From Lineus longissimus (lineage: Eukaryota > Nemertea > Pilidiophora > Heteronemertea > Lineidae), in assembly GCF_910592395.1 (NCBI RefSeq), contig NC_088322.1, forward strand, positions 13,449,431-13,513,430: a stretch of DNA of 64,000 nucleotides, read 5' to 3'. Position 1 is the stretch's first letter; each line of letters starts with the position of its first letter. Under the pieces are notes generated by a model. The model was given only the letters and a program-made list of their open reading frames with translations, was not told where the DNA came from and made no database searches. Both the position numbers and the translations under genes were made by a program. Shown here piece after piece: positions 1 through 64,000 of this stretch.

Positions 1-1094
1 TCTATTTAGTCCTGTTTGGAGATTGCAGTTACATGTAGTCCGTCAACGAAGTCCTTTGATCAATTTTTATGAAACAGCATTGGCGCTTTATGTTATCCTT
101 TCCCCGCGTAGCTTTTTCGTAGCTTCTCGGCTAACTGAATATCGCTGAGCTAGGCTAGCGCGAACGGGACCTAGCCATTCGATAGTATATATCGCCACCA
201 GTGGTGAGGGTAATGACGTCACAGGTGAAGTTGATTTACCTCTCGAGATGGTGTGATTTTACACGTCATTGATGTTAACAGTTAATTATCGTTTATTGGT
301 ACAGGAGGTGGTTGGAGAACATGAGAAGGCTATATTGAAACATTTACATCGAATATCGTGAAAATGTATTTTAGGATGCAAACTCATGAACTGCTTCTAC
401 CATGGTTCCGTTGTAACGTATTTTAGTTTCGGGAAAGGTAAACGACGGATTCACACGTTTTCGCCGTTTCCCCACCCTCAAAGGTTTTCGTGGGGGTCGA
501 TGTAATAAGATTTGCCTGTTGACCATTTGAAAAGCCAACAGAACAATGGGAATTTATGCCTAGGAGCGAGCCGGCTTTGTTTGAAGACAATTGTATTGGG
601 CTATAGGCCTGCATCCATTCAACTGCTAGGTGAGGGGAAATATAACGAATTGTTCTCTGCTGTCATAGAACGGGTGTAACATTATCCACAAAAGCTTAAT
701 GAATGGGTGTATTTCTGATATATTTTGTCACAAATATTTCCTCTTTACAATTGCTGCTTTTAATACATCGACGGAAAAAATGTGTTTTTTATTTATCCTG
801 TCGCAAATGTTTACTCTTCACAGTTGCTGCCTTTTGATAAATCGACAGAAACGAAAACTTTTTTGCTCTCGGATGATGTGTTTCCTGGACTGAGTCACAC
901 GGGACAACCTAGAACAACACTCAGCAAGTTTTCAGCAAACACATCATCGCGAATGTACCCAAGATAAATTTGAAATTTCTGCCGGAAAAACCTTTACTGT
1001 GAAAATTGTACTCGGTCACGTAACTGTCATCTGGGATGTCGAACAAGTAGTAATGTGAGAGCTCAGTTAATACTGCAATAAAAAATGGCCGGGT

Positions 1095-1240
1095 CTATTT
1101 GGCAAGCCACTCGCCGAACAGGCATCTTTTTTTGTCCTGTTTGGAGAGCCGCTTGCCAAACAGCACTAAAAAGCCACCCTGTTCGGCAAGCCGGGCTTGC
1201 CAAACAGGGCAAAAATACTACCCTCTTTGGCGAGCCGGAG
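1095..1240. repeat. Cluster of palindromic 'TTTGGCAAGCC' repeats
   Basis: The sequence TTTGGCAAGCC and its complement GGCTTGCCAAAC occur repeatedly in both orientations, including the junction CGGCAAGCCGGGCTTGCC, so the segment can fold on itself. A related single copy is at about 1577-1620, and a partial copy (cctgtttggaga) is at the very start of the window. It is probably a remnant of a foldback or palindromic element. The short frames crossing it are by-products of the repeat. Confidence 0.6.
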
Positions 1241-4200
1241 AGGTTACAACATGTTGGCAAATCAGAGAGCAGTGACGTCATTTTCGAATTTATATGCGCA
1301 TATTTAACAATGGCCGACTTCCCGCTCTCGATTCAATTTCTGTTACTAAACTCGGGTTTTGGTCAATAATCCATGAAGAAGCATGTACATGTACATGACT
1401 GTATGGATTTACAAAAAAAGTCATAAACGTGATTTAACTGATAAGCATGTTAAATGCATTAGTGTGCATTTCTAAAGGCGTTTCACTGTAACTCCAGTGT
1501 TGCTGACCGTGTTGCCACGAATGATAATGAGCTCCTGGATGGTTGAATATGCATGAGTTCGGCTCTCCATCTAGGGCAGAAAAAAGGCGCTGTTTGGTGA
1601 GCCGGGCTTGCCAAATAGTCACTTCCATAAAAACTTGGCGCTGAAGACAGCTGCCGTGTAGATGGCTTCAACTCAAACATGCATAATCAGTTGAGTGTAG
1701 ACGCTCATTTCAGTCTTTATAGTTCATTCGTCATCTCGTCACGGGCGATTTGTATTCTCATTTCACGGGCGACTAAGAACAGTTTGGTTTGACTTGTCCA
1801 CGAGGACCATTGCCCGATATCCCGTTGTGATCTGCGTAAGAGTCGTGAATAGCAATTTCAAGGTGATGGCAAAATCGATGAGATCCGACTACTAAACGGA
1901 GGGGACACTTCTGTGTTCGTCAAAGGTACTTTTCGTTTCGGCTGGGTGTCATAATGAATTGTCATTGCAGCCATGGACTCATTCTGGCGCCAGTGGTTTT
2001 CAATATACTCCGCCCCTCGGTGGGAGTATCAAAAACCTGAATCTATCTTGGCTATGATAAGTCATGATTGCAGGTGGCAATTCAAAAACGGTATTGCAAG
2101 CGATATCAAAACAAAATATACTCAATTTGATGCTGTTTATTTTGACTTCGATTACACTATATAATCTCATGAAGATGCTTGAGCGAACAGCGACTAAGAA
2201 GTTTCAAGACCTCAAACAGCTTGATCACACTCAATGCATAGGCCTGAAATGATTGATTATATCAAAAAATCAAAGATAGGTTATTTCATACACCTGATTA
2301 CAAAATAACGGATGAACTCACTTCTTACACAAAGTACATGTAACACTTGAAAAAAACAGAAATACACCAAGTGAACCACTTAGCAATGTACTCTCTCCTG
2401 AACGAATACTACAACGCAACACAGATGACACATTTCCACAGAAATCACATTGTTTACCTGAAAACCAATTACACCGAACTCGCCAACGCAAACCACCACA
2501 GGTCGACCAATGTGGTGGAAGTACATGTACATTGTATACCGTATCCTAGTACTATGTATACCGTTGATTGCTAGCATTATGTATTCTCAATGTTCCCTAA
2601 TTTTGCCGATATTCTCAGCAAAAGCATATTTTAGGGAAGATTAATTATGTACACGGTGGCTAAAAGTGTAAAATGGCCAGAATGTTTAGTTCAATTGAAC
2701 ATAAGAAATGTAATTCTGTTCTATTTAGTAGTTCCAATTCAAGCCACTGAAGAACATCTTGCTGTATTCGAGTCGCGAACAGAAGATGGATTTTGTAAAA
2801 GTTTCCACACTTGACCATTTACGTGTAGTTTCCACCACATCGTTTGGTAACTATTGACACTAAGCTGAGCTAGAGAATCAACAAAAAAATTGCATACCTT
2901 AGATGAATAACCCTTTCGCGAGTAGATTTACGTATGTACACGAACAAACCTTAAAGGCCTAAGCCATTCGTTGAATATTTGAACTTTAAAATTTAAAATT
3001 TGAAAATTTCAAATGGTGTAAATACGTATACCGAATAGCTTTCGACAACGCCGCTTGTAGACAGATGGGTCATGGGTTCCGAGTTTCAGCAAGTTCGTAT
3101 AGATATTAACTGCACTACGGCGTTTTGAATAAATGAAATTCTATTTTCCTGGATTACCAGTAGTTACAAACGTCGTACCCATTTAAAGGTTTTTTGTGAC
3201 ACTTTGCAAACTTGCTAAACGATCATATTCAGAATGACCGCAATATCTAGTCAACGTCACTAATGACATATCCTAATTCATAGCAAATAGTCAGGTATCG
3301 TATGATAATATCAAATACATCAGGATGTCACATTTGTCAATATCGCCATTAGCCAATGGGCATTTTGCTGATTCAACACGGGTAATTTGGGTTTGAACCG
3401 TCCTAAGCGGGCTGGCGAGGGGTTAATACATATGTACCTTTTTTATTCCTCGCTTTATTCATAGCAAGAAATCAATATTATACCTACACACCTAACATCG
3501 ATTATTCAATAAATCGATATGAGTGTGACAATGACATGTAAATATATAATACTAAAAGTTTCTCATCGATCTAACCATACTAACAAAGGCCTAGGCCTAC
3601 CGCTGTTCATTTATGCGTATGCAATGTGAGTTATCAGTGATGACAACATGTAGCCCGACGGCGATTCAAACAAACCGATGGATTCCAGCGGCTTGATCGG
3701 AATTGGACGGAACCAGAAGTGTGTTCAGACTTTAGGGACCACCAAACATCTTAATCATATTTTGCTGAGTACTATGGCAATTATTTCTCTCACACGCACG
3801 CCAATACCCTCACGCAAAGGCGCACAGAATGTATACGTACACGTACACACTTTGGGTTAGAATGTTGCTTTTGGCGCATGCTGCATGTCTCCAAATCTAT
3901 GGAGATCACAGTATTTTCGAAAGCAACAAAATATGTACTCATACAAACACGTAAATTCTATTCACTCGGGATCGGGGCGCCACCGGAAGTTGGTGCGAAA
4001 AAAATCAACGCAGAGGGAGAAAATATTGGCAAAAATCTTGCCAAAATGTTCCATAAAAACGAGATGGCTTCCATCATGACACAGTATACATTTACCGGAC
4101 TGACGATGTCACAGTTACTGTGCTGCGGCGTTACGATCATATACGATGCCGGTGCACAACCGACTCCTAGTACATATAAATTCCATGCACATCATATTGT

Positions 4201-4725
4201 AGTTTACCGGTTACATGTAATGTGCATACATGGATTCGATCTAGTTGCTCAACAACAATGAAATCACCTCAGTTCAGCAGTCAACGATCAGTGGAATATG
4301 ATTGAAACGTCGATATCGTCAAATTTCGATCTGATGGGCCAATATGATAATATTATGTGCAGCAGAATACCTTAATGTACCACCGTCCGCCATGTTTTTC
4401 TTTTGAAAAAAACCCTTGCAATTAGGCTTGCAAGTGCAAAAGAATGCAAAGCTGGTGGGGGGAAAGTAAGTGACGAACAAGAAGAATTCGAATTGCCGAG
4501 GAAAGCGTCCTAATATAACAAAACGAGTCATGAGTGCCTCGAACTGCGAGCATCTCGTGTTACGGAGTTCCGAGTCCCTCCTTGAGTAACCAACCTAAAA
4601 CGGCTCTCTCCCGGCATACCTGCGTATGTTTGTACTATAATGCTGTTGTGTGCATCTGCATCTAGAAGTACTGGGCCTGCTATGGACAGCGTTCAAGCAC
4701 CATAGTTCCGCAAACATGGGAACTA

Positions 4726-4903
4726 CAGTAGAACCTCCCTTTGCGGACGCCTCTCTATTAAGGACAACCTCTCTATTAAGGACACTAATTTTGGTCCCAA
4801 ATTGGAACTTTCCATTCAATTTGACCACTCTAATCAGGACACCTCTCTATTAAGGACAGCATTTGTCAGTCCCGAGGGTGTCCTTAATAGAGAGGTTCTA
4901 CTG
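4726..4903. mobile_element. Pogo/Tigger-type MITE (Tc1/mariner superfamily), 178 bp
   Basis: The ends are inverted repeats beginning CAGTAGAACCTC and ending GAGGTTCTACTG, flanked on both sides by a TA dinucleotide (4724-4725 and 4904-4905), the target duplication of Tc1/mariner elements. These termini are characteristic of pogo/Tigger-derived MITEs. The interior repeats the phrase 'ctctctattaaggaca' three times and has no transposase frame, so the element is non-autonomous. Confidence 0.85.
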
Positions 4904-5840
4904 TATAAGCGAGCGACCGTGGCAACCCAATCAAAAGTTTTTCCTTAGTTCAGCCTACCGGTTAGATGTTTTAAAGTAGAACTTCGAAAATTGTGTTTCC
5001 AAAGGGGCCCCGATTTGAAAGCCGAAGTAACTTTCCATTTCAAACATTGACATTTTTTTATTGACCAAGGCATTTTCGAATTTCTTAATTTACACATTTA
5101 CCCAGACCAAGCCCAATTGGTTCTCAACGCCACCGCTATAAACAGGGTGACGTTGTTAGGGGTGGCGTTGAGAACAAATTTAAGACCAAGAGGGCAGGCT
5201 TGAAGAGGGCAATCCTACAAGCCCCGAGTGCGATTTTTTTGTATCGCTTACGACAGGTCATCGTAGGTGCTTACGACAGGAATCGGTGATCGCTGTAACC
5301 TGCGATCAGTACACAATTAACAAGCAATTACATGAACTGGTTTTACCTGCAGATCAGCGATCTTTTTATCGCAGTGATGATTGTCGCTGCCTCCAGCCAT
5401 AAACATCACTCGTTACCGGAGCGCTTTGACAGATTCCACCTAGAACAGATGCTTTTAATGATAACATTTGGTACGACCCTCATCCTCGAATTACAGGATG
5501 ACTTCTCAATCTAAAGGGGGGCATCATTACTAGCTCTTCACCGTGAAATCATCCTTTAGAATGAATAAACAATTCTTATCGACGACTAACCTAATAAATC
5601 AACGTAGAACCAACTCTCCTGCGGTATCGGGCGTTTCCACCCAAATACCAACACGGGGGTGAAGTCTGATAACTCAGAAATCCTACTCGTGTGGTGTTGT
5701 GTGCAGAACAAACTCTCCCGAAGTCATCCGCTCGACTAAACACGGAAACGTCTTGTTCCTCCAGCACTACAGAATACAAGTATTGACGACGTCTTCTTAT
5801 AAGCGGCGAGTACATATAAATGTACCCATAGCCTTTTTCT

Positions 5841-6140
5841 GTGCACACTGACAACATTTTAGTAACATCTTTACAACAATCTTGGTTGTAACAAATGTTG
5901 GCAAAATGTTAGTTGCATGGAGTGGACAGAGGAAAACGCATGTTACAACATTTTCACAACATGGTCTACATATGTTGCAAGTTAAATGCAAAGCAATTGT
6001 TTGTTGCAATGTTGCAAAAGGTTGTAAAGCCCTGTGTACACTGACAGCATTTGAGCAACATATTTGGGCTGCAACAAGTGTTGGCAAAATGTTGCATAGT
6101 GTGTACAGAGGAAAATGCGTGTTACAACATTTTTACAACG
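5841..6140. repeat. Two-copy direct repeat rich in 'gttgcaac/acaacat' motifs
   Basis: Two diverged copies of about 110-120 bp (roughly 5841-5963 and 6034-6140) share the order: cacactgaca, a stretch of ttgtaacaaatgttggcaaaatgtt type, gtggacagaggaaaa, then gttacaacattt. The intervening DNA carries the same ttgcaa/ttgtaa words. It lies upstream of the first PAN-like exon. No coding function is evident. Confidence 0.55.
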
Positions 6141-6613
6141 TGTTGTAAAAATTTGGAATAATAATTAAATTCTTTGGGCAGGTCTTCGGACGGGCAGGCC
6201 TTCGGACTAGGGGACGGTCACCGGTCTCGCAATCGTTATGAAGAGCCGCGAGCGACGGATGAAGAAGTATGAAGTATGGGAAAGGACTATCGATGACTAA
6301 AATTTCCAATATGCCTTGTACAACTAAGTAAAGAAGATTTACGATTATCGCTAAGATGGATAAGCACAGGACTTGATGTAACGACAGGTCTCCGTTGTTC
6401 GCACTTTGTCCTTTTAAAAGCGGTTGCGGAATCTGCTGCTGTTCATTATGGCGTTCTCTCTTTACAAGGGCATACAATGTTTTGAATTGCAGACTATTCT
6501 ACCTAAAACATTAACTTGTGATATCTGCAAAGATTTGATAGGTAGAATGCCTGCATCGGAAGACATCAAACTTGAGTAAACTTAACTTGAGTAAACACTC
6601 TCAAGACAAAGAA

Positions 6614-6871
6614 ATGACAAAAGCCATAACTTTCCAAAAACTCGGAAAGGTTGTCAACGATATTGCCATATTGCATCCAGACATTGGTTCGCGTGACGTT
6701 ATTTCCCTCCTGGCTTGTGCTATCATGTGTATCAAGCCAAACTGTTCTACAATAAATGTACTGGAGGACGATGAACGTTTTGTTTGTCAAATGAGTAAAA
6801 AGAAGGGAACGTGTATGGAAAAGGAGGAGGAGGTGTGCGCGTATCCAAGCGCTCGAATGTATGAACGTAAG
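6614..6871 (+). CDS. Unit 1, 5' exon: PAN/apple-like cysteine-rich domain
   Basis: This is an 86-codon exon. The ATG at 6614 is chosen because the paralogous exon at 19780-20034 also has an ATG exactly 33 codons before the end of the shared SLL motif. Cysteines follow C-x3-C-x4-C and then two more spaced cysteines (core LLACAIMCIKPNC), which resembles PAN/apple domains; that family assignment is inference. The exon ends MYERK at AAG|GTAAAC, a phase-0 donor. The intron runs 6872-7747 to the acceptor of exon A1. The frame is closed by a stop shortly upstream of the ATG and no signal peptide is visible, so a further 5' exon may exist. Unit 3 has a signal peptide at the equivalent place. Confidence 0.7.
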
Positions 6872-7127
6872 GTAAACCACAGACACGTTTTGTCTTAAGT
6901 CAAGTGTATTGTTGCTCTCTGTTTTATGATATATGCACGTAAGCGTGTTCAATACTTCTACAGGATATTATAATGATATTCTAATTGATCGTTCTTCCGT
7001 TGATCGTTCGAATAGACCCTTTTAAGCGTTTATCTGTACATGTTTGTCCCTCGAATAGTCGATGGAAAATGTATTGCCAATGATAAAAAACACCATTTGA
7101 AACGTTTTATGAAAACTCAAAAATATT

Positions 7128-7158
7128 GTTTTTGTAATGTGGAACACATTACAAAAAC
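7128..7158. repeat. Perfect 14-bp hairpin in the intron of unit 1
   Basis: Arm gtttttgtaatgtg (7128-7141), loop gaa, arm cacattacaaaaac (7145-7158), with all 14 pairs matching. It lies in the intron between the PAN exon and exon A1. The function is unknown. It could be an RNA structure or a transposon relic. Confidence 0.5.
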
Positions 7159-7290
7159 CATAAAACCATAAAACCCTATGACGAAAATTTTGCACGTGAC
7201 TTTGCGCACTTCCGGCTCCCTCGCAGGTCCTTCCGGGAGGGTTGAAGTGCCACGTCGTTCTTGACTTAATAGCGTCATTTGTGTTCTAAT

Positions 7291-7440
7291 CAGGGCCTGT
7301 TGTTCAAAACAAGCTTTGTCACCAGCGCTGTCGTTAGCTTAACTTGGCGTTAAGTTTAAGAGGCTTAACTGCAGGAGACAATGCCAAGTCAGGTTTAATG
7401 CCAACGTTAGTGACAACATTTGTGTAAGCAATTTATACGT
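7291..7440. mobile_element. MITE-like fragment beginning GGCCTGTTGTTCA
   Basis: The start (GGGCCTGTTGTTCAAA) resembles the termini of the element at 15702-15833, and the interior shares words such as ttaatgcca and taagtc. I see only one clear end here, so the right boundary is approximate. It sits in the intron of unit 1. Confidence 0.35.
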
Positions 7441-7747
7441 CTTGACTTACGTCAAATTATTTCACACCCCTTAGTCAGTCGTCCGCAATCGCCCGCCGTT
7501 GTTTTAGGAGTTGCGGTGGCAACACGAATCTTGAAGTGAAATCTTTGGGAAATGCGTAGCACCTTCACAGTAATGCTTTTTGCATTTGAGAAAAATGTAT
7601 TAACGCGCTGATTGAGTGCGGTTTCTCATGAGAACGTTCTTTGTCCAGATTAGTTCTTTCACAGATGATAAAATACCAATTTTAAGTACTCAGGCTATAT
7701 ACAATGTATTGACGACTACTTAACTAACTTATATATGCAAATTACAG

Positions 7748-8722
7748 AGCATGACGTTGATTACATACACACTTCATAAAAAGCGACCATTTATACCCCC
7801 ACTCATAATTACCAAGCGGGATTTTATGTGTTTCGATCGTAAGTCTGGCGGAATAGTGGTGCTAAAACAACCATCTTCGTCACCCTTTTGGAGAGTACTG
7901 GTTTATAAATTGTCTAACAAATCATGCACTATTCAGTACAACACGAAGTTTGCGGATAGGCCATTTGACTTCGTGTTTCCTCATGGAACCTATAAGCACT
8001 TTATCACATTTGCTTGCAAAAACAACAGACCACGATTTCTGCTCTATGAATATACGCAGGGTTCGTTCTTGGGAAAAATTGCTGTTCCCAAAAATGATGT
8101 TTGCTCCAGGGCAGGATTCACTAGACTAAATTTAGTGATTGACATACAACTGTTAGTCGTATGTATCGTCCGTGGTCATCTTAAAGCAACTATATACGAC
8201 CCCGAAGAAATTCACAAAGATGGGAGCTTTACACTCAATCTCAAGAATGGAATTGCAGTCCCTTTGAGAATTGGGCTTAACCTCATGATTATTTATGGTG
8301 ATATCTACCATTTAGGGCTTGTACGCAAGCGGATTAATGTGTTTGCTTATCGATTGAAGAAGATATACGAATCTACCAGATATATAATAAAGCTGGTGAA
8401 ACCAATCAGCATGATAAGCAGGTTTTACGTCAATCCATGGAACGGTCTCTTCTTTATCTTCCAACTTCCTGGGCCTACTGTCATTGCAATGAAAGAAACA
8501 TATGGACCGAAAGCAGGTCTACTCTCTAATGGATCTGGCGACATGACATTTACGGAGATTAGGGCAACTCTTCACCCTTATTCCAACGAAACGTCACCCG
8601 ATAGTTTCATATTTAATCCGTCGGATGGGTCGCTTTTACATCTTGTTGAAGGTCGACGAAAACCCTCGGAAGTGCACCGGCTAACGGAAGTTGAGGTATA
8701 CAAGATTATCGAAGAGTTTTGA
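7748..8722 (+). CDS. Unit 1, terminal exon A1: all-beta, propeller-like domain, family not recognised
   Basis: The exon is 975 nt, 324 codons plus TGA, and begins at ACAG|AGC in phase 0. The ATG at 7751 is the second codon and is probably not the true start, because the paralogue A2 has TTG there and the same AG|AGC junction. Joined to the PAN exon it gives a 410-residue protein. Visible features are KRPFIPP near the N-terminus, a W..LVYKL strand, PKNDVC, a repeated hydrophobic/polar strand pattern and several N-glycosylation sequons (NKS, NGS, NET). Exon A2 (17904-18878) has exactly the same length and aligns throughout; exons B and C align more weakly. AATAAA (8722-8727) overlaps the stop, giving this exon its own polyadenylation signal. 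The beta-propeller fold is inference; no known domain is recognised. Confidence 0.8.
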   Translation, partial: SMTLITYTLHKKRPFIPPLIITKRDFMCFDRKSGGIVVLKQPSSSPFWRVLVYKLSNKSCTIQYNTKFADRPFDFVFPHGTYKHFITFACKNNRPRFLLYEYTQGSFLGKIAVPKNDVCSRAGFTRLNLVIDIQLLVVCIVRGHLKATIYDPEEIHKDGSFTLNLKNGIAVPLRIGLNLMIIYGDIYHLGLVRKRINVFAYRLKKIYESTRYIIKLVKPISMISRFYVNPWNGLFFIFQLPGPTVIAMKETYGPKAGLLSNGSGDMTFTEIRATLHPYSNETSPDSFIFNPSDGSLLHLVEGRRKPSEVHRLTEVEVYKIIEEF

Positions 8723-8727
8723 ATAAA

Positions 8728-9630
8728 AAACTGAATTCTCAGAATAATAATTGACACTTTTATATACTCTACACTCACCGATCGAAGACCGGTTCATTAA
8801 CCGGTTCAAGCCCGCCCCCATGAATACGCATTGAACATGCCAATGTCCCTTCATACTGATTAGCTCAAACTTGTCGGTCTTCAGGTTGTGGTAAGTTGAT
8901 TGACAGTGGTTGGCATTGGGAATGAACTAATCGCTTGTGACCTTTCCACTGGAAATCTATCGGTGGTTATGGTGCAGTTGATCAATAGCCCTGTATTTTA
9001 GCCTAGGTCTATTGGCAACGAATCTTCAATGGAAGACATCGCATTGATAACAAGTAAAATCTATATGGGTCGGCCATTCTGAACTCACACTGTGAAATTG
9101 ATGCAAAGGCGAGTGGCATAACCATCAGACAAATTGGTGCCGCACATCAATTTTCCATCCCGATTGAACAAGAACGACAATGCGCATAATATCTATTCAC
9201 AAACGGCCTTAGATCAGTGGGTCCAGAGGTATGTATCATCCAGACGAGATATCACAATGAGTAACAGGATATATGCTGTCGCTCTGTAAAGAATTATAAC
9301 ATTAAGTATTCGCAAATCCAGCAAAGTGCAATAATTGCATGTACGTACATGTATATTACCAAACATTGAGATTTCGTCTTTAATCCACTTGATATTATTT
9401 TAGTTGCATAGGATTACCAATGCACCAACGCGCCAATCGGGGCATGCTTCGATAATAACACATAGCCTCAAGACGACCCGACCAGATAGATTGATAATCT
9501 ACAATCGGCGTTCGCTTTCAGTGTGTGTACGTTACCGCGTACGCTGAATCTTGTCACTAGTTTTCTCCGAAATATTGTCCTAATGTTGAATAACAGCATT
9601 ATAGACTAAAGAGTCACCTTTTCATTTTAG
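8728..9630. other. Spacer between terminal exons A1 and B1, no PAN-like exon
   Basis: No plus-strand frame longer than about 60 codons and no cysteine-rich PAN-like segment is present. If B1 is expressed with an N-terminal domain it must use the PAN exon at 6614-6871 or one outside this interval. The right end is a good acceptor, ttttcattttag. Confidence 0.55.
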
Positions 9631-10644
9631 GTTACACACGTCCTCAAATACCATTCGGGTGGTGTTCGCCCCTTCATTCCACCTATCCGACAGCATAGGA
9701 AAAATTTGAATGTTCAATTCCATCCAACCCTTCCTCTTATATTTGTTCACTACACCGAAGAGCCAGTGCCCTGGGAAAGGGCAATTTTCTACCGAGTATG
9801 CCAGAACGATAAGATTTACCGCGTACATTATAACAATTCTTATTACATGCATGGCAATATTCTCCTAGCTTCTCATTATGAAATCCACTTTCCTTTCAAA
9901 ATGTCAGGAACATCAACAGTTTACAGTCGTGCAATAAAGCTGTACGATTTCTCGGCGGGTAAAACGGCAGGCCGTTTGATTTTCCACACAGGAGCAAAAT
10001 GCATTTTCAAAACTAAAGAGTTATATTTGTATACCCTAGACATGGAAAGCTTCACACTACTTTGTCAGTCAAGAAGTGTCAAGGTAACTTTTGTTGTGAC
10101 GCAATATAGCAGCATCTGGACGAAGGATGATGATGGGATGGTTTTGAGATTGCTACACAATGATACAAGGGTAATTACACTCCGACAAACCGACAAAGCA
10201 TTTCACAATATTCTGCTAGAATCTGATGCCTTGACAGTCATAACACGTACGAGTTATATGGAATTTGTCATATTACGGAACGTACGAAACGGTCTGTCAA
10301 TAAAACAGCATTGTACTCTTTTAGTTCAAAACATGCGCTGTCTCATTCCTGTCCACTATCATCATAGAATTTTCGTGGCAAATTGTGATTTATGTCCATC
10401 ACAATTGAGGGCCTTCAAAATAAATTGTTTTGCAAGCAGTCCTTTAATATCTTATTTAAAAGGCGATATTCTCAGACAATTATCTGTAGAAATATACGGG
10501 TCAGTTCGCGTCAATATGACACTATTCAAACAGTACAGGTTAATGGTTGACGAAGAATTGAATATGTTGCAAATAAACCGTCAACAAGATACACTAGGGC
10601 GCTCTGAATACAATGGAATTAAGGTATTAAGTAGGATGTTATAA
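9631..10644 (+). CDS. Unit 1, terminal exon B1: all-beta domain, paralogue of A1
   Basis: The exon is 1014 nt, 337 codons plus TAA. It starts at CATTTTAG|GTT in phase 0; an in-frame TAG immediately before the junction shows the frame does not continue upstream. Seven residues into the exon is the tyrosine that also follows the junction by seven residues in A1, A2 and B2, and RPFIPP follows as in A1. B-type signatures are FHPTLP.IFV.YTEEP.PW, a KLYD.S.G...GRL strand and the ending YNGIKVLSRM. B2 (16766-17791) is clearly its closest relative. AATAAA at 10643-10648 overlaps the stop. No ATG suitable as a start precedes the conserved region inside the exon, so an upstream exon is needed. Joined to the unit 1 PAN exon the product would be 423 residues. 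Confidence 0.75.
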   Translation, partial: VTHVLKYHSGGVRPFIPPIRQHRKNLNVQFHPTLPLIFVHYTEEPVPWERAIFYRVCQNDKIYRVHYNNSYYMHGNILLASHYEIHFPFKMSGTSTVYSRAIKLYDFSAGKTAGRLIFHTGAKCIFKTKELYLYTLDMESFTLLCQSRSVKVTFVVTQYSSIWTKDDDGMVLRLLHNDTRVITLRQTDKAFHNILLESDALTVITRTSYMEFVILRNVRNGLSIKQHCTLLVQNMRCLIPVHYHHRIFVANCDLCPSQLRAFKINCFASSPLISYLKGDILRQLSVEIYGSVRVNMTLFKQYRLMVDEELNMLQINRQQDTLGRSEYNGIKVLSRML

Positions 10645-10648
10645 TAAA

Positions 10649-11084
10649 CATCATTGTTAGCTATACATTTTTCATAGCTGAATCTGTCTGTCGGGTTGAA
10701 ACCTTCCTCAAGTTCATTCGATAGTCAGGAGCAACTTTTTACCGGAAAACAGTTCAGGATTTAGTTGTCGCCGTTCTGAACGTGAAGCCGTCACTGCCAC
10801 GCATCACAACATTGACTACATTCTCATGAAAACATAGTGTAAAACAATGAAGTTCACTTTGCATACTGTGTTCATGTGGTTTATCATATGAGTCTTTATA
10901 GTCCTCCGAGCAGAAATCAAAACCGATTACTTGGCCCAGAGAACTGTGTTGCTCACAGTCAAACTAATGAGTTCACGACAAGCGTCAACAACATTCAATG
11001 GATTCATGTAATTGTGCCGGACAGGTTCAGTTAAGTAACAGGGTGGTTGTGCCGATTAGTCAATATTTCATCGGACTAGTTGAC
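10649..11084. other. Convergent spacer between unit 1 and unit 3
   Basis: The 3' ends of exons B1 (+) and C (-) face each other across this spacer and the repeat block that follows. I see no gene in it. Confidence 0.5.
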
Positions 11085-11450
11085 TTTTTCCCATATTTGT
11101 GACAGTCGAGCCAGTTGCAGTTTATCTAGTGTAGAATTTGCAATGTGTTGGGTTTTAAGACCGAGGCCGCGGCTCATAACAATCCTTCCCTGACCATTTA
11201 CAAGCCAGTTGTAGTCTATCTGGTGAAGATTACGCAATGTATTATGTATTAAGATCGGAGCCATGGTTTCCCAGCAGTACATCCCTCACTATTTACAAGC
11301 CAGTATTTGGTGGAGAATGGAAGATGCATTGTGTCTTTATGAGCGAAGTTATGGACTCACAGCTTCCCTCACTGTTCGCAAGCCACCTGCCGTCTTTCTG
11401 GTGACGTATGCTTTGTGAGGAACAAAGCCATGGTTTCTCAACAATAATCA
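11085..11450 (-). repeat. Decayed tandem repeat (about 83-95 bp period) downstream of exon C
   Basis: On the plus strand the word caagccag or a close variant recurs at about 11107, 11201, 11296 and 11379, each time surrounded by related sequence (ccctcact before it, atggtttc further on). Read on the minus strand the units give related peptides of the form W-L-V/A-N-S/G-E/Q-G in shifting frames. The C-terminal codons of exon C (near 11658) encode a similar peptide, YLQNEG. The array therefore looks like decayed duplications of the 3' coding end of exon C. Confidence 0.5.
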
Positions 11451-11616
11451 TTTGTATAATAAGCTAGGGTGCAGAGGGAGGCTATATTTACTTATACATG
11501 AGGTTTGATGTTGGCCACTATCGAAACAACTGCCGGAGATTAGTTGATGAGGGTTGGAGGATGTATGCCTGACGAACTCTGACATGGGTAGCCGGTCCAT
11601 GCCTTGTGAGATGCTG

Positions 11617-12573
11617 TTAAAAGTATGTCGTCATCAACTCACAATTGCCTTCGTTCTGTAAGTAACCTGTCGGACTCCACACCTCCACAATTAGTCTTGT
11701 TCTAACTCGCTTCCCCTTCTTTCTGGCCAATGTAACCAAGAGCAGATTCCCATCTCTATCAAGACTCAAGCATCGCAGCCTTGATTTGAAAACAACTTTC
11801 CGGTTACCCAGATATGTCTGTCCAGTCTTAAGGCTATTTATAGGAAATTTCCTAAAATTGAATAAGTCTACCCGTAATTCGGTCACCAACCAAAGCGCAC
11901 TTTGGCACATATATGAGAAAAAGCGATTCCGATTCCCAACCTCAACCAGCACATTTGGTTTTAATGGTCGTTTCCCTCGATAGTCTGGTATGCAATTATA
12001 TGCAATTGTGGCTTTCGCCGATAGAATATAAAAAAAACACTTTCTGGTGATCCAGTGAAGTCTGAAAAAAAAGGTATTCGCCAAAAGTATCGCAATTTTT
12101 GTCTTATTTTTCAGCAAGACATCATCACCTATATTTTCGCAGTTATAGATGTCAACGAAGCTCCTTGTCGCTAGATGAATAACAACATATTCTCCCGTTT
12201 CTGAAAAGGTGAATTGAAGGATCTGTGACCAATAGTATGTTTGTATTTGGAATTTAATTCTTCCAGAGATTCTTCCTTCACTAGAATCGAAGAGTAGATA
12301 CCATTTCTTGTCATCATTTGCAAGTATAACATACTGTGAATAATTCGGTGTCATTAAATTGCTTTTCAATATGTTATAGGTATATTTTTTTCTGTAGCTT
12401 TCCGAAGAAGTGTCGAATACATAGCCTGTGATGACATGAACACTCGTATTGACTCCGTGTTTTCGGTCGTAAATGACCTTAGATTGATATAGAAGCCATG
12501 TCCCAGTGGCAGGAATTAACGTTTTACTTATCCACTTGGTGGCCGCAGAGCCCAGTTGTCTAAATGACCGTGA
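11617..12573 (-). CDS. Unit 3, terminal exon C: all-beta, propeller-like domain
   Basis: The exon is 957 nt, 318 codons plus TAA. The frame is open up to about 12660, but the start is placed at the acceptor CTACTGCCAG|TCA (phase 0), because from there to a conserved Trp is 26 residues, against 27 in A2, and the LIP..G.W motif then aligns with VIPDNGFW of A2. There is no ATG upstream of the conserved region in this exon. The middle aligns with A and B (a Y-rich strand, then GRISGRIKF matching GSFLGKIAV of A1). The C-terminus, DRDGNLLLV followed by VEVWSPTG, reads like an NHL-type blade. Joined to the PAN exon at 15220-15561 it gives a 432-residue, probably secreted protein. Exon C is the most diverged of the five paralogues. 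Confidence 0.72.
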   Translation of the reverse strand, partial: SRSFRQLGSAATKWISKTLIPATGTWLLYQSKVIYDRKHGVNTSVHVITGYVFDTSSESYRKKYTYNILKSNLMTPNYSQYVILANDDKKWYLLFDSSEGRISGRIKFQIQTYYWSQILQFTFSETGEYVVIHLATRSFVDIYNCENIGDDVLLKNKTKIAILLANTFFFRLHWITRKCFFYILSAKATIAYNCIPDYRGKRPLKPNVLVEVGNRNRFFSYMCQSALWLVTELRVDLFNFRKFPINSLKTGQTYLGNRKVVFKSRLRCLSLDRDGNLLLVTLARKKGKRVRTRLIVEVWSPTGYLQNEGNCELMTTYF

Positions 12574-15219
12574 CTGGCAGTAGCTAAAGGATATTGGTCG
12601 GGAATGCTGTACATTAGAAAGGATGAAATAAGCACATGATGCTGGCGCTAAAGTTGTTTATATACCTCGTTATAGACCATACAAACGACATTGCCCATGT
12701 GGGGCTGATATTAATAGTGAGAAAACTTATATCTATTTTGACTTGATGTTTGTGAGAGATTTACATGACATTTAACACGTTTTCAGCTCTTTACAACTTT
12801 TTTTTAAAAATCTGATACAAATTGTGAGCTTACATCATTTTGTATTTTCCACATTCATTACGACCTTTGTCACAATAGGTGTTCTTACTAAGATGACAAA
12901 AGTAGCCATGGATGCGCTTCACAAAACACCGAGTAATTCTGTGTATAAAAGTCAGACACTAAATGAAAGTTAATTAAAGCCAACAAAAATAATCCCTAAG
13001 GCAGATTATGTCGTTAGCAGGAATTAATAGTCATTAGAGCCATGTTCTGGCACATTTACATATATGTGACCTTTATTAATATTGAAAAAATATTTATCAT
13101 TCGACCTTTATTCGTTTATATACATAGGTTAAAATAACATAATCACAAAGTTTACGCCGTTTTCCAAGAAAAGTTTCCAAATAATGGAACAATTGCATAA
13201 CAAGCATTGTGATTTGGCCCATAAAATTTCCTAAATCGCTTATTCGGGTCAATCAAAATGGCCTTAGTTACCGGACTTTTTCCTGCATCTTTTCGATGCA
13301 TCGCGAAGTATACAAAACAAGGTGCGCATGTGTCCGCGGATTGAACGCGGTCAATGAATCAAAGATAAGTTAGCAGCAATGATGTCATAAACCTCGCATC
13401 AACCTCGCAAGGTGTGTCACGACAACGACCGAAATATTATCTCAAGTCGAACATGGGAGTGAACATGGAAGTATTTCTGTTTTTCACTGCGCTTGGGAGG
13501 GACTCGTGTAGACCGTTTTTCACATTATCTAATGCCGTGGTCACACTGGGGTTTTAACACGAATTGAATTCGAATTAAAACGTTGATACGTATTGGGGCG
13601 TCACACTCAATTCGGTTCATACCGATCTCAATCCGCTTTAACCAACACGGTTCTTAAACCGAATTGAATGCGAATCAGCTAATCCGAATCAACGAAACCG
13701 TATTAAGATTTCAAGTGTGACGCGCTTGATACGAATTAAGGTTTTCGATCGCACTGCGCATGCGCCCGGCGCATAGAAGGTGACCTTTGACCGCGGGAAC
13801 TAGTGCTCCGAACTAGTTAACTGATGTATTTAAATGATCTCATTAACTCAAATCGTTTTTCGTTATGCCATAGAATTGGGAAAAATCAACTCCCTTGCAC
13901 GTGACTTGCATTTCCATTTCCTGGCAAGGTATGTTGCCGCCGGTTCATTGGTCAAAGGTACGCTGGTCAGCAACATCGTCGCGGCGGGGTTTTCCCCGGT
14001 TTTGGCCTCGTTTTCGAGGGCGAGGCCGGGATTCTCCGCATTTAGCGACGGTGGTGTTGACTCGCTGAGGACACTCCTCTTTGACCCGAACTTTGGCAAT
14101 AGGCATGGCCGGGAGATGGATGTTCAAGCACCTTACGCGATTTTAACTTGTTAATAATGACTGTGTGATACTGTGATATTATATACTTATATGTTTTGTA
14201 CTTGTAAATTTTATTCTCCCATATGGGAGGTTAATAACTAATAATAATAGATGGCGCGTTTTAAACCGATTTGAATGCGTATTCGGGCCAGTGTGACGCG
14301 ACCGTTCTGAAACTGGATTAACCAATTCGTATTCCGGAGAGCGCTCTACGGAGTTCGGTTTCAATTCGCATCCAGTGTGAACACACCATAATACACTTTC
14401 CAGTCGAATTAGGGCATGAAGGGATCGACTTCCGTAGTTCTGTTGCATCAATTACATGTATTTACACTTTCCGGTTGAACTTGAGAGCAACTTATGATGT
14501 TCTGTTTTTTATAGTGGGTGAAGGTATCGGTTTGCCAAAGAAAAATACGTGCTTGCCTGAAGAGGAAATGACGACACAAAAGAAACAGACCAAAATATCA
14601 GTTCATTTTGACGGGCGTAAGACCCGCATTGATTATTTTTACCGCTTCCTATCTAGTATGAGGAAGTCAATTTCACGTTTATTGAGTTACTGCTCATCTC
14701 AATAGTAGGCAGACCAAATTTCATGGTTGACGCAAAGAGTCGTTTGCGCACCGACCCCGAGTAATGATCTTCAAAACATTTGTAACTAAATGAATGATTT
14801 TCCCCGCCCACAGACCGAGGCAGTCTGGCGTAAGAACATTGATTACTATCGTTAGGTTTCATAACCATGTGACATGACATAGTCAGGCCTACACATAATC
14901 ATCATATTATACCCTATCGGGCCTCATTGCAATGTCACCCAAAGACGTTACGCAAGGATAACCTGTTTTTCAATAGGCCTGGCTGAACGATAACCGTATG
15001 GGTGTGCGAGGTCGAAAGAGCGATACGAAGATTTGGCTGGATTTTGCCGGGTAGAATTTTGCCAAATCACACTTATTTGTTCGCGTAGTCCTACGTAAAG
15101 ACCATCATCATCATGTTACTTAGCCCAATGGCCGTAGTGGTAACGGGGTAGTGTTGACAAAATTAGTCTCCACTGAGGTTTGTTTTATTTTTGTGGCCGT
15201 ATAAGTTACATGTACCTAC
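12574..15219 (-). other. Inferred large intron of unit 3
   Basis: The 2.6-kb interval between the unit 3 PAN-exon donor (AGG|GTAGGT) and the exon C acceptor. It contains an 855-bp transposon (13534-14388) and no exon I can support. The frames near 13.83-14.15 kb lie inside that element. Confidence 0.55.
13534..14388. mobile_element. Non-autonomous DNA transposon with TCACACTGG termini, 855 bp
   Basis: The left end GCCGTGGTCACACTGG and right end CCAGTGTGAACACACCA are imperfect inverted repeats flanked by a 4-bp duplication TAAT (13530-13533 and 14389-14392). Sub-terminal sequence on both sides is full of degenerate cgaattgaat-type words in inverted arrangement. No transposase is visible. The superfamily is uncertain. 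It lies in the unit 3 intron. Confidence 0.7.
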
Positions 15220-15561
15220 CCTCAGCATATATAACTTGAGCTTCGGCGAACTAGCTATAAGGGACAAATGACACTTGACTGGCTTTTCACTGCAGATGCA
15301 TCGCCTTGCCTTCGGAAAACAACCAAACGACAGGTTGTCTTTCAAAGCATTAGAGCGACACAGCCTTCCACAATCCAGCAGTGACCTTGCTGGCCACCTG
15401 GAGTCGGATTTCAGAACCACTCTTTCGATGACGTCTTTGATGAAGTGTGTCTTCATCATGGAAACATCTCCGCAACAACTTTGAATACAAGTAATGAATG
15501 CAATGCAGGTAAACAAAATATTTCTGTCGCTTTTGCGCAGTGCTAGCATAATCTGTAACAT
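15220..15561 (-). CDS. Unit 3, 5' exon: signal peptide plus PAN/apple-like domain
   Basis: A 114-codon exon beginning at ATG 15561-15559. Residues about 13-31 form a hydrophobic signal peptide (core ILFTCIAFITCI), with likely cleavage after the CCG that follows. The PAN-like part has SLLDCGRLC matching SLLACAIMC and SLLACAVLC of units 1 and 2, then further cysteines (GC, RCIC, KC). It ends LYMLR at AGG|GTAGGT in phase 0, at the same place as the MYERK and IFEKK ends of the other two PAN exons. It is the only PAN exon in the locus with a visible export signal. It is predicted to splice to exon C. Confidence 0.75.
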
Positions 15562-15701
15562 CGCGGCCGATACTGTTACACTGTAGAATGAGTTTACTTG
15601 TATTCACCAGAACGAATAAGTGAACATATGTTTTCAAGCTTTTTAGTACACGTATTTTCAAGTTCTGAGACCTCAAAATTTTAAACTGTGTTATGTTTTG
15701 C

Positions 15702-15833
15702 GGGCCTCGGTTGTTCAAGACACGTTACTAATCAAACACCTGGCATTAACACATCTTAGCGTAATCTCCTCTAACTAAGTCAAGTAAGGTCAACGTCAAG
15801 TTATTGACTAACTAACTGGTCCTGAACAGCCGG
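15702..15833. mobile_element. Short MITE, about 130 bp
   Basis: The left end cgggcctcggttgttcaaga and right end gtcctgaacagccgg are imperfect inverted repeats (CCGGCTGTTCAGGAC against CCTCGGTTGTTCAAGAC). A related partial copy is at 7291-7440. No coding capacity. Confidence 0.45.
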
Positions 15834-16765
15834 ATCAATTTATTGAAACCTCAACAAGCTGGAAAATATGTCTGAGAGGAATCATTCACATATTCAAAAC
15901 GTTCACTTGTATCAACACCTGCAGGTCTAAAAGGTCCTCGAAAGTAACTAAGCCCGACATTCGTTGAACAGGGAGAACAGCCGCTGCAGCTCCGAACATC
16001 CCTGGCAATGGAGAATGGACTGCATCTGCCAAAAATTCGTGAATCGTTCTGGGAGAAAAAGTGGGCATATGTCGGTATTGTTCGAAGCGTGTGGGAGAGG
16101 ACACAGTACACAGATGTAACTGCATACAGACGATATAGTCGAAAAGTAGATCATAATGATAGAACTGTAAACTGTACGGAAAGATGACTGTCCTTGATCC
16201 ACCGCGAGATTGGATTGAAGAAATGAAGCTTTTCCATGTGCCCTTTCTCTCCATGCCCCAACATATTCACTTGTATCAACATATCTCGAAGGGCTTCAAA
16301 AGTAGCTATTGTGATTGCTCCCAGCACAAGAATCGTATGATTTGGTGATTTAGTCATATCGGTATTCTGCAACCAGTACAGCATCACTCTCTGATCTGAA
16401 TATTGATTAAGGATATTTTTTGTGTCGGTTTCATAATCGATATAATTGATCTTAGCATAGAAAGTGATTATTGATCAGCAGCAGTGTTGCAGTGTTGTTT
16501 TAATCATTTTCAAATCGAATGCAAGTAGAAATACATTACAAATTTGAAAGTATTTAGTACGGTGTAGTTATTGTTTAGTAAAGGAATAAATCAAAGTCGG
16601 TGTAACGGTTTTAAATGTCCTAGGACAAAATGTCCGCGCTAGAGGGTTCTATATGTTTTTAATAGCCGGGTACCGTGTAAAAAATCCCGGCTGAAACTTC
16701 TGTCAACCGGGCTGAAACCGATTGATGAGCAGAATGATTACAATGCAGCCTTATAGTGAGAAACG

Positions 16766-17791
16766 TTAAGTCATTCTACTGTACACTTTTACCCCATTAT
16801 ACGGTCCGCTTCCAATTTTGTTTTGTTGCTGATGCATCTGCAAGACGTTCCATTGATGGTCGAATACAACCATGTGCATTTTAAATTGTAACCGATCTAT
16901 GCGCTTTAAACCATTCAATACAATATGTAATTGTCTGACGGCGTCATACTTTTTATACAAATGTTTTCCTGGGAAACATTTTATGCGGAAGCAATTAACA
17001 TACGGTTTGGATAAGTCGAAATTCGCGAGGAAAATTCCAAAACGATAATTAACTGGAAAAACCCTAGTTATGAACATATTAGTCAGTGACAATGTCCAGT
17101 TCTGATTCTTGCCCAGTCCGTTACGTCCAATGTTATTGTAGATAAAGTATTTTATCATATTGTTATTTATAATGACTACTACATCAACAGATTCAAGGTG
17201 AAACATGGCCAGTGGTGGTTGTTTTTTAAAGGGAAACACCTTTGTGTCATTGAACACAAGTTTGCAAACTAACTCGTTGCCCACTTTGTACCAGAGACTT
17301 TTGTATAACGTCAAAGTAATCACCAACGCAGACTTGGAACTTTTCGACTCGCAGAAGAAAGAAAACGTGTTCATATCTAGAGTGTACAACCACACTCTAA
17401 TGTTAGTAAAAGAACATTTTTCTGTAGAAGGAAACTCTAAACGACCTGTAAAGTTCCCCAATGAAATATCATAAAGCTTAACATCACGGCTGAAAATTTT
17501 TGTTCTGCCCGATCTCTTGAAATAGATGCAAATGAGAAAATGCGACGCCAAACGAATGGAAGAAGCCATTCGACTAAAGTAAGAATAGTTATAATGTACG
17601 CGGTAAGTCTGTTCACTTGAGTATAACTTGTAGAAAATGATTCGTTTCCAAGGAATCGGCTCCTCAGTATATGTGACAAATATGAAAGGAAGTGTTGGGT
17701 GGAAATGAAGACCCAATGCCTTTCTATTCGAATGAATAGTTGGGATAAACGAGAGAAAACGCGACGGGCGATATTTGAGAAGAGATACACC
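16766..17791 (-). CDS. Unit 2, terminal exon B2: paralogue of B1
   Basis: The exon is 1026 nt, 341 codons plus TAA. It begins at TTTCTAG|GGT in phase 0; the TAG of the acceptor closes the frame upstream. LKY follows the junction at the same distance as in B1, then FIP, then the B-type block FHPTLPFIFVTYTEEPIPW, a KLYDIS.G strand and the ending YNGVKVYSRM. There is no ATG before the conserved region; the first codon of the aligned core is TTG. Only 112 bases separate the junction from the A2 stop codon, so there is no room for a promoter and a private PAN exon. This supports its being an alternative terminal exon of unit 2. No AATAAA is seen at the stop, unlike B1. Confidence 0.75.
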   Translation of the reverse strand, partial: GVSLLKYRPSRFLSFIPTIHSNRKALGLHFHPTLPFIFVTYTEEPIPWKRIIFYKLYSSEQTYRVHYNYSYFSRMASSIRLASHFLICIYFKRSGRTKIFSRDVKLYDISLGNFTGRLEFPSTEKCSFTNIRVWLYTLDMNTFSFFCESKSSKSALVITLTLYKSLWYKVGNELVCKLVFNDTKVFPFKKQPPLAMFHLESVDVVVIINNNMIKYFIYNNIGRNGLGKNQNWTLSLTNMFITRVFPVNYRFGIFLANFDLSKPYVNCFRIKCFPGKHLYKKYDAVRQLHIVLNGLKRIDRLQFKMHMVVFDHQWNVLQMHQQQNKIGSGPYNGVKVYSRMT

Positions 17792-17903
17792 CTAGAAATG
17801 TGAAAGATACAAAGAAAACATTTCGAACTAATGCAGCAGCAAAAAACGAATAACTCCAAGACCATCCTCCCGGTACTGATACGGACCAATAGAGCCGAAG
17901 GTT

Positions 17904-18878
17904 TCATTTTGTTGTGTATACACCAACTGCAGTGTATCGTTCTTCCTTTTTAATATTTTGGTTTGGGGGTCCTATGACACGCATTAGTGACCCATCAGAC
18001 GGATGAAGAAGAAACATTACGTCTTTGCTCGGTGGTAACAAGGAAATTCTCGTTTCCCTAAATGTCATCAAACCAGACCCGTTTCTAGATAGGCCAAGCT
18101 GTGGCTCGTAAATCTCTTTCAAAGCAACACCAGTCCCCCCAGAAGCGGCGATATAAAACACGTAGAAGCAACCATGCCTAGGGTTGTACACAAACCTGAA
18201 TAAATTGACCGGTGGCATTAGCTTGATGAAATAATTCACTGGTTTGTACATAGTTTCCTTACGATAAGCTATAAGATAACATCGACGGTAACTATTTCTG
18301 TTACTATCGTAAATAGCATCATTGATGACATCAAGGCCACCGTTTACACGCTTGGAAGGCACATGAGCGCCACTCTCTAGTACAAGTTGAAAACTCCCAT
18401 TGTTAATAACTTCTCTTGAGCCATAAAATGTTACTACTAGACGACCAAGGTTTTTACATTGAACTACTATTTTCTGCCCAATTCCAATAATAACTTGAAA
18501 GAAGCCAGATAAGTAGCAAGTATCATTTTTTGGAATCAGAAGTGTACCTGAGAAAACTCCTTTTATGATGTCGTAGAAGTGATAAGTGTACCTGAATCTG
18601 CTGTTCACACTATAGAATGCAAGGAACTGCTTGTAATTAGCTGTTCCTGATGTTCCTTTGTATTTCTTCATAAAGAGTTGACTTTTGTATTGAATTCCGT
18701 AAGAGGTGTTACCCAGTTGGTAAACGACAACGTGATGATACGGTGAGGTTGTTGGCCTCTGCAAAGTTAGTATTCTGCCAGACTTCGTATCGAAGGTCCA
18801 AAATCCATTATCGGGTATAACAAGCGGCGGTATGAATGTGAACCGTTTATGATATCTATATAGAATCCTTGTCAAGCT
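17904..18878 (-). CDS. Unit 2, terminal exon A2: paralogue of A1
   Basis: The exon is 975 nt, 324 codons plus TGA, exactly the length of A1. It starts at GTTAG|AGC in phase 0, followed by TTG-ACA where A1 has ATG-ACG, so the exon has no start codon of its own. Shared with A1 are FIPP, FDTKSGRI against FDRKSGGI, the VVYQL/LVYKL strand, IPKNDTC/VPKNDVC, NGSF, NGSG.MTF.E and PSDGSL near the C-terminus. N-glycosylation sequons include NTS, NDT and NGS. Joined to the PAN exon at 19780-20034 it gives 409 residues. No polyadenylation signal occurs between its stop and the B2 acceptor, so transcripts ending in A2 must either run on into B2 or use a non-canonical signal. Confidence 0.8.
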   Translation of the reverse strand, partial: SLTRILYRYHKRFTFIPPLVIPDNGFWTFDTKSGRILTLQRPTTSPYHHVVVYQLGNTSYGIQYKSQLFMKKYKGTSGTANYKQFLAFYSVNSRFRYTYHFYDIIKGVFSGTLLIPKNDTCYLSGFFQVIIGIGQKIVVQCKNLGRLVVTFYGSREVINNGSFQLVLESGAHVPSKRVNGGLDVINDAIYDSNRNSYRRCYLIAYRKETMYKPVNYFIKLMPPVNLFRFVYNPRHGCFYVFYIAASGGTGVALKEIYEPQLGLSRNGSGLMTFRETRISLLPPSKDVMFLLHPSDGSLMRVIGPPNQNIKKEERYTAVGVYTTK

Positions 18879-19779
18879 CTAACATTATTGAAAGTTATAC
18901 ATGTACATGTAGAATCGCCTAGTAGATTAAAAAAGAGGTGGTGGCACAAAAAGGTATTGCCCCTTCGTAACCTTAAAAACCGTAAAAATTTTCCTACGAG
19001 ATATCAGTATCAGCGACGACACCGACTATTCATGAGATTTGAAGAAACCAGCTATCGATTAGGAAAAGCGTCTTTTTAGCTGCGGTTTTTTGAAAAAAAA
19101 CAATTTATGCTAACACGTAGCAGCTTGTAAGTGATGCATTTCGCATTAAAATTAGCAAAATGTTTTTTTGAATCGTGGATTTTCACATTTTGGCAAATTT
19201 TAATCGAAATCTCCGTGGAGATGACCTATTTTACTTTTTTCCCAATAGCCAAAGCAAGCAGTAATACCTATCTCAAATGCAAATTCAGACCTTATGGTCC
19301 TGGGAGCCTCATCTTGGTGCTTTCAGATTGCAACTGCGGCACATAGAAATCCGAACAGTCAGGTTATCAGCGTCCTAGTGTATAGAGAACTCATCGCCCA
19401 GGATTCGATGGTGAAAACATTGCAGTGAAATTTGACCTCGAATTGCAATATTTACACCTTCTTTGCCATGAAGAAGGATACTCCCACTCGAGATTGGGAT
19501 GTCTCCTTTAATAATGTTAATAATGATAATAATAATGATAATGATAATCACCCAGCCTATCCAGAAACCTTCCTGGAGAACCAAGGGCAGCCACAAGGAC
19601 ATTTCAGGCCAGTTGAGAGTTACAAAGTGGCACCGGCCGGGTATCGAACCCCGATCACAAGACCAACACTCAACCGTTGTGCCACCGCGCTCTCCAATGT
19701 TGTAAGTTCAAATAGAGTGTTCAGTCATCGAGCTTTAAACCAGGACGTAAATGTATCACGAAAAGCGATTTACAATTAC
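18879..19779 (-). other. Inferred intron of unit 2 containing a SINE
   Basis: This 901-base interval between donor AAG|GTAATT and acceptor TTAG|AGC is close in length to the matching 876-base intron of unit 1. The only recognisable content is the SINE at about 19507-19696. Confidence 0.55.
19507..19696 (-). mobile_element. tRNA-derived SINE
   Basis: On the minus strand the element starts GGAGAGCGCGGTGGCACAAC, which carries an A-box-like sequence, followed about 35 bases later by the B box GGTTCGATACC. It ends in an AT-rich microsatellite of the ATTATC/ATTATT type. This is the standard layout of a tRNA-derived SINE with a simple-repeat tail. Confidence 0.75.
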
Positions 19780-20034
19780 CTTTTTTTCAAAAATCCGGGA
19801 ACCTGCCTTCGTATAAGCCTCCACCTTCTCCATACACGTTCCCTTCTTCTTACTCCTCTGGCACACGAAGCGTGCATTCTCCACGAGGACATTAATTGTC
19901 GAACAGTTCGGTTGGATACACAAGACTGCACAAGCCAAGAGAGAAACAGCATCTTGCGAACCAATATCTGGTAGAGATATGGCCATATCGACCACCACCT
20001 TCTCGAACTTTCCATAGTTGCCACTTTCAGCCAT
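19780..20034 (-). CDS. Unit 2, 5' exon: PAN/apple-like domain
   Basis: An 85-codon exon starting at ATG 20034 in a good context (AAAAATGG). The cysteine pattern and sequence match the unit 1 PAN exon: LPDIGS against HPDIGS, SLLACAVLCIQPNC, STINVL, RFVCQ and SKKKGTCMEK are shared. It ends IFEKK at AAG|GTAATT, a phase-0 donor homologous to that of unit 1. An in-frame TGA lies about nine codons before the ATG, so the ATG is either the true start or preceded by an unrecognised acceptor. No signal peptide is visible in this exon. Confidence 0.72.
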
Positions 20035-20109
20035 TTTTGGCCGATAGTTTGCTTTACTTCAGGTATCACGATTCGTATGCTTAAGGAAGTGGAACTGAAC
20101 TGCAGGTAT

Positions 20110-20240
20110 TTGTTTTCCCGATCGCCCCGAGGACGGACCTAAGATGTTGGTCAAAATCGAAGCGGCAGCCAAGGTCTTGGACGAAATGATTGCTCCCCCA
20201 AGCAGCGTTTGATGAGGCAACCGCTACCGCCAGAGAGGTA
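20110..20240 (+). pseudogene. Degraded copy of an exon-like segment (see 22511-22640)
   Basis: The segment from ggtatttgtt through cgccccgagg, gaaatgattgc, tgatgaggcaa and atttctat aligns with 22511-22640, but the frame that is open there is broken here by stops near the end (gtttgatga). It lies just upstream of the unit 2 PAN exon. It looks like a decayed duplicate of an exon or of a transposon fragment. Confidence 0.4.
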
Positions 20241-21544
20241 TAAATTTCTATTTTAAACGACCCCCAACTAAACATTGAAATGTGATGTTTGACTTCTGCT
20301 TCAATATTTGTACTAACCAAAAGCACTTCTGGTTGCAAAACCATAACAACCACCGCCAGAACGAGGCACATTTCGTCATACACTGAAAATAGTGTTATAT
20401 GTACAGTACATGTACGCAACGTGTTGCACCCAAGGCGCTTTAGGATTGTCTACGACATTGATCACTTCGTGCAGCCTCACGTCAACACGATACTTTATTG
20501 TTTCATTTTTTTGTTCAAAAAACGACCGAAGCCTAACGAATCGTGGTCATCCTTGGTCCGTTATCTGTATCGTTCCCTGCAAAAAAATCTGCTGAAGACT
20601 GCTGAAGTCGTTGGCAAAGCGAGCGCGAGTTGGAGGGGGAAAGGCAAGGTTTGATCATCGATGCATTTACAATGTTGAAGTTTTTATCGTACCCATTATA
20701 AGGCAAACTCAATGCATGTTGAATTGTCCGTGTTGTTCGAAGAGTATTGGGACTGACCAGCAACACAGATAAATCGGCATGATTGAGTGAGCTCATCGTG
20801 AAGTTATGCTTGGAGAGGACATGTCAAAACAATTTGGCAACAGCACTTTTTACAAGTATCTCACATCCATCTTATTTGTGCCAAGCATCACATCCGTCTT
20901 ATCAGGTCGGTATGCTTCTCCGTATTAATCTGACGAGGGGGTTTATCGAGGTTGGTTGGTCTGCAATGTTTTGCCCAAACAACTCCTTTAAACCTGCGCG
21001 TACCACTGAACCTGCGGCGTAGTGATACATCAAACCATGCATGGAATATGACAATGGGAGGAAAGAAATGTGCATTGCTAATGAAGTATTAGCCTCGTGT
21101 GGCGAAATGACTTTTCTTTTCTTTTTGGACACCCTGTAGCCTATTTTAAGGTAGGCCTATATTGGTAAGCTGGTTGAAGTTGAGAGTTTTTATGGCAACA
21201 TGAATTATGTGCTTATTACATCAGTAATGGACTTTCCTATCAATATTAAATTGTGCTTTAGAAGTTGACTCTCTGTTACATGTAGGAACATTGTTAGGTG
21301 ATTCAGGAGGAATAAGGATTCAACTAGGCCTGTTGTGATTTGTGCTGGAAACTCCCCGTTATGAAAGGTTTTGGGGTATGAGCTAATGTGGGGTGTGTGA
21401 GCAGAAGGCAGGGTCACTTTGGAAGTCACCGAGGACCGAGCAGGACCTGTTTTACGGAAGGAGCTCCGACTTATATCCTCGCGTTGGTGCCGCTGTGACT
21501 GCGAGACTGCAGTGTACCGTTCTTGGCGTTGGTGCCGTACGAGT

Positions 21545-22170
21545 ATGGTAGGCGGGAGGGGACATAAATCAGAATATATCGGCCGAATAATTACTTGCGC
21601 CGCAAAGGCCTCCCGCGAATGATGCGCCGCAACAATGCCCCGCTAAAACACGCCGCAAAAGAATGCGCCGTAAAAATCTCACCGCGTGACCCAATTTAAA
21701 CCAATCAGGAGCCAAGGACGGTGTGATTTTTGCGGCAGAGGTATTTTCGCGGGAGTCTTCTGCACGATTTGCGGGGGACTTGTGCAAATTTCGACACTTT
21801 AGCGGCGCACTTCTTTACTTCTTTAACCAATCAGAAACATCGCTACTTTCCAACTTATTGGCGGCGGGTTCACGAAGTTACGATGTCTCTGATTGGTTAA
21901 AGAAGTGCGCCGCTAAAGTGTCGAAATTTGCATAGTCCCCCGCAAATCGTGCAGAAGACTCCCGCGAAAATACCTCTGCCGCAAAATTCAAACCGTCCTT
22001 AGCTCCTGATTGGTTTAAATTGGGTCACGCGGCAAGATTTTTACGGCGCATTCTTTTGCGGCGTGTTTTTAGCGGGGCATTGTTGCGGCGCATCATTCGC
22101 GGGAGGCCTTTGCGGCGCAAGTTATTAATCGGCCGATATATTCTGATTTATGTCCCCTCCCGCCTACCAT
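21545..22170. mobile_element. Foldback element, 626 bp, with 8-bp target duplication (hAT-like)
   Basis: Two long inverted arms of about 290 bases each begin ATGGTAGGCGGGAGG and end with its complement, separated by a short unpaired centre near 21845-21875. Flanks gtacgagt (21537-21544) and atacgagt (22171-22178) form an 8-bp duplication with one mismatch, the length typical of hAT elements. The arms are rich in gcggcgc-type words and CCAATCAG motifs. No transposase is present. The short frames across it arise from the palindrome. Confidence 0.8.
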
Positions 22171-22510
22171 ATACGAGTCGTCGTGAAACGCGGCTAGACC
22201 ACTGTCGTGGACGTGGTCAGAATCTGTTACCAGCGTTGGTGCCGTTGATATCCTTTTCAATACATTCCTGCCTGAGGGCATAGCGGGTCGAAGCACCCAA
22301 TTCCTGCACTGTGTCTCTTCGAGGTTCGGCCGGCCGAATGTCATCCGGTGTTTATAATAATTCGTTGCTCATACCCACACCGGAACTGTCCGGAGGTACC
22401 GATAGCCTTGATGCACTTTGTCACACCTCGGTAGAAATTGTGGCTATCGTTTGGATTATACAGTTATAGCAACTTGGGTTTATGAGAACTGTTGCCTCAC
22501 TGTCGGTATT

Positions 22511-22640
22511 TGTTGTTTCATCAAACGCCCCGAGGGTGAAACTGAAATGTTGGACAAAAGCGAGGCAGCAGACGAGGTTTTCGGCGAAATGATAGCGCCA
22601 GCCGATAAGCTGTGTTTGGTGAGGCAATCAATACAGACGG
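22511..22640 (+). other. Exon-like open segment, function unknown
   Basis: An open frame reading IKRPEGETEMLDKSEAAD and continuing to RQSIQT ends at ACG|GTGAGA, a plausible donor. A degraded homologous copy lies at 20110-20240, with similarity continuing a little past the donor. The encoded peptide is not recognised. It may be a real exon of an unseen gene or part of an unannotated repeat. Confidence 0.3.
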
Positions 22641-22958
22641 TGAGATATCAATTTCTATGCTACAACACCAGTCTAAAAGCTTGATAGATTTTATGCATAA
22701 TCCACAGAGAATCGGCTTTCGAAACATTTCATACAAACCTAAGGGGTTCTCCAAACCTCCGTGGTCAAAATGAGGATGATACATTATCCGTTTTAAAAAT
22801 GAAACATTGTTAACAAGGCGTTTCAGAATTACTCCTTTTGCGCTGTGTAGTAGAAACCGGCGCGGTCAACGAGAAATGCAGAGACAATGCTAAAATCAAG
22901 TCGAGCAGCGTGTCGATCTTTCTCACTTCCCCACTTACTTTCTTTGGCGAACACAGAT

Positions 22959-23179
22959 GTGACCCGCTCTACCAAAACTAGGCGCTTGTCGCATCTGAAC
23001 TCGACAGGTTGATACGGACTTGTTGTTCATTTCCCTATTGTAGACCTTTTGTGAAATCTATTACAAACTGATTTGGTCACATTTCACAAAAGGTCTACAA
23101 TAGGGAAATGAACAACAAGTCCGTATCAACCTGTCAACTTCAGATGCGACAAGCGCCTAGTTTTGGTAGAGCGGGTCAC
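22959..23179. mobile_element. Near-perfect foldback element, 221 bp, with 4-bp target duplication
   Basis: Two 99-base arms (22959-23057 and 23081-23179) are inverted copies with very few mismatches, enclosing a 23-base loop. The ends are GTGACCCGCTCTACC and its complement, flanked by AGAT on both sides (22955-22958 and 23180-23183). The small divergence between the arms implies a young insertion or active maintenance of the palindrome. Confidence 0.8.
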
Positions 23180-23183
23180 AGAT

Positions 23184-25828
23184 ATAGTTTGGGACAATCA
23201 TTTGCCGTCTGTGCGGCGAAAATAAAAGCAGCATGGTACATCGTATCTTCTTTAGACCAGTGGAGACGCGATTAAACTCGACTTTCCCCGAAGGTAGGCG
23301 CTCCGGACAGATCGAAATGCAAATGATAAAGGACGATCGATTCACTGCAACAACGAAAATGCATTGAGCCGCTCTACGATAAAACTTGTGATAATGGCGG
23401 CTGTCCAGAGAATTTGTCTTATACAAAATCATGATTTCACCGCATATTAGTAGTTTCAAGTGAAAGTGGCATTGAGAAAAACTGGTACAGAAATGCAAAA
23501 GCAACCGCGGCGACGCTGGCGTCATAGGCGTCGCAACAGGGGCACAGTTGTATTGCGATCAACTCTCTCAACCTGACTATCTGCTATCGCGGTGGCGTTA
23601 CCTTTAGATCCCGCGGCCGCGAGTGTATACCGGTACATTTGTTTAGACGAACCTTGTAAGGGGTAGCACTGTTGTTCCGACGAGGTCTTGGGTGGAGACA
23701 GTGTTAGATCAATTCGGTCACTTCAGTACATTGCCAAGAACTTAAACAAAATCGCGCTAGAGGTTCTATCGATCTCGCAACAAACGGATAAGGGACCCTT
23801 CCGCCCATATTGAAACCAGATCTTAGCATCCGTCCAGAACGAAGCCACTTTATCTCGTTTTATCAGGCATTGCCCTATAGAGATATCGGAGCAAATTAGA
23901 TGGAAAAGTCAGGAACTCACACCTGTTCTTCAAAGTATCACCTTTTAGAAATCCTCTTTGCCTGTTTCTAGAATCCCGATAAAAACATCACATTTAAGGA
24001 AAAATTGAGAACCAAGTTAGGCTGGATTCAAGCCTCAATACAAAATCGATGGTTGACTGTATTCACATTTTGGTATATATGCCTTAAAAATGACACTATG
24101 GTGAATGTGGACTTCGCGGACAGCCGCAGGCCTCTGTAACATCGAAACGTTGGTTATAACATTGCCCAGTAAGTTTTATTGTTTGAATTCAATATTGAGA
24201 GTTTTGTAAAGTAACATATTGATTTTGTCTCGTATCAATTGAGAAGGTGAACTATGGGTCAGACTCACATTGATTATCAGCCATAAACAGAGTGTATTAT
24301 TTTATACATGTGACCAAGTATGGATTATTCTATTCAAGTGATGTAATGGCAGAGTATACGGCAAATCCCTTTGTTCTCTATGTTTCGGTACAATGCCTTG
24401 CCCAAATCCCCACGCGAAGGTTGAGAACCAACCACTCATAATACATACCCTGGCGAGTACTTTACGCGTGACGAGGATATAATTATCTAATCATCACAAG
24501 ATTCACTCATTTAACGGAAGTTCGGTTGTTCTGGTTGAAAAACACATTCCCATTATGGCTCCCCGATGAGACCAGAAGGAAATTTGAACTATTTAAAGTT
24601 AAGAAGGCACGGATTTGAGTAAATGATTTTAATCTATGTTAATAAAAACAAAGTAAGACAAATAAGTGACGAGAAGTTTATAAACCCTATTAATATATAC
24701 ATGTACCATTAATAGCACCATTCAGAAAACAATCTACGAAATAGAAATAGCAATTTAACCTGGAATTCAACCTCTACCACTGCACTGGGATGCGCTGCAA
24801 TCGCTACGTTTTTTTTTCATTGATACCAATTTCAAGTAATCCTGCCAAAGACATAAGGCAACAACGAGCTTAATCAAGTAAGAAAATAAACAGTCAAATA
24901 TCAAATCAATCTACAACAAGAGTTTTACACTTCTTCAAGGTCGTGTTTTTGTGAAATCCAGTTCACAACTATTGCAACCATGCAATACAGATCAGCACAT
25001 CGCCCAGTGCTAGGTCCAATGTCCCGTCGGCATTTAAATGACCTGGTTCGAAGACGGCCGTAGGCCTAATTGCCTATAAGATAACGCAAAAGCATGTTAA
25101 TAACTACTCCTCGCAAGGTCTTCCCGTGGCCAAAATATCAAATATCATTCCTTTTATTATTTTTCAGCCAGCACAAGAACTTTCTACACGACCAATGCAC
25201 TGTGCCAGTCAAAATGTTATGATGTTACCGAGACACAGTCATGATGACGTCGCTCAGTTGAGACGCACTGCATTTGCAATCATCGCATTATCCATTGGAA
25301 TTAAGCCTCTGAACAATGTAAGTGTACAAAATTGAATAAATGTACATGTATACATTTTTTTACATTGAAGCACTGTCATCTGATTATACGGGATGTCCTC
25401 GTGAATACCGGTAGCCTATCCGTTCTGTACTGTACTAGGACCATACATTCCGGAGGTCCACAAAAGGGCCACCAGTAGGACTGAGTAGGCCCTGGCCCCG
25501 CCGTTATTGTGACTTGTCATGCACAATCTGCAAAGCGCCGCTTCCCATACCACCCTGGAACATTGACTAACAAAACATTAGAAATATCCGGTGGTGAGGC
25601 TTACAGATCTTTAGCCAATGACTGTGACGACCTGTGCATACAATAACATTTAAATAACACTGTTCATGGAGTATAAATAACCAATTATAATACATGTACA
25701 TGCAATATATGGCGACCTGTACATACAGACCATACACTACATACACATGTTGGGAAACGATATGGAAGACCCTTCAAATTTCATCCAATTCTACAAAAAC
25801 AAAAAACTCTCCAACTGCCCTTTTCTTC
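23184..25828. other. Intergenic region, nothing recognisable
   Basis: AT-rich sequence with only short frames lacking known domains or exon structure. Confidence 0.5.
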
Positions 25829-26191
25829 AATAGCATTCCGCGAAGTTATAGCTCACAAGATCATTTGCAAAAGATATTGATGACGTTTTAGTCACGTGAC
25901 AGGCGGACATCGACACTTATTTCTACGCATTTGAGCTTATTCCAAAGTAAATTATCTTTGACCCTGCATTGTTTTTAGCATGAATGATACCATAGAGTCA
26001 GGGAGAGAAACATTCAGAACAATTATGTAGTATTTCCAACACTCGGACATGTGCCAGATTGAATCTAACTGCCCTAGTTAGAAAGCCTGAATCCATTACG
26101 AAACCGCATTTTGTCCGACATTGCCTGTAATTCAGCGATGGGGAAATAGAGGGCAGCAGCTGCAGTGACGTCATCTTCGCGGAATGCTATT
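25829..26191 (+). mobile_element. MITE copy 1 (termini AATAGCATTCCGCG), 363 bp
   Basis: The terminal inverted repeats are AATAGCATTCCGCGA at the left and its complement at the right. The interior is nearly identical to 30447-30817 and, inverted, to 46802-47172. It contains TCACGTGA (E-box core CACGTG) and TGACGTCA (CRE-like). No frame of coding quality. A target duplication is not obvious. Confidence 0.88.
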
Positions 26192-27218
26192 GGTAAAGCA
26201 CGCTCCTATACATTGTTATCTGTATTGTATTACAATGCATGCCTACGTATGCTCTGTAGTGATTGAAGGGTCTTTTTACCGTTGTTCCGGCGCGCTTGTT
26301 TCGTGAAATTTAAATAAAAGAATGATGAAAATAATGTTTAGGCTACGGCGCACTAGACAATCGCACTTGAAAATCAAGGTCAGGAAATATGCCCGCTGTA
26401 CCAGAGTGCAGCAACACGTACACGATACACTGAAAGTACACAGATAAGAACCACCAATTCCACCGGTCGCTGCTGAAGTTTTCGCACAAACATACGAACA
26501 TTCCGACATATTTTTTATCTAGTCTTTGCGCAATACAAAAGCATTAACTTAATTACCAAGAATTGTCTTTATTAGTTCTTGATATTACCCATTGCGAGTA
26601 GGCCTATACATGTATAATGGTAATACGCGTCCTTTGATGCACTACTGGTAGTCTACACATGCAAAGAGAGAGCTTTTTTGTCTTTTAAAAAAAAGATCTA
26701 CCTCAAAGAATCATTTTGCTCTAGTCTTACATACACAAACATATTGACCCTCAATGTATTGTCATTAATTGCTTAGCTTCCAGACAACGCGCGGAGGCTA
26801 CGGATGCAATACCGCTGGAAGTTCAGTATGATGCACAAATGACAGAAGGAAATTTATATTTCCCAAAGCAATTAGAATGCTAGCCATGCTTTAAGCTTCC
26901 GTTTAAGAACTTTGAAAAATCCTACATCAATACCATTAGTCATCATGGTATTTCGATATATGCGTCTTAAGACAATTTATATTTTCATGCCACTACAACT
27001 ACATTTGTAATTACATGCACAAATATGCAGCCTCCTCCACACTGTAAAAAAACAAATTATGTGACAATAATAATTGGACTAGCAGTTGCTCGAAGCTTGC
27101 TTTTACAACTCGTCTACACTAGAGCTAATGCAAGAAATATATATATTTTCGTCATTTTTCGATACGGTTTTAATATTTGATATTTTATATAGAATCGTTC
27201 CGTGAAAAGCACTAAGCA
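26192..27218. other. Spacer between the MITE and the beta-tubulin 3' end
   Basis: No gene supported. It contains a segment (26743-26830) related to 47767-47843. The beta-tubulin 3' untranslated region probably lies in its right part. Confidence 0.5.
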
Positions 27219-30200
27219 CTAGTCTATGAGCATAACTTCTTCATCTGCTGGTGTCGCTTCCTCGTCCTCGTCAGAGTCAAATCCCGTCGTAGCATCCTCG
27301 TACTGCTGATACTCAGAAATCAGGTCATTCACGCTAGCCTCTGCCTGGTTGAACTCCTCCATGTCCATCCCTTCATCCATGTACCAATGCACGAACGCTT
27401 TCCGTGTGAACATTTTGTAAAATTGTTCTGAGATTCTCCGGAATAGTTCCTGGATCGCCGTGTTATTCCCGATGAAGGTCGAGGTCATCTTGAGACCTGC
27501 TGGCGGAATATCACACACTGATGTCAGAATGTTATTAGGGATCCAATCCACGAAGTGTTTGCTGTTTTTGTTTTGAATGAACTGCATCTGATCGTCAATT
27601 TCTTTCATGGAGAGTCTTCCGCGGAAAATCGCGGCCGCGGTTAAGTAGCGGCCATGCCGAGGATCGCACGCGGCCATCATGTTTTTCGCATCGAACATTT
27701 GCTGCACCAACTCCTGCACCGTGAATGCTTGGAATTCCCGCGTCTCTCGTGACGTCAGCGGTGCAAACCCAGGCATGAAGAAATGCAATCTCGGAAAGGG
27801 TACGAGATTTGTTGCTAGCTTTCTCAAATCTGCGTTCAGTTGTCCAGGAAATCGCAGACATGTTGTGATCCCTGACATCGTATAGGAAACAAGGTGGTTC
27901 AAGTCGGTATAAGTCGGAGAGGGGAGTTTTAAAGTTTGGAAACAGATGTCATACAGAGCCTCGTTGTCGATGATGAAAGTAGAATCAGAATGTTCGATGA
28001 GTTTTTCAAACGTAAACATGGCGTTGTAGGCCTCAACCACGACTTCAGATACCTTTGGGGAAGGCACCACCGAGAAGGTACTCATGATTCTGTCGGGGTA
28101 GTCCTCGCGTATCTTGCTGGAGAGAAGCGTACCAAGCCCGGAGCCCGTGCCTCCACCAATTGATTGCGCAATCTGGAAGCCTTGCAGGCAGTCGCAGTGT
28201 TCCGCCTCTCTGCGCAGAACATCCAAGATGGCGTCCACGATGTCGGCGCCGTCGGTGTAGTACCCTTTGCCCCAGTTGTTGCCTGCGCCAGACTGGCCTG
28301 AAATAAAATGAGTAATTGCATTCATGACTGTTTATGGAGAGGGGATTTTGAATAACAGTGAGCACGAGACTTTATTTCGCTCTAAAGTTAACGGAAAACC
28401 GAAACTCCTCCTCAACTAGTAAGCTCACCCAAACGTGTGTACATCGCAGTGGCTATAGCAGAAGAGTCGTTGTGACACTTAATTGAGTCCCTCTAGAGAA
28501 TAAGTCCGATCATTGTTTGAAGATGGGTTAAAGCGTGTAACTATCGTATAACAAAAGTACCTTTTCTGTATTTACGAATAACCCGTCTGATTGAAGAACT
28601 ATTTAGATCGTGAATATATATTTGTTTACAGTGAGTGCCAATTAGCAATTACATGTATTTGGTTTTATAAACTCAATCTTCAACAACGCCGAAAACGCCA
28701 CAGTCAGCAGAATATCATTGCTTCAGTAGTGGATATCCCAGACGCATGCCGTCTTCATATACCTACCGTAAACGAAGTTGTCCGGCCTAAACATCTTCCC
28801 GAGGGGACCCGACTTCGCGGCATCCATGGTTCCGGGTTCAAGGTCCACCAGGATCGCCCTTGGCACGTACCTCTGAGCTGAAAAGTTGAGTGAATCACGT
28901 TTTTTGTTGGATACAAGAAAGTGTCAACGTCACTGACAAAAAAAGTCCAAAATAGTGACTTGAGCTATGACAACAAACATAACACATGCTCTAAACGTCC
29001 CAAGGCCAAGGGGTGATATGAAATCATGACCACCAGTAAACATGTTATCACCAATTTCTGGTCCATCCTAATTGAATATGTCGGATGGCAATGAACGGTC
29101 ATGTGAATAGTAATTGGTTCGACTAAAAAATAGGATTGAATACGGTATTCAGAAACGGTTATAGATATGAAATTCGAGTATATAAGCTGATATCTTTTCT
29201 TCGCCCACTACTAGTTCTCGATCGATGACTAGACCACTCACCCTGCTGGCCTTCCGCCTCATTGTAGTACACATTGATGCGCTCTATCTGTTGGACATTG
29301 TCCCCCACATAGGCGCCTGTCGGGTCTATGGCATGCTCGTCGGATATCACTTCCCAGAACTGAAATAGAGATGGATGAAATACATTTTGAGCGTACATGG
29401 TTTGGCGTTTTCTGGCTCTTTTTGATGATGATCGTTCACTTGCGGAATGCGTCTAAGGTACTAGGTGCCGAGCTCATGTAACTGGCCCGTATTGGGCTGG
29501 GGAGGTGCAAATATCAGTCTGAGAGTTGTGACAAGCCAAGCAGTGACTGTGGAACACAGGTAGCTTGGGGTGAACTCTTACTACCTGGTTTAGAATGGAA
29601 CCATCACCAGTTATATCTGAAGTGACCGCCAGTCGATAAGCTCCAAGTTTGGGCGGGACATGCAATATAAATCAGGCACTTCCGAGAGCAGCATTTGAGA
29701 ATGTGATTTGGCTCACAGCAAAGCATTCGCCAAATAAGTGCCAATAAGAGGGGAAAGCATGGAGCGACATGAGGCACATTTTAAGCTCGGCACCTGGCTG
29801 AGTCAGCTGTCCCGGTGCCATGATTTCACTTCTTAGGTTACAGGAGATGATAATGCCAAATTCCTGTTTTCGCCGGCTGACTTGATTCTCCTTTCGCGTG
29901 TCATACGTGTACATGTATGTAATTCATTCTTTGCACTCAGCATACTAAGCAGTATACATGTACATTAATTCTAAGCTTTCCAAAACGACGTGATCGGGTC
30001 TAGGGATTGATATAACTTTATACCAATAGTTTACGAGAGCACGCGCCGTGAGAATGACACAGCGATATTTTTAGTAATGTCGTCATCCGCCATTTGATAC
30101 CGCTGATAGTAGCTTTTTGACAATAGATTTCATGAAAGCAGCCGTTCACGGTCGCTTTAACGATTACACGGATCTGAACCATGCTGGTGCATAATAATTA

Positions 30201-32289
30201 CAAAGTTCAAGTGCATTTGTCACAGTGCGATACTAACGATGCCATGATGCATGCGTATGTCACATAATCAACCCATCTGGCCATTCTTCATCCTCTATCT
30301 GATCGCTTCATCCCAGCCTGCAGTTACATCTAATCAATAACCAAGAATCTCTTTCGGACCCAGCCATAGCCAGATTTCAATACCCGAGCCTTCTTGCGTA
30401 GTAGCAAGCCGAGGTAACCAGTCGGCTATAGGCTCCTAGATGATGGAATAGCATTCCGCGAAGTTACTATTTATAGCTCACAAGGTCATTTGAATAAGAT
30501 ATTGATGACGTTTTAGTCACGTGACAGTCGGACATCGACACTTATTTCTACGCATTTGAGCTTATTTCAAAGTCAATTATCTTTGACCCTGCATTGTTTT
30601 TAGCATGAATGATACCATAGAGTCAGAGAGAGAAATATTCTGAACAATTATGTAGTATTTCCAACACTCGGACATGTGCCAGATTGAATCTAACTGCCCT
30701 AGTTAGAAAGCCTGAATCCATTACGAAACCGCATGTTTGTCCGACATTGCCTGTAATTCAGCGATGGGGAAATAGAGGGCAGCAGCTGCAGTGACGTCAT
30801 TATCGCGGAATGCTATTCGATTCTGACCCTTGGCTGGAGAGACCCAGTGTCTGGTTGGGCCAGCTATACGATCAGCTCCAGCAGGACTGCTCCGTTCCGT
30901 CATCCGCGGAAATCCGCAGAATTCCGTGTTTTAGTAATGCCGACTTCTTCCACATGATATTCGTTGAACAATGCTGGTCCAGATGTAGAATATGCATTGG
31001 CCATGCAAACAGAAACACATGCATTTCAATCATTCAATAAAATATTGGTAAAACTGTCGGACTCCATCGCATGGTATTTGCATTTCAGTGTCAGGAGCTT
31101 CAAAGGCTGATTGAAGTCCTTTGAAATAGTGCTACCGATGAATTTAATCGCCTTCAATAGATAGCAATGATGAAGCGTAAACATGAGCATCATTGGCTAT
31201 TACTGTCAGCGAATATCGATAGCACTCTCATAAGTGCCATTATTCTGGCCGTGACAGGTCATTGACTGGTAAAACAAGAGGAAATATGGTAATGCGAATT
31301 CAGAATGAGACTTGGTTGATTGTCAGATGTATGTGTGAGGAGAGAACCTGGGCACACGGAGATACAATTTGAAAGGGTTGACGGCTTTAACGTCACTGCG
31401 AGTTATAAATATTTTCCTCCTGCCGGGGTATCGTGTTTGGCAGGAGATGATAGGTAGGTTCCCACGTTTTGGAGTATTGGATCGATGGATGAGCTAGCTG
31501 GTAAAGTCAACGTGTCACCATGGATGACTTTTCAATAGTGGCTCAGCGAATGCATGCTCTCAGATTAGAAGCAAAACAAGTGACATGACATGTTGGTAAT
31601 AGACACTGTAACGGTTGTTTGATATCACCAGGAAAGAATATCTAAGATGATGAAGACGCCTTCGGTGGTGGTGATGATGATGACAACTTGCACCTCAAGT
31701 CATTCTAGATAAAATGTCCGGCATCCGATCGGAAACACCCGACAATACCCGAACATAAAACAAGCCTTGCAAAATGCAGCATGGGCGGTGACAGCTGGCG
31801 GGGATTGAACGGCGAATGCCGGCAGGTACACAGCATTGGAGGGGTGATCAGGGGCAGTGATTTCAGGTGGAATTCCTCCTCGCAACTACAGTTATCGGCA
31901 GGGCCAGAAATTTGGAAGGATTGCTAATCACACCATACGAGAAGCAACAATGTGTCTATGAACATAATATACCTCACGTCATGTTATCCTATCAGCATAT
32001 CATCTACTTAGGGTAGTATACGTTAAATGGTCGTCAAGTAGGCATACGGAGATTCAACAACAGACACCATAGACATTAAGACCTCAAATCCCTGCGGTAC
32101 ATCATCAGATCACAGTAAGCACAGACATGACTGTTGTTGAAATACACGAAAACCAAATGAATGCAGATTCCACTAAAATCTGATTACATATTCCAAATCT
32201 CATGACAGAAATTTTCAATATTTTCCACATACCTTCGATCCTATTTGGTTGCCACATTGCCCAACCTGGAGGTGCACTATCTCGCGCAT
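27219..32289 (-). CDS. Beta-tubulin, complete four-exon gene
   Basis: Beta-tubulin pairs with alpha-tubulin to build microtubules. The exons are 32289-32233 (codons 1-19), 29359-29242, 28877-28767 and 28297-27219, giving 454 residues. Introns are in phases 0, 1 and 1, at the positions conserved in animal beta-tubulins; the third exon is the canonical 111 nt and the second is 118 nt because of three extra residues (EGQQAQ). Exon 1 begins MREIV, the N-terminal tetrapeptide used in tubulin mRNA autoregulation, and contains GQCGNQIG. The nucleotide-binding loop [16 protein letters not shown] and CDIPP are intact. The protein is divergent from common isotypes in the middle ([18 protein letters not shown]) and the acidic tail is unusual, ending EEVMLID. 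All splice sites are GT-AG, so it appears functional. Intron 1 is 2.9 kb and carries a MITE. Confidence 0.95.
30447..30817 (+). mobile_element. MITE copy 2, inside beta-tubulin intron 1, 371 bp
   Basis: The same termini and interior as copy 1 (25829-26191), in the same orientation. It retains the CACGTG and TGACGTCA motifs. It lies in the first intron of the beta-tubulin gene, opposite in strand to that gene's transcription as drawn. Confidence 0.88.
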
Positions 32290-34292
32290 TTTGGTGGTAA
32301 AATCCAGACATCAGTGTCGGAGAGTAATGTCCTTGCTCATCATCAGTTGCAGAGATGCACAGGATAAGCCGCCTGTGCACAGCGTAGGAGAAGCACAGTC
32401 TATTATCGATCCGTCTTTTATGACGACCCGATGATGTCATCGACTGGCGCGTGAGCCTCATTATGAATCTGGATATATTTTCAGATACAGAAGCGGGGAT
32501 GATGCCTTCCGTCTCTGCGGTATTAGGACAGCCACCATTTTGACAGAACTCCTTTCATAATATAGCGACGTCTGCAAGACATATTCAGCGGTTATTTTAT
32601 CATCAATTTTTTTATGCCAACATGAGCGGTTTTTCTAACAAGATTTGATGTAATATCGTATGCATCTTTATAATCAATGATTGACATTTGTGAAGTGTTA
32701 TGCTATGAACTATTTGAACAAAGCCGGGTCATCATGGCCTGGATTATTCCGCTATGCGCAACCATGGAAACGACAGAGGTAGTTTGAAGCGGATCTGTCT
32801 GAGAAGCAGAATGGTGTTATTGGATGCTGTCCCTGTGATGTCGCAAGGGCGATGACTAACTGGCACTTGTCCGTTAATTATCCTCATGGTTTGCGTCTAA
32901 ATGGCTTCTTGTAATCATAGCATAATCGATGGAATTTCATGAAATTACACGCCATAATGATAAGGACATGTTGGTGGGTAATTGGGGAAAATTAGTCGCC
33001 TTGCTCTGAGGAAATCGTGGCTGAAGAGCAACGGAGAGGACGGTATATTTTATGTAGACACTCTTACTATCACGGCGTTTCTTTGGTAACGCGATCGGGT
33101 ATTGTATTTGGACGTGTTAATCTCAATAATACATGGTGTCCCCAAAAGAAGGCAATGTGTTCTTCAGAATAATGAAATGCAAACGTCACTCACACTTAAC
33201 ATCGCTTTGAACAATTTTCTGACTGGTTTGACCCCTCTCCTCCCCTTACCAAATCCAACATAAAGTTGACTTGATAGACTGGTGTTCTTTTCGCATGCCC
33301 GAAGAACCTACTCAACTGCACTTTAAACACTACAGTGATGTTTGTGGCCTGCTTATTATCGTACCTAGTAAGACAATGAATTGCTAATGGTCAAAAGAAG
33401 CAAGCGCTTTGTGGGCCATGTCGGTGTAAACCGTCTGGCGTCACGAAACTCGTGACTCAACAAGCGAACATTAGCTAAAGTCACGGCTAACATTAGGCAA
33501 AGACCTACGTCATGTGCCTAAATATAAAGCTAATCCTATAATGCCATTTGCACTGGCAATGTGTACCGATCAAGTCTATACATTAGGTTATTAGCTAGGC
33601 TTATTTGATTCGCGTTCAGGACAGGGTTCAGGACCATAAAAAGGATTGATACATGTATACTGTCGTAATCCCTTTTCACAAACTTCAGCTAGGCTTAGCT
33701 ATGCCAATAGCTGTGTACACATATGTCAACAAACAAGTCAAAAGCTGAAGCAAATTTGGCGCGGGTTCATAGCTCAGTCGAAATAAGCCTGCATATACGC
33801 TACAGCAAGATATTTAACCATGGCGTAGCAGTAAAGAATATATACAGACAAGCCTAGTATTCGATTTTCTGATCACAAAATCACACTCAATATATACTGT
33901 TAGTTACATACACTGGTGTCAAAAATCGTCCGGAACAAGGAAAAAGTTATCTGATATGTTGATATTTTGATTTGAAGAGGAGTACCGCAATAATAAGGTA
34001 AGGGTAAGCCTGTGGCTCAAATTTTAACTAATAATTCGCCAATGATCACATCCGCCAAAACCTTTAAATGTCGTACGGCCATCTCAGATATGCACCACGT
34101 AAGTTTTCTCGGTAAAAATTAAAAACCCAAATGGTTTTTGAGATTATAACATGACGTACATGTAGTGGGGAGTAGTGTGATGCCCATTCTTGTTCGTACT
34201 TCATGTCACGAATGAAAAAGTTATTCGCTCATAAGCTCGGCCGTATCTTTTTCAGCGCTTAGAGGTCCAACCCGTGCCAAAGCTGCATCAAA
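32290..34292. other. Divergent intergenic region between beta-tubulin (-) and tetraspanin (+)
   Basis: The two genes are transcribed away from each other, so both promoters should lie in this 2.0-kb interval. I cannot place a TATA box or initiator with confidence and see no other gene. Confidence 0.55.
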
Positions 34293-36995
34293 ATGGGGTG
34301 CTGTGAGGGCATCGCGAAGTGCATGCTTATTGGCATCAATGTCGTATTCGCGGTAAGTCATCAAACTGTTAGATTCGTAGACCGATTACGTCAAAAAGGC
34401 ATCTTATGAAAGACCTATCATTTTAACGAATATCCATAAAGCTTTAACTTTTGAAGACAAGTGACAGTTATTCTCCTGATTTCTTTTTCAATTTTGTCTT
34501 AAAATCGGTAATTTTGACGTTACATTAGACTTTTCGAAGTCAGCTCGCCTCATCTGTTAAATTTGGAGACGAGTTATGGCGTTTGGGCTTTTTTGTGGTT
34601 GGTCAATTTTCTTACCGTGCGATGTGTTATCCTCGCACAACGTGATACCCGGCCGATGAGTTGTCCGTGGGCCTCAGACAGCCTTTTTGGCTTGAGCTGA
34701 AGGTTTCCTAAGCATTTGTAGAATCCAAATCTACTCGAAAAGTAAAAATAAAAAGCCAACCGATATCATATTTTGTCTACTTTCAGATTTTCGGAGTAAT
34801 TTTCCTAGGACTCGGGATCTTCCTGCGCTTCTACGCGGACACAGTATGGAACCTCATCACGCCCCTCCTGGACTCCGTCCTCTCCACCCTGGGAATGTCC
34901 TCAAGCGACATCACCTTTGGCTCGTTCAACATCATCTCGCTGCTCGAAGCGATCGGAATACCCTTGCTCGTCCTCGGGTGTCTGTTACTGGGCATGAGTA
35001 TTATTGGGGCTTTCGGCGCGTGCTGTAAATCAAAAATGATGCTGCTTTTGGTGAGTGACCCAGCTTCTTATCGCTTGAAAGGGGTAGATTTTCAAAACGA
35101 ACAAGATTGATTTTAAAGAAACCTTTTTCGTCGAAATTACTTGCGACAAACTGGATTGATTTTAAAGAAAATGTATATAAATAGGATACGACAACAAACA
35201 AAATCTGAAGTACATGTAGGTCATTTTTTCTTGTCCGTCTTATTTCCAAGAATTGTTTTGATTATTTCTTGTCATTTCAGTATATTATTCTGGTTGTTAT
35301 AATGCTTCTGGCAAAACTCATCTTCACCCTCGTGATCGCCTTGGATTGGTCTACGGTAAGCCAATAATTTGGTTCCCAATCGAACAACCATGTGATGATT
35401 GTAATGGCTTGGCTACGTAACGTCCCGAACCTCCAAAACAGTGTGCCCGATTTCATAATGACCAATCAGAAGCTCTCAAAACTGCATCACTGCAGTCTCC
35501 AAGCCTCGCTATTGGTATCGGTTCCTCGATCGACTAGCATCGTTTACTGGCGTAAATTCAAACGCTGAATGTCTCGTGTTACACCCCGCTAATGAAAAGC
35601 CATGGTCTCTCTTGCTGTCTATTGTATAAAGGAGACATTGAAATATGGGGAACAATCACACATGTTACACGGTTCCTCTCTCTTCTTTAGTATCGAGGTC
35701 AACTGGTGACGTATCTACAGACTTCCATCACGAATGATTTCCAGGGTCTCAACGGTACTTCTATGTTCTCTCTTGTATGGAACTTCGCACAGTACTCGGT
35801 ATGTATCAGCACGGTAACGCGTGTATCAAGGATATTGCCCCTCCGAATTCAAATGAAAATTATAAGCCAGCTTTGCACATCCTGACTAACCAGGGTTTTT
35901 ATATCAGTTCATTCATAAGATAAATGTCACATTAGATTTAGTTTCATGTTATTCTTCTAGTTCTACTGCTGCGGCGTCACCGACTACACGGACAACCAAC
36001 TCGCCACGCAGTGGGTCCGGACCGGTACCTACACGGCTTCCGGGGTTTCTTTCTCCTACACCTTGACCGTGCCTGTCTCATGCTGTGTCATGTCAAGCGG
36101 TTTCACCCCAGCGGATGCACAGGGTTGCTTCACGAGTACCAGCGCATCAAATGCTTACATAGAGACGGTACGTACACAGTGTATCTTTCTTTGATCTTTC
36201 CTAATAGGCAGGAGTGCGTATTATTGCGGGTTCCTCTTGATCCGAAACGATGAGAGTTTTCCAACCCATGCTTTGAGGCTTTACAATAGACAATAGACAA
36301 TAGAAATTATGGCTTCATGACCCGATTGGGTCTTCACCTTACACAACCGACACCCAAGGCTGCCTTAGACTAGTGCAAGTTCGTCAAACATTTCAATAGA
36401 AATGGTGTTTTTCCCGAGTTTGCTCAAGACAGTAGTGCGGTTCATTGCCGTCTTTCTCCTGTCCAACCACCGTGCCAATTTTGTGCTGTGTCACGCTTGA
36501 TGACTTCATCAGATTTAACCTTATAGCCTTCAGAGGCCAGAGCAACTGCAACATCAGAACGAATTTAAAAGAACCAGAGTACAAGAATTGAATATTTATG
36601 TTTCGTATAATGCTGTTTTATGAAGGGTTGTCGGGTGTGATCCTATTGCCTTTGTGTTCTATGCCCCGATCTAACCCGTCTTTTGTTTTTCAGCCCTGCA
36701 TGAATTCAATAGACGGCTTTCTCAGTCAGTACAGCCTTTATCTCATACTGTTCGTTGTAGCTCTTCTCGGATTTGAGGTAAGTATTAAAGACCTACAGTT
36801 CTGTGTCACTTTCCAATCGGCTTGAAGGAGGCTGGGAAAACAGTGGCTCATGGAAGACTACATGTAGATAACCCCCTATATGCAGTCCCACTTTAAATCT
36901 GTTTCTCCTTCTTCCAGCTGTTGTTGATCATCTTCGCCGTGTGCGTGTGTAAACCTCTCTGGTGCACCGGTGACAAAGTCAGTCCGGAAGACTAA
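34293..36995 (+). CDS. Tetraspanin, complete seven-exon gene
   Basis: Tetraspanins are four-pass membrane proteins that organise membrane microdomains. The exons are 34293-34352, 34787-35050, 35281-35355, 35691-35798, 35961-36167, 36694-36777 and 36918-36995, giving 291 residues. Every exon is a multiple of three and every intron is in phase 0 with GT-AG ends. TM1 spans the exon 1/2 junction (CMLIGINVVFA, IFGVIFLGLG). TM2 is IPLLVLGCLLLG followed by GAFGACC. TM3 starts at MMLLL at the end of exon 2 and continues through exon 3, and TM4 is in exons 6-7. The large extracellular loop carries the diagnostic YCCGV and VSCC motifs plus further cysteines and one NGT sequon. The N-terminal MGCCEG and the CKPLWC tail offer palmitoylation cysteines. 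The subfamily is not assigned. A polyadenylation signal is plausible near 37.83 kb (aataaa). Confidence 0.93.
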
Positions 36996-39337
36996 GGAGT
37001 CGTCAAGCCTTGATAGCCTTGACCGGGCCAGGCGTTGGAGGCGGGCCGCCCTCCACCCGCATCGACGCAAAGAGAGGTTGGGATTTGTCAAATCGAGTAG
37101 ACTGCTTCCAGACCGGTTTGCTAAGATCGCAAAAATGAAGTGGCTCGAATATTTGAAGGTTGACTTGAGTCGAACTGGCTGAAAGGATTCTGAGTGGACC
37201 CATTTCTCCGCATTGCTTCCATTTTCCGTCGGTCTCATGTTATGAAACATAAATATGTACGGTGCACTAAAACGATTTAACACCGATTAGGTAGTGTAAT
37301 AGTGTACATACAAAAATATGATTACTGCAGGCCAGAGTCCTCTATTAAAACATGTGTACATTACGTGTACATTGTTGTGCATAGGTTTTGGTAAAAAAAG
37401 TACTCATTGGACCAATCAATCTGCACTAAATTTTATATGTGTCAAGAAGAACCCTTTGCCAATAGCATAATAAAGTTTTAAAAAATTCCAATACCGATTG
37501 CCTGAGAAAAAGAGATTTCCGTACACCATATCCATCAAAACGTCACTGGCGCATTGATATGGCCCTGTCAAAGTACAAGTTCTAAACTGACCAGTGAGAC
37601 CACATTTTCTTAAATATATTATCAAAAAGCATATTTCTGTGATGGCCTGACTCTGTAGATTAAGAATCAACCACAGATTGAGAATTAATTCCACTTTGGT
37701 CCATCCCAGCCATGTATTTACCACAACTTGACATTTTGATAAGCTCTATGTGACTGTGCCACACTTCCGCTCGTCGATGAATACAGGTCTCTGCCCTGCA
37801 CATAGTAGATCATTCTATGATTTATAATAAATGAAAAATATTTTGTCTCGGCCCTTCTTTTTATTTCTAATGAAAATCTTGTCCATCAGTACACTCATTC
37901 GTGTTTGATATCTACATGTACGTATGTTAATTATACCAATAAAAGATATCTCACACTTTGTTTTTATGATACGTGTTAGTCATTAAAAACCTGTCGAGTG
38001 CTCACCACGACACTAAATTTAAGGCGTCGTATGTTGTCTGTTTAACAGGAAATGGTTGGGAAAACGAATCGGTTGCCATGAAAGCAATCTAATCAAATGA
38101 GTAACCAGGGTAGTAGTAGAATCAAAACAGCAGGGTCCCTTGGTCGTACATGTAATTCGAAAGTAGACTGTCCCTGCAAAGCCTTTTGTTCGTCTCGAAC
38201 TATTTTATCATCTACACGAAGGGAACCAATCCGCCGAAGGGCTATTACGAAATACCTATGACTGTACCGCCTTGTTGGAGTACAAAACAGGGATGTCATC
38301 CGCCAACCGCACCAGAGGGTGATTTTTAATTTAAAAATATTCGCTTGTGCCAAGACGAAAAATCAGTCATTATGCGTTCAGCTCGGCCTCAAAGTTCATG
38401 CGTATACTAGTATACAATTTGGCGATCCGGGTGATGACGTGATGCATTTGCAGTGTGGCTCCATTCTACTTACAACTCAGCCCAGGAGGTCGCAGTCACA
38501 CCGGTACCCTTGGAACAGGGAGGTTGAGAGCAGCGACTTATCAAGAAACCTTATACGCATACGGATAAAACTCGGAAGAAAGAGGACAGATTTTGCCGTG
38601 TACATTTCTATCCATATACCTATAGGAATCAGTAATAAGTCTCAATCGCTCAATTTATAGACATCTTGTCCGTATATTGCGTCTTTCCAGGGTTCTGTAG
38701 AATATCACTCTATTAACACCTCATCTCGGTTCGAATAAATGGTGTGCAAACCTGCACTTCCCCATCTAGGTGTTATTAGCACGGTTTTTCGTGCCTCTGC
38801 TTACATCCTCGACAGCCCCCAAAGGAGACGCAGCTTGAGATGAGAGGTAAGTTGTGTGAAGGTCCATAGTTCAAGCTGGCTCGCAACGGGTGCAATTCGA
38901 CGCTTTATAGGTATTAAAGTTTCATGAAATGTCCTATAATGGAGTGTCCTGGGTACAAAGCATTGTTTTATGCACTATAATCTCCGATGATGCCTGTGAA
39001 GATGGGATACTGCATTATGATTATATTAAGCTGCTGCCCGTGTAAGATTTTGAGTGTTCTCATTTCTGAGTGTTTCCCCTCACTCAGTGTTAGGGAACGC
39101 TGCAATATAGATTGACACGTTTTTCTGTGTTCCTCCTATTGAAAAGACATGGTCTCTTTGAAGAGCTGTCTTGTGTATCGAAAGACTCCGATATGAGGAC
39201 AACTACAGATGTTACACCGGCAAGTTAAAACGAGAGTCACATATGGCTCGCGATTCACCTGTCTTAAAAACTGAGGCCTTAAATTCGTTGATTTCGTTGA
39301 ACTGCTACATGTTACTTACTTTCTTCTTTCTTTTCAG
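36996..39337. other. Spacer between tetraspanin and GPCR
   Basis: It contains the presumed tetraspanin 3' untranslated region and possibly a 5' untranslated exon of the GPCR ending at GAG|GTAAGT (38846). A segment near 39.12-39.22 kb resembles one at 35.57-35.68 kb within the tetraspanin gene. No coding gene supported. Confidence 0.45.
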
Positions 39338-39478
39338 AGTATGAGGGAGAGAGTCAGAAATATTCACAAAGAGGAGTCAGACATAGATTAACCAACACGA
39401 GCAGCATTATTTAGCTAAAGAAACCGTTGTCACATATTGTTATACCGCTGATGAGATAATATCCAAGTCCGGAACAAA
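39338..39478 (+). promoter_or_regulatory. Probable GPCR 5' leader with a short upstream ORF
   Basis: A strong acceptor (ttctttcttttcag) at 39337 precedes this segment, so it is likely a 5' untranslated exon continuous with the GPCR coding exon. It contains a complete 16-codon upstream ORF (39341-39391, starting MRERV) ahead of the main ATG, which could reduce translation of the receptor. The upstream donor may be at 38846. The arrangement is inferred. Confidence 0.45.
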
Positions 39479-41405
39479 ATGGCGGCCAATGATACACATG
39501 CACGCGATGTTTTACCGTATAACAGGCTTGGTGCTGGATTCTTTGAGGAGGTTGCACTAGTTTGTATTCTAGTCGTTGGCAGTGTGGCAAATTCTGCAGT
39601 GATATTTGTACTGGTGAAATCATTAAAAAAGGCAGGAAATCGTAATGTGCCAAACGTGCTCATGTTGATTTTAGCTGTATCGGACATGGTAGAATTGTTT
39701 GGCTTTCCTTTGAAGATAATTTCGTATGTTATTGGACGATGGCTTGGTGGCGAAATATCATGTGACTTTACCGCTTTCGTCATAGAGTGCTTTTCGACTT
39801 TCTCGCAATGTGTCGTTACCATTATGGCCATCGATCGCTACTGCGCAATCAACCAGCCCTTCTTCTACAGAAAGTACGGAAAAGTGCGGAATTTCGCTGT
39901 GCTTACATTGATGACGTTATTCATATCGTGCGGCATAAACGGGTGGAAAGTCCATACGTATACTCTTCAAATGGGCCTCCAACTTCAGCTTAATAAATCG
40001 GGTTTAATGTGCCACTTCGTCAAACTGTTGATCTCGCCAAATCATTATATCTGTGGCTACATCACTATTGGCTTTAACATCATCGTGAACACCGTGTTGA
40101 TCTTCTGTAATAGCAAAGTCCTGATATCTCTGTGGGTTCTAAGAAGGTCCTTGAACCAAATTGCTCCACCGAGAATTGCCGTCGTAACCCGACATCTCCC
40201 GAGTAAATCCGAAGTCTGCCGATCAGACACCGATAGAGAACGACCGTCAGTTATTTCGGACGTCAACAAGAACCTAAACAACCTGATTGCTACTATCAGC
40301 GCCACTTACTTAGGATGTAATCTTCCCCTATTTGTAAGTTAAAGTACCGGGGTATAGCAGGCGACACAGGCCTCTCAGGAATAGTTCTACACTATTTGTC
40401 AATAACTATAGTACACTGCAATAGATAGGCCCCTACTTGTTGCTGAGAACCTTATATTTTCAGTGTAGCGTACAATTAATATCTATTCCCCAGGCTAGCT
40501 GTCACAACGGGGTTTTCAAATGAACAACTCTAGTAACGACGGAGATACAATGAAGACAGTTTGTAACCGTGATTTCTACCTGTAATTCATACACAGTCAA
40601 ACAAAACGTAACAATTTGAAATAATTTATCATATCTTTTTTTTCAGATTCACCTTATTCTCGGGCAGTTCGGCTGTGAAATACCGCACCAGTCGACCGTT
40701 ATTGCTTTGGTACTTTCAGAGTCAAGTCCGGCCATCCACCCGATCGTTTACGGACTTTCCCGACGGTCATTCCGGAAGGTTCTCCGAGGAGTGCTGCGCG
40801 GCGTATGTTGTTGCTGTTGTGCATGGCAGCCGGTTCGAGCGAATGTCGGTCCAGGCGGCGCGAACCTAGAAGGGAATGAGAGAGGATCGGCCAGCGCACA
40901 TTCAGTTCGCAATGAGAGCACGAATGCGCGGCCTATCACCCCGGAGTTTTCTATAAAGATGACAGTGAGCTTGTCCGATACGGCGGCGGCACGGCAGTGT
41001 GCTGAATTGAACAGTTGGTCATCGACGCGTATGGAGGCGGGCATTCAAACTATGACTGGTTCCGTTTTTACGATCCACTCCACAAATAGTTCTGCGTTTT
41101 GGCATGATACTGCTGAAGCCATCAGCGACTTGAATGCGTTGTCGTACGCGAGTTTTGGAGAAATATGTGATGGTGAGTCAGCTGCTGGTAGTGTAATCAG
41201 TCGCACAAACGACGTGCTTGATACAATTGCAAACTATGAATACAGAAGTGTTCGGCAAGCCTACAATATACATGATAAAGTACATAACTTTGACAACATT
41301 AGCGTAAATAGTAACTTTGAAATCGTTACCGTAAATAGTCAAAGCAATAAAAGTTACCATCATAACAGCGGAATTTCACAACAGTGTGCCTGCAGAGCAT
41401 ACTAG
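39479..41405 (+). CDS. Rhodopsin-class G protein-coupled receptor, two exons
   Basis: Exon 1 is 39479-40333 (285 codons) and exon 2 is 40647-41405 (252 codons plus TAG), giving 537 residues. The intron is phase 0, with TTT|GTAAGT and tttttttcag|ATT. Hallmarks are TM1 with SVANSAV, TM2 with LAVSD, TM3 ending IDRYCAI (DRY), a TM3 cysteine (EISCDF), TM6 across the intron (ATYLGCNLPLF then IHLILG) and TM7 SSPAIHPIVY, an HPxxY form of NPxxY. A short N-terminus carries one NDT sequon. Intracellular loop 3 is long, and the C-tail is long (about 200 residues) with a C-C-C-C-C cluster just after TM7, a likely palmitoylation site. The ligand is unknown; it is not a clear opsin because no TM7 lysine is seen. 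The stop codon overlaps the start of a 48-bp tandem array, and the tail appears frameshifted. Confidence 0.9.
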
Positions 41406-41596
41406 TGACTATGTGGGTGAATATTCACAATACGGAATGCTTGCAAATCATAGTGACTATGTGGATGAATATTCACAATACGGAATGCCTGCAAATCATA
41501 GTGACTATGTGGATGAATATTCACAATACGGAATGCCTGCAAATCATAGTGACTATGTGGATGAATATTCACAATACGGAATGCCTGCAAATCATA
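41405..41596 (+). repeat. 48-bp tandem repeat, four copies, at the GPCR stop codon
   Basis: Four adjacent 48-bp units (41405-41452, 41453-41500, 41501-41548, 41549-41596) are nearly identical, with partial units on both sides. The unit is a multiple of three and stays open in one plus frame, encoding a 16-residue repeat with three tyrosines (SDYVDEYSQYGMPANH). That frame is +1 relative to the GPCR. Confidence 0.92.
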
Positions 41597-41679
41597 CTAG
41601 TGACTATGTGCAGAACATAATCGTGACTGTGAGACTTCTACTCTTCTCTTCTCTCTCGCCCGCTCTGCACTTCGATTAG

Positions 41680-43373
41680 CCAACTTGGATATGTTATCAT
41701 CATACACTCTTAAAATGTATTAGTGAAAACAACTACAAGTAATTCGGTAGTTCCCATTACAAAAATTGTGAAATTAGTAAAACCATTGAGTAGTTCCAGC
41801 AAAAAACAAGTGGTAAAACTTGATATTTGGTATTTGTGCATCTGTCAACACAGAGGCAATGCTGTACTTGATATCAATTACGTATTTACGCGATTGAAAT
41901 TTTCTCAATTTCAATAGCAGTATTCAAATTTCGAAGGCCTACCTCGGCTTCCTACGTAGGATGTATACCACCAGCACACCAACTCACCCTAACACGTGCA
42001 GCAGGTGATTCTTACATAAAACCGTCCGTTGGCCAACATGTATGTAACACTTGACCCCCCAGACTGGTGAGGATTGACCTCCAGCTTGGGGTTGCTCCTT
42101 TGAGAACCCAATGGAAATTTCACATAATGTCGCTAAATCTAAAGACTAGTGGTAGTCTTACGCGAGTCAAAATGCAGGTGCGGAACCAGGATTTTTCGCC
42201 ATTAGGGGTTTTTACCTGCAGTGCAATCTTTACGACATTTAAGTTAGTTCCACTAATGCATAAAAGAGGACATTGCGCCTAATTTGACTCCACATCCCTT
42301 TCTCCAAAGCAGATATACGTACTATTCAAGTATATTCTTCTCTGGCAGTATTAACTTCCATGTTGTCTTAGTCATTGCATATTATACATTGCCATCACGT
42401 AGTGTAATCGGACTAAAAATGGCCGCGACCATTGATTCGCGCTCACGTATGTCGCTTACATTTTGTAAAATAAAACAGTTTAAATATGAATGTTTTAATG
42501 TCTTTTTCAACAATATCACCAACTTTCGTATGACTTTAGTATGGGGCCTAAAACTCTTATGATAATAAAATGGCAAAGAGCAACGACGGCCGATTCAAGC
42601 GAGGACGGACCGGAACGACGTCATCAATAGAGTTCTGGTCATGCGCAAGAAAGATGACTTATCCCAAGGAAAAGCCTTCCTAACCCTCTGTATGAACAAA
42701 ACCAGTCGAGTACCACTATCGCTGATGATGCGGTGATAATGGCTGATGTAAGCTGCATTAATTTTTCGTATTAGTAGTTATTTAGCATTTGCATGCTGGT
42801 AAAAAGCTTTCTCAAAAGTATAAAGCGACTTAGTCAAGTTTAAAGACATGTAACAACCTATTTCAGAAGATCCGAGAAAGCTGACACCACGACTGCGTGA
42901 AAGAAAAAACCCTTTCAACTACCATCTAGATCATCTCTAAGGTGTTTTATTTATAAACAAGTGATACTGTGAAATCTTAAAGGGGGAATACAGACAAGAC
43001 CGGTAGCGGGCCAGTTTACGAATGCATGGACGAGACCTGCTGAATGAAAGGGTCCGGAGTCCATCCTTTGGTCATCCTTGTTGAGGGTGAGAAACCATAT
43101 ATACCCTCATCACATTGGCCATTTTCCTCAAGCAGCAATTTGGGACTTCCTGACAGGCAATGACCAATTAGAAGAGAGCTAACATGCTTGGTCGGCACAG
43201 ACAGCACGGCCATGATCACATAAGGGATTTTGATTGGTCAAAACCTGTCACCTGACCGCAAGTCTTACATGATTTCTGCTTGAGGAAAGAGGCGAATGCA
43301 GGGCCCAATGATTTCGGGAATGCAAGGAAATTCTCTCTCTCACACTATGAATAATGAAGAATGACCTTGACCT
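41680..43373. other. Convergent spacer between GPCR (+) and TRIM gene (-)
   Basis: It should contain the 3' untranslated regions of both genes. No other coding feature supported. Confidence 0.5.
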
Positions 43374-45422
43374 TCACAGCATGCACGTTTCAAACAGTCT
43401 AAAGATTTTCACGACACCGTCTTTTTGTGCCACAACGATGTGTCCATCGTTGTCTAAAGCCACGCCTACCGGGGCCTCCAATCCGTCTTCCGCTTCAATG
43501 AGGTATTTCCGAAAGGCACCGCGGTCGCTGAGTAACAAGATGCGATCATTTGCTCGATCGGCTGCTAATACATTTCCGTCCTGCGCATAACAAACATCGA
43601 CTATATCACCGTACGACTGAATGTATTTCATGTCACCGTCACGACGGACAAAAGCGAGACAACTGTAACTTAGATTGTTTAAAGCGGATGTGCTGCCCCC
43701 CAGCGCCGTGATGCCATTTGGGGGCTCAGTCCGCCAGCAGTCCATGCTAATGACCATACTGGTTACGCGGCGGCTGTATGGGTCAACACGGACGGTCATT
43801 TTCGAGGGACACCGGTCCCGCGTCGAAACGAAACATTTCAAACTGAATTTTCGTTCTCGTTTCTCTAATTCTTCATCCGGCATTAACACAACTCCTTCAG
43901 AGTTCATCCTGTCCCAGCAGCCCCAAAAAGCTTTGTCGTTGTCGATAGCAACGCTCGTCCAGCCAATTAGATTATTTCCACCGATCCCGTTCAACTTGCT
44001 GTAATGGTCTATTTCTCCTTCTCGCGTGAATTCTAACGGTTTTGCCAACCCCTCGTTAGTTACAATGAAGTTACCACTCGACAGAACTGCTATGTCACTT
44101 GGCTTATCCAATGGGGACCGGTCATTTATCCCACGTGACTCCCACTCCAAGCTGTATTGTTTAGTCGTTACGTTCGCGGGGCCAATGCTCGTGAACAGTT
44201 TCACTTTCTCATTCGCGCAATCAACGACAACAACTTCCCCGGCGGGGAGGATTGCCAACCCGGTCAAATTTGGTACCCGGCTGTCAGCAGCAGTTTTACA
44301 CTTAATCTCACCAACGCAATACACCTGTCTATTCGCGGAAACAACCAGCTTTCCCAACAGCGACGATTTCTTCTGCAAGAAGGCTGTGTTTTCCAAAAAT
44401 GAGATCCCCTTATGGAAAGATAAGTCTAACTCCTTCGGGGCCCCAGGAGCCTCGACGTTCTCGAAAATGTCCTCATTTGCTCGGAGGAACGTTTTCATGT
44501 GCAAAACATTATCCGCTCGTACTCTGCTCCGATTGCCGATGAAAATATCCTTAATTTTCAGCAGAGCGGTCAAGGTCGTATCAGCGTCTTTCAACACATT
44601 TGTCATTTTCTCCGCCGCGCGGTCAAAACTGACACGCTCGTGGCGTATCTCACACAACATGCTACGCTCCGCCCGATCAATCGCTTCGTGGTACAGTTTT
44701 GCAATGTTCCGAACCTGGTACTCCATGTTTTCAAAAGCCGTGTTTTTCCGCTCGACTCTCTGCTTGAACACGTGCTCGCGCTCTAAAACTTTCTCCCGCA
44801 CCTTTCCAACCTTACGCATGCGCTTTTGAATATAGTCCTCAGCATCTCTCAACACGTGATGCAAATCTGCTGTCACGTGATCAACATGGCGCGCCGCGCA
44901 CGATTTTTTCGTACAGAATACGAACCGGCAAGTTTTGCAATAGATACGCATCTGACTCAAAGGATGTTCACGGCATTTCATAGTTGTTTCGTCGGCGACG
45001 AATGGTTGTGTGGACCTATTCTGGAAGTCCCGTTCATCACCCCCGTAGCTGCTCGTGCTCGTACTGCTGTTGGAGTTAAGCCCCAAGTCCTCATCACTGA
45101 CAGGCATAGTACTGTTCTGAAGTTGCATCTTCTCCACAAGGCTAAACGAACTAAAAGTCACCGGTAACTTATGCAACTCCCCAGGGAAGAGCAGAAATTT
45201 TTGACAAGTCGGACACTCATTTGCCCCGACGCCATTCCGTACTCCTCCGTTCAACAGCGAGTAATCCTCACCGTCCGCATCGGCGACATCTCCGTTTGTA
45301 CTTTGTTCGATTCCGGCACACTTCGGACAAGTCACGTGACCACAATCACCTGCGTACATGGACTCCGAACTGCCATCTGCGCAGTTCGAACACCTGAGAG
45401 TTCTATTGCGTAATTCTCTCAT
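43374..45422 (-). CDS. TRIM protein: RING, B-box, coiled coil, NHL-like propeller
   Basis: A likely E3 ubiquitin ligase of the TRIM-NHL type, 682 residues in one uninterrupted exon. The RING ligands are C11, C14, C27, H29, C32, C35, C70 and C73, a C3HC4 pattern with an unusually long insertion (34 residues) before the last pair. The B-box starts at C150 (CREH, then YCKTC, FC and a histidine cluster around 179-189). A charged helical region at about 190-300 is the coiled coil. From about residue 370 to the end there are NHL-type blades, for example LPAGEVVVVDCANEKVKLF, QDGNVLAADRANDRILLL and DNDGHIVVAQKDGVVKIF. The ATG at 45422 has A at -3 and fits the RING spacing. An intronless TRIM-NHL coding region may reflect retroposition, but single-exon forms are known among invertebrate expansions. 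Confidence 0.9.
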   Translation of the reverse strand: MRELRNRTLRCSNCADGSSESMYAGDCGHVTCPKCAGIEQSTNGDVADADGEDYSLLNGGVRNGVGANECPTCQKFLLFPGELHKLPVTFSSFSLVEKMQLQNSTMPVSDEDLGLNSNSSTSTSSYGGDERDFQNRSTQPFVADETTMKCREHPLSQMRIYCKTCRFVFCTKKSCAARHVDHVTADLHHVLRDAEDYIQKRMRKVGKVREKVLEREHVFKQRVERKNTAFENMEYQVRNIAKLYHEAIDRAERSMLCEIRHERVSFDRAAEKMTNVLKDADTTLTALLKIKDIFIGNRSRVRADNVLHMKTFLRANEDIFENVEAPGAPKELDLSFHKGISFLENTAFLQKKSSLLGKLVVSANRQVYCVGEIKCKTAADSRVPNLTGLAILPAGEVVVVDCANEKVKLFTSIGPANVTTKQYSLEWESRGINDRSPLDKPSDIAVLSSGNFIVTNEGLAKPLEFTREGEIDHYSKLNGIGGNNLIGWTSVAIDNDKAFWGCWDRMNSEGVVLMPDEELEKRERKFSLKCFVSTRDRCPSKMTVRVDPYSRRVTSMVISMDCWRTEPPNGITALGGSTSALNNLSYSCLAFVRRDGDMKYIQSYGDIVDVCYAQDGNVLAADRANDRILLLSDRGAFRKYLIEAEDGLEAPVGVALDNDGHIVVAQKDGVVKIFRLFETCML

Positions 45423-46801
45423 CTTGGAATTTGATTTGTTATTGCAGTTCTATCCTTATCACGTCATCATTGCATTTGGAATCTGAAAAGATAAAAGAGG
45501 AGGCGTCTTAATTAATATTCTGATAGAGTTTGTGAGAAAATAAATCTTTGTCCAATAATGGCTTCTTATTTCATATTCTCTTCAACCCAATCAAACCCGA
45601 CTGAAAATGGACAGATTAATATAAAAAAGTCACGAGCCACTATACACTCGTTTGACACAAGATGACAGACAGGTTTCGGCAGCCATACGAATCCTACCAA
45701 CGACAAAGTAAGAAGTATGTAAAAGTATTGACAATTTCCCCGATTCCTCCTCAACCACGTATTAAACATATTCACTACTATCAGTGGCTAGTGAATAAGC
45801 ACAGGGCCAGATGGACCACAGACCTTCGTACTTGGTCGTTTGTAAGGATTGCGAAACTTGCCGAACGAGCAGTTGGAACACGACGAAACGATCATTTGTT
45901 ATCAATTCAAATCTCAATCCAGCATCAGACATGGCGTTTACACCATTATACGACAATTAAAATATGCATGTTATAAAGAACTCTTCCGACAAGAATGATT
46001 TGATTTCATACGCCCTTGGGGTTGCTCTATTCCTAGACTGCGTCTGCTAACGCGATAAGAGCAGCTCGACTTAAGCAACCTCATTACATTTCATTCAGGC
46101 GGCCATAACACGTCACGTGTAGGTACCAGGAGGCCAATGAAATGGCACTTCCCTTGCATGTGATCTCTGACAACAATACGGAGTTGGGGACAATTAGTAC
46201 GGCCGCAGGCCAATCGGCCTGAAAGCTTATTTCCAACCAAACTTGATATTCAGGCTGAGGTTTCAGTACACGACACATTTCAATCAACCCAGAAAGGTTT
46301 GAAATCTAATTTAGAAGTAGCAGCATTTTTTCCCGACCTAATGATGTTAGGTCTGCTTCCTCCTGGCACAAATTCCATGTCATGTGAGATCTAAAACTGT
46401 CGTTTTTTCTACAACGGCTGGTGATTTTGAAACATATTTTTCCCAAAAATATGAGGATGTAGTTATAGATCATACTTTAAATTTGATGATTAACCCCTTA
46501 ACACTGAGGAACAGACACGGGGCGAGATGTAGTAGGATCGATCTCCAAAGGTATACATGTATAGTGAAGTGCAACCACGATAGATTGATAACACTTGTGA
46601 CCTCATATATTCTGTTCGAGTAAATTAGTGTTGTTGTCCTCAACAAGTATAAATCGATAGAAACCATGAATATATGCCAACATGTGCCAGTATAATTACA
46701 GTGATATCACATCCTCCGAAAAATCATGTCGTGTTGGGGTGACGTAGATTGGTTGGTGATGAATCATAGCGAAATGGAAACAAAGCAAGCGAGAAACTTG
46801 G
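45423..46801. other. Intergenic, nothing supported
   Basis: It contains the TRIM gene's 5' flank. Only short frames without recognisable domains. Confidence 0.5.
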
Positions 46802-47172
46802 AATAGCATTCCGCGATGATGAGGTCACTGCAGCTGCTGCCCTCTATTTCCCCATCGCTGAATTACAGGCAATGTCGGACAAACATGCGGTTTCGTAATG
46901 GATTCAGGCTTTCTAACTGGGGCAGTTAGATTCAATCTGGCACATGTCCGAGTGTTGGAAATACTACATAATTGTTCTGAATATTTCTCCCTCTGACTCT
47001 ATTGTATCATTCATGCTAAAAACAATGCAGGGTCAAAGATAATTGACTTTGAAATAAGCTCAAATGCGTAGAAAAAAGTGTCGATGTCCGACTGTCACGG
47101 GACTAAAACGTCATCAATATCTTATGCAAATGACCTTGTGAGCTATAAATAGTAACTTCGCGGAATGCTATT
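46802..47172 (-). mobile_element. MITE copy 3, inverted, 371 bp
   Basis: The same family as 25829-26191 and 30447-30817, in the opposite orientation, with the same AATAGCATTCCGCG termini. Its CRE-like and E-box motifs are mutated (gaggtcac, cacggga), unlike the other two copies. Confidence 0.88.
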
Positions 47173-50100
47173 GCAAAAAACGATTTATTAGAAATGTTAT
47201 TGAAAGACTCTGGTGTTGCAAACCAAAATGGCTAACCAAACCGGTCTCAGATCGACAAAACTAGTAAGAAAACGTGTATGTTAACCTATCCTAGGCAACT
47301 CTATACGAGCTTTTAATTTCCGCCTTCTTGGCACTTTTGCCCTGTTGTCTGCCCGAGTTTAAACAACTGTTGAGGACGTTACTTATTGAAAATGTTGATT
47401 TGTTGATTTGAACGTTTCAAGACTTAATAATGAGACGTTGCCAGCAATATCTTCATTAAATGTACACTTGAAAAAACGGAGATTCCCAATATATACTTGA
47501 ACAATAAGCGATATATCCATCACCGCATGCATAGACCAATTAAACGACTCTCAAGTGTGTGATGGGAGTTTAATAATGTTTTGATGGTGTTGGAATGTTT
47601 GCATCGAACTCTTAAGCTTGGTATTTTGTGTAGTCCTGGAAATTCTGATGAGGGGGAAATAGCAATGGACCTTAAGCAATCGTTTCGACACACAAATAGG
47701 CCCCGAGATCGCCAATCCCTTTTTAACGAGCTCTGTTATGAGAGAGTTCTAGAGCGCCAGGAATCCTTGACCCTCAATGTATTGACGTTGCTCAGCTTCC
47801 AGAAAACTCGCGTCAGTTTGAGGCAATGTCGCTGGAAGTTCAGTGTGGGAATCTTTGGCACGGTGTGAATTTTGTCGGAATTTCGATACCTGACTGATTC
47901 GTTACCTTATCGACACGTATCTCTAAGCAAGGGGAGAGTTGAAGAGGCCACACGATCCGCTTCGATACATTCTCTGTCTGGGTTCGGAGAAGGGAGAAGC
48001 AATGCCATCTGGATCTTTCACAGATTCTTACATCGCTCGGCCGAATAATGAGCGAGGCTCAGCGTTGGGTATGAAGATACCTCAGGATATCTTGCAGTTT
48101 TGTAAGGAATGCTATAACTCAACCATGAAGCTGTAACTTTGGGTCTGAACAAAGTGTCTGGGCGAAATCCTTCAAGGTATATGTACTCATTGGCCCCGAC
48201 TCAGGTCAACTCTGTAAACATTTTGACCCTGGATGTAGCTAACTCAAGGTGTAGATCCTTACGATGAGTATACAACCCGGGGCATGCAATAACTTTGGGA
48301 GTTTTGGCAGATGCAATTTGGAATAACTCCACCATAAAGCTTCTATCTAACTCTTGCCTCAATGCCAACACAAATACACTACCACGTGTGGATGCGGGTT
48401 CGAATCATTTGGATGAGAAATATGAAAGCGTTGCTTCTCCCAGAAGAATGCATCGAATCGGAACCGGACACCATCTTGGATTGCAACAGAGCGTGGTAGA
48501 AAGATGAACACGGCGATGCATGTACACTCTAGTGTGTTTTCTACAAGGAAAATATGAGTGAGTTCATCAGCAATGAATCATAGTTGGAAACACTACATTT
48601 TGCGATGCGAGGCTGTCCGATCCTTGCGGCAAATATCTACGGCTTTTCCGTCGCTTTCAAAACCTATTGTTCTGGGAGGGCGGGACCCAGACTACGAGTC
48701 TGGCTGTACTAGTCATGGATGAAACCACATAGAAAATGTACTGAAGAGTCATTTAACGAAATAATAGCACGGTTATTGATTCTTAGTTAAGGATAATGGT
48801 AAGGTAGTCCATCATGGTGTTTGCGTTGGCTAAACGAATTATGCTTTTTTTCATTCGCACAGAATGTCATCTCCTGACGTACGTAATGGGTTTTTTTTTC
48901 ATTCAGGCAATTATTTTTATGATGTTTGTTTGATAAATGAGTTTACTTTACCTGAATCAGGGCCCACACTTTCATTGTAATATGCCAACAGATGGTTTAG
49001 ACATGTGACGGCGGCCTTTAAAAATGTGCGTACGCATACAAATGTACAATGTGTGTCGATAGAACATTTTAACTGTGTTATGTGCATAATTACCGTTGTT
49101 TACATGTATATATGTCACTGTCTACATACATGGAAAAGTGTACTTCGAAAATGACTCACTTAAATGAAATAGACCTTAATGACCTAGGCCGTTTGTTCAT
49201 GGTGGGCATTTTCCTTTGGCTCGGGGAATAGCAACAAATGTTGCCTACGTGCAATTATCATGCTGGCAATTTCGCTGAAACTTGGCATGTAGATCAGTCT
49301 ACACAGCGGCATTGCTGAAATTCAAATTTAGTACGTACATTTTTTTACTTATAAACAATTTTTCATTGGGAAATTTCAAACTCGAGCTCAATTTTCATTT
49401 GGCGACTAACGCGATAGACCTTTAAAATATCGACGCTATTGTCACAGTTGAATCAAACTTAGTATCGAACAATTCCATTAATTACCAGAACGAATTGTAG
49501 GCCTACAGTGTCGAGTAGAATCGAAATAAGGTTGGCGAAAGTCGCGATGATAAACCGCGATAGTGAAAACATACCTCCATCTAGCGTTTCCAACTAAACC
49601 AACAACAATAATTATGGCAGCGTAATAACACCTTATTACCAGTGCCTTTTTATGAAGCCACATTGAATAAGAATTTTAGAATCAAGGATAGGATTGTATC
49701 AATTGCGTCAATAATCCTTTAAGTACCCACGCCGGGCTCTCCGGTAAACCGCGGGTGGAGTCTGTCGGCTGTACGTCACACCAGTTTTCGACGTACGAGA
49801 TTCCGTCAAGGCGCGAAAGTCCTCGATCAGTACGTTTGTATAAAAAGGAAATTTAAGATTTGATAACGGCTTTCTGATTATACCGCATTGAAACGCCCAC
49901 TTCACAGACTGCTCTAATTCAAGATAAAACCATATCAAAGAGGGACTCTCCTAGTCCGAATTTCAAGAATCAAGGTAGATGTAATTGAAATCGAAGGCGA
50001 TTATTATCACTTCTCTTCCAGTAATTTAAGATTTTCCCAGGGTCGAGGTGGTAAGTGCCCGATGTAAGTTGATTTCAACGAAAGTCATCAGGTTTCGCAA

Positions 50101-53100
50101 GCGCTACGAAGGGCTGGGAACGACGAAGCACAGAGTATGTTAATGTATTTCTTCGACCACTTTTTTAATTATCCAGCTTTACATGCGGTCTCCGAGGTTT
50201 CCAAGCCATAAACCATCACTCGGTTTGGTCGGAAACCTCATAGATCACACTCGTGTGGTTTTGTGTAATAGCGAATTTTCCATATGGATTTTTAATGGAA
50301 ATGTTTGCCTGTGAGACCGGGCTTTATAAAATGACTTTTGTTAGCCGAATGGTACAGATGGTTTTCGTCAGATTCGTTAAAACGAAGTAACTATGTCTTT
50401 CCTCAGGGAATTTCTTCCAGACTTCTGAGTGACAATGAGCGTCTGCGCTTTCAGACAGCAGCCATGCATTAAGATCGAAATGTGATTTTATATAAAGGTC
50501 AAACGATGTTCAGCGAGACAGTCATGACAGTGAGATTCTTGAGTGAGTGCTCCTTTGACAGCCACGGAAGATTGATGCACTTTACCCGCCAGATTAGGAT
50601 GGATGTCACGTTCGCTGGATGGTCTCATTCGTTGACTTAAACTCTTCATTTTCTCACACTGAGGCTGCGACCTGCGTTGCCAGCGTTGAAACAAGTTCTG
50701 CTGACTTCGTATTATGTGTGATTATTGGGGATAATAGGCCTAAAGATGCTGCATTCTCTTTTGGATCTCAGCTTCACATATCAGAGAAACCATGTTTAAA
50801 AAGTTAAACAGTGAGACGAAATAGAATCAAACCCTACATCAGGGTATTTCACCATAGGCAGCGTTCTGCAACTTTGGACAAAAAAGTGCTGCGAGTTTGG
50901 ATCACCAATTGCGACCTTCTATAATTTGGACCACAGATCTTCCACTAGATGAAAGTAAAGAGATAAACCACTGGACGAACTTTGAAAGCAAAACTAGATA
51001 TACCACTGGAAGAAACGACTCGTGTCATGGACGATTGCCAACTTAATGCCCAAGAGACTTGACAATACAGAATTAGAAATGACCAAATCTTCACCATCAG
51101 TTGTTCAAAATCCGGGCCAAATCGCACTCATCCTATGTTACGTTGATCTGATGGCTTCCAAGAATGCAAATTTAGCCCATATACCCGTTGGAATTGTCAG
51201 GCTGATTACCTCATCCCAAATTAACAAAATGTTTATTTTCTTTGGTTGTTTTCAATGTACATGTATTTTGGCGCAATTTCCGCTTGTTTTCCAGAGTGGG
51301 GGATTGACATGTTGAATGAGATTATTATATGATTGTCGAACAAATACTGCACTTTGAAAAGTATAGGGCCTGATTAACATGGCCTTGGCATCACTTTACC
51401 GGTTTCAGCTCAGTAACACTTTGGAATGATAAGGCTTGCCTATAATGTTCCGCTTTCATTGCTCATAATCCGATTATTGAAACTTAAAAATTTGATAAAA
51501 AATGTTGTCGAACGTACGTCACCTGGTAACGTTAGCGCTTTGGGTGATACGTGTAGTGCCGCTATTTCTGCGTGTCCTTTACAAGGTCAAATTATCGACG
51601 AATTAAGCGTTCGAAAGGAATAATTTACATGATAAATGCTTAACTTTTATATGTTTGCCGATGTATGCAGGTTGGCCTACACGTACATGTGACACTGTAT
51701 AAATGATGGCCATGGTAAACCCAATGTTGACAGTAAACCATCTGGAATCATGCATCCTTAAACGATGATATGGTTTCCTGTAATATTGGTGCATTCCTAC
51801 ATAGACATATATAAAATGATAATTTCGTCATAAAATTGGGAAGTAATAAAAAACTAACAACATGAATATGATGTCAAATTAACTTTTACAGGCAGTATAT
51901 TAAACGCTCACCAGTATTTTGTACGCAAACTATGTCCAACTCTCCACGAACATTATCCAGTATCCAGCCTCCGGGCTTAATATTCGTCACAAATCTGATT
52001 ATCAACCGCGTCTGGAAGCTTCATTCGATTTTGTGAAAAATCCAATAGAGATATCTGTATCACCGCCTCAGACAGTCAAAATCGATACAAACTTAATTAA
52101 TTTGGCTACTTGTTATCTTCAATGCAATCTCTAATGACAGGGGATAGAACATCTCGCCATAGACTGAAAGAGATCATCGTTATTTGCTAGCTTCAAGGGA
52201 AAAATCCAAACAATATGCTTTCGCAAAGCTCATCGGACATTGGAAACATTAGGCCTACTGTGATATGTATTTAAGTGTATAAGTAACCATCGAAGGAAGT
52301 ACGGCAAACCCCCATCCACCCCACCCCCGAAAGAGACAGAATAAAGAGCAATAACGGCCGTATGTAGCGGGAGCAGGGGGGCAACTGCCTCCCAAGACGT
52401 TGCCGAAAAATCTGTTTTTTCAGGCAGTTTTGTGCCCTTTTTGGACGAAAAATGGTGCTCTGCTCCCCCCTCCCCTCCGAACCAATACGTTTGGTACGGC
52501 CCTGACCTTCACCTTGGCTGGGCCTATAAACCTGAGACGCACTTCATAAAATGCTCAACTCCAATGGGTAAACACGTCATGAGGTATAGAGAATCTGTAA
52601 CAAGAAAAATACGATAAACTCACCCAAAATTGAAGTCCTATATCAAAAATGACAAATTCAATCAAATCCACCAATTCTATAGCCCTAAAATATCAAATTA
52701 AAACCATTAATTCCACACACGATGCTAGTATCAGGCTTGAAATTCTATCCAGCTCGATTGACTGAACTAATCCAGTTTGCAACTGCTGTACGAATGTCAC
52801 ATAACCTCGAGCCCGCTTGCTTCTGCCCGTATAACTTCGTTTTGAACCCGTAATTAGACGAGTTCGACTAATTTGCAATGACACGCAAGTGAGCGCATTT
52901 ATCGTGAACAGTTCATCGCAGGGCGAAATCACACAAAGGAGTGTCTAGTGACGTTATGATCCGTTTTCAAAGAAGGCCTATTCTACACTTCGAAGTAGGC
53001 CTTTAAACTAAAATTGATTAGATATCGATCTTCATTGTTAGTCTTTTCCCGGAAAAGTATGTTGTGGGAGTTGCGACGGTCGTTAAATGATGAATTGCAG

Positions 53101-56100
53101 CAACGCAGACTACATGTATATTACATATCTGAACATAAGAGTTTTGCATGGCGTTTACCGCACAGGGCCTTGGTCCATAGGAAAGCCCAAGGGAGTGAAA
53201 CGCCGAAGGAGAGACACGCTTGGGCAGACATTCCGTTGTGTGATGTTTCTCTCTCAAAGGTCGAAGAAAGATTGTATTGCTGTTGCCGCCGCCACACGTA
53301 ATTGCCCGCTACGTCCTTTCCCACTTACCTTGCAGTTAAAAGAATGAAGGCCTATATAGCTTAATACACGGTTTATTGTCTTTAGACAAAGCCCGCTCGC
53401 ACCGAGGCCTAAATTCCCATTGTTCAACAGTCTTATCAAAGGGTCGCCAGGGCCAACCTTGATAACGTCGAACACCACGAGACACCTTTCAGGGTGATCG
53501 ATAAGCCTGGATCGGCAATGGCAAATGAACGTGTCATGGACGTTGTATGCGAAGTTGGCTACGACAACAACCAAAGGCAATTTTGTTGCCGGCAATAATT
53601 TGTTGATTCAAAATCGTTTCATTTCCTGTGATCACGTTTCCATTGGTATGAGTAGATAAATGCGTGTAATTAATTACGATTTGCGCGCTAAATGAATGGA
53701 TCTGTGCAAATAAATTGTGCTCCTTTAGGAATAATATTTGGCGAGTGTTGTAGCGAAGAATTCGTTACATTCGCTATATACATGTACAGTCTAGCTCTTA
53801 TAACAAGACCAGAATCCACTGAAATTATGTTCCCTTTCGTTTACCTCATCATGAGATATTATATGGCTGACATGATGGTGGTCTAATGAAAATACATGTA
53901 TTAATGCCAATTATGACCAAATTATTTCAATGGGTTTCCGCTCGGGCAATCCGTCTGAAAACTGGTGCAAATCGGTGCAAACTGGCGATTGAAATAGTGG
54001 GTTTGGTGAGTGCAGCAGCAATATCGCCCAGGCAACTGACAGATTGAAATACATGCATTATGAATATTTGAAATGAAACTCTTATCGAGGCAACGAGAAC
54101 GGAACAAATTTTGTAACCAAAACCTAAGATATATAGGCCTACTTGATTGATAAAACCTGATCTCCCTTGAATCTCGAAGAAGCTGGCCAAATCAACTTAG
54201 TACTCAATTTGATCCACTTAAATGACTTCTACTATTACCACCGACTTCTATTCGTATATATACTTGTACATGTAAGTCAGAATGAACTGCTGGTCAGTGC
54301 TATTACGGAACAGAAACCGGGGCAACTCGACCCAAACTTGAAAAACGATCTGTTGAATTCGCCGGGGGAATTCGAGAGCAGCTTGACCCAATCTTCTGTG
54401 CCACGATGGCAATGTGACAAGTGAGTTTGTTGAGTGCAGTAGCTGACGTTGAAATATTTTGCTATAAAGTAAGTCCGTGTCGTTGAGGATGATTCGAAGT
54501 ATTGCACTCTGATGCCTAGATGGATGGTGGTTGAAAATATGTCAAGACAATGGCTTTCAGCCCTTAACAGTTAGGAAGGGATTAAGATTATTGCTACTAA
54601 TAAATCCAAAGGACGGTAACCCGATTCGACACTCGATACTGTCGCGGGGCCACATGTGTCATTGCCTTGCTCACAAAGTTTGAGTGCGAACAGCTTGCCT
54701 ATAAATGGAAACTTCAGTCTCGGATTGCGGTACCGGATCCTCCACTCGACAGAGGAAGCGAGCAGCGACGACCCATTCCCGGGGTCACCTCATACGTCAT
54801 ACCAGTTCAATGCAGATCACGAGATATGACAAAAAACATTCATTAGTCCCAAGTACCATCAGGGGTTAAATGCCATTCCTCATACCATGAAAGAGGCTGC
54901 ATCCACGTAGGCCTTCCCATAAGGCCAACTACTGTTAGCACAAGGCACCCCTCCTTCCGCCCGCTCTGCAGTGAGATATCTTAGCATCTAAAGATTTTAA
55001 AAAACTATTCCTCCCCTATAGTAAACAGCCAGAGCGAAGCCTTACATCAATTATCCTCTCAAATTGAAATTATACACAGCAGAGCCAACAGATAACAGGA
55101 GACGACGTGACTACCGTGATGCATTCATTCAACGACAAATCAACTCCCAAGTCAGACAAACAAAATCCCAAGCTGACTTATTTCAGCCATTAAAATCATT
55201 GCACTCGCATTTGGCAGATAAACAGCCATGAGATATGGTAAATAGCTCCCATTGATGTAATTCAAAGGCGCGACGTACATGAGAATGGTCATACGCATGC
55301 GCAAGTGTAATCGTCAGTTCCGCTGAAGCATGAAGTTCAATTTCTGCTCGTTGAGTCGTCCGTCAATTAATTACCTTGCTGTCAGTCTAAGATGGCTGAT
55401 TAGCCTGTACATTTCATATGGTCTTCTGTACAATTTGTACTTGCAACCGAATTGGACCTGAGATGAGATTATTTCCTGCACCCGTTACGAGACTGATAAA
55501 AGAGAACTTTATGACGAAATAATGATTTTTTCGAGAAATTGCTTGACTGTATAGAATGTTGCATGAAAAATCATCGGCTGATTGATTACTTTTGCTATTT
55601 AACAAGGCAGAATGTGCATGTGCTGTTCAAACACCGCTGACAGATGTGATAAAGATTTTTTATAAAACCTTACTCTTAGATAAAACAATCTCGGTACTGA
55701 GCAACACTCGAATGCACATATAACCTTACACAAAACCTCGTTATTGATGATATGGCCGTTACTGTGTATACACTTTAACCAGTCTGTGTTGCATTACTTC
55801 AAGTGCCATGTAAAGGCACTTTAAAAACATGGTTGAATTTTGAATGATACTGCGAGCGTTATTTGAGATGAAATCTCGCCCAGGCTGGATTTTAGAAGCA
55901 CTTTGTTGTTGAATTATTAACAACTGTTTTGAAATTTTCTGATGTTTGCTTTGATGCTATTTCTCTTGTATAAGGTAGGTACGTGTACGTTTCGAGCTGT
56001 CCTGAAGGGAGTTTCTAACTGTTGCTGCCAAGTCTAAGTTTGCTGCCTCTTTGCTTGCCGTCACTTTGCGGAAATGTGGCTAAAGATCACCCCCTTGAAG

Positions 56101-57910
56101 TGCTGCGCAACTGTTCAGTAACTGATTAAGTTTCGTATTGCCTTGAGGACTAAACTTACTCTGTTGTGATCAGCTCAGCTTTCGAGGTTAACTCTGGGAG
56201 GTGACCGACTATTCATCGACCGATCACTCACTCCGTCAGTGAAAACAAAATTGAATTGCTCATGTAGTGAGGACACACGTTTGAATGGAGAATATATACC
56301 ATAAAGCAGGTTGTACTTCGTCAGCTCATATGAATTGGTAATCAGAATCATGGCTTCTGTCGTCGAATTCTGGACTGCCATCTTCAATCGCTGAATCCTC
56401 CGACTTTCTCTCCATTGGTGTTAGATTCCTTCACACCAGTACATTGCTACTATTGAGTGATGTTACAGTTCAAAATGACAGTAAATAAGAAGAAGTTTGC
56501 GTTTCAAAAAGGTTCATTTCAAATATTTATGCAATCAAAACAGGACAGAGATCCTTTTTGGGAAAATGGTGGAATTGGGATTTTGCATAGAATACAGACA
56601 CCGTTCAAACTAACTCGTCAGTTATTTGCACTTTAACTGCATTACTGCAAGAATTTGCCGTTATTCATACAAAAACCGATATATATGTCCAACGATTTAC
56701 AGAATCGTGTTAAAAGCCGGAACCCTTCGAATTGAAGTGTTGCTATCCGAAGAAGAGAAATCTAAATTTATGGGATTCATCTCCGAGCTGTATATAGAAA
56801 GAAGACATTGATTCCTTTTTCGTTGTGGCGTCGAATGTGGACAGTATAATTTCAGATCTTCCCACCACCTTTTGTTTAATTTACATGTGCATGCATGAGG
56901 ATAAATCGGCCCCTTGCCCAAAAGGCATTTTTTCAAAAGAGGATTTTACCGAAAATCTCACTCAATGGCACCATGGATTTGCTCATTAATGTCGACATTT
57001 TCATCGTTTAGCAAAACCTAGTCGGCATATTAATCCCATATTTTGAAGATAATTAACTATCCACTGGGTAAGGTTACTAGATTATTCTGCAGTCTATATT
57101 GCATATGAAATGTTGCCTATACAGAGTTTGTAAACAGAGTTTGCTCAAAGGTGTACCATTAATCAGCTTCTTTCGTCACAGCAATAGATTTCCAGCGCTT
57201 ATTTATCGCAAGCATACACATTCTTGATCCAACAAGGTCGTTGCTAATTAAGTGAAGAAGAAAACCAAACAGCGCTTGAATCGACGAATACGTGAGATGT
57301 TTCTGGGCGAATTCATATTTCTCCATGCGGCTACTTATTCCGACAGTATAATGCTCGTCAGCAGTTTAGATCTCCTTAAAGAGAATTTTGTGATATTTCC
57401 AGGAGGATGTTTTTGAACCTGATATACATGTACCAGTTCAGATGATAACTAAGATAAGAGAGAGATTCCTCGACCATTTACTCAAAGTTCGAAACCATCT
57501 CTTGTTTACCGTGGCTCTCCAACAACGTCTCGACAAGTGGGCTAACACACCTAATATCAGTTTTATCTGATTAATTTCACTTGGAGTTCCTCTTGGTTCT
57601 AATTTTTCTCGAAGGTAAGCCAACCGCTCGCTGGGATCCTCCGGGTACAGTTCGTATGATAACCTCACTTACGACGAATCTCAGCGAACAGTAAGGGGGC
57701 ATCTTAATTTGAGACTATTTCAACTTGGAGTAAGCCTCCGTATAATCCCCTCCCGGATATGTGAAGCAAATGTGTTAGGAAGGAATTCGTCTTAGTTTTG
57801 TAATCACGTTGATTCGCAGACGATGCAAGCTGTTGAGTTTATTTACAGCTACTATAAAACATGGCCGTCCCGGTTCACCAGCTGAATAATGGGAACCCAC
57901 TCGGTGCGAT
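47173..57910. other. Long gene-poor region
   Basis: About 10.7 kb in which I find no frame with a recognisable domain and no exon series. A minus-strand frame at 57438-57668 reads like coding sequence (LYPEDPSERLAYLREKLEP) and could be an isolated exon ending ACG|GTAAAC, but no partner exon or homologue is seen. A segment at 47767-47843 matches 26743-26830. Confidence 0.5.
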
Positions 57911-58110
57911 AGGGCCGTTAACACGAGAGCAGACCGATCCAGATTGATCGAGATCGGTCTAGATTGGTCTGCGATCAAAAGCGCACGAATGTGATTTGAA
58001 TTGGTTTGGCTGGGTTCGATGTACATGCATACTTCATTACGAGACTGACGTATTCTTGACGTTGTAAGCGATCTGGTCTGCTTTGGTTTGGTTTGGTGTA
58101 AGCGGCCCTT
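57911..58110. mobile_element. MITE with GGGCCGTTAACACGAG-type termini, about 200 bp
   Basis: The left end AGGGCCGTTAACACGAGAGC and right end ggtttggtgtaagcggccct are imperfect inverted repeats, and sub-terminal 'gcagaccgatc' and 'gatctggtctgc' also pair. No coding capacity. A target duplication was not resolved. Confidence 0.6.
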
Positions 58111-59328
58111 TTGGCTACGTGACACCGGCGTATACAAGTGTTGCATACAAAAAGGATAACGGAAGTGTGTAACGCCGGATTCATACGACATGTGAAGAGG
58201 TTAAAAACCACACAATTCATCGCCGGAGTATGAAATGTAGTCACTTTGGCAATAAAATGAAGTGTACACTGGTGTAAATAATAATGCCATTGAAGACGTC
58301 CAATCTTGCCAAAGCAAGGCTGTCACGCAAATAAACTGCTCATTATTTGTTAATCTCGAACAAACGAATGCGTGAAGCTGTGGTGGACCTCGTTCCGTTG
58401 CTGGAAATGCTTGTTTGATGGCTCTTCAGTGTTATCGTAACATGTCACAAGTTGATGTATACGGTGATAAGGAGTGGAGAGTTTGTTCTGAATAGTCTGG
58501 ATGAACATGAGTCCACTATAACTCCAACTTATGGCGGTCAAGGCCGAATAATTTACATCTCTTTAAGCCAAGGCATCCCCACTCTTCGCTCGCGCCCATA
58601 CTAAATTGGCAGTAAGGTTATATGGGGTGCACAGAGCGCGGAAGCGAATGACCGGAATCACTTCAACACCTCACTTTCGAGACCCAGAAAAGGTGATGTT
58701 CAATACTGAAACTAATGACCAACTCATCATATATTATTCTGATGGCGTACTTTTTGTCTTTCGAAAACTATCCGCCATCTTTACATTGCTTAACGTAGTT
58801 ATTTTAACAGTTGGCTCCAAAAAAACGTCCTCTGTCAATCATGAGAGTAGATTTTTTCACCGGACAGGTAGAATTCAGCAAATTGAATTAACCCATAATT
58901 AGCCTCCTGGCAATAAGCTAGTTTTCATTTCACTGGCACCCCAATGAGAGCATTACAAACCAAGGGAACACTATCCGTAATTTCGTTTCTACCGTTTCAT
59001 CATCAGTTTGTAGCCTGTCTAACATGTCTCAACCTTCTGCATTTTCGTAAATTTCTCCTTGTGATTTATGTTGTTTCATGATTAACAAGATATAGTAGAG
59101 ATGTGATCAGCGAGCTGTTAGGCAGATCACGCTTTCTTTTTAAAACAGAAATAAAATCTTCTCGCGTCAACACGGTCCCAACGGTATTGCTTGAGCACAT
59201 CCATGTCCGGATCGATTTCGAAGTGATGTGCAGAGTCTAATCAAATAGACCGAGAATCTCTTAAGGAGAATATTAAGGAGTGTGTTGAGCTGAATACTCA
59301 TTTTGTTTGGGAATTCAGGGACGCTGTT
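58111..59328. other. Intergenic, nothing supported
   Basis: The plus frame at 58606-58902 (98 codons) has no recognisable domain or supporting context. Confidence 0.45.
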
Positions 59329-59550
59329 GTTAAAGGGACACTATAGGTAGGGATGAGGGGGTTAAAATAGTGGTCATGTCACTAATATGCTAGGTTAGGG
59401 GACTGTATTGTGATTGGTTCAGTGATGAAGTCAGGGGTCTGTAGTTAAAGGGACACTATAGGTAGCTAGTGGGGTTTAGATTGGTGGTCATTGGTATCAT
59501 GGACTAATATGCACGGTTAAGGGATTGCACGTGTTAGTTCAGTGATGGAT
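59329..59550 (+). repeat. Two-copy tandem repeat, about 115 bp unit
   Basis: Two adjacent diverged copies begin with gttaaagggacactatagg (59329 and 59444) and share gtggtcat, actaatatgc, ggttaaggga-type words and ttcagtgatg in the same order. Confidence 0.7.
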
Positions 59551-61875
59551 ACTGTTCAAGTGAACAGATTCGATATACTATAAAGAGAGACCCCTATCGG
59601 AAACTTAGTGTAACGTAATCTGGCCTTCGTGGTCCTCGCCAATATTTTTCCTTTAAAAACACTGAACAAAACTTTAACTGATGAAACTATCCCTAAAATA
59701 GCGGACTTGATGTATAGGAGGAGTTGTAACTGTTGGTGCATGAGAACTGTTTGCAAACAAAATATCTCGTACCTCACAGGAAAAGTATGCGATTGCTTAG
59801 AAGTGTTGAGGTAGGATAATATATCTTGTAAAGGTACGTCGGTATAATGTAAACAGAATTAAGAAGTGTTAAAAACGACCACTACTGCCTTGAGAACCGG
59901 GTTACCAGTGTCGTGGTTACCTTTCTACGGTACCACACTCATAAAAATAACGGTTTTCTAGCTTTTGTAAACCTTTTAGGGTTTTACAGCCAACAAATAT
60001 ATGCACGGCCCGTGAGGATTTCCAGGGAAATAACACCGTCTTTAGGGGTTTTCATTTTTCTGAGAAACCTCTATGGGGGTACCATAATAGGCAGGCCCCA
60101 TGCCCCCAGGGCTAAGACTTCCTCACAACATTTGGCTTGGGACTGAACTCGTTGTTGATCGAGTTTTTTTTCATGTAATCACGCGAAAATCTAACTAATC
60201 ATCTATTCAATCAAACCAAGGTAGTTGGTTCTGGACCAGCCTGAAGCCTACTGAAGATCCCAAGGACCAAGTCAATAGACTACAGCAAGGGCCAAGTCAG
60301 CTACCCTAATGGGAAGAATAGAAGAGTGTTGGTAAGCCAAACCATTACCGTCCGGAAATAAAGAATTGTCTTATTGATAATCAGAAATAAGTAGAATCAC
60401 GAATAAGAAATAGGAAATAAGCAGGCAGCTTCATGTTGGTTCTGGGACCAACCCCAACTCTAACATATATACCGCGTACTTGATGATAACAACTTCTTTC
60501 ATTGACAAACTTACAGAAAACCTTTACTTAACACAAAAACATCTTCACTCGCGGCAAAATGAACTGCACTAAAGTTTTGTTACCGAAAAGAAATACTAAC
60601 TCACCTGAAGGCTTAACAGAATTGAATCAGTTGAATTCGAAGCAGCATGCAGGTTGGTTAAAATCAAGTCGATTCCGCTGGCAACGATGATGTTTTTGTT
60701 TCTCAAATATCCCTGAGAAAGTGTTCTTTATCAAAGTGCATGTACTGACAAAACGATGAATTTTACAATTCCCGTGCAAATTTGTGAATCGTTTGTGTTA
60801 CGTTGATCCGCTCCGTTCGGCGTTTGCAAATCTTAACATAGCATCCAGTTATTCCGGTGGTTTATATCAGTGTGAAAGTGTTACATTTATGACCTGGCCT
60901 CCAACTTGTATTTTCTAGGAAATTGGTATCACTGGTTTTAATATTCGACGTTGCCTCCAACTCGGAACTTGCCATTATCACAATAGCGAAACGAACTCAG
61001 ATTAACCTCAGGCGACCAAGAATTGCTCGGTTATTACTCCAATGACTCCTTTTCCCTGCAATTGTCCTTAAACAAAATATCCAATAGCAATTAATGTAAT
61101 TTCCCTTGTTGCTCGTACGAACCTATCTAACGCAGCCAGTGATTCAGACTCTCACGGTACACTGATATCTTTCTTCTGCCGTCTATCGAGAAAGCTCTTG
61201 CAGTAAATATGGCTCCGCTGCGCTTCCGCTTGAAACAACTCCGCGTGGGTTTTGTGTACCTTTCGCAGTAATGGGCTGATGGTGGTAGTCGTGTTGCCAT
61301 GCTTCGTGGAAGAATTCTGTGGGAGAGGGAGCGCCCATCACTCAAGTGATAGTTCCTAGACCTTTCTATTCCCGAAATCTTGGAATGACATTTTAGTCGT
61401 TTCCTGGTTTTGTCTTCTTGAGTGACACAGACCAGGATTTGCTGAGAGAAGTGTGGGGTCACACGACTTCAAAGATTTCTACGTTTGGTGTTTGGCCATG
61501 GTACAACATGAGTGGCATGTTAAAATCTATAACGAGAACCTAAGCTATGTATATGTATCTGTTGGGAGGGCTGTCAAATTTGTTGCATAGTGGATTTTAG
61601 CCGATAACACGCCGTTCCACCTAGTATAAGGTTGAAGTGCAGTTAATGCCATCTCACGCTATAATCCTGGAAGGAAATGAAAATGAAGTTAAAGTTCTAA
61701 TACAGCGCTTTCGTATTGTACAATTATAGTCTATACGACCTCAAAACGCTTATTCCATTCATTTCCCCCAACCTCACGAAGAAGCCTTCCGTAGAAACCA
61801 AGAAGCACACATTCCGCGCTCGGGCTACTCTTGACCATTTCGGACCAGTTGAAAGAACCGAGAACCCGCACTGGT
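59551..61875. other. Intergenic, nothing supported
   Basis: No domain-bearing frame. The minus frame at 61127-61462 (111 codons) is rich in Arg and Ser and has no recognised match or splice context. Confidence 0.45.
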
Positions 61876-61946
61876 TGAGCCCCGAACCCTCGACCTTCCG
61901 ATCACAAGTTGGACCCTATTCCACTGCGCCTCCATCCTTCCGGGAA
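61876..61946 (-). mobile_element. tRNA-derived SINE remnant (head region)
   Basis: On the minus strand the sequence GGAGGCGCAGTGGAATAG is followed by TTGTGATCGGAAGGTCGAGG and GGTTCG, the usual order of A-box and B-box regions in tRNA-derived SINEs. It is diverged and lacks a clear tail. Confidence 0.45.
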
Positions 61947-63483
61947 TGACACTTTGATGCTTCCCGACACCGTTGCTCTGAAGTGACACTTCCATGATAT
62001 ATCCGGATTTGTTAAGAATGACTGTGGTTTTGAGCCCGATGATGGGTTAGAACTCATACTTCGAAGGATCAATCCACTCGATCTGTTCCTTCGACTCTGC
62101 CTCTTGAGAATGCCAACCAATTCTATGAAACGATGAGGCTACGCGTTCAACGGCATTACCAAACACGGGTGCTTTTCAAAACTGGTCCTGACAAATCGAG
62201 GTATCATTCCTGTACCTTTACCATGAATCTGACCGAATTATACCACGGCCAGTTGCTATCTACTTCCCGTTCTTCAGAACATTCCCAAATAAGTAAATGA
62301 CACTTGGTAACCAGGCATCGGTGCGGGCAGAATATTTTCGTCCGTTATCGTTGACCATACAACAGACTCACTTCGTGATGATAAGCAAGCAGCTGAAATT
62401 TACACTCCGGACGCAGTGGGCCGGCCTCGTCCAGTCGCTCATGAACGAAATACGACCAGGATGACGAAATGGGCTGCATAGGAGTCTACTGAAACTTCAT
62501 TGTATGTGCCACACATGTTCAGCGGCAGAAATGTAATTTAACAAGAAACTTGGCTGATTCGCCAAAAAATATTTACAAGAAGATTTGCTCCCTATTGGGC
62601 CATTAAACTACTTGATGTGGAATGGCAACACTTTGTAGAATGAGAGTGTTGTTTAAAAATACATACGATTGCATTTGCGTGATATTTTACTGTTAACTTA
62701 TTCATTAATTGAGGCAGTAAATATTCTAAACGGCTGTAAAAAGGAGAGTGAAGGTAAGGTGGTGTATAATTATATTACACTCTTTAACATTTTCTGCTGT
62801 ACTTTGCTGCGCCTATTCGACGAATGACGGCATGACCAGCATATATCGGCATCACCGGCATCGACACCAGAATGGTTTCATTCGGTATTTATCAGAAACG
62901 TTCGGGCAATCTCCGGTGATTGCCCGATTGTTTCCGATCATTACCGAATTAAATCATCTCCGATGCTTATGACCCGGTGTGACAGCGGATATAGTCCCCC
63001 TGGAGTCATAGTCCGGTAGCATTGTATTTGATCAATTAAGCAGCATGATCTATTGTACCGCTAACCCTAACCAAAACATTTAGCAATGCGGGCTATTGTT
63101 ACACGGACTATCAGCCCTAGGACTACTATCCCTTGCACACCGGTGCAGGTGCAGACTCTTTCACCAGTCTCCTCCATTCACTCATTAGAGAGACTGGTAC
63201 TTGACGCCATTTCGATCGTCATGAACTGGATTTGGGGGCGTCGGCTTCCGGTGTCCGGTCACGTGTTTTCCGCGAAGACGAGTAACCTCGAGCCAAGTGA
63301 AAAAGCAGGAATACCAGTGAGCTCGGTATGGACAGTACATCCACTGTGGCTGAGTTCAACTGTAACTCTAGGGTCGGCTTAGAGTTCCTCAGGCGATGAC
63401 ATCATGCCTTAAATGCGCATGTCGAGTAGGGGTAGCACGCGAACGCAGTCGAGTCAGTTCGGGTTGATTTGGTTTGTTTAAAC
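61947..63483. other. Intergenic, nothing supported
   Basis: A frame near 62.75-62.97 kb has a hydrophobic start resembling a signal peptide but no ATG and no homology. Nothing else is visible. Confidence 0.4.
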
Positions 63484-63788
63484 ATGGCGGATATAGCGGC
63501 AATATACGAATTTTTAGACTTCATTTTTCCCAATAGTACAATAGATGTAGAGCTGACAAGTCAAGAACATTTATGGACACTATGTTTGTTCGCCAGAAGG
63601 AAATGGGTGCCCAAAATAACTGGATTTGCAGAAAATGCTCTCCCGCAATTCAGTTTGCAGGACTTCAGAGCCCACTAATTCAGAGTTGGAAGGGGGGTGT
63701 TCGAGACACTTTTGACCGAACTTTATCCCGATCTGGTTTCCGAACATGTCGGTGGTTTATTTCACCCGATAATAATGGCTTCACATAA
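63484..63788 (+). pseudogene. Broken PIF/Harbinger-like transposase N-terminus
   Basis: An ATG frame (MADIAAIYEFLDF) runs to QDFRAH, then meets an in-frame TAA at 63676. The same frame continues as FRVGRGVFETLLTELYPDLV, giving the composite pattern DFR-H-FR--R--FE-LL typical of the N-terminal part of HARBI1-like transposases. The nuclease domain would lie downstream but is not seen before the window ends. Assignment rests on this motif only. Confidence 0.5.
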
Positions 63789-64000
63789 CAGCTATCAATA
63801 TTTATCAACAGCGTTATTACAGGAGTACACAATATTGGATATAACAATGTAAAAATCACGAATTTATCCCTTACGTTTTCGAGGCCGCCATTTTGTCACG
63901 TGGTTTTTGTCGAGTCTGCTGAGTTCAACGCTCATGCCATCGAGGGTTGAGCCCGAGTAGCTAACTAGGTCAGATATGACGTCACTCGGGTCGGTACCCG

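What the first reader, a model, noticed from the sequence alone, without database searches (positions are those of the whole stretch)
6614..20034. A three-unit locus of an unrecognised PAN plus propeller-like gene family in inverted arrangement
Seen: three PAN-like 5' exons all end at phase-0 donors at the same alignment position. Five long 3' exons (975, 975, 1014, 1026 and 957 nt) all start at phase-0 AG acceptors six residues or an equivalent distance before aligned positions, and share FIPP/LIP, W..VVY and G..G.L strands. The layout is PAN-A-B (+) facing PAN-A-B (-), with PAN-C (-) between them. Inference: one ancestral two-exon gene was duplicated, its terminal exon was duplicated again, and the whole unit was copied in inverted orientation. 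I know no named family with this architecture.
Basis: partly seen in the sequence, partly recalled or inferred. Interest (0 to 1): 0.9.

Follow-up and report, generated by a model that had tools for sequence, protein, structure and literature searches.

The report
Dispersed genes with paired alternative ends
This stretch of an animal genome holds two copies of a gene unit found at dozens of places in that genome, in which one small cysteine-rich first exon sits in front of two different but related large last exons, so that each gene can probably make two proteins that differ in their main domain.

Summary
The exons are real. PAN1, PAN2, A1, A2, B1, B2 and C lie where stated with phase-0 boundaries; the pairs PAN1/PAN2, A1/A2 and B1/B2 show purifying selection. 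Exon A2 matches 78 places in the 391-Mb host genome (animal, unnamed), the window's own two included. Of 38 unit records compared, 37 have a PAN-like exon in view and 33 of these have two or more terminal-exon matches behind it (A-B, B-A, once B-A-B). In the window A2 and B2 are 112 nt apart, leaving no room for another first exon. This is an old, dispersed multigene family, most simply genes with alternative terminal exons. A and B are homologous over their length (profile-profile E 9e-24). No significant PDB match was found for A or B profiles, nor Pfam match for 27 A members and the window's B1 and B2. 'Propeller' is not supported: models are low-confidence and a 49-residue period failed in deeper alignments. 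The first exon has five conserved cysteines and weak PAN matches, but no convincing signal peptide. C is a distant relative; PAN3 is uncertain. Splicing and function were not testable; a recognition-type repertoire is inference.

The parts
6614..6871 (+). PAN1: 5' coding exon from its own ATG to a phase-0 donor AAG|GTAAAC; no hydrophobic leader by eye
   Evidence: upstream leader exon sought without a convincing one
7748..8722 (+). A1: terminal exon of class A, phase-0 acceptor ATTACAG|AGC (weak), stop TGA overlapped by AATAAA; an ATG is the second codon of the exon
9631..10644 (+). B1: terminal exon of class B, phase-0 acceptor TTTTAG|GTT with in-frame TAG directly upstream, stop TAA overlapped by AATAAA
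11617..12606 (-). C: distant relative of A and B; phase-0 AG at 12606 (TGTACAG|CAT) or at 12573 (CTGCCAG|TCA)
   Evidence: (12573 only)
15220..15561 (-). PAN3: cysteine-rich 5' exon with a hydrophobic, leader-like N terminus (by eye), phase-0 donor AGG|GTAGGT; kinship to PAN1/PAN2 uncertain
16766..17791 (-). B2: terminal exon of class B, strong phase-0 acceptor TTTCTAG|GGT with in-frame TAG directly upstream, 112 nt behind the A2 stop
17904..18878 (-). A2: terminal exon of class A, phase-0 acceptor ATGTTAG|AGC (weak) with in-frame TAG directly upstream, stop TGA
19780..20034 (-). PAN2: 5' coding exon from its own ATG to a phase-0 donor AAG|GTAATT; no hydrophobic leader by eye

Best explanation
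The window holds two of the dozens of dispersed copies of one gene unit. Each unit has one 5' coding exon (a five-cysteine, PAN-like domain of about 76-90 residues that seems to start at its own ATG without a signal peptide) and, behind it on the same strand, usually two (once three) paralogous terminal exons of about 320-340 residues, each with its own phase-0 acceptor and its own stop. The single phase-0 donor can be joined to either terminal exon, so each locus makes two proteins with the same N-terminal domain and a different C-terminal domain (A or B). The terminal exon was duplicated into A and B before the units spread, and units were then copied as wholes. Shown: the exon anatomy, its recurrence, homology of A and B, co-divergence, purifying selection between the window's two units. 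Inferred: that splicing is alternative and mutually exclusive. Inferred with less support: that the constant exon is a shared assembly or docking module and the faster-diverging terminal exons are the binding part of a repertoire of recognition proteins.
For: Recurrence: exon A2 matches 78 places at E<=0.01 in the own genome, the window's two included; 72 of 78 lie in an open frame of at least 298 residues; some weak ones are class B (one in L031 was labelled B). Of 38 unit records (40 fetched loci less 5 that overlap others or the window, L031 giving two, plus the window's two), 24 are P-A-B, 7 P-B-A, 1 P-A-B with B split by a frame change, 1 P-B-A-B, 4 P-A only, 1 B-A with no PAN-like exon in view; some of the terminal-exon matches are partial because the stretch ends. 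Donor: GT exactly at the end of the PAN-like model in 38 of 40 exon records; the other two are one gene seen twice with GT one codon later. Acceptor: a phase-0 AG within -12 to +3 codons of the model start in 69 of 70 terminal exons; by my arithmetic chance alone would give that in about 64%, so the better sign is that in 48 of 70 it sits 3 or 4 codons before the model start. Stop codons follow 60 of 65 terminal exons that come near the model end; the other 5 run off the stretch. Gaps between neighbouring terminal exons (model edge to model edge): 14 of 36 under 350 nt and 33 of 36 under 1000 nt, one of the 36 being the split B of L027; in the window A2 stop to B2 acceptor is 112 nt. A2, B1 and B2 have an in-frame TAG directly upstream and their first Met at residue 70, 73 and 75, so they need an upstream exon. 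Co-divergence over 26 units: Mantel 0.70, 0.62, 0.79, 0 of 500 permutations each; mean identity PAN-like 0.49, A 0.30, B 0.26. A against B: E 9e-24 over nearly the full length.
Against: No transcript was available, so no junction is shown. A1 and A2 acceptors score poorly on a generic matrix, though AG at the same place recurs in paralogs. A1 has an ATG as its second codon, so it alone could start by itself. No AATAAA lies between the A2 stop and the B2 acceptor, so A2 mRNAs would need another 3' end. One unit (L038, first) shows only one terminal exon before the next PAN-like exon; three more P-A records end within 1.5 kb of the edge of the stretch. Cysteine pairs conserved in A (27 of 27) and B (25 and 22 of 26) suggest an extracellular place, which the missing signal peptide contradicts; no signal-peptide predictor was run, and a few paralogs (such as L004, L008, L011, L014) have hydrophobic residues near the ATG. 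A/B labels are ambiguous for the most divergent copies (L031, L032 changed). There are no functional data.
Confidence: 0.72

Rival explanations
1. A and B belong to one bicistronic or intron-retaining transcript: the PAN-like exon joins A, and B is translated from the same mRNA or is only an untranslated tail.
For: A2-B2 gap of 112 nt without AATAAA; 14 of 36 gaps under 350 nt.
Against: B1 and B2 have a fair and a strong acceptor with an in-frame TAG directly before it and no early Met; an AG at a similar place recurs before most terminal exons; B1/B2 are under purifying selection. The order B-A also occurs, in 7 of 38 records with a PAN-like exon.
Confidence: 0.1
2. A and B are last exons of separate neighbouring genes; the second has its own first exon not recognised here.
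For: A1 stop to B1 acceptor is 908 nt; 3 of 36 gaps exceed 1 kb.
Against: 14 of 36 gaps under 350 nt; no PAN-like match at E<=1e-3 between terminal exons of a unit in the 38 records; no leader-exon candidate in the A1-B1 gap.
Confidence: 0.08
3. Part of the family is decaying and the second terminal exon is a relic.
For: 4 of 78 places carry stops (C16:13372160, C16:13927406, C16:14685965, C8:11031948); B in L027 is split over two frames; dN is about equal to dS between some recent C20 copies.
Against: 72 of 78 places lie in an open frame of at least 298 residues; both classes are present across old, diverged units, with dN/dS 0.19-0.29 in the window.
Confidence: 0.07

Closest known systems
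Drosophila pip, tandem mutually exclusive terminal exons (PMC9013439, passages seen)
   Different: One sulfotransferase gene with eight clusters, given in that paper among examples in UTRs; here two diverged coding classes at each of dozens of loci, domain of unknown fold, splicing not shown.
Drosophila PGRP-LC 3' variable regions (PMC9013439, passage seen)
   Same: One shared 5' part with mutually exclusive 3' variable regions.
   Different: A single gene whose alternative regions code for a known recognition domain (recalled); here a multigene family without a known recognition domain.
WSC-domain AA5 copper radical oxidases (PMC13094651, passages seen)
   Same: A PAN/apple-fold domain N-terminal to a large beta domain (seven-bladed propeller plus Ig-like domain).
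   Different: Fungal enzymes with an eight-cysteine WSC domain; A and B show no such match in Pfam or PDB searches and are single exons of about 320-340 residues.
PAN domain family (PMC9249922, abstract and passages seen)
   Same: A core of 4-6 cysteines beginning C-x3-C as HGF C70 and C74; PAN_1, PAN_2 and PAN_4 appear as weak hits in a few diverged members.
   Different: Weak hits only (best E 0.009); no convincing signal peptide; spacing of the later cysteines differs from HGF.

Membership tests
PAN/apple domain | Core of 4-6 strictly conserved cysteines | tested here: met
   Five cysteine columns conserved in 26-28 of the 28 aligned members; definition from PMC9249922
PAN/apple domain | Clear match to a PAN profile | tested here: inconclusive
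   PAN_1 in 2 of 28 members (best E 0.009), PAN_4 and PAN_2 in 1 each; unrelated families reach 0.0019 and 0.0071 in single members; the window's three exons have no PAN hit up to E 10
PAN/apple domain | Extracellular setting (signal peptide) | tested here: inconclusive
   By eye PAN1, PAN2 and most paralogs start at an ATG without a leader. A loose scan gave 3 frames upstream of PAN1 and 1 upstream of PAN2, and no convincing exon shared by the two. No predictor was run. PAN3 has a leader-like N terminus
PAN/apple domain | PAN fold | not tested
Beta-propeller (NHL, WD40, kelch and the like) | Match to a propeller-repeat profile or to a solved propeller by sequence | tested here: not met
   No such hit in 27 A members against Pfam, in the window's B1 and B2, or for A and B profiles against PDB sequences; other B members were not scanned against Pfam
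Beta-propeller (NHL, WD40, kelch and the like) | Repeated four-stranded blades, seen as fold or period | tested here: inconclusive
   All-beta models but pLDDT 33 and 36. Period 49: residue shuffles 0/300 for A+B+C and 9/300 for A+B, block shuffles 6/300 by beta propensity and 26/300 by hydropathy, but 131/500, 366/500 and joint 270/500 with deep alignments
Genes with tandem alternative terminal exons | Homologous terminal exons in tandem, same phase, each with its own stop | tested here: met
Genes with tandem alternative terminal exons | Only one terminal exon per mature transcript | not testable with these tools
   No transcripts available

The most novel reading that the evidence does not exclude
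A large animal multigene family of leaderless PAN-like proteins in which nearly every locus has kept a matched pair of diverged terminal exons (A and B) under one first exon for a very long time. If both isoforms are made, each locus would supply two partner proteins, perhaps a heteromeric pair, giving a locus-encoded repertoire of paired recognition or structural proteins whose terminal domain has no counterpart in Pfam or PDB by the searches made here.
Probability: 0.3. Interest if true: 0.75.

Novelty: new variant of a known kind. Interest (0 to 1): 0.6.

Why it matters
Alternative terminal exons are known from single genes such as pip and PGRP-LC. A family in which the same pair is kept at dozens of dispersed loci would be a genome-wide use of that device, with a terminal domain that the Pfam and PDB searches made here do not explain. 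It gives a clean system to ask why a pair of isoforms is kept together, and the recent C20 cluster, where some pairs have dN about equal to dS, could show how such repertoires diversify.

Tried and rejected
Propeller fold: two structure predictions gave pLDDT 33.1 and 36.3; fold searches on them gave no match at E<=0.001 and are not used as evidence. The 49-residue period seen in single sequences and shallow alignments (no single family significant) was not reproduced with deep alignments and is dropped. A signal-peptide exon: a loose scan gave 3 frames upstream of PAN1, 1 upstream of PAN2, 2 between B2 and PAN3 and none between A1 and B1; comparing short frames upstream of PAN1 and PAN2 gave only short matches (best E 8e-4 over 10 residues) that I take for chance. 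Comparison with the TRIM/NHL gene of the window gave nothing significant. Plasmid, virus and prokaryote collections gave no relatives; PHROGs gave no significant hit, nor did PDB sequences (best E 0.32). The iterated profile AA_1 took in B exons, so its A-B scores are circular; for A-B only, made from separate sets, is cited as deep evidence. The scores for C are therefore for a mixed A/B profile (6e-4; hhalign 1.9e-5) and the B profile (3e-4; hhalign 7e-4). Literature: in the listed rows of searches (2 of 2, 5 of 5, 15 of 438, 12 of 45, 20 of 94 and 1 of 1 papers) I saw no paper on this family; passages were seen in PMC13094651, PMC3269628, PMC9249922 and PMC9013439, listings only for the rest. 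Search searches failed.
Full report
Observation. The eight exons are in the sequence as described. The long frames (324-346 codons stop to stop) exceed the longest in 60 Markov copies of the region (210). Between the window's two units the third codon position changes most, and NG86 dN/dS is about 0.17 (PAN-like), 0.29 (A) and 0.19 (B), with dS from 1.4 to 2.5. Detectable DNA similarity between the two arms is left only in the PAN-like core (78% over 184 bp) and in a piece of B (74% over 131 bp). The arms are therefore old, not a recent inverted duplication. A2 also has a slightly closer copy 0.74 Mb away on the same contig (42%, against 39% for A1).

Boundaries. The three 5' exons end at phase-0 GT donors in the top 0.4-1.4% of all GT in the window. 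The acceptor of B2 is strong, that of B1 fair, those of A1 and A2 weak. A2, B1 and B2 have an in-frame TAG formed by the acceptor itself and no Met before residue 70, so they are unlikely to start on their own. A1 has an ATG as its second codon, so for A1 this argument does not hold.

The genome. The window lies in a genome of 391 Mb in 30 contigs. I take it for an animal because of tubulin, tetraspanin-like, rhodopsin-type receptor and NHL-repeat frames nearby. The size and the contig lengths seen (13.6-25.6 Mb) would suit an amphioxus; that is a guess from memory, not a result. Exon A2 finds 78 places at E<=0.01, the window's own two included; 72 lie in an open frame of at least 298 residues and 4 contain stops; the tool calls such counts lower bounds. 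Some of the weak places are class B. Forty loci were read (20, 20). After leaving out five that overlap the window or other loci and adding the window, 38 unit records remain: 24 P-A-B, 7 P-B-A, 1 P-B-A-B, 1 P-A-B with B split by a frame change, 4 P-A, and 1 B-A with no PAN-like exon in view. Of the four P-A records, L007, L020 and the second unit of L031 end within 1.5 kb of the edge of the stretch; the first unit of L038 shows one terminal exon only. The donor is GT at the model end in 38 of 40 PAN-like records; the two others are one gene with GT a codon later. A phase-0 AG lies within -12 to +3 codons of the model start in 69 of 70 terminal exons, which chance alone would often give; in 48 of 70 it is 3 or 4 codons before the model start. 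A stop follows 60 of the 65 that come near the model end; the other 5 run off the stretch.

Relations. Separate sets of 27 A and 26 B exons align over nearly their whole length at E 9e-24. Within the window alone the A-B signal is uneven. Both classes share a cysteine pair at the same aligned place (A 117/137 in 27 of 27; B 123/144 in 25 and 22 of 26). Over 26 units, PAN-like exon, A and B diverge together (Mantel 0.70, 0.62, 0.79; 0 of 500 permutations each), and the PAN-like exon is the most conserved (mean identity 0.49 against 0.30 and 0.26). So the terminal exon was most likely duplicated first and units were copied afterwards. C is a distant relative (0 and 1 of 1000 shuffles with an A+B profile, but 42 and 38 with the B profile alone; hhalign 1.9e-5 against a mixed A/B profile). 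PAN3 is uncertain: 6 and 4 of 1000 shuffles, hhalign 2e-4, but E 71 with the deep PAN-like profile. By eye PAN3 has a leader-like N terminus; PAN1, PAN2 and most paralogs do not.

Identity of the domains. The 5' exon has five conserved cysteines, and three separate PAN models appear as weak hits among 28 members (best E 0.009), beside unrelated weak hits of the same strength or better. That makes 'PAN-like' fair but not proven. For A and B nothing significant is found: Pfam for 27 A members and the window's B1 and B2, PDB sequences for both profiles. 'Propeller' rests on low-confidence all-beta models and a period that failed in deeper alignments. I would call it an unplaced domain, probably rich in beta strands.

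How it most likely works. With one donor, two terminal exons that each carry an acceptor and a stop, gaps as short as 112 nt and no PAN-like exon between them, alternative terminal exon choice is the simplest reading (0.72). Known single-gene parallels are pip and PGRP-LC (PMC9013439, passages). What the proteins do is open. A constant small module with a faster-diverging large domain in dozens of copies, and recent copies some of which have dN about equal to dS, suits a repertoire of recognition proteins; this is inference. The conserved cysteine pairs without a signal peptide remain unexplained.

Noticed in passing
25821-26191, 30444-30818, 46801-47180: Three copies of a repeat of about 375 bp, 94-97% alike, the third inverted relative to the other two: probably a mobile element.
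   Followed up: no
21544-22171 and 22958-23180: Self-complementary stretches (about 90% and 92%), palindrome or inverted-repeat element.
   Followed up: no
41403-41610: 48-bp tandem repeat, 4.3 copies, 96% matches, adjoining the frame 40620-41405, which follows a rhodopsin-type receptor frame at 39455-40342.
   Followed up: no
43374-45449 (-): Uninterrupted 691-residue frame with an NHL repeat match and a weak RING-type match below its cut-off.
   Followed up: partly
L036:5134-5652 (-): A full PAN-like exon followed by two partial copies of its 3' half, each followed by GT.
   Followed up: partly
L007, L009, L010, L012, L013, L016 (own-genome contig C20, 9.65-9.73 Mb): Cluster of young unit copies. 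Between its two subgroups exon A has dN about equal to dS (e.g. 0.042 and 0.038); within a subgroup dN is lower (e.g. 0.003 and 0.029).
   Followed up: partly
window 8722-8727 and 10643-10648: AATAAA overlaps the stop codon of both A1 and B1; not so at A2, B2 or C (read).
   Followed up: no
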